Of a stretch of 64,000 bases of DNA, positions 1 through 64,000 are shown piece by piece. This stretch comes from Crambe crambe (Eukaryota > Porifera > Demospongiae > Poecilosclerida > Crambeidae): positions 806,001 to 870,000 of the forward strand of contig OZ004583.1 in assembly GCA_963924555.1 (NCBI GenBank). The letters run 5' to 3'. A program made the translations under genes and the position numbers. Position 1 is the stretch's first letter, and every line of letters begins with the position of its first letter. The notes beneath the pieces are model-generated. The model made no database searches. It saw only the letters and a list, made by a program, of their open reading frames with translations, and was not told where the DNA came from.

Positions 1-1221
1 GGTAGCACTGTGCCATGGTTGTTCCAGCCCAGTGTTACAAAGTCTTTGGTCCAGTTGTACAAGTCACTGCACAGTGTTGTGGATGAAGCATTTGCTACTC
101 CTGTGGTGAGGGACAACAATGTGCATGTTTCTATGTATCACATTATCTTATCTCTTGTTCTAGGCATCTATCCTCCAATCTTTCACTCCTCAACTGAATA
201 CTAGTATTACCAGTACAAGGTACCTACAAAATTATTACATGCACCAGAGCTGTTATCACATGCACCAGAAACTAGCTAAGCTATTATGTACATTTCTGCT
301 ATGATTTAGGTTGGAAGGTGCTGCAGCAGAAAAGATTCATCCATTGATGTCAGTTAATCACATGCAGTCATGATATTCAGTAGAAACTATTGCACTAGCA
401 TTGATGGCCATTGTAAGTCATCGTCTTATTTTAGGTGTTACTTTGCTAAGGGAGACACTTGCTTCATTTGTCTACCAACCTCCATTGATGGTGGAACTTC
501 AACGCATACCACTTGCAAAGAAATAGTCCTCCTGAGTTACCTCAGTGGTCAGGAAAATGGAGAGTGAGTCGGTTGTTGAGCTAACAGTTTTAACATATCC
601 TAGCAGGGTATAATGTAACTTAGTGTGATATGTGAGAGTCATTACACTAGCTATCATGTTTATATAGGGTGACTGAGAGATGCAAATTTTGCATTCAAAA
701 TGTTAAAGAACTGACTGAAAAGGATTCTGATCAAACGTAAGATATATTTTAAATTAACTAGCTTACCATTTTATATTTGCTTTTCTGAAGTTGTTCAATC
801 TTGAGTCTTCAATTTTATGATGACGACAATCTCTCCATCCTCCTGCAATATTCTTACAAAGTGATTGAGGAGGATCCTGAATCTGAAGGACATTCAAAAA
901 CTGTCACAGTGACTCGCTGTGCTGTTGCTCAGCTGTCCATTGTGGGTGTGGCTTCATTGTCACATGACTGCTCAGTGGCCGAAGATGTAGGTTGCTTGCT
1001 AAGTCAGGTGCACTGCCTGGGGGCGTTCAAGGCAAGGGAGTTGGCAGTCAGTGCCAGCAGAAAAGTAGCTGCTGTGGTGAGTGAACTGCTGCAATCAATT
1101 TACAGATTTCAGTACAGCCTGCTAGCTGGGCTTCAGTTTTTTTGGTTTTTCATATGAATTTCAGGTATCATATGATGGAAAGAAGATCAGGTTTTTTGAT
1201 GTGGATTCAGAGGAGGACTGA
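1..1221 (+). CDS. ANAPC4: ANAPC4 C-terminal part (anaphase-promoting complex subunit 4), 5' partial
   Basis: This is a scaffold subunit of the APC/C ubiquitin ligase, which acts in cell-cycle control. Only the 3' exons are in the window. Exons I can place are 1-105, 164-219, about 310-360, about 435-563, 668-737, 791-1076 and 1165-1221. They join in phase from 563 onward and end at a TGA at 1219-1221. The block with QFYDDDNLSILL matches the human ANAPC4 QFYDDETVTVVL region. The end RKVAAVVSYDGKKIRFFDVD matches the human RKVSCVLSSNLRHVRVFEMD tail, including the acidic finish. The sponge protein stops soon after and lacks the long acidic tail of vertebrates. The frame between 310 and 500 is unclear: two frames of the 435-563 exon look protein-like, so an indel or unseen splice is possible. 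Identity is fairly sure; the early exon bounds are not. Confidence 0.72.
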
Positions 1222-1260
1222 CTTGTAGCTATTTGTTACTGTACTAAACATCAATTTCAG

Positions 1261-1330
1261 CACGAGTAGTGCGCACGCGCATCGCATGACCCGTGCATTG
1301 TATACGCATGCGCGAACGCCGGACGCGGCG
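1261..1330. promoter_or_regulatory. NRF-1-like promoter palindromes
   Basis: The motifs TGCGCACGCGCA (1270-1281) and ACGCATGCGCGA (1314-1325) lie just before the ATG at 1334. They resemble NRF-1 sites (YGCGCAYGCGCR). Promoter function is inferred. Confidence 0.4.
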
Positions 1331-1333
1331 AAA

Positions 1334-1876
1334 ATGAACAATGTTTGTAGTTGTGTTTGCCTGCTTGCCGGATTCACCATGCTAGGTGGAGTGGCAGTAG
1401 TCAACGTGTGTATGACTTATTGGAATATCAGACAGGTAAAATGTCAAATAAAATCCATCAATGAACTTATCCTGCAGCAGATTTCGATTCTTAATACAAG
1501 TAGTAATGGTTCAAATCAAATAGCAACCCAACCTCGATTGCTAGAACCTAGTGTATCTGACCCAGAAGCATGGAACACCACACTTTTTGATTCACACATC
1601 ATGTTGCTTCTGCAACTTGCTAATGAGACCATTTTTGAACTGGAGGAAGAACTGAAGGAAGGAATACTCAAGCACCACAATTCTATGATCAACGACACAA
1701 ACTACTTGACATCAAGACTTGATCTTCATTATGTGCCCTATGGCGGTCAGTCTGAAAGGTATCCTGCATTATCATGTGAACACGTCACTCGGTTTTATGA
1801 TAAAGCCCCATCTGGTTATTACTGGATCACTTCCTCCAATGGCACAGTTATGCTCAAGCACTGTGACTTGGAATAG
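1334..1876 (+). CDS. small type II membrane protein with a fibrinogen-like stub
   Basis: This is a single-exon gene of 180 residues. I start it at the ATG at 1334; an in-frame ATG at 1286 lies in the GC-rich promoter stretch. A hydrophobic segment at about residues 8-30 should act as a signal anchor. A helical region with several N-glycosylation sequons (NTS, NGS, NTT, NET, NDT) follows. The last ~40 residues contain SCEHV, then PSGYYWI, SNGT and a final Cys-Asp. This is the start of the fibrinogen-related domains common in sponge surface proteins. The rest of the domain is missing, and I see no donor site to continue it. ATTAAA at about 1999 could be the poly(A) signal. It may be a truncated receptor-like protein; function unknown. 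Confidence 0.6.
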   Translation: MNNVCSCVCLLAGFTMLGGVAVVNVCMTYWNIRQVKCQIKSINELILQQISILNTSSNGSNQIATQPRLLEPSVSDPEAWNTTLFDSHIMLLLQLANETIFELEEELKEGILKHHNSMINDTNYLTSRLDLHYVPYGGQSERYPALSCEHVTRFYDKAPSGYYWITSSNGTVMLKHCDLE

Positions 1877-2107
1877 CTGGCGTAGCAAGACTTCCATGCA
1901 TGCCAGGACCATGTGACACCGACAGATGAAGATTTGCTATATTTCTATACAGATTAAGACTTTTAGGTTCATGTATCATGTATGTGTACTTGTGCTTTTT
2001 ATTAAATGTATATATCAGATCAGAGATTTAGCAATAATAATCTAATTACCATGGCAACAATTATATTAGATGTAGGTAACTGTGATTACAAACAATTATA
2101 TACCAGC

Positions 2108-3737
2108 TTAAAAAAAGTTAGTGGCTATGAAAGTAACTAATACTATACATGATGTTACAGTGGCTTCAAGTATGCAAAGGAGAGAGACAGTGTTATCATC
2201 ACTCCATACTGAAGTAGTGACAACTGAGAAACTGAAATGGCTCCTGTGAGAAACAGTGATAAAGACATTTTCCCCAAATTTATGCATAGCTAAATATTAT
2301 TCAAAAGTGGAAAACAGGCAGGACATTTGTTTTCCATTAAGGCAAAGCGGGGCAATTCTGGCAAATATCAAAACTCCTCAAACTTATGAGCTCTATTATT
2401 ACTGTCATAGTAGATTATATCCTCCTACTTTGAGCTCTGTAATTTCAGTTCAGAATATCACAGTGGAACCAGTTTATATTGGTCACTGTATAAGTCAGGT
2501 CACCTCTCAATAACAGGCCCGGGAGGGTGTTTAGTTTAGTGTACATTTCAACCTGAGTTAGCAGGCCACCTCTTTTATAACAGCCATTTCTTACTGGCCC
2601 ATGGGTGACCACTAACCAAGTTCCACTATACCACAACCTTTCCATCTTAGTTATAGCAGCATGGATTATACACTCACCATTGCAAGTAGGCAGTCCTCCA
2701 AGTCTCGATTCCACATAACTCCTCCCCAAATCCTCCTCGATATGTGAACTGTAAGTTGCTGCTGTCTGGCTTTTAGCAAGGCAGAGTTCGCTCGAAACAA
2801 CGCACAAGTTGCCATTAGTGGAATACCTAGCACCGTCGTACACCTTCTCACAATAAACTTCCTTGAAATCTAGGCCATTATTAGCTTCTATCAGATTCTT
2901 CACATTTGAAATTATATAAGTACTCGTGTTGGCATTAATGGCTGAGTAACCCTTGAAGCGTAGTTTCCAATAGCGATACAGCTTTCCTGAATCCATGTAA
3001 GCGTCCCTCCACGCATCCCAGCTGCTCAATGAGTCGTCATCTGAAGGTATTCTTATACTCCTGTTGCAAGTATCCCTAACGCCAGTTCCTGCAAGATCGA
3101 TAACCACATCCAGACCATTTATATCATATGCTAGTGAATTTGTAGTGAATTCGAGATACGTGAGATTTGTATAGAATGTACGATCAGTTGGTGCAAAATC
3201 AGAATTTGCCGGGTTCCCTCGCGGTTTTCCGATACTTGTGACCGGTTCATCTTCTTCTCCACAAGCAGCAGCCCCCCATCTTTCCCTGCAGATGCGAACG
3301 ATCGTTGAGACGTTGCAGTCCACCTCTGTGTCAACATCATTAGGCATTTTCCCCAAAAATTGGTCACGAATGGCCCCACCAAAAATATAAACAGGACACC
3401 CTCCATCTTTCAAGGCTTGAAGGACACCAAATGCAGTGGTCTGAGTGCCAGGAACAGTTGCATCCCTGATGAATCTGTCAATGCTCTGTCGCACATACAC
3501 TGACTGATAGAATAGAACTCGTGAATTTAGCGAAACAAGTCTCCCAGTCAAACTAGCATTGCTTCGAGGGACCAGCACCTTATCATCACATGCTGAAGAA
3601 GAAGCTTGCCTTTCAGAGAGCTTTGTCAGATCCACTGCCTCGTGACTGATATAGATCTTCACCTTGGTTCCTTCCACTGCAAAGATTTCTATGCTGACGG
3701 CTGCTATGAAAAGCAGAACAGAGGTCTTGAGAATCAT
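2108..3737 (-). CDS. secreted protein with a poly(A)-polymerase/CCA-adding-enzyme-like nucleotidyltransferase head
   Basis: The protein starts with a clear signal peptide (MILKTSVLLFIAAVSIEIFA). At about residues 115-145 it has VYIFGGAIRDQFLG followed by NDVDTEVDC. This is the GG-x-RD-x2-LG and DxD signature of class II nucleotidyltransferases such as tRNA CCA-adding enzymes, with both metal-binding Asp of the DVD present. Family members normally act on RNA in the nucleus, mitochondria or cytosol, so a secreted version is odd. The first exon is 2678-3737. It ends at a textbook donor (AATG|GTGAGTG). A matching acceptor at 2209-2211 gives a last exon 2108-2208 in phase, adding about 34 residues with a hydrophobic end. 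Without splicing, the frame reads on into a MITE and stops at 2445. No RNA-binding domain is visible. The enzymatic role is unproven. Confidence 0.68.
2461..2628. mobile_element. MITE, CAGTGGAACC family
   Basis: The ends are CAGTGGAACCAG at the left and a degenerate inverted copy (AAGTTCCACTA) at the right. It sits in the predicted intron of the secreted nucleotidyltransferase-like gene. Read-through translation would turn it into coding sequence. Related copies lie at 5837, 6953, 11412, 14909 and 37950. Confidence 0.6.
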
Positions 3738-4034
3738 CCTTGAGCTGTAGCTAGCCTGCGCCCTAGCCCGCGCCCTCCGATTTTATTTTGGAGACTACCT
3801 ATACCTAGCTGAGCCTGGGGGAGTTTTGGGGGATTTTCCCAATATTACTGACATAATTAAATTAAAATTAGTACAGTTTACACCAATTTCATATAACTTA
3901 TAGATCACAGAGAAATAGTTAATAGGATCAGCAACAAAAACCATTCACTACTAAGAGTCATGTATGACACACCTGGTAATAATATTATAGTACACTGTGA
4001 GAAAACAAAAAAGTATAAACCAAAAAAACAACAT

Positions 4035-6190
4035 CTATTCCTTTTTAGTGCTGCCTTCCTCTTCGTCTGCAGATTCAGACTTGGACTTGCTTGAGGAGCT
4101 GGGGGAAGTGTCTTTCTTCCTCTTCACCTCGCGGACTCTTCTGTCAATGTCTGTACCCCATGGGAGACCAAGGATCATCCCCTGATCAAGGATAGACTGG
4201 AAGGCTTGATCTCGGTTCAAGATGGCAGAAAACAAGTGCTATATAGAGAGAATCAATAGAATCGATTAATTACAATGGAACCGCCAAATAATGGGACCTA
4301 GCCTTTCGTCCTTTGTAGAGAACTCTTTTAGAGGTCAATTATAAAGGTGAGTATTGAAAGGTTTGTCCTCATTCAGAGTGCCATTATTGGAGGTTACCGT
4401 GTGACGGACTAACACACACAGGGCCATCAATTCCCATATCAGAAAACACATATGCATGCTCATAAAGCCATTGAATGCACTAAGAGCCGATTTACTAGTA
4501 TTATGGAAAAATAGATAACACCTTGGCCTGAAATGTATATTTTTCTTGATAATAATTATCACACCTATCTTGAAATGCCATACAATTGTATTGAACATTA
4601 AAATAACAGAATACGATTGTTTTTGAAGTCACATACACACACTATACCATTGGTGTCTACTGCCAGTCCTATAGGATCTATCAGGCCTGGTCCTATTACC
4701 TCATTACCGAGTGATGTCAAAAATCGACCCTTGGAGGTAAACAAAGAGATGCGATGATTATCACACTCGCCAACATACATGACACCGTCAGCATCGACAG
4801 CAATACCGATTGGCCCATTAAGCTCCCCCCTACCACCACCATATTGCTTACAAACTTCCCCTGTGGAGTGAAGATTTGAATACAATGGTTCCAAGTATCG
4901 GCCACATACACGTTACTATCACAAGACACACCATGTGGGAGATTAAATTCTCCTTTCCCTCCTCTGCCCCCAAGAGTACTGGAATAGGTGAGGTCAGAGT
5001 TCAAGACTTGGAGACGATTATTAGCACAATTCGCCACATATATCTTATTGTTATAAGCATTGAATGCAAGGCCAGCAAGACTACTAAACGGCAGAGATCC
5101 TCCCCCCTGTGTACCAACAGATACGATGAACTGGCCATCTAATGTAAACTTCTGAATGCGATAGTTACAATCATCTGCCACTAGAATATTTCCCTTGTCA
5201 TCTACTGCCACACCATATGGTTCATGAAACTGTTCCTTAATAGAGCCATGTATACCAAAAGACTGTAGCTTTTTTCCGCTTGGACTGAGCACTGTTACAC
5301 AATGTCTATCATGCTCAGTTAAAATCATTTCTCCCTTCTTGTTGATAGCAACTCCCCAGGGATGATTCAAGCCATCGATAGTTCAGATTGGAGTACTCAG
5401 TTTCTCAACAGGCATAAAAAAAAATTTTTTTTTAAAGAAAAAAAAAAAAAAAAAAAAGAAAGAAAGAAAAGACTGTACTTGCTGCATGTGCACAGACACA
5501 TCCAGTAACAAAGGGTCCATCAGAGAATGTTAGCACTCTATAAGTGGGGATGGCTATCTCTCATCTGCCCTACCTCTAGGTCATTGTGGGCCCTCCCTAC
5601 ATTATTCAGCCACTCCCACTGCCAAACACCCACCTTCTCTCCAGTCTTGAGAGTGACCTCTATGGACATGCCACTTCCCGGCATGACGGCAAAGGGCTTG
5701 GCCCTCACCACTTCCATGATGTCCTTGAGGGCTATGGAGAAGCGGCCTGCATCACGCTGGGAACGATTGTTGCGCTCAAAAAATAAGTGACTGGGGGAAG
5801 AGATCATTACATATATCAGCATCAGCAATGTGAATACAGTGGAATCTCTGAATAATGAATACACTTCTTTAGAGAGGCTGTCCCCTTTGGAGGTATTTAT
5901 TGTTTGTTAAGAGGTTTGGGGCTCCACTATATCTATATTTGCAATTTACCTATGAGTAAGGTACAGTCTACCACTGCGAGTCAAGGTCAGGGGTCTATCC
6001 CTGTCCATGACCGAACATCTCTTCCCTGTGGTCCAAGAGGGGAGTGGCAGTTCATCTGGGGACACCTGGAACCTCCTACAAAAGGACTCCTCGTCTTCGC
6101 TTAGCTGTGTAGTTGTGTGACCATCTTCACTAGTGAAACTGGCAGCTGAATTGGATGATGATTGCTTCAAGGAGGAGGAGGAAGAAGAAG

Positions 6191-6275
<85 letters not shown>

Positions 6276-9200
6276 GGTGAGTGTGCGAGTCTCGAATATA
6301 AGGTCTCGACTATTTACCAGTTGTTCTTCAGTGAAAGCCTGCCTTTGGAGGAGCTCGGCATTTGTTGGGAGAGATTTCCATAGCCTGGCAACTGTGTCAT
6401 GTCTCTCCTTAACCTGCGGTAATATCAGTATTGGGTACATGAAGGTTGACCAAAAATGATCAGTATTGGGAGTTACCCAAAAATGAAGTACTATTATTAT
6501 AAAGAATTACCAGGTCTCCTACCACACAGCACTAACCTTGGGTCCCCTACCACACAGCACTAACCTTGGGTCCCCTACCACCTTGGGTCCCCTACCACAC
6601 GGCACTAACCTTGGGATACTTCCGATATATATTATCGATAATGAAGAGTTTGATTCCCAGAAAGAGTCCTAGATTGTAAGAAAAGTAATAATATCATTAC
6701 TAGCTCTTAGAAAATAATGCATACTGTAGATTTGATAGATAATTAACTCTTATCAAAGTTTCTATTTCCCACCTAATTATCTTAATACATATGTACCTAC
6801 GACAGTCAACACATAGCTGTTTGGGAAGAGGACAGAGGCCACAAAGCCGAGCCACAGGTTGATGTACACCCTCCTGGTGGCAGAGGGCTGGTGCCACAGA
6901 AACAGACTGCAGAGTAAAGCACATACCAACAGTAGTTGCATGCAGGTAGATACAGTGGGAACCTCCGAGTAATAGACACACTTGGGACCCAGCATTTGTC
7001 CTTTGTAGAGAGGTTGTCCTCTTTTGGAGGCTGTACAGTGTGTATTATACTTGAGGTTTGTCCTCTTTCTGGAGGTTCCACCTTATAGCCATTTTCCCAT
7101 CACTATTACAGCACTAACTTTTGGGCTTTTTCTAGTGAATTTGCTGTAAACTCGGCCTTGTTCTGTATCAAAGAGAAGGAAGACAGATTACATGATTAGT
7201 ATTCCAGTACTATCTCACCTGACATGTTTGTGCTACTTTTTTGACCAGTTGCAACTTATCACCAAGCTTTAGCTCATCAACCTGTGCACATAACATGGTA
7301 ACCTCATACACTGTCACCAGAGTCTCCCCTACGTAGCTGTACTTTCAAACAGAGTGCTTAAGTATATTCATGGGAATATAATTCACATTAACCCAGCCCA
7401 ACTTTATTTGAAGTTTCTTTATCCAAACAGGGTGGCCCACCCTGCATTTTAGTATACTGGAGGAAACACTGATATTCTCTCACTTATGTTCCCAGGGAGA
7501 AATGGTAATATCCTAATACTCACAGAAGGTTCCATAGTAGAGGCACGAGGATGAAATCCAAATTGTTCTGCTAGCCCGCTAAAAATAGGACATCATGAGT
7601 CACATGATGGTGATTGGATATACTAATGGTGGTACCTGGTGCGGAGGTAAGTGAGAGTGAGCATGAGGACGGCCAGGAAGAGGAGCATGGGGATGATCCA
7701 ACCTTGCCACACACAGTACATGTAAATCTACATGGAAAAATATGTTCATGTACATACATATGACGTATATTATATTGCATGCTGTCCAATTCCAGAAAGA
7801 AAGGAGAAAGGGGGGGGAGTAGCAAATGCCCCGTTGAGCCCCTCCCCCTCACCCATCTGCACCTGGGGGGTCGGGGTATCATAAAGCATTTGATCAAACT
7901 CACCAGGAAGACGACCAAGGATTCTGCAGTGTTCTTCCATTGTAAGATGCCTTGTATGAAGTCTCCAAACTCTCTCCAAGGCTTGCTGGTCTTCACTGCA
8001 GTAAGAGAAGGGGGAGGGGAGGAGAGGGAGGGAGGGAGGGAGGGAGGGAAGAGGAGCATGGGCAGAATGTAGGGGAAAAAAGACGTTCAGAATAATGTGG
8101 AGAGAAAAGAAAATAGTTTGAGAAGGAAAGGATGAGTTAACATCTTGAGTACATAGTAGAAAGGGACCTACAGGGTATAATTAAAGGGAGAATACTCACT
8201 AAGTCTTTGTATGTTGTCTTTCAATCTATAGAATAGAGAAAGGCAAGAACTTGTTCAGAAGTTCCTGTGGTGTTTATACAACTCACTTTTTGGCAGTTAG
8301 AGGGTCTTCTGGGACTTTGTCATCTGGAGACGACTGCTCTTCAGTGAAATCAGCCACAAAATCATAAATCTGTAGTAGTATTATTACAAATATTCTAGTA
8401 CTGATTATTATCTAGAGTCTCATGATGATATTATGTACCCATTCCATGATGGACTGGAAACGGCCTCTTTTCCGAGCTCTTTCCTGTTCTCGGAGTAAGG
8501 CAACTGTATAACCAGAAGCAAATCAAATAGCATGTAGTTTTGAACTCTATTCAATTGAAACTGACCTCTGGCATCAGGTGACATAGTCACAGTTTCAAAT
8601 CCATTTTCCGAAGAGGTGACTGTCAGCATGCTACCTCCAAAACTACCACTCTCCCTTCCTCCAGATCTTTCCGAGGCCTCTAGCTTCATGGGAGATGCAC
8701 TGTTATTTTCAGAAGACTCACTGGAGGATGTTTTTGTCTTGACACGTGTGCTAAGGATGGCATTTTCTCTGCGAAGGGTAGCAATATCTCCTACAATAAT
8801 GTGTTGTATTGTAATTGCAGGCATTCCTTTAATGATGGGGAGGAGCATGTGGGAGGGGCATGTGGGGAGTGGAAGAAGGCAAGAAGGAGGGAGGGGTGTG
8901 TGAGGGGAGGGGGAGTGGTGCTTTTCTAGCAGACCACTTGCCTTGCAGGGTCTGGTTCTCAATTAAAGCAGATGTCAGTTGTTCTTGGAACAACGTCAGC
9001 TGTTTTTCATACACTTCCCTATCAGCCTGCTCCATCCAGGGCTTGCTCTTGACACTGCAGTCACTTTTGACCTCGTCCTCCTGCACCTTGGGTTGTGGTT
9101 CATCATCATCCAGATCCAGTTTCTCCAAGTCTTCATCTGAAAAGGCATCCTCGTTCTCCAGCTGGTGAAGAGGATGATGTGCTACACCAGCTTCCTCCTC

Positions 9201-9434
9201 CTCTTCTATGGCTATACTGGACGCCAGGTTGTCTTCTTTATCATCCACCACCAAGAAGCCATCTGCACTTGCCTCTCTCCTCAGCTGGCTAAAGCTCGGC
9301 ATTGAGCTCGGACGGCTGCTGCTATCATCATAGCCTCCATCACTCTGAGCCCTCTGTGGTACTTCCTGACGTGATTTGTTACGTCTGTTTTCTATTCTCT
9401 GACCTATCTTTTGCCTGATAAAACCTTTATGCAT
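4035..9434 (-). CDS. GRAMD4: GRAMD4-like GRAM-domain membrane protein
   Basis: This is the orthologue of GRAMD4, a multi-pass mitochondrial/ER-associated protein with a C-terminal GRAM domain. About 14 exons can be followed on the minus strand. The N-terminal exon is 8942-9434, with acidic stretches and a coiled coil. Exon 8566-8790 follows, then 8439-8503 (RFQSIMEW), about 8286-8369 and 8200-8226. Membrane exons are near 7637-7725 (VWQGWIIPMLLFLAVL), 6806-6910 (INLWLGFVASVLFP) and 6600-6670 (LGLFLGIKLFIID). SLPTNAELLQRQAF is at 6320-6412. GRAM exons are 5946-6172 and about 5540-5790 (AVMPGSGMSIEV). The last exon is 4035-4220 (NRDQAFQSILDQG). Each block aligns with human GRAMD4. The intron after 8942 has a GC donor. 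The last intron contains an NHL pseudogene fragment. Identity is secure; small exon bounds are approximate. Confidence 0.9.
4272..4403. repeat. degenerate MITE copy in the GRAMD4 last intron
   Basis: It begins AATGGAACCGCCAAATAATGG and ends near GGAGGTTACCGTGTGA, a weak inverted match. The interior (TCCTTTGTAGAG, GTTTGTCCTC) matches the copy at 6953. Confidence 0.4.
4598..5420 (-). pseudogene. TRIM-NHL-derived NHL-repeat fragment inside a GRAMD4 intron
   Basis: The minus strand encodes the end of a filamin domain (MPVEKLSTPI) and then NHL blades ([31 protein letters not shown], and others). It is closely related to the TRIM-NHL genes at 26.7-34 kb. A TGA falls inside the PI-TIDG junction near 5377. 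A frame break near 4870 splits the last two blades, which resume as [18 protein letters not shown] and end LLF-stop at 4598. RING, B-box and coiled coil are absent. At its 5' side is a T/A-homopolymer stretch (5416-5470). It is on the same strand as the host gene. Origin by partial duplication or retrocopy cannot be told, because the parent genes have no introns either. Confidence 0.82.
5416..5475. repeat. A/T homopolymer tract
   Basis: Runs of A, T and A again border the NHL fragment. They could mark an insertion edge. Confidence 0.6.
5837..5928. mobile_element. short MITE copy, CAGTGGAA family
   Basis: The ends are CAGTGGAATCTCTG and GGGGCTCCACTA, flanked by TA, in a GRAMD4 intron. It is about 92 bp, likely an internal deletion derivative. 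Confidence 0.55.
6197..6272. repeat. (GA)n microsatellite
   Basis: This is an uninterrupted GA run. Read on the minus strand it provides the long CT tract before the acceptor of a GRAMD4 intron. Translated Ser-Leu runs here are not protein. Confidence 0.95.
6515..6615. repeat. short tandem repeat, unit about 27 bp
   Basis: The unit with CCTACCACACAGCACTAACC recurs three to four times in a GRAMD4 intron, with one shortened unit. Confidence 0.75.
6953..7083. mobile_element. MITE, CAGTGGAACC family
   Basis: The left end is TA-CAGTGGGAACCTCCGAGTAA and the right end GGAGGTTCCACC. The interior shares TTTGTCCTTTGTAGAG with other copies. It lies in a GRAMD4 intron. Confidence 0.65.
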
Positions 9435-10092
9435 GGTTGTTATCCTTCTTATAAAGGTCGAAGTTCATTATAGAATTAAAGCGCGTGCGATATTATGCGC
9501 ATGCTCTAAGAAAGAGCGGGAAATTCAAATTCAGACCTTTTTGCAACTGCTAACTTAGACACGCCTCGCTCGATATTTTTCTCCTGAGGTACTTAATACA
9601 TACTGGGTAGCTCTATGTGTTATTATGCATGTGTGAGTGGTTGGTGTGAGTACATGTAGGTAAAACTTATGTACATGTGACTCTTATGTGTTCAGATGCA
9701 TGTACTACATGTGCTCCTGAAAGGTGAGTAGAGAGTACAGTATAGCAGAAATATGATAGCTATTTACAAAGTTAACTACTCACAGACGTGTAGCCAATGC
9801 AGCAGATAATTATGACCACATTATTAGTCTACACTGATTACCATGGGGGTTGGTAATTGCTTTTGGGGTGGAGGTGTCAACATGAGTGTTAGTACTGCCA
9901 ATATAATAGGAACCACTAACCATGGCTATTAGACATTTGATGAATTCATATGCAGCAAACAACAAACGAGGTTTAAAAAAAAACTACACAAAAGGCAAAC
10001 AAATATTCATAAAACAAAATATAAAGTTTATTATGAAAAACTTTTTAATGTTCGTATGATGACGCAGTCACTTTGTCTACTCCACACTCTCC
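9435..10092. other. intergenic interval between GRAMD4 and CERK
   Basis: An NRF-1-like TGCGCATGCT motif at 9496-9505 and a GC-rich patch sit just upstream of the GRAMD4 start and probably form its promoter. The rest is AT-rich, with AATAAAG-like sequence on the minus strand near 10020. I see no gene. Confidence 0.5.
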
Positions 10093-17243
<7,151 letters not shown>

Positions 17244-17606
17244 AACTACAAGAAAGAGCTAGTCGGATGATAGAGACTCAATCGACTATACAACATAACA
17301 AAATTTTATACAGGAAATCTCGCTAAATATTGTATAGGGATTTCTCCCCTTTCGCAACATGGTAAAGTATCTACTTAGCTACTTAGCTACTTAGTGGCTA
17401 CTGAATTATAACCACAAAATTACATCAGAATCCACGGTGCAGGTGGTAATCGGACCGAAGAAGATCGCAATCTGGCACAGCTGCACAGGATAAGGTAATT
17501 TAGCTGTCTAGTATGGTTATATGTCCTGGGTATTGATCGGATTCAGATTAGTTTGTGGGATGAATAACAAGCTCTCTACTCGGCAATACTTTTATTTTTA
17601 TTGCAG
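17244..17606. promoter_or_regulatory. shared divergent promoter region, CERK / phosphatidylserine synthase
   Basis: The two start codons are only 363 bp apart, pointing away from each other. A 5'UTR donor (AAG|GTAATTT near 17493) and the acceptor TTGCAG at 17601-17606 suggest a noncoding first exon for the + gene. Shared control is inferred. Confidence 0.5.
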
Positions 17607-19229
17607 ATGGCTGAAGAAGACTACTCATTCGATGCTGATGCAAGTTCAGACGGACACCACTTTCATTCCTCTCCATCACCCGAAATCATTTCTATGGCCT
17701 CTCACTTTGAACCGGCATCCAATCACATGACTAAATCTGTAACGTTCTCTCGAGCAGAGAGTGCAAGTGAGTCCAGACATCCTAGATGTCATCGTAATCT
17801 AATGTCTGGAAAAAAGGGAAGTTCCTTTTCGGATACTTCAAGTAATGATGAAAGTGGTGATCTCTCTACCTGCTCCGAAAGTTGGGAGGAGGGTTGGTCT
17901 GCTGTCAATGAGCGGAAAGTCACGGAAATCACCCTCAACTTCTTCTACCAGCCTCGCACTTTGACCTTGCTTGCTGTGATCATAATAAGTTTGGTGTGTG
18001 CTGCATTTATGAGAGACGATGTATCCGATCGTCAGGCCAACGTGGCCTCAGGGGTGTACGCTTTGTGCATCCTTTTCCTCTCGATTGGTCTCCTTGTGTT
18101 CCCCAATGGTCCCTACACGCGTCCCCATCCAGCAATCTGGCGACTCGTCTTTGGAATAAGTTTTCTCTACTTCCTAGCCCTCTCCTTCCTTCTCTTCCAG
18201 AGCTACAAAGATATTCGAATCCTCCTCAGCTGGATGGACCCCAAGTTGAACTTATCCGAAACAGACAGCACCAAACTTTATGCTGTGGACTGCAGCTTCA
18301 CTTGGAGCAATTTATACAGTCGCATGGATGTATTCATCACCGCCCACTTTGTGGGTTGGATCTTCAAAGCTCTCCTTATAAGACATATGGGAGTCCTCTG
18401 GACTATTAGCATCATGTGGGAATGCACCGAGCTCTTTTTCGCTCACGTTCTGCCTAATTTTTACGAGTGTTGGTGGGATATGTTGATCTTTGACGTCCTC
18501 TTTGCTAATGGGTGTGGTATCTACGTGGGAATGTGTCTCTGCAAGAAGTTGGAAGTGAGGGAGTTCCATTGGGAGAGTATTAAAGACATCAAAGGCACGA
18601 AAGGAAAACTCAAACGAGCCGTACTTCAGTTCACTCCTCAGGATTGGTCCAAAATCCGCTGGCTGGACCCAAGCTCTACCTACATGCGCATTCTGGCCAT
18701 CTTTGTGCTCATCTTGATCTTCCAGGTCTCAGAATTGAACACGTTTCTTTTGAAGCATGTCTTTCTTGTTCCCACCAATCACTATTTAAACGTTGTCCGT
18801 TTGATCTTAATCACTTTGACAGCTGCCCCTTCAGTAAGGCAGTACTATTTATACGTGACAGACAAAACCTGTGTGAGGTTGGGGACGCAAGCCTGGGTGT
18901 ACTGTGCCGTTATGGTTGCAGAGTTGTTGATCTCGATTCGCCTTGGTGCTCCTATGCTACCATGTCCTGCTATCTTGTTTATGCTTGGTTGGCTGGGTGT
19001 GACCGCTCTGTTCAGCATCACCATGGTGCTACTGATCACAAGGAGCTCCATCAGGCAAATTTTTTCCAAGAATTGGAGGATTTTGTCCTCCAGTTCCAGT
19101 TCCAATTATCGTGGTTCCAATCTTGCTGAAGGAGTGAAATCAGAACCAAAAATCAACGGAAGGAAGAAAAGATTGAGGAAGAGGCACTTGCCACAAATCT
19201 CATCAAATCAAGTTGGCCCAAACTTTTAG
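17607..19229 (+). CDS. PTDSS1: phosphatidylserine synthase
   Basis: This is the base-exchange enzyme that makes phosphatidylserine from PC or PE in ER and mitochondria-associated membranes. The 540-residue coding region is a single exon. The ATG lies directly after a TTGCAG acceptor, which is why I start there. About 105 hydrophilic N-terminal residues precede NERKVTEITLNFFYQPRTLTL and several membrane spans. The catalytic core is easy to see: AHFVGWIFKALLIRH, then WECTELFFAHVLPNFYECWWD, with the conserved His, Glu, Asn and Asp. KRAVLQFTPQDWSKIRWLDP, SELNTFLLKHVF and RQYYLYVTD also match human PSS1. The basic C-terminal tail is typical. PSS1 and PSS2 cannot be separated with certainty by eye; the core looks closer to PSS1. 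Confidence 0.92.
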   Translation: MAEEDYSFDADASSDGHHFHSSPSPEIISMASHFEPASNHMTKSVTFSRAESASESRHPRCHRNLMSGKKGSSFSDTSSNDESGDLSTCSESWEEGWSAVNERKVTEITLNFFYQPRTLTLLAVIIISLVCAAFMRDDVSDRQANVASGVYALCILFLSIGLLVFPNGPYTRPHPAIWRLVFGISFLYFLALSFLLFQSYKDIRILLSWMDPKLNLSETDSTKLYAVDCSFTWSNLYSRMDVFITAHFVGWIFKALLIRHMGVLWTISIMWECTELFFAHVLPNFYECWWDMLIFDVLFANGCGIYVGMCLCKKLEVREFHWESIKDIKGTKGKLKRAVLQFTPQDWSKIRWLDPSSTYMRILAIFVLILIFQVSELNTFLLKHVFLVPTNHYLNVVRLILITLTAAPSVRQYYLYVTDKTCVRLGTQAWVYCAVMVAELLISIRLGAPMLPCPAILFMLGWLGVTALFSITMVLLITRSSIRQIFSKNWRILSSSSSSNYRGSNLAEGVKSEPKINGRKKRLRKRHLPQISSNQVGPNF

Positions 19230-19548
19230 TTATTTTAGAGTTCATTATTTATTTAAATACGTTGAAGTTTACTTTCAATATGACTCAATGAATCGCTAAA
19301 ATAATATATTCGCTAAAATAATAATGCGCATAATGCATAACTAAGTACTACTTATTATACTTGCGCATAATTAGAAATCACGTGAACTTGTTTTATGGTT
19401 AGCTAATAGGAGAATAAACTCGACAAGTTTAACTATTATTATAGCAGTGCATTAATCCTTTGTTGCTTGACTACAAACTGTATACAATCGATTTGTTTTG
19501 GTACTGTTTCCCGCACCTATAAAACCCCTGCCCCACCGGAAAAGAACC

Positions 19549-22500
19549 ATGGCGAGCTTCCAGTCAATAATGAAGAAGTTTCTGGAGTACTATGAGGCTC
19601 AGGACGAAGAGGTGCTGATCAAGGAGTTTATGGTGAGTCTATGTAGCTGCATTAAGTGGCGTAGGTGGCACTAAAAGGCAAGATTTAGTGTTTTGGTGGA
19701 GATATACGAGCCTATAGTTTGCAGCTGCCAGCACTTGAGGCTATCCGGAATGCTAAAACAAAACTGGTGTGAAATTCCTGGTGGATAGTGTATCATGTTA
19801 GGCATGCATTTTTTACCGATCATTAACTCCTGAATGGGTCTCTCCACACTGCATTTTCCTAGTCTCACATAGCCAGACCCGATTCTCAAGACTAGCATTT
19901 TCCCAATACCTTAGTGAAGGCTCTCACCCCAAGCTTTGTCTTCTCTTTCTTGAGGAAGGTTGGACCCGTCTGAAGCTGTTTACATCTATGGTGCTGTGTG
20001 GGCTGTATTGTTCTTGTGGTCTGCCGTAGTAACAGAACCTTGCTAATGGGGTCACATGAGCATTAGAAATGTGCACTCTTGTGTCATGACAAGTGCAGTG
20101 AAGTAGTGACCCCTTTCACCTCTTGCTTATTGACTGGTACCATCCAGCAGGTATTTATGAAGCCCCTCAGGACCCTTAGCTTGACTGGTACTATATAACA
20201 GGTATTTGAAACCCCTCAAGGCCCTTACTCATGGCTGGCTTGACTGACAGGCTCCCAGTCCCTTGTACTCAAGAGTGTGCTGCCATACATCTAACAATCC
20301 CTTGTTGCTAGAAATAAGAGATGCAAGAGGACATTCAACACATGAAACTGGTTTGACCATTTCTCTGAAACTGTTGGGATTTCTAACCTCCTGTTTATGG
20401 ATCATGTGATGATAGCCTTGGGGGCCAATTTGCCATTAGTTTGATACCATATAATTCTGAGTTTGAGGTTTTTCAAGAGTAAACATTCCTCTTCTAATTG
20501 ATATATGGGCATGCAAATTTGAGTGGGTGTTACATGTTGCCATCTGTCAATTGACAACATCAAAAAAAAATTCGTGTTTTTTCCTTGGTTGCTTTCTTGT
20601 GTGCTTGCGTTTCTTAGAATAACAAGATGGAGTTGTAGTTGTGAAGGAAAAGCATGATTGTGTGTGTCTCGATAAGATTAGCATATTAGCTTGCTTAAAG
20701 CAACATCACAGTGTGGAGTAGAAGTCTCTTTCCGCATTGAAACATCCTATCAGTTACAGAGCTGTGGGAGTAAATAAAATATTTCAAATGTTCAGAATAT
20801 AGGTACTGTGTACTGTGATAAAAAAACAGTTTTACAATGCATACAGAATTATATGGTGTGCAGCAAAGTCGTTTTCATCATCCTAGCAAGGCCAGTTTCA
20901 CAATTGAGTAGTTTGATCATGTCCTAGCAAGAAGAGATTGGGCCGGCAGTGCTCACAATAACAGTCAGTCACAGGACATTTTCCAGTCAATTTCTTCATT
21001 CGTCCGGTCATTTTCTGCCTTTGTCCGACTAATTTTTCTATTCTCTTAAAATTGCTATTAGATAATCATGTCCGGACAATACTAGAGTGTTACTGTGAGC
21101 CCTGGGCCGGTTCAATGCACAGGGGTCTGTCTAGAACTATAAATCTCTCCCACACACTTGATTAATTTGATTTGTGATTATTAATGTCCACTTTGATGAT
21201 ACCGCGCCTATATTATGCAGATGAGTAGTTCAAGCAAGAAGAAATTAGGCTGGTTCAATGCATGGGTGTCTACTATTATCCCCCATATACAGTATTCATT
21301 GATTCTAGTCTTGTCATTAATGTCCACTTTGATTTTAATATTATTAGTAGTTCAATCATGTCCTGTCAAGAAGAAATTAATGGACAGAGGTCTACTAGTC
21401 TCCCCCACACAATACAGTCTAGTGATTATCAATGTCCACTCTTTGATGACACAGACCCTGAAGTCTCTGTCACAGAAGTACAAGGAGAGCAACAGATATC
21501 CTGCCGACGCTGGCATCCTTCCCATCAACAAGAAGAAGAACAGATTCAAAGACATCTTACCTTGTAAGCTCTTTTTTATTACTTACTGTACTGTGAGACA
21601 ATCCCTGTCATTGGTTGGGAATTATTCCATGAGAGTTATCAATTGAGAGAAGTGCTGATGATTCTATGTGCACTATGTAATGCCATGTAGTCACAAGTGG
21701 CTTTGTAGTGAAGATTTGTAGCAGTCCTTAAAATGAAGGCTAAAAAGAGCATAGTCTTCAGATAAAGCAGTCGGTAATGTGGAAAATCATTTGCAATGAC
21801 AATGATCTGACCATGGCAAGAGTAAAGTAAACTGATAATATTTTGATTACCTTTTGACCAAATAGACTGTTGTAATCTTTACAATGAAGACCCTTAGACC
21901 TTTCCTGTGTGCCTCCATTTGTCCCTTCTGAATAGGTCTTGAATAGACTTGGAGATTGAGTTTCCTTAGCAGGAAATGGAGATCATTTATCATAGTTACC
22001 TTACACACACTACCAGCTGCACAGATCTACAGGTCCCTCCATCTGCAACTCCATTATGGTTTGTTGTTCCTTCATTCAGCTATTGCCTTTCATGCAAATG
22101 TTATTACAAGTGTGTACAGCACATCTGTTGTAATCACCTTCCATGAAAGAGAGTGTCAGAACCAGTATAACTTGGCAGAGTGTTCGAGGCGTCCTGTTGG
22201 AAATTTCAGTGAGGATTGAAATGATCTGACAAAATGTCAGACCATGGGAAGAGTTGATCGACCATATTATGATATGGTCTTTAAATAGATACATTCCTAA
22301 GTGCAATGGGATGTATTATGCCAATATGATGTCAGACCAAAGCAAATCTTGATCAGACATTTGACCTTTTGACCCAGTAAATGGCCTATGGCAGACTGTT
22401 ATAATCCTCACTGAAACTTGTCTGCTAATGCCTCTCTTAAGACCTTCCTTATAGACCCCTCCACCTTTGAGAGTGGTAAAGTACCCAACCCTCCAGTTCT

Positions 22501-24959
22501 TGGAGAGAAAAAAATTGGAAAGAGACAGCAAGCATTTGTGGGTAAGCCCCCTATTGTTAATGATACGTAAACCATTCTAAGTATAAACTCTGACCCCCTC
22601 CTTTGCCTCTGATAACTGTCACTACAGACCAGATAGTTCCTCCACATGTATGTATGTATGTGGACTTAATATGTTATCATCTATCTCTCTGCACTAAATG
22701 TATCAAGCAAATGAAGCTTGTTTATCCTTCACTTTCAGGACTGTTAGATCATTCCCAAAAGCCATTGAAGTAATCAAGGGCCATTACTGTCAAATGTTAG
22801 TAAAACACGTTCCTAACAGTAGGAAACATAATTCTGTGTGGGCTTAATTGTGTTGGGGTATGATCGTGAGATGGTGTCCTACCAGTAACATAATTATGGT
22901 GTTTATCCATTCATTAACAATTTGCTAGTATCTAACACCATGCCATCAGTCCACCCAGCTAGTTGGAAATGGGTACCTGGAATTTTCAGGATATAAGTCA
23001 ATTGGCTGTCTCTCTTCACACAGTGCCAAAAATGCATGCACACCTGGTCAAGTCATGGTGCTTGCAGCCAGTGTTCACAACCTCCTGGAGCCAGGCTAGG
23101 AACTTGTAGGACTAACTCAGAATGTAGAGAGAGAGAGAAAGAGAGAGAGAGAGATCTGTAGATCCTAGAACCCCTTTACCATCAAGCTGAGATGCATATC
23201 AAATAAAGCAGAGGTGGACTTGCTGGAGCACAACAACAATGAATGAGCTATGTGAAGAAGATTTTTTTTCCAAAATACTCCTGTGTACATGAATTACTCT
23301 CCCTAAACCAAATTGATAATAATAATAATCAAATTTACAAAATGACATTGTTACAGATTCCCCAAAATAAGTCAGTTTTTTCCACAAATGTTACACCAAA
23401 GTGTTTGGAGGTATCGTAGGCATGTACATAATACTGTGCAGTGTACCATATACCAGAGTCGAAGCAAGAGATCCGACTCAGTCACAGATCTTCTGATAAG
23501 AAATCTATAATAAGTGTCCTGTTATGATGTCCTGACGTGATATCCCAACGTAGTGTCCTGATGTGGTGTCCTGACACTCTCCACATTTGACAGGACATCT
23601 AATGTGATCAGCCATTTTGCCCTGTCCTGATAAATGAATGATAATAGGAAAATTTGGCCTGCAAATGTGCTGTGTCCTACTGTTCTCAGCAGCTCTGACT
23701 GAGTGGAGTGTCCTGTGATGAAATTTGGTACCTGTAGGTCATTCCTTGAAATGGTTGAAGTCACTAGTGAGTGGCTATTGTGTGTGATACTGACATCACA
23801 TCACATCATGTATGAGTTGCTTGCATGACTCAAGAACATGTGTTTTCTTTTGGTTCTGACATGTCACTGTAGGCGTCCTCACTGACATCATATCACATCA
23901 TGTATGTGTGTATGTGAGTTGCTTGCATGACTCGAGAACATGTGTTTTCTTTTGGTTCTGACATGTCACTGTAGGCGTCCTCACTGACATCATATCACAT
24001 CATGTATGTGTGATGTGAGTTGCTTGCATGACTCGAGAACATGTGTTTTCTTTTGGTTCTGACATGTCACTGTAGGCGTCCTTGTGTTTGTCCAAGTCCT
24101 AGCATTGTGTTATGACTGGGTTTGTGATAACAGGTATGGAAAGAAGTAGGTTTAAAAACAACAAGAGCCTCATTAAAGAGCACTTTGTCAGATGGTCCAT
24201 TGATGACCTGTCAAGGAGGTGACTGTTCTAATATTGTAGGTCATGATGAGTGAAACCTCCAGGTGACACTTGACTAAAGGATAACTTCAACACTTGAGAA
24301 TCGATTATTGTAATGATGATTGCATTGGTCAGTGTTGTCTTGATTGGTGTCAATATTTAGCTGCTGTGTGCAGTAACTTTGGGCAGACATGTACTTGCAC
24401 ACTATGTTTATGTAATTCACAGCACATGGAAGCCATAATACTGCATGCATGTACATGCCATAATGCATGCATGTACATGCCATAATGCATGCATGTACAT
24501 GCCATAATGCATGCATGTACATGCCATGATACTGGCATGGTGTGATGTTTATTTGCCTTTATATCTTGCAGTTGAGTACACACGTGTGGAGTTACATCCA
24601 GTGGAAGGAGTGAATGGCTCAGACTATATCAATGCCAACTATGTCATGGTGAGTTACATATATCCCTCCTCTTCTCCCGTCCCCTCCCCCTTTTCTCCTG
24701 ATCCCCCCTTTCTCCTATCCCCTCCCAATTTCTCCTGTCCCCACCCCTTTTCACTTCCCTCTTTCCTTCCTGTACCTACATCTCCTCTCCCTTCTTCCCT
24801 ACCCCTCCCCTCCCCCCCTCCTTTGACCCCCTTTGACTATGTCCTATACGTCCTATAGGGTGCTGATGACGAGATAGGCTACATTGCAGCCCAAGGACCC
24901 CTCCCAAACACAGTGGAAGACTTCTGGCGCATGCTCTGGTACCATAACATTGAGGCACG

Positions 24960-24997
<38 letters not shown>

Positions 24998-27900
24998 ACT
25001 AGTTATTTTTGATCCTTTGCAGGTTGTTGTGATGGCATGTCGGGAGGTTGAGATGGGAAAGAAGAAATGTGAGAGATACTGGCCCACTGTCCACCAATCC
25101 ATGGAAGTAGGCATCATCAAAATCACCACGGTAACTACAGTACATACAACTCGGGGTTCTCCCCAGGGTTTACTAAAGGCATGGGGGCAAGACCATGATC
25201 ACCATAAAAGGGAGGGGCCCAATGATTTCAAGATGGCTCCTGGCTGGTATGGAGAGAGAAGCTAGCCATTGCTTAATTAAATGGACTCCATTTATTCAAA
25301 TAGTAAGGCATAGTGGCAAGACATAAGGCATAGTGGCAAGACATAAGGCATAGGGGGAAGAACTGAAGGCATAGTGGCAAGACATAAGGCATAGTGGCAA
25401 GATATAAGGCATAGTGGCAAGACATAAGGCATAGGGGAAGAACTGAAGGCATACTGGCAAGACATAAGGCATACTGGCAAGACATAAGGCATAGTGGCAA
25501 GACATAAGGCATAGTAGCAAGACATAAGGCATAGGGGGAAGAACTGAAGGCATAGTGGCCCACTATGCCTTAAGATGTCTGGGGAGAACCCTGCAACTAG
25601 GGGAATTGGGGAATAGACCTGGTATAAATGTGTGTGGTGTTGTGATAACTCTGGCATGTGTTTATTGCTGCTGTAGTGTGGGGTGATCTAGTGTGCGCAT
25701 GCAGCAACCTATTAACATATAAAAACCAATTTTCTAGATTTAAAACTATCAAAGGTCAAAGTTCGGAATACACGTTGCGCCTGTGCAGTACTTCAACTGA
25801 TTTTTTTGCAGCTATTCTATCGATCAATTTCAAGGTTAAGAGTGGACGAGTTTGTTGTATAATTTGGTTTCCTACCTAGCTGTATAGTTTTTAGCTAGCT
25901 AAAGTGCCTGTCACAGTTGGTAAGCCAGGTAAAGAGAGCAGCTGTACTTCGTAAATGCCACTTCATAACGGGGGTGCAGTCGTGTTGTGTCAAAGTGGGT
26001 GTAGTTATGGTATTTTCATTATCCGAATATTCGCTTATCCTATGCTTTAAAAACTATTTGCCCAAATTACTAAAATAGTATTACACACCAAATATGAAGA
26101 GTGCCTGATGAATTTCACAGATGCTGCAACAGATTTCATTCTCAAGGTAAAATGTGTTGCATCTCAAAGACCGCTTGGATTTGATGACTAATTTTTGTTA
26201 TGAAGCTTCCTATACATTAATATTTCTATCAAAATTACGATGAGTTTTTATTGATTATATTTTACTTTTCTACATATCCACACAAGACCATGCATTCTGG
26301 AAATTCTAGAATAGATATGAACTAAAACAAATCGTAGACCTTACCTTGCAATTGGGAACTATGTTGTAACCAAGGCAGTGGTCAATGAAGCATACATCTG
26401 CAGCAGTCACTCCTAATAAGGAAGTATGGAAGTTTCAAGACTTACTCACCCTATAGGCAGCTGTCAGTTGCTGACAGTTTTTGTTCTAGTTATTGTATGT
26501 AAAATATTGGCTCATTCCCGTGCTTGGTTCCAGTGTCAGAGCAGCTGCTACTATTGTAGTTTACAATCATGTTATTTTAGCTGGGTAGTGTATGTTATTT
26601 TAGCTGGGTAGTGTTTGTGGTTAATTAGTGCTTACGTATTGGCACCCTTAATAGCAGGAGCTTATCACAATCCTGACAGGATCAGGGTATGATTAACACA
26701 GCCCTGATTTTGTTAGTGTGTGCATTTGAAAATGTCTGAAGAAGCTATCAAGAAAATCGAAGAGCAGCTCCAGTGTACCATCTGCCTTGACACCTACACT
26801 GACCCTAAACTACTCCAGTGCTTCCGTGTCTTCTGTAGAGACTGTCTGGTGCGACTGGTGGTCCGAGACCAGCAGGGACAGCTCTCCCTGACTTCCCCCA
26901 ACTGTCGTCATACCACACCCATTCTAGCCAATGAAGTGACAGGCCTCCAGTCGGCATTTCACATCAACCACCTCCTGGAAGCTTTATAAGAACTGAAGAA
27001 ACCCAAAGATACAGTAACCATTCAGGCAGGTGATGTGATATGCCCCAATCCTTCAAAGAAAGTCTCTCCTTACTGCTCTGTTCATGCTGATAAAGAACTG
27101 GAGTTATACTGTGAGACATGTGGGGAGCTAATCTGCTTTCATTGCTCATTACGAGGCCAAAAACATCACAGCCATGAGTACGACTTGATCAGCTCATGTT
27201 ATGAGAAGTACAAGAGAGAGATGACCTCATCACTGGAGCCAGTGGAGAAGCAACTCATGACTGTTAGGAGAGCATTGTGGGGAGATATCCGACCAGCGAG
27301 CAGTTATCGAAGCAGATATACATCGCACTACCCAACGACTCCATGAAATCATCGACGTCAGAAAGACTGAGTTGATAAACCAGTTACACCAAAAGACCCA
27401 GGAGAAGCTGAAAGGCCTTGCAGTCCAGAGAGACGAGTTGGTGACCATCCTGGCCAAGTTGAGCAGCTGTCTCGAGTTTGTGAGAGAGAGTCTGGAGACA
27501 AGTAGTCAGGGAGAAGTGATGAAGATGAAGACGACCATAATCAAGCAAGTGAAGGAACTGACTGCTACATTCCAACCAGACGTATTAAAGCCTAACACAG
27601 AAGCTGACATAGAGTTCATAGTTTCAATTGATGTCACTACAATGTGTCAGAACTATGGACGAATAGGTGTACCAGGAAGTCCAGACCCCTCACAATGCCA
27701 TGCAACAGGTAAAGGTTTGGAGGTAGCTGTGGTTGGAGAGGAATCTACTGCTTTCGTACAAACTAACAACTTGAAGGGTGAACCATGTGAGAAGCAAGTG
27801 ACATTGCAATGTGAGCTTGTGTCTGAACTAACAGGTGTCGTGGTGAGAGGCAACGTAAGGAGAACCAGTACGAGATCAACTACCAACCTACCATCAAAGG

Positions 27901-30900
27901 TACTCATCAAAATCAAGGACCAGCACATCAGAGGAAGTCCATTTCCTGTGACTGCAAAGATGCCTGTTGAGAAACTGGGTACTCCAATCCAAACTATTGG
28001 TGGTTTGAATCGTCCCTGGGGAGTGGCTATCAACAAAAAGGGGGAAATGATTGTAACTGAGTTTTGTGGACATTGTATCACAGTGTTCAGTCCCAGTGGA
28101 GAAAAGCTACAATCCTTCGGCACACATGGCTCTGATCTGGGACAGTTACATAATCCACGTGGTGTGGCAGTGGACGGCAAGGGGAATCTTCTAGTTTTAA
28201 TCATCGCATTCAAAAGTTTGCATCAGATGGCCTGTTCATTACATCTGTTGGTGCAAAGGGGGGAGGGTCTCTGCAGTTTAATAGTCCTTCTGGCCTTGCA
28301 TTCAATGCTTGTAACAATAAAATATACGTGGCAGATTATGGTAATAACCGTATTCAAGTTTTGAACTCTGACCTCACCTATTTCAGCACTTTTGGTGAGA
28401 TGGGAAGTGGCAAGGGACAATTTTATTTCCCACGTGGCGTGTCTTGTGATAGTGCTGGTAATGTGTATGTGGCCAATACTTTAAACCATCACATTCAAGT
28501 TTTCACTGCACAAGGGAAGTATGTGAGGATGTTTGGGCAACATGGTGGTGGTGGGGAGCTTGATAAACTGACTGGTATTGCTGTTGATGCTGATGGTGTC
28601 GTGTATGTCAGCGAGTATGACAATCATCGCGTCTCCTTGTTCACCTCCAAGGGTCAATTTTTAATGTCATTTGATGATGAGGTGGTGGGACCAAAAGGTC
28701 CTATTGGACTGTCAGTAGACATCAATGGTGTATTGTATGTATGTGACCACAGTAATAATTGTGTTCAGTTATTTTAAATGTGAAGACAGTCGTGCATTTA
28801 GGTCATTATCATGTTGTTGTTGTTGTTGTTGTTATTGTTGTTATTGTTATGTGTTAATAAAGAGAGTTGTATTACCAACAACAAAAAAAGTACTTTCTTA
28901 GTCGTATGAATGACTTCAGGTTCCAATATGTCAAAGAGCAGTGGCAGTGCTCTAGGTGTAACCTACTGGGACTCACTTTTCAAAGGTCACATGGTGCACG
29001 TGCAGGTGGTCCAGTTACCATAACAACATTACTCTAAACCTGGCAACATCTTGAAGGCACTAACACGTGCAGCACTATGAAGTTTTTGACTACAACTTGT
29101 TGTTAAACACTCTGTATGTTCCTTGTTTAAATCAGGAACTTTGCTATTCTCTGTCGCAATGTGACTTCAATGGCTTTGTAGGTGAGCATGTTGATCATCT
29201 TTACTTCCTAATATGGGAATGCATGTGTTGGCAGTGATTAGCGAGTCAAAAAATGTCTGAAGAAACTATCAAGAAGCTTGAAGAGCAGCTCCAGTGTGCC
29301 ATCTGCCTTGACACCTATACTGACCCTAAACTACTCCAGTGCTTCCATGTCTTCTGTAGAGACTGTCTGGTGCGACTGGTGGTCCGAGACCAGCAGGGAC
29401 AACTCTCCCTGACTTGCCCCAACTGTCGTCATGCCACACCCATTCCAGCCAATGGAGTGACAGGCCTCCAGTCAGCATTTCAATTCAACCACCTCCTGGA
29501 AGCTCTAGAAGAACTAAAGAAACCCAAAGATACAGCAACCAGTCAGGAGGGGGCAAAGGGTGACATAACACACCCTAAACCTTCAAAGAAAGTCTCTCCT
29601 TACTGCTCTGTTCATGCTGATAAAGAACTGGAGCTGTACTGTGAGACATGTGGGGAGTTGATCTGCTCTCACTGTGCACTCCGAGGCCAGAAACATCACA
29701 GCCATGAGTACGACTTGATCAGCTCATGTTACGAGAAGTACAAGAGAGAGATGACCCTATCACTGGAGCCAATGGAGAAGCAACTCACAACTGTCAAGAA
29801 AGCTCTGGCACATTTGGATGTACATTGTGGAGCGATATCTGACCAGCGAGCAGCTATTAAAGCAGATATACATCGCACCACCCAACGAATCCATGAAATC
29901 ATTGACGTCAGAAAGACTGAATTGATACACCAGCTGCACCAAAAGACCCAGGAGCAGCTGAAAGGCATTGCAGTCCAGAGAGACGAGTTGGAGACCATCC
30001 TGGCCAAGTTGAGCAGCTGTCTTGAGTTCGTGAGAGAGAGCTTGGAGATAAATAGTCAGGGAGAAGTGATGAAGATGAAGACGACCATAATCAAGCAAGT
30101 GAAGGAACTGACTGCTACATTCCAACCAGACGTATTAATATTTAACACAAAAGCTGACATAGAGTTCATAGCTTCAACTGATGTCACTGCAATGTGTGAG
30201 AACTATGGACAAATAGGTGTACCAGGAAGTCCAGACCCATCGCAATGCCATGCAGCAGGTAAAGGTTTGGATGTAGTTGTGGTTGGAGAGGAATCTACTG
30301 CTATCATACAGGCTAACGACTTCAAGGGTGAACCATGTGAGAAACAAGTGACATTGCAATGTGAGCTCATATCTGAACTAACAGGTGTTATGGTGAGAGG
30401 CAACGTAAGGAGAAGAGGAGAGAGCCAGTATGAGATCAACTACCAACCTACCATCAAGGGGAGGCATCAGCTACTCATCAAAATCAAGGACCAGCACATC
30501 AGAGGAAGTCCATTTCCTGTGACAGCAAAGATGCCTGTTGAGAAACTGGGTACTCCAATCCGAACTATCGATGGTTTGAATCATCCCTGGGGAGTGGCTA
30601 TCAACAGGAAGGGGGAAATGGTTGTAACTGAGTTTGATGGACATTGTGTAACAGTGTTCAGTCCCAGTGGAGAAAAGCTTCAATCCTTTGGCACACATGG
30701 CTCTGGTCAGGGACATTTTCACAATCCACGTGGTGTGGCAGTAGATGGCAAGGGGAATCTTCTAGTGGTTGATAGTTCTAATCATCGCATTCTGAAGTTT
30801 ACAGCAAATGGCCGTTTTATAGCAGCTGTTGGTGGACAGGGGGGAGGATCTCTGCAGTTTAATAGTCCTTCTGGCCTTGCATTCAATGCTTGTAACAATA

Positions 30901-33900
30901 AAATATACGTGGCAGATTATGGTAATAACCGTATTCAAGTTTTGAACTCTGACCTCACCTATTCCTGCACTTTTGGTGAGAAGGGCAGTGGCAAGGGACA
31001 ATTTTATTCCCCACGTGGCGTATCTTGTGATAGCTCTGGTAACGTGTATGTGGCTGATACTTTAAACCATCGCATTCAAGTTTTCACTGCACAAGGGAAG
31101 TATGCGAGGATGTTTGGGCAACATGGTGGTGGCGGGGAGCTTGATAAACTGACTGGTATTGCTGTTGATGCTAATGGTGTCGTGTATGTCAGCGAGTATG
31201 ACAATCATCGCATCTCCTTGTTCACCTCCAAGGGTCAATTTTTAATGTCATTTGATGATGAGGTGGTGGGACCAAAAGGTCCTATTGGACTGTCAATAGA
31301 CATCAATGGTGTATTGTATGTATGTGACCACAGTAATAATTGTGTTCAGTTATTCTAAATGTGAAGACAGTCGTGCATTTAGGTCATTATCATGTTGTTG
31401 TTGTTGTTGTTGTTATTGTTATGTGTTACTTTATAATAAAGAGAGAGTTGTATTACCAACAACAAAAAAAGTACTTTCTTAGTCATATGAATGACCTTAG
31501 TTTCCACTATGTCAATGAGCAGTGGCAGTGCTCTAAGTGTAACCAACTGGGACTCACTTTTCAAAGGTCACGTGGTGCACGTGCAGGTGATCCAGTTAAC
31601 GTAACAGTATTACTCTAAACCTGGCAACATCTTGAAGGCACTAACACGTGCAGCACTATGAAGTTTTTGACTACAACTTGTTGTTAAACACTCTGTATGT
31701 TCCTTGTTTAAATCAGGAACTTGCTATTCTCTGTCACAATGTGACTTCAATGGCTTTGTGGGTGAACATGTTGATCATCTTTACTTCCTAATATGGGAAT
31801 GCATGTGATTAGTGAGTCAAAAAATGTCTGAAGAAACTATCAAGAAGCTTGAAGAGCAGCTCCAGTGTGCCATCTGCCTTGATACCTATACTGACCCTAA
31901 ACTACTCCAGTGCTTCCATGTCTTCTGTAGAGATTGTCTGGTGCGACTGGTGGTCCGAGACCAGCAGGGACAACTCTCCCTGACTTGCCCCAACTGTCGT
32001 CATGCCACACCCATTCCAGCCAATGGAGTGACAGGCCTCCAGTCAGCATTTCACATCAACCCCCTCCAAGAAGCTTTAGAAGAACTAAAGAAGCCCAAAG
32101 ATATAGAAACCAGTCAAGAGGTAATGAAAGGTGATGTGATATGCCCCAATCCTTCAAAGAAAGTCTCTCCTTACTGCTCTGTTCATGCCAATAAAGAACT
32201 GGAGCTGTACTGTGAGACATGTGGGGAGCTGATCTGCTCTCACTGTGCACTCCGAGGCCAGAAACATCACAGCCATGAGTACGACTTGATCAGCTCATGT
32301 TATGAGAAGTACAAGAGAGAGATGACCCCATCACTGGAGCCAGTGGAGAAGCAACTCACAACTATCAAGACGGCATTGGCACATTTGGATGAGCATTGTG
32401 GGGAGATATCTGACCAGCAAGCAGCTATTGAAGCAAATATACATCGCACCACCCAACGACTCCATGAAATCATTGACATCAGAAAGACTGAGTTGATAAA
32501 CCAGCTGCACCAAAAGACTATGGAGAAGCTGAAAGGCCTTGCAGTCCAGAGAGACGAGTTGGAGACCATTCTGGCCAAGTTGAGCAGCTGTCTTGAGTTT
32601 GTGAGAGAGAGCCTGGAGACAAGTAATCAGGGAGAAGTGATGAAGATGAAGACGACCATAATCAAGCAAGTGAAGGAACTGACTGTTACATTCCAACCAG
32701 ATGTAGTAAAGCCTAACACAGAAGCTGACATAGAGTTCATAGCTTCAAGTGATATCATTGCTATGTATCAGAACTATGGGCAAATTCGTGTACCAGGAAG
32801 TCCAGACCCCTCACAATGCCATACAACAGGTAAATGTGTGGAGGTAGCTGTGGTTGGAGAGGAATCTACTGTTGTCGTACAAGCTAACGACTTCAAGGGT
32901 GAATCTTATTCAAAGCAAGTGACATTGCAATGTGAGCTTGTGTCTGAACTAACAGGTGCCGTGGTGAGAGGCAACGTAAGGAGAAGAGGAGAGAGCCAGT
33001 ATGAGATCAGCTACCAACCTACCATCAAGGGGAGGCATCAGCTACACATCAAAATCGAGGACCAGCACATCAGAGGAAGCCCATTTCCTGTGACAGTAAA
33101 GATGCCTGTTGAGAAACTGGATACTCCAATACGAAGTATCGATGGAGTCAGCCGTCCATGGAGAATCGCTATCAACAAGTCGGGGGAAATGGTGGTATCA
33201 GAGGGTCACGGTCATTGTATATCGATTTTCAATCTCATGGGTAAGAAGCTTCTAACATTTGGCACACATGGCTCTGATCGGGGACAATTCATTAGACCTT
33301 TCGGTGTGGCAGTAGATGGTGAGGGATGTATTTTAGTGACTGATGTTAGCAATCATCGAATTCAGAAGTTCACAGCAAATGGCAAGTTTCTTTCATCAGT
33401 AGGTACTTGGGATAGTCAACTGTTCACGCAACCCGGTAGCATTGGGCTTAATGACATCAATAGCAAGGTATATGTCGCAGATTTCCGATCTCATCTTGTC
33501 CAAGTTTTGAACTCTGACCTCTCCTATTCTAGCACTTTAGGGAAGCTAGGCAGTGGTAAGGGTCAGTTTAACACTCCATGTGGAGTATCTTGTGACAGCT
33601 CTGGGAATATCTATGTCACCGATAGCGGGAATCATCGTATTCAAGTCTTCACATCCAAGGGGAAGTTTGTGAGGATGTTTGGGCGACGTGGTGATGGTAA
33701 GGGTGAGCTCGAATGGCCTCATAGTACTGCCGTTGATGATGTGAACAGATGCGTGTACGTCAGCGAGAGTGGGAACCATCGCATCTCTGTGTTTACTTCC
33801 GATGGTCAGTTTGTGACGTCTTTTGGCTGCAGAGGGAAAAAATCGGGACAGTTTAATCATCCTCGCGGAATAGCAGTGGACAGTAGTGTATGTGTGCGAC

Positions 33901-36900
33901 ACGGACAATTATCGTATTCAGTTATTTTAGTCTGCGTATACTTTTATAATGATGTATGAAGCACAGTTAATGTATGTATTATTATCAATCATTACTGGAC
34001 CCCTAAAGCTGTCGAAAGAGTTTATAAAGTGAATCTCTTGTAGCGCTTCACAACGCGACTTTATCACACTTGGTGAAATATTGGGTGGGGACTGTCTATG
34101 TACGTAACTGCAAAGTATATATGACAAAAAATATCTTTCCCTCCTCCAGATCTCAGAAGAGAATATCTCAAATGACTTTGTAATCAGAGATCTTACTGCT
34201 GAATGTCAAGGGGTAAGTCCAAATTTCAGGTGTGCATTTCATGTCTAAGGAACTGATCGTGTCAATTTTCTGTGTGTGTCTCTCTCTTTTTTTTTTCTTT
34301 TTTTTTTTTTTTTTTTGTAGGAGACGCAATCGATCCGTCAGTACCACTACAATGCCTGGCCGGACCACGGCAAGCCTGATTCCCCGGACCCCATCCTCCG
34401 CATGTTAGAGATGATCACTGACTATAGGAAGATGAAAGAAGTCCCAATTGTCATTCATTGCAGGTGGGCGTGGTCAAGAGTATTAGTGTGTGATCTGGTA
34501 AAGGATCATCACTATGATGGGGTATGTGTTTCTTATTTCTTACCCAGTGCTGGCTGTGGAAGAACGGGGACTCTCATTGGCATTGATGTTGCCAAAACCA
34601 TGCTCTTAGCCAAGGTGAGATGTAGTTCAGCATGTTTACAGGTGATTATTCACCTCCTCCCCTCTACCCTCCTCCCTCCCCTCCACCCTCCTCTCTGCCC
34701 TCCTCCTCCCCTCCACCCTCCTCCCTCCCTCTCCCCTTTCCCCTCCTCCTCCCCCTCCTCTCTCCCTTAGAATGTCTCCCCAGACTTTTCCGTATACAAG
34801 ATCGTCGAGAAGATGCGTCAACAGAGACCAGCCATGGTGCAGGCAAAGGAGCAGTACATGTTTGTGTACATGGCCATAGCAGAACTGGCTCGGAGGTCAA
34901 TAGGTCTGAACCCCACTGTCCCTCCTAAACCACCCAGTGTAAGTCAAGTCACCCATGTGTGCACGTTATGAACAGGCAGCAGAACTAAAAATAAGAAATC
35001 TACTTTAATTGGTCATAACCATTAGTCGGACACACACATGAAAACTTCATGCAACTATATACCTTAGTAGGAATGGTGGGTCAAAGGTCATAAGATTGTA
35101 TAAAAATCAAAACTCTGTTCTCTTGTCTATCTTTATAAACATAGGAATAAATCCAAATTGAAACAGAATCTTGAATTTCTGTCATCCATTTACAATACAT
35201 GTTAAGTCTTTGCTCCCTTGGCATGTATTATATTATCCTATGCTATATAGTGTTGTAGCAGGTCCATGATAAACAATTAGTCTTAAAACCGTATGCTGTC
35301 TGAGTCTTATGAGAAAGGGCAGCTGTTTCTGTTTGCCTAAACTGAAACAATCACTGAAAGTGGGATTATTTCTCATGACATAAACCCATCGTTTACAATA
35401 TACTGGTCGGGTCATAGTACACAGTACTATAGACTGTTTGGAGAGAAGTACTACTTTTAAGTGTGCTTGCTTGATTTTAGCTTATCTGTACTTGAAATTG
35501 TATCATCATCTTTCTTTTATCCTTTTCTCTTCTCCCCAGAAACCTACTCCTGCCCCAACTGGAAAGGTATGTGCATGCATATCCTAGTTAGGCCAGCAAA
35601 TTGTTTGCCTTCCATGCATGGGTAGCTAGTCTGTGCATTTGGCACTGTGTGAACCTCTTGCTTACCTATTTCAGACAAGCAAGTCCTTGCACTAGCTCTC
35701 ACAAGTTATTATGTGGCTAGAGATCATGTTATTAAGGAAGGGGGTTCCACTTCTTTGTAATTGGATTTTCAAAGTGATGCATTCTATGTAGATGTGGTTA
35801 TGCATTTCCTGTGCATGTGGGTGGTGTGGATGTTGATGCATAGAAGACCAAAAGAGCTGGGCTTCCTCAGGATTTCCAGTTATATTTACGAATGAAACAG
35901 GCATTATCATCATCACAGCCCTTAGAAGAAGAAGAAGCAGTTCATAGAAGTTATAGCACTACAGTATCTCTACGAGTCGGTAGCTAGAGCTCTAAGTAGA
36001 TAGACACCAGTGAAAATAGACAAACTCCCGTTATTTGCTACTGCAAAAAAAAAAAAGCTAGTGAGTGGTTGGACATAATGTGCTCCCCTCCCCCAGGCCT
36101 CAAATTGATTACAGTTATGGATTGATAATGAAAGGGTTGTCCCCATAACTATATACTTGACCTCTCTTTTCCTTGCAGTCTTATATGAATGTGGATACAA
36201 ATGCACCTAATGCTCGCAGTCGTAGCCCCACCCCTTCCTCCATCCACAGTAGCTCCCCTCCTGCTCCACTAGAACCTGCAGACTCGGACAAAGTTAAAAT
36301 CACCTACGAAAATATTGACAATATCAACCAACCTCCTTCACAACAACAACCCCACGGCAAATCCGACGTCCCTGAGGTAATTGAAAGTAACGAGATGGCG
36401 GCAGTTAAAGTACCGCCAGCGGTAGGAAAGCGGCCTATGGCTAAACAGAGGAGTAACCCAAACTCTCTTGCTGGTCCACCGGTTCCTCCGGAGAAGAAAT
36501 TGAAGGAGGATGAGAATAAGCAACCATCACCCAAACCGCGTGCTCGCAGGAGCCGGAATGAGAATGGTGGTGCATCAAATGCTGTTCCAGTACCAACACC
36601 TGCAGTGACCACTCGAATCACCCCTCCTCCCCCTGTAACAAATCGTCCTTCCGTCCCCTCAAAGCCGAAATCTGTGCCTTTGGTGGACTCAAATGGACAA
36701 AAACCGCTCCCTCGGTCTAAGACTCCAACAGAGTTGCTAGCTCAACGACCTCTACCCTCCACTCCAGAGAGCCCTCCAAACTCTGCCCTGAGGAACAGTG
36801 TCTCCCCTGTTCACTCCCCATCTCATAAAGTTGCGTCCAAACCCACAGTGCCGGCACCTCAGAATAAGCCCCTCCCTCCCAAGCCCCCTGCCCCATCCAT

Positions 36901-39900
36901 GGAGGACGATGCTGCCTACAGTCTAGTGGACCCATCTCAGTTTGACATTGGTCCTGACATTGTAGTGATGCATGAGCCAACTGTTCCCGGCCCCAGCAAG
37001 GACCCCAACAAGAGTGGCGGTAGCATTTTTGACACGGTAAGAAATTTATCATTGCTCAGGCATTCCTTTCTTGACATGCATGCTACATGTACATTTCTTG
37101 ACATGCATGCTACATGTACATTTCTTGACATGCATGCTACATGTACATTTCTTGACATGCATGCTACATGTACATTTCTTGACATGCATGCTACATGTAC
37201 ATTTCTTGACATGCATGCTACATGTACATTTCTTGACATACATGTTATATGTATGTATGTTTATGCATGCTGCAAGTATATTTCTTGACATGTATGTATC
37301 TTGCCATGCATGTCACATGCACATTTCTCGACATTCATGTTACTTTCCAGTTTATGGATGTATTGGGAGAAGATCTTGTCAACAGCATAGAGAACAGAAA
37401 GAGTCCGACACCTCCTTTCTCCACTTCCTCATCCAACCCTCCACCTCTTCCCACGTCCTCTCCCCCAAAGAGACCTCCTTCCAACATGTCCTCTCGGCCC
37501 CTCCCTTCCATCCCTCCTCCAGGGGGTAGCAATCAGGGAGAGGATCAGCAGGACGATGTTCCACCCGAGATACCACAGAGAACTGATGCCAGTTTGGAAC
37601 TCCTGAACAGTACTTCATCATCAATGAGGGAGCCCCCTCCTAGTGCCCCCACTTATGATATCCCTGGGGCTATATCATCAACTATTGACGATGAGGGCCC
37701 AAACACTTTGATCCCCATGGTGACAACCTCTGATGCAGATTATGAACAACCTGCACCTTGTGAGTACTTAGATAGTTGTGAACAACCTTTTGAGTATTTA
37801 GATAATTGTGAACAACCTTGTGAGTAATTTGATAGTTGTGGACAACCTTGTGAGTAGTTAGAACAATCCTGTGAGTAGTTCGATGGTTGTGAACAACCTT
37901 CACCTAGAGCGCTCTACGAGTCCTGCCCTGCATGAGAACAAGGAATCCAGTGGAACCTCCGAATAATGGACCCGTCCTTTTGTCCTCTTTTGGAGATTAT
38001 GTATCGAATAATATACAAAAGTACCTTTTAGATTGTCCTTTGTTAAGAGGTTTGTCGGAGTGACCTTTATTGAAGGTTTCACTGTGTTCAAAACTCTAAA
38101 ACCCCTGGCCTATTAATAGTCTGGCATAGCACCGCCCACTGACTTGAGTACGTGGTCTGGTGACATACAATACAACGAGTTGTGCCATTTAGCAGGCCGG
38201 AAACCTGCTAAATCAATGAATATCATTAAATGACGTTTAATGACGTAAAATCACGCAAACACTTGGCACCTTTACACGCTAAAATTGTACCTGCCAATTA
38301 AATTAAGGATAACTATGACAACTGTGATGTCACTGGCTAATTATAATACCGCTTCCTACGACACTTCCTGTTAGTAACGCGCGTGCACAGTAGAATCCAC
38401 CAGCACAACTCGTTGTATTGTATGTCACCAGACCACCTACTCAAGTTGGTGGGCGGTGCTATGCCAGACTAGCTACTGTTATGTCAATTTGTGTTATCAT
38501 TGCCTTCAATTTCACTTTCATATTTACCTATGTAGTGTCAGTGCCAGTAGCATCAGTGCCAGTTGGATCCAAGTCGTCATCCATCCCCATGTCGAACAAG
38601 ATCTCTCCGCCCCCAGTCAGCCCAGCCTCATCCTCAGTTGCAGCCTCCATAGTGACTATGAACCGAGGCCCTAGCTCCTCTTCTTCCTCTTCTATGGGCT
38701 TAAAAATTGGCTCCTTTTTCAAGAAATCCAAGAAGGTAAAGTATCTTACATTCACTGTTCTTAGCTAGAACTGCACATTTTCTGCTGGTGTCTGGAAGTG
38801 GTGGAGGTAGCTAGTGAAATATGAATGGAAGTAGACTACTGTATAGTTCTATGAGAACCCCCTTGACCCCCTTAACTATGTGAGAACCCCCTTAACCCCC
38901 TTAACTATGTGAGAACCCCCTTAACCCTCTTAACTATGTGAGAACCCCCTTAACCCTCTTAACTATGTGAGAACCCCCTTAACCCCCTTAACTATGTGAG
39001 AACCCCCTTAACCCCCTTAACTATGTGAGAATCCCCTTAACCCCCTTAACTATGTGGGGATGGTTTGATAAGTCAGGTTCCCTAATTATTGCACAAGTAA
39101 TCCTTCCTCCAAGGAAATCCTTCCAAGTATGAATTAACTAGATAGATGTAGTGGCATTTGCTGTGTCATCAGAATCACTACATGGAGTGGATGTTTTGGT
39201 TGAGGAGTGGTCCTATTTAGTCTATTCGTCTGAATGGTATGGATGCGCATACTTTGTGTTACATAAAAGGACAGTGTTCCAAACTTACTTATTAAAATTT
39301 TCAGCTTGTTTTGTATAGCATGACAGCTATTTAAGATGAAAGCCATGTTCAGTGTATCATTTAGCAGCGAGAAAATCACTTTTACTCTCAGTGTAGTTAA
39401 GAGTCTTTTAGTTTGATTCTGTGTGACACACCTTTCTTTCTTTCTTTGTCACACCCACCATTATCTCCACGTGCAGGAACCGAAGAAAAAGGCCATGGTC
39501 ACTGAGGAGCAGAATGCAAACTCCGGCATGAGTAAATCCCTGAGTAAGTCCCTGTTATATATATTATGATTAGAAAGAGGTGCGATAATATTCTATAGGA
39601 GTAAGTCCCTGTTATGATTAGCCTACCCCTATAATAAGATGTGTATTATGATAGTATGCGTGTTCTATTTCTGTAGCAAGATCAACGGAGTTGAGTAAAC
39701 CTAAATCCTCCCTCATGTCCTCTGTCAGACAGGAAAATTCGATCGATGACAAGTACAAATTCCCGGGAACCATGGGTGAGTGAAAGTTCTTCCTGAAATA
39801 TAATAGTCAGGACACTCTTCTAGTGTCCTCCTGATCAAACTTTCCAGGAACAAGCTTTTTGACATTTCATTGAGAGCAGATAGGGAGGCAGGCTCCCTGT

Positions 39901-40036
39901 TTATGATTGTGTCTCATTGCGTGTCTATTCCCTCTCTATAGGGTTTGGGGTACGCTTGGAAAGACCCATGGGCCCTCGAGACGAGCCACCCCATTGGAGA
40001 ACAGTGACTATCCCTTGTGCTATTAAAGTCACATGA
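19549..40036 (+). CDS. PTPN12: PTP-PEST-type protein tyrosine phosphatase (PTPN12/18/22 group)
   Basis: This is a cytosolic non-receptor tyrosine phosphatase. Exons are 19549-19632, 21455-21563, 24572-24648, 24859-24954, 25023-25130, 34150-34212, 34321-34463, 34548-34614, 34772-34938, 35540-35566, 36179-37036, 37351-37759, 38536-38735, 39477-39543, 39677-39775 and 39942-40036. Phases agree throughout. Landmarks are [38 protein letters not shown] (human [19 protein letters not shown]), the WPDHG loop, and the active-site loop [10 protein letters not shown] built across the 34463/34548 junction. A long proline-rich region with SKPxxP and PPLP-like motifs follows. The end [19 protein letters not shown] matches the human PTPN12 tail GFGNRCGKPKGPRDPPSEW that binds PSTPIP adaptors. 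The 9-kb intron 25131-34149 holds three TRIM-NHL copies. The intron after 24954 has a GC donor. Confidence 0.93.
20920..21450. repeat. imperfect tandem segments before PTP exon 2
   Basis: Segments with TTAATGTCCACTTTGATGAT and CAAGAAGAAATTA recur about three times. The last copy runs into the exon 2 acceptor at 21454. Confidence 0.6.
23785..24085. repeat. ~101-bp tandem repeat, about three copies
   Basis: The unit contains GAGTTGCTTGCATGACTCGA and GACATGTCACTGTAGGCGTCC. It lies in the PTP intron; copies 2 and 3 are almost identical. Confidence 0.85.
24440..24535. repeat. 22-bp palindromic minisatellite (CATGCATGTACATGCCATAA)
   Basis: Four to five head-to-tail units in the PTP intron, each rich in the self-complementary TGCATGCA and TGTACA. 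Confidence 0.85.
24960..25000. repeat. (GTT)n inside a 68-bp PTP intron
   Basis: It fills most of the short intron 24955-25022. Confidence 0.9.
25152..25593. mobile_element. inverted-repeat DNA transposon relic with an internal minisatellite
   Basis: The left end CGGGGTTCTCCCCAGG and right end CTGGGGAGAACCCTG are inverted copies, with TAAGGCAT/ATGCCTTA continuing the match inward. The element is flanked by a perfect 5-bp duplication, CAACT (25147-25151 and 25594-25598). The interior is a ~20-bp tandem repeat (AAGGCATAGTGGCAAGACAT) over 25307-25555. Five-base target duplications occur in some hAT elements, but the superfamily is not settled. Confidence 0.75.
25600..26731. other. PTP intron upstream of the TRIM-NHL array
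   Basis: No exon or repeat seen with confidence. It is AT-rich and may contain the promoter of the first TRIM copy. Confidence 0.4.
26732..28777 (+). pseudogene. TRIM-NHL copy 1, inactivated
   Basis: It has the same plan as the intact copy at 29253 but is clearly broken. The RING reads TSPNC where the others have TCPNC, so one zinc ligand is lost. A TAA follows EAL at about 26986 (TTATAA for TTAGAA). There are frame breaks in the coiled coil near 27280, at the end of the filamin domain near 27862 (a segment is missing) and in an NHL blade near 28195. The NHL end from 28328 ([15 protein letters not shown]) is open to the stop. The 3' flank with (GTT)n and AATAAAGAGAG is shared with copy 2. 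Several independent breaks make a dead gene more likely than assembly error. Confidence 0.9.
29253..31358 (+). CDS. TRIM-NHL protein, intact copy 2 (putative E3 ubiquitin ligase)
   Basis: This is an uninterrupted 701-residue frame without introns. The RING finger (residues ~15-58) has [16 protein letters not shown] and CPNC, the full ligand set. A B-box2 follows at ~115-155 ([28 protein letters not shown]). A coiled coil spans ~170-280 and a filamin-type Ig repeat ~310-430 ([36 protein letters not shown]). Six NHL blades then run to the end ([47 protein letters not shown], and others). This is the TRIM2/3/71 architecture: RING E3 activity plus a beta-propeller for RNA or protein binding. The substrate is unknown. 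It lies inside a PTP intron on the same strand. An AATAAAG about 75 bp past the stop is a likely poly(A) signal. Confidence 0.93.
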   Translation: MSEETIKKLEEQLQCAICLDTYTDPKLLQCFHVFCRDCLVRLVVRDQQGQLSLTCPNCRHATPIPANGVTGLQSAFQFNHLLEALEELKKPKDTATSQEGAKGDITHPKPSKKVSPYCSVHADKELELYCETCGELICSHCALRGQKHHSHEYDLISSCYEKYKREMTLSLEPMEKQLTTVKKALAHLDVHCGAISDQRAAIKADIHRTTQRIHEIIDVRKTELIHQLHQKTQEQLKGIAVQRDELETILAKLSSCLEFVRESLEINSQGEVMKMKTTIIKQVKELTATFQPDVLIFNTKADIEFIASTDVTAMCENYGQIGVPGSPDPSQCHAAGKGLDVVVVGEESTAIIQANDFKGEPCEKQVTLQCELISELTGVMVRGNVRRRGESQYEINYQPTIKGRHQLLIKIKDQHIRGSPFPVTAKMPVEKLGTPIRTIDGLNHPWGVAINRKGEMVVTEFDGHCVTVFSPSGEKLQSFGTHGSGQGHFHNPRGVAVDGKGNLLVVDSSNHRILKFTANGRFIAAVGGQGGGSLQFNSPSGLAFNACNNKIYVADYGNNRIQVLNSDLTYSCTFGEKGSGKGQFYSPRGVSCDSSGNVYVADTLNHRIQVFTAQGKYARMFGQHGGGGELDKLTGIAVDANGVVYVSEYDNHRISLFTSKGQFLMSFDDEVVGPKGPIGLSIDINGVLYVCDHSNNCVQLF
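31824..33959 (+). CDS. TRIM-NHL protein, copy 3, with altered C-terminus
   Basis: I start at the ATG at 31824, matching copy 2. RING, B-box, coiled coil and filamin repeat are intact and very similar to copy 2. The NHL propeller is more diverged, especially blades 1-3 ([38 protein letters not shown]). Positive change or different ancestry could explain this. In the last blade the expected frame ([13 protein letters not shown] then stop) is present one frame over, from about 33888. The annotated frame instead ends [19 protein letters not shown]. So a small deletion has replaced the last strand, and propeller closure may be affected. The rest looks functional. Confidence 0.85.
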   Translation: MSEETIKKLEEQLQCAICLDTYTDPKLLQCFHVFCRDCLVRLVVRDQQGQLSLTCPNCRHATPIPANGVTGLQSAFHINPLQEALEELKKPKDIETSQEVMKGDVICPNPSKKVSPYCSVHANKELELYCETCGELICSHCALRGQKHHSHEYDLISSCYEKYKREMTPSLEPVEKQLTTIKTALAHLDEHCGEISDQQAAIEANIHRTTQRLHEIIDIRKTELINQLHQKTMEKLKGLAVQRDELETILAKLSSCLEFVRESLETSNQGEVMKMKTTIIKQVKELTVTFQPDVVKPNTEADIEFIASSDIIAMYQNYGQIRVPGSPDPSQCHTTGKCVEVAVVGEESTVVVQANDFKGESYSKQVTLQCELVSELTGAVVRGNVRRRGESQYEISYQPTIKGRHQLHIKIEDQHIRGSPFPVTVKMPVEKLDTPIRSIDGVSRPWRIAINKSGEMVVSEGHGHCISIFNLMGKKLLTFGTHGSDRGQFIRPFGVAVDGEGCILVTDVSNHRIQKFTANGKFLSSVGTWDSQLFTQPGSIGLNDINSKVYVADFRSHLVQVLNSDLSYSSTLGKLGSGKGQFNTPCGVSCDSSGNIYVTDSGNHRIQVFTSKGKFVRMFGRRGDGKGELEWPHSTAVDDVNRCVYVSESGNHRISVFTSDGQFVTSFGCRGKKSGQFNHPRGIAVDSSVCVRHGQLSYSVILVCVYFYNDV
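37066..37245. repeat. 27-bp minisatellite in a PTP intron
   Basis: Six to seven copies of TTGACATGCATGCTACATGT plus ACATTTC. The unit is a multiple of three, so a frame stays open through it (LDMHATCTF repeats), but the splice donor at 37037 lies before it. Confidence 0.9.
37950..38085. mobile_element. MITE, CAGTGGAACC family
   Basis: The left end is CCAGTGGAACCTCCGAATAATG and the right end GAAGGTTTCACTGT. The interior shares TTGTCCTCTTTTGGAG with the 6953 copy. It lies in a PTP intron. Confidence 0.65.
38118..38470. mobile_element. foldback element with ~68-bp terminal inverted repeats
   Basis: The arm 38118-38185 (starts AGTCTGGCATAGCACCGCCC) is the near-perfect inverse of 38403-38470 (ends GGGCGGTGCTATGCCAGACT). 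A smaller palindrome (TTTAGCAGG/CCTGCTAAA) lies inside. The element ends 65 bp before a PTP exon. The terminal ATAGTCTGGC is shared with the hairpin at 48605. Confidence 0.9.
38845..39058. repeat. 29-bp tandem repeat (GAACCCCCTTAACCCCCTTA)
   Basis: About seven copies separated by ACTATGTGA in a PTP intron. Confidence 0.9.
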
Positions 40037-40618
40037 TGAACCATCGCTTTATAATAGTTAGATTTGTTCTTTGAATTCTTCTTCTTTTAAGATCCATTCC
40101 TCCCCCTCCTTAAAATGTCGAATTTTGTAATTATATGAAGATCAACTCATCATGAAATGTGTTGAACAGAAAAAAAACTGTTTTTTTTTATTTATTTTTT
40201 TTTTAACAAGCATTGTCTCCTGTTTTAGCAAATTATTTATTGTAGAATTATATTTTCATCCAAAAAATGTATCTAGCATAGCATTGTCTAATACAGTTAT
40301 AGATTGAAATGCATGCTATCATGAAGGATGGCATGTATGATACAAAAAAATTAAGGCTTTGACCCTATTAAAGATCCGGCTGAAGTACTGCCTATAGGTA
40401 CTAGGTTTGAGCACCAGCCATCAAGAAAGGGTAAAGCAATAAATAAGATAACAATGGTGATAAAAAAAAGGACAAGAAATGTACAACACAATGGTGGTTG
40501 ATCCACAATGTCATAAAAAAAGCTGTCACTGTTCCCGATTGGCAATCCACACCCACAAATTAAACACCCCTCCCTTCTCACTCCTTAATATTTGCTGAGA
40601 AATGGGAGGGGTCTAACC
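40037..40618. other. 3' flank shared by convergent PTP and small minus-strand gene
   Basis: It contains A/T-rich runs that give AATAAA on the minus strand near 40185-40200. A 76-codon minus frame at 40351-40581 has one hydrophobic stretch, but I see no support for it as a gene. Confidence 0.4.
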
Positions 40619-40875
40619 TCATCCCTGTTCGTAGCTGTGGGTCTCAATGGAACGATACATCTTGTCTTCCTCCTTGCGTTGCTTGTCTTCCCTTCTTTGG
40701 TCCCTTTTGTCATCGTATCCCACCCCTTTCTCTTCTTCCTTTCCTTCCTCCCGACAACACCTAGTCAACTGCTTGCCCACCCATTGGCAAGCTGCAAAAA
40801 TATATATATAGAACTCCTTTTAAAATCAGTTGTTAGAGGGTTTTCTAGCCGGATCTACTCACCAGAAATTATCAT
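40619..40875 (-). CDS. two-exon gene for a 61-residue charged protein
   Basis: Exon 1 is only 13 coding bases (40863-40875, MIIS) and exon 2 is 40619-40791. The 71-bp intron has the consensus donor CTG|GTGAGTAG and acceptor TTTTTGCAG. The joined frame is an exact multiple of three. The product has a Cys pair (CQW, RCC) near the start, then a strongly charged stretch (REEGKEEEKG, KRDQRREDKQRKEEDK) and ends HSYEQG. I do not recognise it. It is head-to-head with the TatD gene, 170 bp between start codons, so they may share a promoter. The ATG choice is uncertain; an upstream ATG gives only a two-codon frame. Confidence 0.55.
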
Positions 40876-41045
40876 TCAGCACATTTCCTGGTGTTAGGTA
40901 GTCTGCTATGCGAGATAAGTTAGCGGGTTTTCACAAACTGCAAACTGAATTTCTTGCTGACGTAATGTAAACGCGGATCACATGATTTAACGAGCCACGC
41001 CTCTTTTCGGGTTTTATCTTGTCGACCCTGTTCCATTTTAGTATT

Positions 41046-42635
41046 ATGGCCGAGAGGTCGAGAGAGTCTAAGAGATGCTACTACTGTAATGAGAGCGGGC
41101 ACTTCAAGAGGGACTGTCCCAAAAAGAAGAAGAATGACCAAAGATCCCACAGTAGTGAAATAGTGTGCTATCATTGTCAAGAAACTGGGCATTTCAAACG
41201 AGACTGCCCCAAGAGGTTGCAATATGAGGCAGCCACTATTATATCTACTCCTGCTAGAAAACTGGAGTCAGCTAGAAAGGTAAATGGAGATGCAGTAAGT
41301 AATGGCACTGCAGTTAAATGTGGATCGTTGATTAACTCCACCAATAAAAACTACTGGAGTAGTCGGGAATCTGCTGATCGAAAGAAAGGGAATGTACATT
41401 CAGGACAACCAAGTCCCTTAGGACAGCTGAATCCCTCAGGACAATCAAGTCCCTTAGGACAGCTGAATCCCTCAGGACAATCAAGTCCCTTGGGACAACT
41501 GAACCCCTCAGGACAATCGAGTCCCTTAGGACAGCTGAACCACTCAGGACAATCAGGACAGCTGAACCCCTCAGGACAATCGAATCCCTTAGGACAGCTG
41601 AGTCCAACAGAACAGTTAAGTCCCTTAAGACAGCTAAGCCTTACAGAACAGCCAAATACAGGACAGCTGAGTCCTTCAGGACAGCCAAATCCTACTGTAC
41701 AACCAAGTCCACTGAACCCCACTGCAAAAGAAGAAAGGTCACCTCTTCATCCCTTTGGGTCAAGTCCCTTAAAGCAAGTGAACCCTGCTGACAAAGGCAA
41801 GACAGAGAGACCACCTCTTCCTCCTTTTGTGGACACTCACTGCCACTTGGAATATGTCTTCGAGAAGTACAGACATGAGGGAACCTTTTCAGAATTCACT
41901 AAAGAATGGAAATATCCAAGAAACTTTGATGCTTGTATTTGCTCCTTCTGTGACCCAACAGCTTTCAGTTCTTTTGGGAAATGGCGTGAGCTTCTGGCAG
42001 AGCCAGGTTCAAGAGTCTGGGCTGCTTTTGGGATCCATCCTCACAATGCTAAATATTACGATTCTGCACTGGAGGACAAAGTTTTAAAGTGCTTGGAGCA
42101 TGAAAGGTGTGTAGCAATGGGTGAGATTGGACTCGATTATGGTGAAAGGTCTCCCTCAGATCCCAAAACGCAGAAAAGTGTGCTTTCACGTCAACTGGAG
42201 CTTGGAATGGCTCTCGGTAAGCCGTTTGTCTTGCACTGCAGAGATGCTGAGGAAGATCTGCTCCATATCTTATCTGATGTTGTGTCCAAGGACTGGAAAA
42301 TCCACCTCCATTGTTACACAGGAACACTGGATATTGCAAACCAATTCCTCGAAGATTACCCAAATCTGTTCCTTGGGATAACAGGAAGTGTGACTTACGA
42401 TAACGCCAGAAATGTTCGGAGAGTTGCCCAAGAGGTGCCCCTGAGTAGATTACTTGTTGAAACTGATGCTCCGTACAACACCCCACGGAACCTCCCTCGT
42501 GCCGGAAGGTGTCCATTCAGTCACCCCACACATGCCTACTACGCAGCTAAGGAGATCGCCAACTTGAAGAAGTTGGAGTTGAGTGAGGTTCTCTCTGTCC
42601 TGAGGGAGAACACTAGGATCATGTATGGCATTTGA
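41046..42635 (+). CDS. TATDN2: TatD-family nuclease with N-terminal zinc knuckles (TATDN2-like)
   Basis: This is a single-exon protein of 529 residues, start ATG 41046. Two CCHC knuckles lie at residues ~10-60 (CYYCNESGHFKRDC and CYHCQETGHFKRDC), which normally bind single-stranded nucleic acid. A linker follows with about five copies of a 12-residue repeat (GQLNPSGQSSPL and variants, ~120-220). The TatD metal-dependent hydrolase domain is complete: DTHCHL, GEIGLDYG, LHCRD, HLHCYTG and VETDAPY supply the His, Glu and Asp metal ligands. TatD enzymes are 3'-5' exonucleases or endonucleases acting on DNA or RNA. Human TATDN2 also has a long N-terminus but, as I recall, no CCHC knuckles, so the fusion is of interest. 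The 12-residue repeats give a 36-bp minisatellite. Confidence 0.9.
   Translation: MAERSRESKRCYYCNESGHFKRDCPKKKKNDQRSHSSEIVCYHCQETGHFKRDCPKRLQYEAATIISTPARKLESARKVNGDAVSNGTAVKCGSLINSTNKNYWSSRESADRKKGNVHSGQPSPLGQLNPSGQSSPLGQLNPSGQSSPLGQLNPSGQSSPLGQLNHSGQSGQLNPSGQSNPLGQLSPTEQLSPLRQLSLTEQPNTGQLSPSGQPNPTVQPSPLNPTAKEERSPLHPFGSSPLKQVNPADKGKTERPPLPPFVDTHCHLEYVFEKYRHEGTFSEFTKEWKYPRNFDACICSFCDPTAFSSFGKWRELLAEPGSRVWAAFGIHPHNAKYYDSALEDKVLKCLEHERCVAMGEIGLDYGERSPSDPKTQKSVLSRQLELGMALGKPFVLHCRDAEEDLLHILSDVVSKDWKIHLHCYTGTLDIANQFLEDYPNLFLGITGSVTYDNARNVRRVAQEVPLSRLLVETDAPYNTPRNLPRAGRCPFSHPTHAYYAAKEIANLKKLELSEVLSVLRENTRIMYGI
41395..41720 (+). repeat. coding 36-bp minisatellite within the TATDN2-like linker
   Basis: GGACAGCTGAATCCCTCAGG plus CAATCAAGTCCCTTA repeats head-to-tail, then decays downstream. 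Copy number is likely to vary. Confidence 0.9.
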
Positions 42636-42785
42636 CCTTTCAAATCACTTGCAAAATAATTTTTTGTATTAATAATGAAGAAGAACTAAGTTATTTTTTA
42701 ATTGAATAACTGGAAATTTTCATGAATAGTTGAATACCACATTAATTTTTTTCTTAAGAAATGTTTGCTGCGTATTTCTAACTAA

Positions 42786-43251
42786 TCAATGGATGACAGG
42801 GTTCAAAGGTTCTGCTCTGATCTCAGACAAGTTGATCTCTGCTTCCATTTCTTCGTCTAATTCTCCTATCACAGCACTGCAAATTCAAAAGTTCATATAC
42901 ACACACTTTGAATAAATGTTATGTACATGTTGTCTCCACGGATGATATAGAGACCCAGCTGCACCATCTCCACTCCTGCACCGGATGAGAAAACACGTTC
43001 ATGGCTCCCCGACAGAATCAGGTTCACTGTCTGATCAAACCCTTTAAGAGTTCCCTATTGCAGATAACACATTATTATGTATAACTGAGGAAAACGATGA
43101 GTACTGCAGCATTGACTCACAATTATCACTCTACCATCGGCTGTTATAATGGATACACTTTCTGTAAACATCAAGGAAAAAATTCATGCAAAATAGTACT
43201 GCATGAAGGACACTTACTGTTCACTAAGGGTTCCAGAGAGCTGAGAGCCAT
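42786..43251 (-). CDS. LSM8: LSM8, U6 snRNA-associated Sm-like protein
   Basis: LSM8 completes the nuclear LSM2-8 ring that binds the U6 snRNA 3' end for splicing. Four exons join in phase: 43218-43251, 43121-43161, 42927-43054 and 42786-42876. The protein reads MALSSLEPLVNKSVSIITAD, then GRVIIGTLKGFDQTVNLIL (Sm1), SHERVFSSGAGVEMVQLGLY, IIRGDNIAVIGELDEE (Sm2) and ends EIRAEPLNPVIH. Human LSM8 has TLKGFDQTINLIL, ESHERVFSSSQGVEQVVLGL and IRAEPLNSVAH at the same places. Length (96 residues) equals the human protein. The third exon donor is a weaker AT|GTACAT. Confidence 0.96.
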
Positions 43252-43532
43252 GGTGCCTTTTCAAGAGTTCAAAGTTCGAACATGAGGATTCCGGATACGA
43301 TGATATCCGGAATTCGTATATATTCACGTGACTAATCTGAACGTCACACATGCAAACGTCACATTACATCACACAATAACGGATTGTTGACGTGGCAGAG
43401 AACGGCGTGGAAAAAGGAGGCTGGTGCCTGCCAGCAAGTCTTGGATAGGTTGTCTGTGGGAACGTGGACCTCTCTTTATATATAGGTTTGAAGTAAGAAG
43501 ATAGCCACAGATCAAATAGAGAAGAAATCGTG

Positions 43533-45212
<1,680 letters not shown>

Positions 45213-45511
45213 AACTCTCCAACTGAGCTGAACTAATAGGCTGATATTTATAATCCACACTTCTTGTATTGTATATGTGCCTGTACTGTACCCTGACAAA
45301 TTGCTCTATTTTTTATTATGACTATTTCGTTATTGTTCACTATGTGGGTGTGGTTAGGAGCCAGTGAATTCTAAAATCCCAGTTATAATGGTCTGTTGCT
45401 TTGAATTTCTGGGTAAATGACATTGATGGGTTGCAAGGGGTGATTCTATAATGACGAAATGATGGTACATACAAACAAAAGCAAAATGTATAATTTTTAC
45501 ACATCCTCCAT

Positions 45512-48374
45512 TCATCCAGCCCCTTTAGCTTTCTGTTGTTTTACTGATGCTAGCACTAGTCCTGCTCGTGTGAGTCCGTAAAATTTTGCTGGGATGAGGT
45601 GTTTCTTGGTAGCTTCAAAACACCATCCTTTGTGCTGGCCACAAGACTGGCAGTTCAGAATGGTCCATTTGTACCTGCCAACAAAGGAATGATTGTAATT
45701 AATCACCTTGCCAAGATTATTGTGTTGGGGACAGTACTGTCATGGGTACACATTATGAAGGACAACATTAAATCTGGTAAAGGGTAGAACAACTTACAAA
45801 TCTGGTAAAGGGTAGACATAATTACAAACCCATCCCAGACTCACCCTGGAAACCATGAATGTTGTGTTGAAGGTAGACCATGCTTCTTTACTCCCTTGGC
45901 CTCAGTGACGGTCAGGGTATCGTGGATGTAACCCCCAGGGTTGACGTATGCTGCCAGGGGCCCTTCCACGGACATGCTGAAGATGTGACTCTTTGTGGTG
46001 ATGCTAGCATCACAATCCACACAGCGAAGATCTGTGAACTCCTAATAAGGAAAGGACTCAATAACTCTGGGGGGGATTTCTGATGTGTTCTTATCAATAC
46101 CATTGTCCAGACCCTTACCTTCAGTATTTGGAGTCCTTTGACCAATCTGAGTGTAGGGCAGTTGATGGAAAGTAGTTTTAACTTTCCTGTCTCATCTGTG
46201 GGTAGTCTCCTGGCCAACCAATAAGACAAACCTATGTCGAAAAGTGAGCTATCATTTTGTAACACTGGCTATTATTTTTTTGTAACACTTGTAACACTTG
46301 GGCTATTATTTGTAACACTTGGGCTATAATTGTAACAATTGGGCTATTATTTGTAACACTTGGGCTATAATTGTAACATTTGGGCTATTATTTGTAACAC
46401 TTGGGCTATAATTGTAACACTTGGGCTATAATTGTAACACTTGGGCTATAATTGTAACACTTGGGCTATAATTTGTAACTGGCTATCACTTGGGCTATTA
46501 TTTGTAACACTTGGGCTACAATTGTAACACTTGGGCTACAATTGTAACACTTGGGCTATAATTGTAACACTTGGGCTATAATTGTAACACTTGGGCTATA
46601 ATTTGTAACACTGGCTATCACTTGGGCTATTATTTGTAACACTTGGGCTATTATTTATTTTGTAAATGGATTTTGGACTCACTGATGACATCATTTGGTA
46701 GTCTAGCTGACTGCGAATCCTCAGATTGAAATGTCTTCAATTCTTGCTCCATCATCAGTTGCTCACGAAGATAGTCCTGAAAATCGAGTGAGTCACTATG
46801 AGACAAATGCATGCATGGAACATGTGCTGTACATATGATGCACATGTGGTGTACATGCTTACAAAGTCATACTGATCATAGACCCAAGAAGGTACTGAAG
46901 ATATAGATCCTGACAGGTAAGGATGCTGTGAAAAGAAAAGGAGGGAGGGTAGTTTTAGTATCAAAGTTGGTAAAGGGTCATGACTTCAAAAGGATTTCTT
47001 ACCTGTAATTTCTTTCTGCATAGTTCTAGTTGAGTGCAAGTGTGGATGGTGCAGTCAGCTTGTCTTGCCAGCAGCTGCACTGCATGACAGCTGGAAAAAA
47101 TGTGGGAGGGGCAGGAGAAAAGGTGAAGTGGGCGTGGTGGGAGGGTTGCTTCAGGAAGAATTTCCACACTACAGTCCATCAACCTGAAATAGAAAGGAAA
47201 AAAGAGAGGAAGGAAGAATGAAGTAGGAAGAAGTAAAGAAGGATGGAGGCAGAAGTGAACCTCTACCAAAATCTCACCCATTGACTTTCTTATGTAACTC
47301 CAGCAACTTGAACCGCTGCCTTCCCAGGAACTTCACCACGAAACACGGCCCATAGTAATACTGAGATTCTTCCTCCTTGAAGGCCACCACCTCTGCCGTG
47401 GTGCCTACCTGGGATAACTCCTGCTGGGTGGGACGGGCCTGGTGGTCGGGGGCATGGCGGAGACGGAGGTCGGTGCAAATAGCAACCGACTTGCCTCTTG
47501 TGCTGGCATCACGAAGCATCTGAATCATCTGAGATAAAATTTAGCTTAAATCAACATTCTTATACTCAAAATATTCCCGGGTGGAACAAATACATTTGTA
47601 TATTGTAAAGAGGTTGTGCTTTTTTAGAGGTAAATGTATTAATACTATGGAACGTGAACACTCTGGACCTTAAAGGTTATCCTTTGCACGTCCTGATTCT
47701 TTACGAGAGGTTCCACTGTAACAGTTTTCAGGGGAACTTACATGAGGGTTATAAATGTGCATTGGTAAGGTTTCTCCTGGGAAGAGAATTCTGGAAGGAA
47801 TACAGAGGAGGGGCAAGGTGGGTGTGGTCTCCTCGTCCTCCATGTTGGCAGGTCTATCCTCCTCCATCTCCCCAAGGTACTTCAAATAATAAAAATAAGC
47901 AACTTATGTACATTTCCTCATGCAAAATCTGAAGTGCCCAGCATTTAGAGTTTCTATTGTATATTGTACCACTTCTCTCATAAGCCCCCCCCCCCCCCCT
48001 CTCTCTCTCTCTTACTAGGTGTCTAGCCGGAAGGGAGATGTCAAACTTTGTCTTCTTTTTCTTCTTTTTCTTCCACCAGCTCTGTGAAGACTGCGTTGCC
48101 ACTTCATTTCCTGACCGAGAAGCATCATCCTCTCCATCTTCATTTTCAGTGTCTGTGTGCTCCTCCTCATCATGATTACTGGACTCTGCAACTATGAATA
48201 ACAGCCAAATGAAATGTCTCACTTGAAAAAAAGAAAAAAAATAACCTCCGAAACTAGGGGTTAGCTACCTTCTTCTTCGAAGTCTAACTCTTCATCCTCA
48301 AGTAAAGGTGCTTCTTCATCGCTGCTTTCGTCACTTTGCTGCAGCAATCTACCTGCAAAGTTGAAAAGATCCAT
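45512..48374 (-). CDS. CRBN: cereblon, substrate receptor of the CRL4 ubiquitin ligase
   Basis: The start ATG at 48374 opens MDLFNFAGRLLQQSDESSDE in exon 1 (48269-48374). An acidic second exon follows (to about 48015) and ends KFDISLPARHL, like human FDTSLPTSHTYL. The Lon-like domain lies in exons near 47740-47877, 47274-47528 (FLGRQRFKLLELH), 47003-47185 and on to 46120. The CULT domain is in about 45865-46045 (CVDCDASI, FSMSVEGPLAAYVNPGGY, STQHSWFPG) and 45512-45680 (YKWTILNCQSCGQHKGWCF, FYGLTRAGL). The zinc Cys pairs and the three Trp of the thalidomide-binding pocket are all present. The Val388 position of human (WTV) is Ile here (WTI) and human Glu377 is Gln. It is head-to-head with an AIG1 gene. 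Confidence 0.94.
46262..46655. repeat. ~20-bp minisatellite (TGGGCTATAATTGTAACACT)
   Basis: About 18 head-to-tail units, with TTATTTG variants, in a CRBN intron. Confidence 0.95.
47582..47718. mobile_element. decayed MITE, CAGTGGAACC family
   Basis: The left end GTGGAACAAATACA and right end GAGAGGTTCCACTG-TA lie in a CRBN intron. The interior resembles the other copies only weakly. Confidence 0.45.
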
Positions 48375-48489
48375 AAGTCTGTTAAACCATAAATAAAAGT
48401 TCGAAGGTCAGGTATACCATAAATCACTATTGCGCATGCGTACGAAATTAGTTCCCACCCGTACCCGCCACGGATCGGATAGGTTCGCC
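48375..48489. promoter_or_regulatory. 115-bp divergent promoter, CRBN / AIG1 copy 1
   Basis: It carries an NRF-1-like TGCGCATGCG at 48431-48440. The two start codons face away from each other across this interval, so a shared promoter is likely. Related sequence lies before AIG1 copies 2 and 3. Confidence 0.65.
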
Positions 48490-50242
48490 ATGGACTTCAT
48501 CTTAGTGGCAGCAATGCTTTTCAGCGTCGCTGAGCTCACTGAAGACAGATGTATGTGTACCTAGGTGTAGAGCCATGACCAGTAACAGTTGACAGGCCTG
48601 GAGGATAGTCTGGCGGCGCCGACCCTTAAGAAAAAGGAGGTAAAGGGTCGGCGCCGCCAGACTATCTTAGAAGCAATTTTTGATTGGTCAGGTCAGGTCA
48701 TTTATGACAATATATTGTGTGTGCAAAGTGCGTCATCTAGGGGGGTCTGGGAAAACTTTGATCTGGTTTATGTGGAGAATCAGGAATGTCTGGTAGAGTA
48801 CACAGCTGGATCAGGTGACCATTGCAGATGTTTGTGGGTTACAGTGGATTGCAGGTTGCTTGACACAGTACTTCAGTCAGCAAGGTCACATGGACCAATC
48901 AGATTCATGCTGACATCATTGCCTGCAAGTCTGATTGGTCCATGTGACCTCGGTGGCTAACGTACTAGTGTCAAGCAACCTGCAATCCACTGTATGTGAT
49001 ATATTTTCCACAACATCATAATTTGCACCTCCAATTAACATGGGAATGCCATTATTATATCACGCATGCCACAATTATTGGTCTGGCCAATGCCTGACCT
49101 GCCTGATCGCCCTGATAATTCTGTGTTGAGTGTTAGGGCCCAAGTGTTAATCGATTTCCTTGGGGATTCCATAGCTTTTTATCTTAATAATAGGTGCTGG
49201 TGAAAGTTGCAGCAGCTCAGATATGGGTGATGATGAAAACTTGGTAGCAATGTTTCGTCAAGGTTGCCCCTGGCAATTCTCCGATGTCAAATGTGCACTG
49301 AAATTGATGGACAAGATAGAATCGTGGTTGAAGAAACATAACAATTTTCAAGTCTTAATCACTGGAAAGATGGGAACTGGTAAGACTACACTTATCAAAG
49401 GACTGAAGGAGAAGTACATCCCTGAAGCAGATAATCTTCTGCCACATACTGTAAAAGTTACACCTTATGAATACGAGCATGAAAAGATCAAATTCACATT
49501 CATTGATACACCTGGATTGAGAGAATCAAGTGATTCTCACAAGGATTACGAATATCTAAAAGAGATGGTCAAAAAAAATGAAAGACCCGATTTGATCATC
49601 TTCACTATCAAAATGGATGATACTCGACTTCGTCCAGAAGATGAGGCAACTATCAAAAACGTATCTGATGCATTTGGTTGGAGTGTATGGAAAAATGCAA
49701 TGTTTCTCCTCACATTTGCCAATAAAGTATCCAAAGTAGGTTCCCCCCCAGGTAGCAGGGAAAATAAAGTTTACTTCAACAGGCAACGTGATGAATTCTC
49801 CCTTCTTATCACCAAAGAATTGCGGAAGAATAGAGTGCAACCAGAAGTAGCAGACAGCATACCAGTTATTCCAGCAGGACTTGTCATGCAACCTTCTATT
49901 CCATCGGATTCGAGGGGGATATCTTGGGTGGATGAATTCTGGAAGGAGATGTTCAAAGTTTTGAAGGCATCTAGGTATGATTCCAGTGCAAGTGACAAGG
50001 AAGAAGAGAATTCATCTACCTCAACACCATCAAGTCCAACTCCAAAAAAAACACCAGTTCCGACTCCAACTCGACAATCGCCAGCACCAACTTCTATTCC
50101 AAAATCTTCTCCCAACTTGGCTCACTCCACAGTGATCACCTTACCGAAAAAATCTAAACGATCATCAGCACCAACTTCTAACTTAGCTCACCCCATAGCA
50201 GGTTCATTAATGTGGGTACTGTGGCAAGTTTTGCTTTTTTAA
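48490..50242 (+). CDS. AIG1-type GTPase with signal peptide and C-terminal hydrophobic segment, copy 1
   Basis: Exon 1 (48490-48550) encodes MDFILVAAMLFSVAELTEDR, a signal peptide. It splices with matching phase to 49194-50242. The total of 1110 bases is an exact multiple of three (369 residues). The GTPase domain has the P-loop GKMGTGKTTLIKG, G3 DTPGL, the box IKMDDTRLRPEDEATIKN and LTFANKV in the G4 place. This resembles AIG1/Toc34-like septin-related GTPases (GIMAP group in vertebrates). After FWKEMFKVLKASRYDS comes a Ser/Thr/Pro stalk (TPSSPTPKKTPVPTPTRQ), then AGSLMWVLWQVLLF at the end, a short hydrophobic tail. A signal peptide plus stalk plus tail suggests an extracytosolic GTPase domain. 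A second ATG at 49223 would give a cytosolic form. Confidence 0.85.
48605..48665. repeat. perfect 23-bp hairpin in AIG1 copy 1 intron
   Basis: The arms ATAGTCTGGCGGCGCCGACC(CTT) and the exact inverse flank a 15-base loop. It is the smallest member of a foldback family that includes 38118-38470. Confidence 0.93.
48842..48992. mobile_element. 151-bp foldback MITE with TA duplications
   Basis: The ends CAGTGGATTGCAGGTTGCTT and its inverse, with GTCACATGGACCAATCAGA and TCTGATTGGTCCATGTGAC nearer the centre. TA flanks both sides. It lies in the first intron of AIG1 copy 1. Confidence 0.9.
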
Positions 50243-50399
50243 CAAAACAGAATTATGATAGCTAGCTAGTTTCAGTCAGTGTATGCAGCTTTTGTCAGAT
50301 TATAGTATTAAAATTGTTTTCTACAATGTCTATGTGGCATTTGAGTGCTTTAACCACAGCAGGTCTTTTACTGTCACTTGCTTTAGAAATCATAATTAT

Positions 50400-50820
50400 A
50401 CTTGGATAAGTAACATCCAGCTTTCTTCATTCTCAACAGTTGTGGCTTAGAATTGTGACCAGCTGGAATAGACGAAGCTCCTGCACTGGTTCAGGAACAT
50501 TTTCTACTAGCTAGTACTTCACGTGTTCTATTTTCCCATTCTTTGAGTCTTTTCCTTATTGTAATCACCTTTTTGACATATCTTCTGATGATCTGATATT
50601 CATTCAAAAAGGAGACTTTATTTCCACATGTATGTTTTTGAAACTAGTCTGTATCTTCCAGCCTGATCCAACTTTTATGGTGCATATCACTAAATCTACC
50701 ATGCATGTGATTTTCATTTGTTAGTTCGTTCAAGTAATTCATTGCCTTATTCATCAGGTTATTTATATACTTGGTATGCGGTTGGCCCTTTCTTTTGATA
50801 CATTTCCTCATAGCATTTAG
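50400..50820 (-). pseudogene. decayed antisense AIG1 GTPase fragment (paired with 52880-53345)
   Basis: This block is a diverged copy of the one at 52880-53345, where the minus strand still encodes GTPase-like sequence. Here the frame is broken by deletions around 50620. Confidence 0.6.
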
Positions 50821-50849
50821 GGGCTAGGCTAGCTATGTATCACTTCTCT

Positions 50850-50975
50850 CATGAAGCCCTCCCCTCCCCCTGGCTGGAAGGAAGATATCAAATTCGGTCT
50901 TCTTTTTCTTCCACCAGCTCTGTGAAGACTCATTTCCTGACTGAAAAGCAGAATGTGCATACGTACTTGCTACAT
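50850..50975 (-). pseudogene. CRBN exon 2 fragment upstream of AIG1 copy 2
   Basis: The minus strand encodes SGNESSQSWWKKKKTEFDIF followed by LPA. This matches the CRBN exon 2 end (SSQSWWKKKKKKKTKFDISL). It is on the strand and side expected if the CRBN/AIG1 head-to-head unit was duplicated. Other CRBN exons are missing. Confidence 0.85.
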
Positions 50976-50982
50976 TGTATAC

Positions 50983-50994
50983 TGCGCATGCGCA
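50983..50994. promoter_or_regulatory. NRF-1-like palindrome, AIG1 copy 2 promoter
   Basis: TGCGCATGCGCA lies 75 bp before the ATG at 51069. The same motif and flank precede copy 3. Confidence 0.5.
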
Positions 50995-51068
50995 TGAGAT
51001 TCTAGGGCGGATCGGAGCGGATACCGCGTACCTGTGGGCGTAATCAGACGAGATTAAAACTATACACC

Positions 51069-52751
51069 ATGGGATCGGGAATGGTGGGCTTCTTTCTAGT
51101 AGCGGCATCGTTATTCAGCATCGCTGAATTTCACAGTTGTAAGTGTTCCTATGAGTACTGTTAGGTTACCCAATATTCTCTTAATGTTCTTTTGTTTGTT
51201 TTGAATTAGCTTCAATTAATATTCAATTAGCAGTCTCATTTAATAATAGGTGAAAGTGAAAGTTGCAGCTCAGATATGGGTGATGATAGGTTAGTAGCAA
51301 TGTTTCGTCAAGGTTGCCCCTGGCAAATCTCCGATGTTAAATGTGCGCTGAAAATGGTGGACAAGATTGAATCATGGTTGAAGAAACATAACAATTTCAG
51401 AGTCCTAATCACTGGAAAGATGGGAACTGGTAAAACTACTCTTATTAAAGGACTGAAGGAAAAGTATGTCCCTGAAGCAGATAATCTTACGCCACATACT
51501 GTAAAAGTTACACCTTATGAATATGAGCATGAAAAGATCAACTTCACATTCTTTGATACACCTGGATTGAGAGAATCAAGTGATTCTCACAAGGATTATA
51601 AATATCTAAAAGAGATGGTCAAAAAAAATGAAAGACCCGATTTGATCATCTTCACTATCAAAATGGATGATACTCGACTTCGTCCAGAAGATGAGGCAAC
51701 TATCAAAAACGTATCTGATGCATTTGGTTGGAGTGTATGGAAAAAATGCATTGTTTCTCCTCACATTTGCCAATAAAGTATCCAAAGTAGGTTCCCCCCA
51801 GGTAGCAGGGAAAATAAAGTTTACTTCAACAAGCAACGTGATGAATTCTCCCTTCTTATCACCAAAGAATTGCGGAAGAATAGAGTGCAACCAGAAGTAG
51901 CAGACAGCATACCAGTTATTCCAGCAGGACTTGTCATGCAACCTTTTATTCCATCGGATTCGAGGGGGTGGATGAGTTCTGGCAGGAGATGTTCAGAGTT
52001 TTGAAGGCATCTAGTACAATTATTGACCAGAAAGAAGAGAAATCATCCACCCCAACACCATCAAGTCCAACTACACGAGCCACTATGAAAAAATCAACAA
52101 AATCGCCAGCACCAACTCCAAAATCTTCTCCCAAAGCCCACCCCATGCCCACTTGTCATCAGCCTGAACTCGGTGTGAAAGTTACCAAAGAATTGCGGAA
52201 GAATAGAGTCCAGCCAGAAGTAGCAGACAGTATACCAATTATTCCAGCAGGACTTGTCATGCAACCTTCTATTCCATCAGATTCGAGGGGGTGGATGAAT
52301 TCTGGCAGGAGATGTTCAAAGTTTTGAAGGCATCTAAGTACGATTCCAGAGCAGCCAGACTCTCTGAACTCCAACAATACATAGTGGACTCTGGAGACAG
52401 CCAGGTCAGCAGCAGACAAGAAGTCCAAAGGATTACTCTGGGAGGATGGACTGTTATACCAAATGTGGATCTCAGTGAAGGTGCAGCTCACCAAGCAGTA
52501 CGTGGAATAGCAGCCGGCCTTGCATACGAGGCTATGCATGGAATTGACAAGGAAGAAGAGAAGTCATTTACCTCAACACTATCAAGTCCAACCCCAACAA
52601 AACCAACTCCAAAAAAAACACCAGTTCCAACTCCAACTCAGAAAAAATCTAAGCGATCGCTAGCACCAACTTAGCTCACCCCATAGCAGGTTCAGTGATC
52701 ACCTTACTGATAATAACATTAATGTGGGTGCTGTGGCAAGTTTTGCTTTAG
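51069..52751 (+). pseudogene. AIG1-type GTPase copy 2, frame-broken, with internal duplication
   Basis: Exon 1 (51069-51138, MGSGMVGFFLVAASLFSIAE) splices in phase to 51250. The GTPase domain is open through GWSVWKK. One extra A (six instead of five) near 51745 shifts the frame, and one missing C in a C-run near 51800 restores it. A 10-base loss after SDSRG (near 51968) shifts it again. The segment from KELRKNRVQPEVADS through the lost site is then repeated at 52180-52330, so duplication followed the deletion. A further unique piece (QEVQRITLGGWTVIPNVDLS) and the stalk follow. A 7-base loss near 52670 puts a stop before the hydrophobic end, whose sequence (SVITLLIITLMWVLWQVLL) survives out of frame. 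Homopolymer changes could be assembly errors; the 10- and 7-base losses are less likely to be. Confidence 0.8.
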
Positions 52752-52879
52752 CACAGCAGAATTATGATAGCTATAGCTAGTTTCAGTCAGTGTATGCAGC
52801 TTTTTTAGCTCACAAAACAAAATTAATGTCAGATTATAATTCTTTTTAGCATTAAAATTGTTTTCTACAGTGTCTATGT

Positions 52880-53345
52880 GGGGTCTTTTACTGTCACTTG
52901 CTTTAAAAATCATATACTTGGATAAGTAACATCCAGCTTTCTTCATTCTCAACAGTTGTGGCTTAGAATTGTGACCAGCTGGAATAGACGAAGCTCCTCT
53001 TGCACTGCTTCAGGAATATTTCAACTAGTACTTCACGTGTTCTATTTTCCCATTCTTTGAGTCTTTTCCTTGTAATCACCTTTTTGACATATCTTCTGAT
53101 GATCTGATATTCATTCAAAAAGGCGACTTTATTTGCAAAGGTAAGCACAAATATTCTATGTTTCTGCTGAATGTTTTTGAAACTAGTCTGTATCTTCCAG
53201 CCTGATCCAACTTTTATGGTGCATATCACTAAATCTACCATGCACATGATTTTCATTGGTTAGTTCATTCAAGTAATTCATCACTTTATTCATCAGGTTA
53301 TTTATATACTTGGTATGCAGTTGGCCCTTTCTTTTGATACATTTT
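52880..53345 (-). pseudogene. antisense AIG1-like GTPase fragment
   Basis: The minus strand reads VDLVICTIKVGSGWK, then RIFVLTFANKVAFLNEYQI, RKRLKEWENRTREVLVEIF and VYSSWSQF. DLVICTIKV and LTFANKV match DLIIFTIKM and LTFANKV of the AIG1 copies. The P-loop half is missing. The piece lies between copies 2 and 3 and points opposite to them, so the ancestral cluster probably had another GTPase gene in the other direction. Confidence 0.72.
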
Positions 53346-53419
53346 CTCATAGCATTTAGGGCTAGGGGCTAGGGCTAGCTATGTACCACTTCTCTCATGA
53401 ATCCTCCCCCTCCCCCTTA

Positions 53420-53610
53420 ACTTACTTGCTGGAAGGGGGGTATCAAATTTAGTCTTCTTTTTCTTCTTCTTCCACCAGCTCTGTGAAGACTCATGACTGA
53501 GAAGCATCATTCACTATATCTTCAGAATGTGCGTGCTCCTCTTCATCAGAATTACTGGACTCTTCAGAGATTAACTCTTCATGCTCGAGTAAAGGACCAC
53601 TGATTTTGTC
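53420..53610 (-). pseudogene. CRBN exon 1-2 fragment, second duplicate
   Basis: The sequence on the minus strand matches the acidic CRBN exons (ESSNSDEEEHAHSEDI, SSQS-like and LLEHEE-like parts) with stops and frame breaks. It marks the 5' side of a third CRBN/AIG1 unit. Confidence 0.75.
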
Positions 53611-54209
53611 ACACTTATTTCATTGTATAAGGTAAGTCAGGAATACTTTTTCGGGAAAATGGTTCTTACTTCTGATTGGGAACAGATAGAAACATGTAAA
53701 GTGCAGATGAAAGTTGAATCTTTTCTCTAACTAGCAGTGAAAGTTTCATAGATTAAATATTGTGGATAATTTATTATAGAGCCAAGAATAAAGGCACTCA
53801 AAAATTGGTGGGTTGGGGTAATTCCGAATGATTGTTGTGGCCACACAAAGCATAAAGCTGCTTAGCCTTACAACTTGCTTTTCAAAACTTCATCCCTAGT
53901 GCCACTTTCAGAGGGCTAGATCAATCGCTCATCATTGTCTGATTCTGCTGACAATCTCCAGTAAGTTTTAGGAAGTTCAAAATCAAGGGGCATTATTTAG
54001 AGGTAGCTAGCCTCAGTGCACAAGAAGCTTGATCTTCAAGAGTTGTTGCAAAGATAGAGCAATAGGAGTAGTTTATGTGTATCACGTTTGAGCTTGAAAC
54101 TCCTCTTCCTTTTGAAGTAACCTCGGTTCAGAATTACTTACCTTACTTTTTTTCTTTTTTTTTGTCCCACAATTTTATAATGGAATTCGATTATACTCAG
54201 ACAAACAAA
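53611..54209. other. unassigned interval
   Basis: AT-rich; I see no gene. It may hold the 3' flank of the retrotransposon insertion. Confidence 0.35.
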
Positions 54210-55956
54210 CAAGTCCAAGTCATGGCACTCCGTCTAGAGAGGGGGGGAGAGTTGGGAGGCGATGTAGCCATAAACAGGCGTTGCCACGCCACAGGGCGAT
54301 GGCTAGTTGTCCAAAGAGGTGCTTGGAAGAGTTAGAGGAATCTGTAGTACCCACTCTGTCTGCAATGGCCTTGCCAATGGAGCGAACAGTTTGAATTGTG
54401 TCATCAGCAAGGCCACCTAACGTTTCTGCTACCAGAGGAATGAAGTGCAAGCCGGCAAGCTGATAAAGAGGATGCTAGCTTGCGCACCTGAAGGGCATGG
54501 CCCGGGGTGAAGGAGGCTTCATTTAGAGTCTGCTGCTGCAGGGGGCTGATTACATGGACATCCAGAGCTGCAGGATGGCCCCCTTTCCAATTGGGTAGAA
54601 GGATGTCAGCTGGGCGAGAGAGGGAGCTGGCAAGGAGGCCAGGGGTCTCCTTGGAAGGGGCCAAGGCTGCAGAGAAGACCATGTCACGTATCATTATGCC
54701 GGGAAATGCAGTCACCATTTCCACTACACCCAACCTGGTGATCACCAAAGATGTCAGCAGTGTCCCGGCATTCTGGGCAAGGAAGTGGATTACTTTGGAG
54801 AGGAATTCCCAGCCAGTACCGCAGGCAGCATTGGAATTCTCTGTCTTGAAGGTGAAGACCCAGTGATGCCACATTAAGCCAGTCCCCTGCATGAGGCAGA
54901 CTTGAAGAGTATGCCAGAGCTCGTGAGCGAATGGTGGGGGCAGAAGAGAGTAAGTTCTGGAAGGAGGCCTCATCAATGCTGTGGGAAAGAGAGCGTTGCC
55001 GTAGAGGGACATTGATATCATCAATATTTTGCCAGCTGCTGTGGTGGCAAGGGCCCTTACGACAGGGATGGTGTGAAGTGTGGAGCTAGGCGGGTGACCA
55101 AGGATGCACTCCACCAGATGCTTGGAGGCTGTGCTAGAGGCCAAAAAAGCAGCTGGAGCATGTAGTGAGGCACTGCGAAGATTAAGGCCACCATGACTGC
55201 TGGGGAGGCTTGCCTTAAGCCATGACCAATTGGACAAAGGACCACCCACGATGATTCCAGGGTGTCACGGATGGCTTGGTTGAAATCACACGAGGATTGC
55301 TGTATATGGCTGGGAGGACAGGCTCGGAGGACAAAAGAGACCTTGGGGAGTGCGAGACAGGAACGTAAGAGAGTAATCTCTGCTTGGGAGTCACCTAAGT
55401 CTCGCAGAGCACCCAGGGAAGTCCTCACTTTTGTCAGCCTAGCCTGAAAGATTTCCTCACAGAAATCAGGTGGTCCAATGGGGCAGCCAAGGAGGGAGAA
55501 GCCCCGTTGTGTGATGGGAATGTCGGCTGGTAGTGGAGATTGTGCTTCCTTGGGAATGAAGAGAAGAGACTTTCCTCTATTAAGGTGGAGGCCCAAGAGG
55601 GGGCCCTCTCTCTCAACGATTTGGAGGGCAGCAGCCAGGTCCTCAGGGTGACCCATAAGGGTGCTGTCATCGAGGTACCAAGCATTGAGGGAGAGGCCAG
55701 GGACTTCATCCCTGATCTTCTCTATCAGAGGGTGGAGAGATAAGGCGAACCCCAATGGACCTAGGGGGTCCCCTTGCTGCACACCACAGGAGCCATGAAG
55801 AGGAAAGGTTGGCAGGAATAGCATGCTTCAATCCAGGCAGAAAGGGTGGGGATGCGGTTACGAGTCTCCACAAACATGGCCTCCTGGTTAATGCAGTTGA
55901 AGGCGTTACTGAAGTCAAGGAGGAGCGTCCATCGATGACTTGGGAGGGAGGAGGAC
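54210..55956 (-). mobile_element. 5'-truncated non-LTR retrotransposon with reverse transcriptase
   Basis: Minus-strand frames carry RT motifs in order: LLLDFSNAFNCIN, GVQQGDPLGPLGFAL, YLDDSTLMGH and LNRGKSLLF. A zinc-binding CPEC...GDHQVGCSGNGDCISRHN, RPADILLPNW...ALDVHVISPL and a final VAETLGG...LFGQLAIALWRGNA follow. This order is typical of a widespread invertebrate RT family. The frame changes at least three times (near 55800, 55060-55250, 54870 and 54430), so it is dead. The sequence starts inside the RT domain at 55956, exactly where homology to the AIG1 promoter begins. That is the 5' truncation expected of target-primed integration. Confidence 0.88.
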
Positions 55957-55968
55957 TGCGCATGCGCA
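55957..55968. promoter_or_regulatory. NRF-1-like palindrome, AIG1 copy 3 promoter
   Basis: TGCGCATGCGCA lies 70 bp before the ATG at 56038. The retrotransposon ends one base before it. Confidence 0.5.
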
Positions 55969-56037
55969 TGAGATTCTAGGGCGGATCGTTGGGAGGGCGT
56001 AATCAGACGAAGATTCAAATTCAAAGAACTATACACC

Positions 56038-57247
56038 ATGGAAATGGTGGGCTTCTTTCTAGTAGCGGCATCGTTATTCAGCATCGCTGATTTTCAAATT
56101 CATGACAGTTGTAAGTGTTCCTATGTGTAGGTGTTAAGTACACTGTTGTTTTGAAGTAGCTTTCTATTCAATTAATATTCAATTAGCAGTCTCATTAATA
56201 ATAGGTGATAGTGAAAGTTGCAGCTCAGATATGGATGATGATAAGTTGGTAGCTATGTTTCGTCAAGGCTGCCACTGGCAAATCTCTGATGTCAAATGTG
56301 CGCTGAAAACGGTGGACAAGATCGAATCGTGGTTGAAGAAACATAACAATTTCAGAGTCCTAATCACTGGCAAGATGGGAACTGGTAAAACTACTCTTAT
56401 TAAAGGACTGAAGGAAAAGTATGTCCCTGAAGCAGATAATCTTATGCCACATACTATAAAAGTTACACCTTATGAATACGAGCATGGAAAGATTAACTTC
56501 ACATTCTTTGACACACCTGGATTGAGAGAATCGAGCGATTCTCACAAGGATTACAAATATCTAAAAGAGATGGTTAAAAAAAATGAAAGACCCGATTTGA
56601 TCATCTTCACTATCAAAATGGATGATACTCGACTTCGTCCAGAAGATGAGGCAACTATCAAGAACATATCTGATGCATTTGGTTGGAGTGTATGGAAAAA
56701 TGCAATGTTTCTCCTCACATTTGCCAATAAAGTATCCAAAGTAGGTTCCCCCCCAGGTAGCAGGGAAAATAAAGTTTACTTCAACAAGAAACATGATGAT
56801 TTCTCCCTTCTAATAACCAAAGAATTGGAGAAGAATAGAGTCCAGCCAGAAGTAGCAAACAATATACCAATTATTCCAGCAGGACTTATCATGCAACCTT
56901 CTATTCCATCGGATTCGAGGGGGATATCTTGGGTGGATGAATTCTGGCAGGAGATGTTCAAAGTTTTGAAGGCATCTAGGCATGATTCCAGTACAATTAT
57001 TGAAGAGAAATCATCCACCCCAACACCATCAAGTCCAACTACACGAGCCACTCTGAAAAAATCACCAACACCAACTCCAAAATCTTCTCCCAAAGCCCAC
57101 CCCATGCCCACTTGTCATCAGCCTAAACTTGGTGTGAAAGGGAAAATTTTAGCAGTGATCTCCTATCTGATAGTGGGATTAATGTGCTGGTGTTGCGGCA
57201 GGTTTTGCTGTACTAGGCGCGCCATAGTAAAAGAAAAGTTTTTTTAA
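56038..57247 (+). CDS. AIG1-type GTPase with signal peptide and C-terminal transmembrane segment, copy 3
   Basis: Exon 1 (56038-56110) encodes MEMVGFFLVAASLFSIADFQ, a signal peptide. Exon 2 is 56205-57247. Together they make 1116 bases in frame (371 residues). GTPase motifs are as in copy 1: GKMGTGKTTLIKG, DTPGL, KMDDTRLRPEDEATIKN and LTFANKV. The stalk is Ser/Thr/Pro-rich (TPTPSSPTTRATLKKSPTPT). A strong membrane segment (ILAVISYLIVGLMCW) follows, then a Cys-rich basic tail (CCGRFCCTRR) that stops transfer and could be palmitoylated. By the positive-inside rule this gives a type I protein with the GTPase outside the cytosol. This is the best intact copy. A start at 56231 (MDDDKLVAMF) would instead give a cytosolic, tail-anchored form. 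Confidence 0.87.
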
Positions 57248-57725
57248 CAACCCAAAAATGTGGATCAAAACTACTGCAACTCAGATAACCCACATTAGTA
57301 GTAAAAATAACTCTCATATTTTGTGGTAATAATAACAACATTAAAATTTGGTCATTTTGATGATGGTAGATAATGGTTAAAATAACTATTGTGTTATAAT
57401 CGTAATAACAATTATGTTGATAATTATAGTGATAAACGTACATTGTTATAATTACTAAAGGATATTGTTGAAATAACCATCATGGTTGTTGAATTAACCA
57501 GAAAAAAATAATTTTAAAGTAATATTCATTTTTATTACAACTTCAGATGGTGATTATTATTACCCACTGGAAATGGATTGTTATTATAGAACTTAGCTCA
57601 GATTCACCCTTTAAAAAATTATAACAACTGGTAATGGTCAATAATTATTACAACAATAATGTAGGTAATAATAACAGGAACATTAAAGATTTCGTTTTAT
57701 GTCCGACACAACAGCTAAGTAAGTG
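57248..57725. other. AT-rich interval
   Basis: Dominated by ATAATAATAACAAC-like low complexity. I see no gene. Confidence 0.5.
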
Positions 57726-59725
57726 CTAGGTCTCTTTAATGAATCTGGAAATGAAAGGATATAATCCTGCAAAAAAAAAGAATACATTCTGTGCAGGTTT
57801 AGGATATTCCAAATTAAAAATATAATAACATGAAAACATATAAAAGAGAGCTGATCTAAAATTTTGCACTTGACACAGGGTGATCTGTTCACAAGTAATA
57901 AAGAATTGTGAATTGGATCCTGCTTCATTCTTGAACATAGCAATTCTTGGAGAATTTCGTAGAGGAAGTTTGCGATAAGCTTCTTCCATTGACTCAATCT
58001 GATACATGATAGTGGTATCAATTTATTAGATAGCCATAATAATTATGGGTTAATAGTATTCTAAATGGAGCACATGTACTCAGCAACTATAAACTTATAG
58101 CTTCGCTATTAATTTTAGGACTGTGTAGGAGATATAAAAAATATACATTGTTAAGGATGGGTGAAGGAAGATTAGGCACTGGTGGTATAGCAGGTTAGTG
58201 TAGCTATGGGTACATACCTCATATTCTTCATATATATAATGCAAAACATCATTCTTAACAAGAGCCTGGGTTACTATCTTCAATGCTACTAAATCCAACT
58301 GTTCATCATCATCATCATCATCAACTATAATTCATGATATAGGCACCAGTAGCTAGCTATGCACCTGTAGCTGTGTGAGCTGATTTTTCTTCCCACTTTT
58401 TTTTGCATACTCAATAATGGCAGGTAGCTACATATTTCTTCCATTCACTGATAAACAGAGACTTAACATCTTTTCCAATAACCATTTTCATTTCTTGATC
58501 AATCTGTGTATTGGGGAGGGGGAAGGGAAAGGGAAAAGTACAATGAAGTTATGGTGGCTGGAGCAAAAAGTTAATTCTTACAATAGGTCGACGAGAGAGA
58601 GCAGGGTAGTTTTCAATAATCTGCTTGATACTAGTGGCCTCATTTTGAATAAATAATCGACGTTCATGGTAGATCGATTTTAATAATGGTAGTAGCACAC
58701 TGTCTTGAGGCTTAGATTTAGCCAACTCATCTGATATAGCTCGTTTATGGACTTCTATACTGTCTGGATCTTCCACCGACACATCTACTCCTACAGGATA
58801 CCTGCGTAGGAGTTGCTCTTTGCACTTAATTGTTGGACATTTTTTCCGCTTGGCATCTGGAAGCTCACTGGCTGAGTTTGGTAGTTTGAGCTTATCCCTT
58901 TTCACCACATTCCTTACTCGTGTAATCATTTTATCGACTCACGATTGCTGAATTAATAATACATATAATTAAATGAATGCTATGTATAAAAAAATAACTT
59001 ACATATCCTATTCTCATGTCATCTTTCATGAAAGGGTATTTTAGTATAAGTTTTCTTGCTTGCTGCTCACAATCTACTCGTGAAGGCTTCCTTGAATGAG
59101 CAAATAACTGAGTTACTAGGACACGTATTATTTCTGATCTTGCAGAATCAGTCAAACAGTGACTTCTTATACATTCCTCTACCTCTGGCCTCCAATGGTC
59201 AGGTACTTCCATAGATTTATGTGATGAAGATGGTGTACTGTGAACCAGAACCGTTATCAGAACCATTATCTTCACTAGTAACACTGCTTGTTGGTGTATT
59301 ATAGGGTGCTGAAATTTTAACCAGGGGTACTTCTGAAAATGATCGATTTGCTGTACTCTACACATGTACAAATAATACAAATAAACTAGACAAATAAACT
59401 AGTTTATAGCTACATAGCTTAGTTATTAACATACCTGTGGACGAAGCTTCATTATTTTTTTCACTAGCCCTATAGGAGGCACCATTGACTTTATTTCTTC
59501 TTCAGTTAAAGCGATAAATTCAGTGCCATCCACATAATTCTCTGTGTAATACAGGCCCTAGAGTATACAGTCATTTGTTAGCTAGTTTAGCTACTTACCT
59601 TCGAACACTTTACTAAACTTTTCCGGTATGCCACTTTTTTGAAGCCAGGCACTAACTTCTCTCGCTGACATTGACTCGCTAAAGTCCACAAAATCAGAAC
59701 CATCAGAGTCCCAACCGTCTGCCAT
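57726..59725 (-). CDS. SAMD3-like protein (SAM domain plus conserved C-terminal domain), frame uncertain
   Basis: The start MADGWDSDGSDFVDFSESMS (59599-59725) opens a SAM-like domain (VSAWLQKSGIPEKF), continued at 59433-59558 (VDGTEFIALTEEEI, MVPPIGLVKKIMKL). Later exons give VPDHWRPEVEECIRSHCLTD (about 59180-59220 and on), KLILKYPFMKDDMRIGY, then ITRVRNVVKRDKLKLPNS (58581-58925). Exon 58375-58510 encodes LPAIIEYAKKSGKKNQLTQL in a shifted frame. Then come QLDLVALKIVTQALV (58222-58320) and a last exon with FYMFSCYYIFNLEYP (57726-58007). The order resembles sterile alpha motif domain-containing 3-like proteins, an expanded invertebrate family of unknown role. Phases disagree by one base at least three times, so it is either decayed or the assembly has indels. 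Confidence 0.6.
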
Positions 59726-59760
59726 TATACCGAAGCAGCTGCTATCATAGATATAAGATG

Positions 59761-59824
59761 TTTACGGGATTGGAAACGGATCACGTGCTCTCGTTAGCAA
59801 CTAACAACCGAGGCGCGTTGACAG
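59761..59824. repeat. left arm of an inverted promoter duplication
   Basis: TTTACGGGATTGGAAACG and ACAACCGAGGCGCGTTGACAG are found inverted at 60789-60840, about 965 bp away. This arm lies just upstream of the SAMD3-like start. Confidence 0.8.
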
Positions 59825-60788
59825 CTGAATGACATAGCACTTTTGTCAAAGTTGCTGTTCTGACAAGATCCGTGAGGTAAGACTTATGCCAATGATACTA
59901 TAATACACTAGGGCATAGATTTACTGTATGAAATAAATTTTAGCTCAGATTTTCAAGTTTATTCCTACAAATACTACTGTGGTGGTTAATGGGACTGTAT
60001 TAATCCCTCTCACGCTTGATGGAATCAATTGCTGTTGCTTATTTTCTGATCAAAAGGCATGTAAACTTTAGCTACATGGAATAGTAATGTTAGTTTTTGT
60101 ATTAGCTGATGTATATTGTCTCTAGCATTTGCAAGTGGTGTTAAAACTGTAATCCCTCTCCCAAGAAATAGATTAACAATATTGCAACTGTATTAGTAAT
60201 TTCAGGGAAAGGATAGAACAGTAAATGGAATTGGTGCATTTGTTTTCTATACAATAGTCATCCTATGGAGATGGCAAGCTTACTATATTTCCCCCCTAAT
60301 ATCCATAGGGTCCACAGGACAGCTGACTGAGCCGAATTCTTGAGATGGATGGTGTCAAAATCCAACAGCCAAAAGCTGGAAGTATTGCAATAATGCTGAT
60401 GAGGGCGAACTGAGCAGAAACTGGCGGATAACTTTGGGCAAAATTATCTAGCTATAATAATGATGAATTTATGTCTAATTTTAATACCAAAAGTCATTCT
60501 GGCCTTTCTTTCAAATCAATCACATAAAATTAATGTATAATGAGTAATGATAGGTACTCATAGTTATAATTACAAGGAACAAAGTTATGAATAATTAATA
60601 ACTTCCTTCCTCAGACTCTCCAACTTCAACTCTCTGACTCTTCACTTCTTCAATACCTTCCCCTTAGCTTGCTTGTACTATTCTGTGAGCTGTAGGGGCA
60701 GAACATCACTTTAACTGCCTTGAAAGGAGTGAATATTGATCTCCTTTCACGGCCATTAATATAATTAATGCTGCATGCGCGTGCGCAT
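59825..60788. other. spacer between inverted arms
   Basis: No gene recognised. It has an AT-rich body and a GC-rich end with TGCATGCGCGTGCGCAT near 60772. Confidence 0.4.
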
Positions 60789-60840
60789 CTGTCAACGCGC
60801 CTCGGTTGTGCAGTTCATTGGGCGTTTCCAATCCCGTAAA
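60789..60840. repeat. right arm of the inverted promoter duplication
   Basis: Reverse complement of 59761-59824, missing part of the middle. It abuts the TA flank of the MITE at 60849. Confidence 0.8.
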
Positions 60841-60848
60841 ACCTCTTA

Positions 60849-61144
60849 CTGCGGTTTTAGGAAATCTTGGAACACGAGAAAGTGCGCATGCTCAAGCGCA
60901 TGTTCAAGCACATTGGTAACTAAGGCTCCAGATCGTTTCTCTGCTTACAATGGTCAGTATTCACAGCTGTGAACCAGGTAGGAGAAGCCTTATAGTAAGG
61001 ATATACATTGGAGAATAACTAACACCCGTCCTAACTGAGCCATCGTCGATTGTTTTGGTAACTATGCACAACTGCGCATGCGCTCACTACGGTTTAATGT
61101 TTACTGCCGGCCGTCTTTTGTTCCAAGATTCCCTAAAACCGCAG
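60849..61144. mobile_element. 296-bp MITE with CTGCGGTTTTAGG ends
   Basis: The left end CTGCGGTTTTAGGAAATCTT(GGAAC) and right end (GTTCC)AAGATTCCCTAAAACCGCAG are inverted copies flanked by TA. The interior has an NRF-1-like TGCGCATGCGCT at 61073-61084. It lies just upstream of the transposase-like gene. Confidence 0.82.
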
Positions 61145-61178
61145 TATATCTATGCTGCTATGCATGCATGATGCCTTC

Positions 61179-61190
61179 TGCGCATGCGCA
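61179..61190. promoter_or_regulatory. NRF-1-like palindrome before the transposase-like gene
   Basis: TGCGCATGCGCA lies 38 bp before the ATG at 61229. Confidence 0.45.
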
Positions 61191-61228
61191 ATAATAAAAT
61201 TTTGGTGCAGCTGCTCCTACCTAACAAA

Positions 61229-64000
61229 ATGGAATTAAGTTTGGTATGTAAGAAGTGTCCTCTGTGTAATTTCGAATCTCCGACTATACCTTTGCTGTTG
61301 AGCCACCTTCGAAGTGTGCATGCAAGTGATCCCCGGTTTCTCGTGACGTGCGGTATTGAGGGCTGCACTGTATCTTCTAAGAGTTTCTCTTCCTTCTCTT
61401 TATTCCCATATATACCGTCGTCATTCGAATGTGGGCATTGTTAAAAAAAGAATTTTTCAATTACAACCTGATGATCAGAGTTCAAGTGAACTGAATCCTA
61501 GTTATTTCTCAGCTTCTTTGAATGATGAAGGCTCAGATGAAGGTATCTAGCTACATGCATGCATGGAACTATTTTAGCAGCCCTTAGTCCAACTAGAAGA
61601 GCTGCTATTTATGACAGTGTACCTGTAAACTGGATATTTTGCTAATCAGGCCACTATTGTTCTCAGGGGATTCTTCATTAGGTGTGGGTGGGCAAAAAGC
61701 TAATCATTCCTATTGAGTCCTTAGCTTTTTAGCAAGTAAACTTACTGACTACACTGAGATTTAACTACATCTGTCTATGACGGCAGCAATTTTCCAGGGT
61801 ATAAGAGTTTGTGAGCATCATAATAATAAAAATGTGGGGTATGGGAAGTGGAACTATATAAGCTAGAGCATAGTGGCCTTAGTAAAGATTTATAGCATTA
61901 TCAGCATGTTAAACAACTTAATCACCAAGATTTCTGAAATGCAGAGGTTATGGATGTTGATGTTGCTCATGCATTGGGTAGAGATGTGCAAACTCGGTGT
62001 CGTGCAAGCGCACTGTTTCTTCTCAAGCTGAAAGAGCATAGACGCATAACTCAAACTGCCATCGATGATGTAGTGGAAGGCTGCCAAAGCCTTTTTCAGC
62101 AGACAATTCAGACAGTTCAAGCCGGCGTCCGTTCCTGTTTAGCTGAGAATGGAGTTGATCCAGATAATGTAGCTGGATTAAGCGAGACATTTTCCAAGCT
62201 TGTAACGGCCTTGACAATAAATACAAGCAGGAAAAGTATTACAAAGAAAATCTTGGATTGGTGGTAAGCAACCAACTATACTATATCATAAGCAGTCCCA
62301 TTATTCCAAATTAATTTTTGTGTACAGGAACCAAATGAGGTGAAGATTGGTGATCGCTACTATGTTAAAAAGTTTACAGGATCCAAATCACAATTGAAAG
62401 AACAGTATGACACTTTCCAATATATTCCTTTATTAAGTACTCTAAAGAGGCTGCTATGTGATAACAGTATTCTTGATGAAATAGAGAACTGTCCTAATCG
62501 CATTCATAGTGATAATATAATTGAAGATTTTTGTGATGGAACCTTGTTTCATGAGCACCCTCTATTTTCCAAAGATCCTTATGCCTTACAAATCATAGCC
62601 TATTATGATGAAGTGGAAATGTGCAATCCTTTGGGATCACATATTAAAAAGCATAAGTTGGGCATTGTTTTTTTTACTTTGGGTAATATCCACCCAAAAT
62701 TCCGCTCTTCTTTGTGTGTTATTAACCTGCTACTAGTTGCTACGATACCAGTGATCGAACGTCATGGTATCGATAAGATTTTACAGCCTTTTATTACTGA
62801 TCTTGATGTTTTGGCAACCACTGGTGTGACCATGCCTATAAAAGGAAGTGAGCGTACCTTTAAAGGTGCCCTGCTGGTCTTTTTAGCTGATAATCTAGCT
62901 AGCAATTTTCTTGGTGGATTTAAATTATCTTTTTCATTCTCTTTTCGGTGTTGTCGATCCTGTCTTGTTACAAATGATAAGCTTTCTAGCAGTTTTTTTT
63001 CTGATAAATTTGTTCGAAGAAGCAAAGAAAAGCATGAAGATCATTGTAAGGCATTGGAAGGTCCTCTAGGTAACCACTATTCTAAAACTTATGGTATAAA
63101 TAGAAGATCTTGTCTTATGGATGTTCCATACTTTTCTATGCTTGGTGGTGGTTTACCACATGATGTCATGCATGACATATTGGAAGGTATTGCTCCTTTG
63201 GAAATTAAATTATTGCTACGGTATTGTATTGAAAAAAAATTCATAACTTTAGATGAATACAATAAAAGATTGATTAATTTTTCATATGGTTATGCAGAAT
63301 ATGATAAGCCAATTCCCATTCTTACTCGTGTTCTTAATGGAGATGGTAGTCTTCGCTCGAACGCAGCTCAAATACTTTTATTATCACATATATTACCATT
63401 TATTATTGGACGTATAATTCCAGAAGATGACGAGCACTGGAGATGTTTCTTGCTTCTACTGCAAATTATTGATATTGTTATGTGTCCAGTAACTTCAGAA
63501 TCTGTGAGCACAAGTCTTAAATTTCTTATCAATGAGCACCATTGCTTATTCATGTTACTATATAATAAAGAAATACCTAAATTGCATTTTGTTGTACACT
63601 ATCCAGAGCAAATGGAAGCAGTGGGTCCAATGACTAAATCATGGACTATGAGGCACGAGGCAAAACTCAACTTTTTTTAACAGGTTACCAGATTAGATAA
63701 CTTTAAAAATATTGCATCATCCATGGCAAATCGGCATCAGCGTTGGATTTGTTACGAGTTATCCAGTGGAAGCCTTCTTTCTAAACCTATTGAATGTGGA
63801 CCAGGAGTTGGTCCTAAGCAGTTTTGTGATGAGACCCCTGACATTCAGGGAGGTTTAAGTAGCTTGATGGAGATATCTCCTGAATCTTCTATTTTTCATC
63901 CTCGTTGGGTACGTAAAGATGGCATAATGTATAAAGACAATATATTCTTAGTTACTGGTTCCGATGGTTTGGATCCAGTCTTTGCACAACTTGATGAATT
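61229..64000 (+). pseudogene. CACTA/EnSpm-like transposase-related gene, frame-broken, 3' partial
   Basis: Exon 1 (61229-61542) has C2H2 zinc fingers (CPLCNFESPTIPLLLSHLRSVH, CGIEGCTVSSKSF). The second finger continues (SHIYRRHSNVGIVKK) one frame over, so there is a break near 61395. Exon 2 is 61945-62263 (EVMDVDVAHALGRDVQTR). Its end should read YKQEKYYKENLGLV in a shifted frame and joins EPNEVKIGDRYYVKKF in exon 3 (62328 on). Exon 3 contains DVPYFSMLGGGLPHDVMHDI, LEGIAPLEIKLLL, HYPEQMEAVGP and MRHEAKLNFF. A TAA near 63678 then replaces an expected Lys codon, after which the same frame stays open to the window end. Domain order matches the HD-LEG/MRxEAK proteins related to CACTA transposases in fish and invertebrates. 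It could be a transposon relic or a domesticated gene. Confidence 0.62.

What the first reader, a model, noticed from the sequence alone, without database searches (positions are those of the whole stretch)
48490..57247. AIG1-type GTPases predicted to sit outside the cytosol: signal peptide, GTPase, mucin-like stalk, membrane tail
Three + strand copies each have a separate first exon encoding a hydrophobic signal peptide (FILVAAMLFSVAE; GFFLVAASLFSIAE twice). Each joins the GTPase exon with the same phase (T|GT, giving Cys). In copies 1 and 3 the joined length is an exact multiple of three. A Ser/Thr/Pro stalk and a C-terminal hydrophobic segment follow; copy 3 ends with a Cys/Arg tail that fits the cytosolic side. 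Known GIMAP/AIG1 and Toc GTPases work in the cytosol. An ecto- or ER-lumenal GTPase in an expanding array next to other innate-type genes would be new. The topology is inferred. The ATG at the start of exon 2 offers a cytosolic alternative form, so promoter choice could switch location.
Basis: partly seen in the sequence, partly recalled or inferred. Interest (0 to 1): 0.9.

Follow-up and report, generated by a model that had tools for sequence, protein, structure and literature searches.

The report
AIG1 GTPases with a secretion signal
A small gene array in an animal genome, probably a sponge's, seems to have taken GTP-binding immune-type proteins that normally work inside the cell and equipped them to work outside it or inside membrane compartments, which would be new for this family but still needs RNA and protein evidence.

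Summary
Three AIG1-type genes each have a separate first exon (48490-48550, 51069-51138, 56038-56110) encoding a short hydrophobic leader, joined in phase 1 to the GTPase exon. Counting copies outside the window, 7 of 8 carry it; the eighth lost it at a duplication breakpoint. All seven first exons keep length 1 mod 3, a good donor and a purine at -3. An NRF-1-like palindrome lies about 50-75 bp before the first exon in all three window copies and not between exons 1 and 2. The scan that finds the leader in 5 of 7 copies finds one in 2 of 43 other AIG1 loci. Other traits agree with a non-cytosolic domain: no cysteine in the GTPase domain of the four copies scored (others 1-7, one exception), a gained N-glycosylation site, a Ser/Thr/Pro stalk (copies 1 and 3) and copy 3's Cys/Arg tail. 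Corrections: copy 2 is frame-broken, copy 3 reads SIAD, copy 1's tail is weak, and one duplicate pair lacks the exon-2 ATG, so a start-site switch is not a family trait. No transcript or topology data exist; nucleotide use and function are inferred.

The parts
48431..48440 (+). NRF-1-like palindrome TGCGCATGCG, copy 1 promoter, 49 bp between it and the exon-1 ATG
   Evidence: 8 matches (5 places) in the window, 0.03 expected; Nrf-1 motifs are enriched near Amphimedon transcription starts (PMC4773876, passages)
48490..48550 (+). copy 1 exon 1: leader MDFILVAAMLFSVAELTEDR, ends in phase 1
   Evidence: donor GTATGT
48551..49193 (+). copy 1 intron 1, with fold-back elements
49194..50242 (+). copy 1 exon 2: N-terminal Cys region, AIG1-type GTPase domain, Ser/Thr/Pro stalk, short weak hydrophobic C-terminus
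50983..50994 (.). NRF-1-like palindrome (both strands), copy 2 promoter
51069..51138 (+). copy 2 exon 1: leader MGSGMVGFFLVAASLFSIAEFHS, phase 1
   Evidence: donor GTAAGT
51250..51776 (+). copy 2 exon 2 up to the first stop after the frame break; later pieces to about 52750 lie in other frames and are rearranged (broken copy)
55957..55968 (.). NRF-1-like palindrome (both strands), copy 3 promoter, at the edge of a reverse-transcriptase-like fragment
56038..56110 (+). copy 3 exon 1: leader MEMVGFFLVAASLFSIADFQIHDS, phase 1
   Evidence: donor GTAAGT
56111..56204 (+). copy 3 intron 1 (94 bp)
56205..57247 (+). copy 3 exon 2: N-terminal Cys region, AIG1-type GTPase domain with sequons NFT and NIS, Ser/Thr/Pro stalk, transmembrane segment, Cys/Arg tail

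Best explanation
The array encodes AIG1/GIMAP-type P-loop proteins that gained a promoter-proximal first exon with a signal peptide. The leader takes the chain into the ER (inferred) and is cut near SIA|E or SVA|E (inferred). The GTPase domain therefore folds on the lumenal or outer side, with its only cysteines in a short N-terminal region (C-x4-C ... C-x8-C), an N-glycan at N-[VI]-[ST], and in copies 1 and 3 an O-glycosylated Ser/Thr/Pro stalk. A C-terminal transmembrane segment holds it, with a short Cys/Arg cytosolic tail in copy 3. Shown at sequence level: the exon, its conservation, its phase, the domain, the sequons, the cysteine pattern, the tails. Not shown: transcription, cleavage, topology, glycosylation, nucleotide binding. 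The role I think likeliest is a cell-surface or endo-lysosomal defence-type protein that binds a nucleotide and oligomerises on the non-cytosolic face, as cytosolic relatives do on the other face (the latter recalled). That last step is a guess, about 0.2.
For: Exon 1 precedes 7 of 8 copies (6 distinct sequences); lengths 61, 70, 73, 67, 70, 67, 73 are all 1 mod 3. Donors are GTATGT, GTAAGT or GTACGT, and -3 of the ATG is a purine, in 7 of 7. Between the two exon-1 subtypes pS is 0.38-0.67 and pN 0.20-0.31; over all 15 pairs pN/pS is 0.57. An NRF-1-like motif lies just upstream in 3 of 3 window copies, none between exons 1 and 2. L009/L012 lack the exon-2 ATG but stay open for 322 aa including the tail. 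Leader scan: 5 of 7 exon-1-bearing copies against 2 of 43 other AIG1 loci. GTPase-domain cysteines: 0 in the four copies scored; among 43 other loci only L046 has 0, and 40 unique others have 1-7. Sequon at the second site: 4 of 4, against 1 of 41 other aligned rows (L060); at the first site 3 of 4, against 0 of 41. Ser/Thr/Pro in the best 40 residues after the domain: 0.70 (copy 1) and 0.62 (copy 3), against at most 0.42 in 38 others.
Against: No RNA, cDNA, proteomic or topology data; SignalP and DeepTMHMM were not available. Leader scores are moderate: 2.97-4.79 on a von Heijne matrix recalled from memory (column sums checked), against 6.85-10.36 for three secreted proteins; L009/L012 fall below the threshold, which I set at the leaders' own level; the best-scoring site in copy 1 and L010 is two residues past the expected one. 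The n-region is acidic or neutral in 5 of 6 distinct leaders. Within subtypes changes are mostly non-synonymous (copy 1 against L010: 0 synonymous, 8 non-synonymous). Chance alone would keep frame and hydrophobicity in 16-22% of the deep pairs. The copies are one clade, so cysteine loss, sequons and stalk are each one evolutionary observation (cysteines for the clade alone p = 0.046). L009 has three N-terminal cysteines, an odd number; its stalk is short (0.40); L010 ends before any tail; copy 1 lacks the first sequon. Copies 2 and L013 are frame-broken.
Confidence: 0.7

Rival explanations
1. Cytosolic tail-anchored GIMAP-like GTPases: translation starts at the exon-2 ATG, exon 1 is a 5' untranslated or minor form, and the C-terminal hydrophobic segment anchors the protein from the cytosolic side.
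For: In 28 of 40 other AIG1 loci with a located G1, the first Met of the frame lies 21-60 residues before it, and many end in a hydrophobic stretch; the exon-2 ATG sits about where those start, in a fair context (G at -3, G at +4). GIMAP1/3/5 are anchored by a C-terminal hydrophobic domain (PMC8201404, passages).
Against: The exon-2 ATG is absent in L009/L012. Exon 1 keeps frame, phase and a good ATG context in 7 of 7 copies. The NRF-1-like motif is before exon 1 only in the window copies. A cytosolic protein explains neither the cysteine-free domain nor the sequons and stalk.
Confidence: 0.17
2. Exon 1 is translated, but the leader is not cleaved and only acts as a weak N-terminal membrane-binding segment, leaving the GTPase domain in the cytosol.
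For: Moderate leader scores and acidic n-regions.
Against: The hydrophobic run is about 12 residues, short for a stable membrane span, and small residues stand at -3 and -1 of the expected site (SIA, SVA). Sequons and cysteine pattern disagree.
Confidence: 0.08
3. The array is a decaying cluster in which exon 1 survives by recent duplication, gene conversion and chance; most copies are not functional proteins.
For: Copy 2 and L013 are frame-broken, L010 lacks a tail, L011 lost exon 1. L009/L012 and L010/L011 are near-identical inverted duplicates. The neutral simulation is not strongly violated.
Against: Five of 7 exon-1-bearing copies are open past the GTPase domain, 4 of these to a hydrophobic end. 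pN/pS of the first 440 nt of exon 2 is 0.28 over 15 pairs; exon 1 differs at up to 67% of synonymous sites between subtypes without a frame loss.
Confidence: 0.05

Closest known systems
Vertebrate GIMAP1/3/5 (C-terminally anchored AIG1 GTPases)
   Same: AIG1-type GTPase domain with a C-terminal hydrophobic segment; immune-associated family (PMC8201404, passages).
   Different: The review's main text has no hit for 'signal peptide'; the members listed are on intracellular organelles or cytosolic. Here a leader exon, sequons, stalk and a cysteine-free domain point to the opposite side of the membrane.
Biomphalaria glabrata AIG family (91 genes by PMC10075465, passages)
   Same: Large expanded AIG1 family, some with transmembrane segments; some models put an AIG1 domain on the outside (PMC7053062, passages).
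Toc34 and other Toc GTPases
   Same: Best sequence matches among solved structures for the copy 3 exon-2 protein: the top eight rows, E 1.3e-10 to 9.5e-5 (T7I23.11 rows are Arabidopsis Toc33, recalled).
   Different: Chloroplast outer-membrane receptors whose GTPase faces the cytosol, without signal peptide or mucin-like stalk (recalled).
Secreted GBP-1
   Same: Immune GTPase found outside cells; called the first GTPase described to be secreted by eukaryotic cells (PMC5571548, abstract).
   Different: Different family; leaves by a non-classical, caspase-dependent route, and the main secreted form lacks most of the GTPase domain.

Membership tests
AIG1/GIMAP (PF04548) | Profile match above the curated cut-off | tested here: met
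   36.3, 32.3 and 41.3 bits for copies 1, 3 and L009 against 27; MMR_HSR1 scores higher (45.1-48.9 bits)
AIG1/GIMAP (PF04548) | G1 P-loop GxxxxGK[ST] and G3 DxxG | tested here: met
   GKMGTGKT and DTPG in all four copies aligned
AIG1/GIMAP (PF04548) | G4 ending in Asp (NKxD/RxxD type; motif recalled) | tested here: not met
   ANKVSK in all four; of 41 other aligned rows only L033 and L035 have NKVD. This does not set the clade apart from its paralogues but leaves guanine specificity open
AIG1/GIMAP (PF04548) | Conserved box/IAN motif and coiled coil | not tested
   no coiled-coil tool used; motifs not searched. So 'AIG1-domain protein' is claimed, 'GIMAP' in the strict sense is not
AIG1/GIMAP (PF04548) | GTPase domain on the cytosolic side | tested here: inconclusive
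   sequence signals predict the opposite; no experiment
Type I membrane protein with cleaved signal peptide | N-terminal hydrophobic core followed by small residues at -3 and -1 | tested here: met
   hydrophobic run, then SVA or SIA, in 6 of 6 distinct leaders; 5 of 6 reach 4.2 on the recalled matrix, L009 2.97
Type I membrane protein with cleaved signal peptide | Positively charged n-region | tested here: not met
   acidic or neutral in 5 of 6 distinct leaders; Lys only in L010
Type I membrane protein with cleaved signal peptide | C-terminal membrane span with positive cytosolic tail | tested here: inconclusive
   copy 3 yes (GRFCCTRRAIVKEK, but three Lys also precede the span); L009/L012 a span with a short CRCCF tail; copy 1 weak; L010 none
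Type I membrane protein with cleaved signal peptide | ER entry, cleavage, glycosylation | not testable with these tools
   needs expression

The most novel reading that the evidence does not exclude
An animal has moved AIG1/GIMAP-type G-proteins across the membrane: a locus of about 80 kb holds G-proteins whose nucleotide-binding domain faces away from the cytosol, in up to three lineages. These are the signal-peptide clade (8 copies, 7 with the leader exon), the L046/870k pair (hydrophobic first exon kept with in-frame indels; cysteine-free domain in L046) and K920 (a membrane span of about 20 residues completed across an intron, then the GTPase domain). They would be nucleotide-driven switches or filaments in the endo-lysosome or on the surface, perhaps sensing nucleotides released by microbes or damage.
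Probability: 0.4. Interest if true: 0.85.

Novelty: new variant of a known kind. Interest (0 to 1): 0.63.

Why it matters
Regulatory G-proteins of this kind are thought of as cytosolic switches because GTP and their partners are there. A classical signal peptide on an AIG1 protein, with matching glycosylation-site and cysteine changes, would show that the family crossed the membrane in one animal lineage. It would make directly testable whether the domain still binds and hydrolyses nucleotide in the secretory pathway. An earlier survey did not detect AIG1 in the sponge Amphimedon (PMC3723955, passages), while a transcriptome study found GIMAP-type genes of the sponge D. avara responding to symbionts (PMC11229196, passages). 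If this genome is a sponge's, an expanded array with outward-facing members would bear on how sponges deal with microbes.

Tried and rejected
Protein homologue search in other animals: switched off, so conservation of exon 1 in other species is untested. Structure prediction of the copy 3 exon-2 protein without an alignment was unusable (mean pLDDT 40.9), so there was no fold search and no test of whether the N-terminal cysteines pair; the second structure job was not used. Neutral simulation of exon 1: too weak to prove selection. My first splice for L046 (phase 1, matrix score 6.21) was dropped after comparison with its decayed neighbour: identity resumes at ATCATGTGCAG, which favours a phase-2 splice with a leader score of only 1.34. 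One origin for the three N-terminally hydrophobic lineages is neither shown nor rejected (p-AU 0.353). The plain comparison of N-termini (24 and 43 loci, none passing both thresholds) is not a fair control because it ignores separate first exons; one search replaces it. GPI anchoring of copy 1, or of copy 2's out-of-frame tail, was considered and not tested.
Full report
What was checked. The window is C5:806001-870000 of a 143-Mb, 119-contig genome. Copy 1: exon 1 48490-48550, exon 2 49194-50242, 369 aa. Copy 2: exon 1 51069-51138, exon 2 from 51250, frame lost at about 51740-51750. Copy 3: exon 1 56038-56110, exon 2 56205-57247, 371 aa. Each exon 1 ends in T and each exon 2 begins with GT, giving Cys at the junction. 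Copy 3 reads SIAD where the finding says SIAE.

Copies outside the window. The genome search with AIG1 listed 96 matches; with the copy 3 protein, 86, of which eight copies on C5 between 855 and 930 kb form one close clade (81-100% identity); apart from pieces of these copies the rest are at most 39% identical. I fetched the five outside copies. Four have exon 1 just upstream (L009, L010, L012, L013). L011 does not: its similarity to its inverted twin L010 begins just after the exon-1 donor. So 7 of 8 copies carry exon 1, in 6 distinct versions (L009 and L012 share one). Exon 1 with promoter DNA found no other place in the genome (5 and 2 places, all in this clade; the tool warns that a missed match does not prove rarity).

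Is exon 1 coding? Lengths are 61, 70, 73, 67, 70, 67 and 73, all 1 mod 3, while intron 1 ranges from 94 to 643 bp. All donors are GTATGT, GTAAGT or GTACGT; all ATGs have a purine at -3. Exon-1 identity between six copies is 69-97%, against 29-60% for the 180 bp upstream. There are two subtypes (copy 1/L010 and the rest). Between them pS is 0.38-0.67 and pN 0.20-0.31; within them there is little sign of amino-acid constraint (copy 1 against L010: 0 synonymous, 8 non-synonymous). A neutral simulation keeps frame and hydrophobicity in 16-22% of the deep pairs, so that test alone is weak. L009/L012 have AGA where the other copies have the exon-2 ATG, yet are open from the exon-1 ATG for 322 aa to a hydrophobic tail; for them exon 1 is the natural start, though a later Met before G1 could serve.

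Promoter. TGCGCATGCG occurs at five places in the window (8 strand matches, 0.03 expected from shuffles): just before exon 1 of copies 1, 2 and 3, and at 61073 and 61179. None lies between exon 1 and exon 2. This is the NRF-1 palindrome (identification recalled); Nrf-1 motifs are enriched close to transcription starts in Amphimedon (PMC4773876, passages). L013 has GCGCATGCGC about 100 bp before exon 1; L009, L010 and L012 show none in the roughly 215 bp printed.

Is it a signal peptide? No SignalP was available. With the von Heijne eukaryotic matrix (recalled; all 15 position columns sum to 161), the six distinct leaders score 4.79, 4.49, 4.34, 2.97, 4.20 and 4.49 (copies 1, 2, 3, L009, L010, L013), three secreted proteins 6.85-10.36 and two cytosolic proteins below 0. 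In one search, 10 of 327 ORFs of 60 aa or more in the loci then held reached 4.2 with an 11-residue hydropathy of 2.4; these thresholds were set at the leaders' own level. The fair control is: one splice-aware scan (ATG exon, listed donors, in-phase acceptor, both thresholds) on each locus. It recovers 5 of 7 exon-1-bearing copies (L009 and L012 fall short), nothing in L011, and 2 of 43 other AIG1 loci, L046 and L072. The 43 are those fetched, not all AIG1 loci of the genome, and a few hold the same gene twice.

Features independent of the leader. In the 200 residues around the GTPase domain the four copies scored (copies 1, 3, L009, L010) have no cysteine. Of 43 other loci only L046 has none; 40 unique others have 1 to 7. 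The clade's other cysteines lie in the short region before the domain (C-x4-C and C-x8-C; L009 has three) and, in copy 3 and L009/L012, in or near the tail. The N-[VI]-[ST] sequon is present in 4 of 4 aligned copies, with Ser and Thr interchanged, and a sequon stands at that column in 1 of 41 other rows (L060); NFT/NLT is in 3 of 4 and 0 of 41. Reading, copy 2, L011 and L013 carry both. The best 40 residues after the domain are 70% Ser/Thr/Pro in copy 1, 62% in copy 3 and 40% in L009, against at most 42% in 38 others; L010 is too short to score. The copies are one clade (100/100 support), so each of these is one evolutionary change, not several; the cysteine result for the clade alone is p = 0.046, and with L046 and K920, which I noticed afterwards, p = 0.0024.

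Tails. Copy 3 ends in a clear span and CWCCGRFCCTRRAIVKEKFF; L009/L012 in a span and CRCCF; copy 1 in a short hydrophobic end; L010 stops before any tail; the tails of copy 2 and L013 lie in other frames.

Domain. The best Pfam matches of copies 1, 3 and L009 are MMR_HSR1 (45-49 bits) and AIG1 (32-41 bits, cut-off 27); the best solved relatives are Toc GTPases. G1 and G3 are intact; G4 reads ANKVSK without the final Asp, as in 39 of 41 other rows (L033 and L035 have NKVD), so guanine specificity is not assured.

Neighbours. L046 (C5:932761-, 31% identical) and its decayed relative at 870 kb share a hydrophobic first exon with indels of 12 and 3 nt; identity falls at the donor and resumes at ATCATGTGCAG, which suggests a phase-2 splice giving MEELKKNEDHIKKFAVLIVIICCKTLDGR (matrix 1.34, hydropathy 2.85). 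K920 (C5:920294-920887, minus) may join an upstream exon of charged repeats ending IIKYLCYFVAILLVLI to LIYVLSH in front of the GTPase domain, a full span across a 469-bp intron; these could also be two genes, and K920 has one cysteine. L046 and K920 group together (100/99); their union with the signal-peptide clade is not rejected (p-AU 0.353).

What is known. In the snail B. [quoted passage not shown] In an Entamoeba study two of four AIG1 transcripts are among the proteins with transmembrane domains but no predicted signal (PMC2823695, passages). I saw no report of an AIG1 protein with a signal peptide in the listings or the passages read; four further searches failed, the library lacks most subscription papers, and one relevant paper on GIMAP distribution was not held.

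Verdict. The exon is real at sequence level and most likely coding. Several traits fit a domain facing away from the cytosol. I put that reading at 0.7. Function, nucleotide and compartment are inferred; transcript and topology data are missing.

Noticed in passing
48604-48666 and 48840-48994: Fold-back elements in copy 1 intron 1 (24-nt arms; 27- and 37-nt arms); the intron of L009/L012 holds a different hairpin-like insert (read by eye).
   Followed up: partly
L009/L010 (C5:883501-899500) and L011/L012 (C5:908501-922500): Inverted duplication of two array members; one breakpoint falls at the exon-1 donor and cost L011 its exon 1. Could be real or an assembly effect.
   Followed up: partly
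51884-52674: Copy 2 carries a second partial copy of its 3' part and an extra stretch (ARLSELQQYIVDSG...GLAYEAMHG) not seen in the translations of the other copies.
   Followed up: no
54404-55824: Minus-strand reverse-transcriptase-like ORFs (identification recalled) that end just before the copy 3 promoter, leaving the NRF-1-like motif and exon 1.
   Followed up: no
61073-61190: Two more NRF-1-like places in front of an uncharacterised + strand gene that may continue to 62292-63680 (transposase-like, recalled).
   Followed up: no
L012 4794-5387 (minus) with upstream exons in L012/L013: K920: AIG1 domain possibly preceded by long Lys/Glu repeats and a membrane span, a candidate type II protein.
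   Followed up: partly
L072 (C1:2838766-2842452): Besides L046 the only other AIG1 locus where the splice-aware scan finds a leader (MYQAFLSLIFLLFL...); may be chance.
   Followed up: no
27261-33959: Three neighbouring ORFs of RING/B-box/NHL type (TRIM-like, names recalled), a second repeated family in the window.
   Followed up: no
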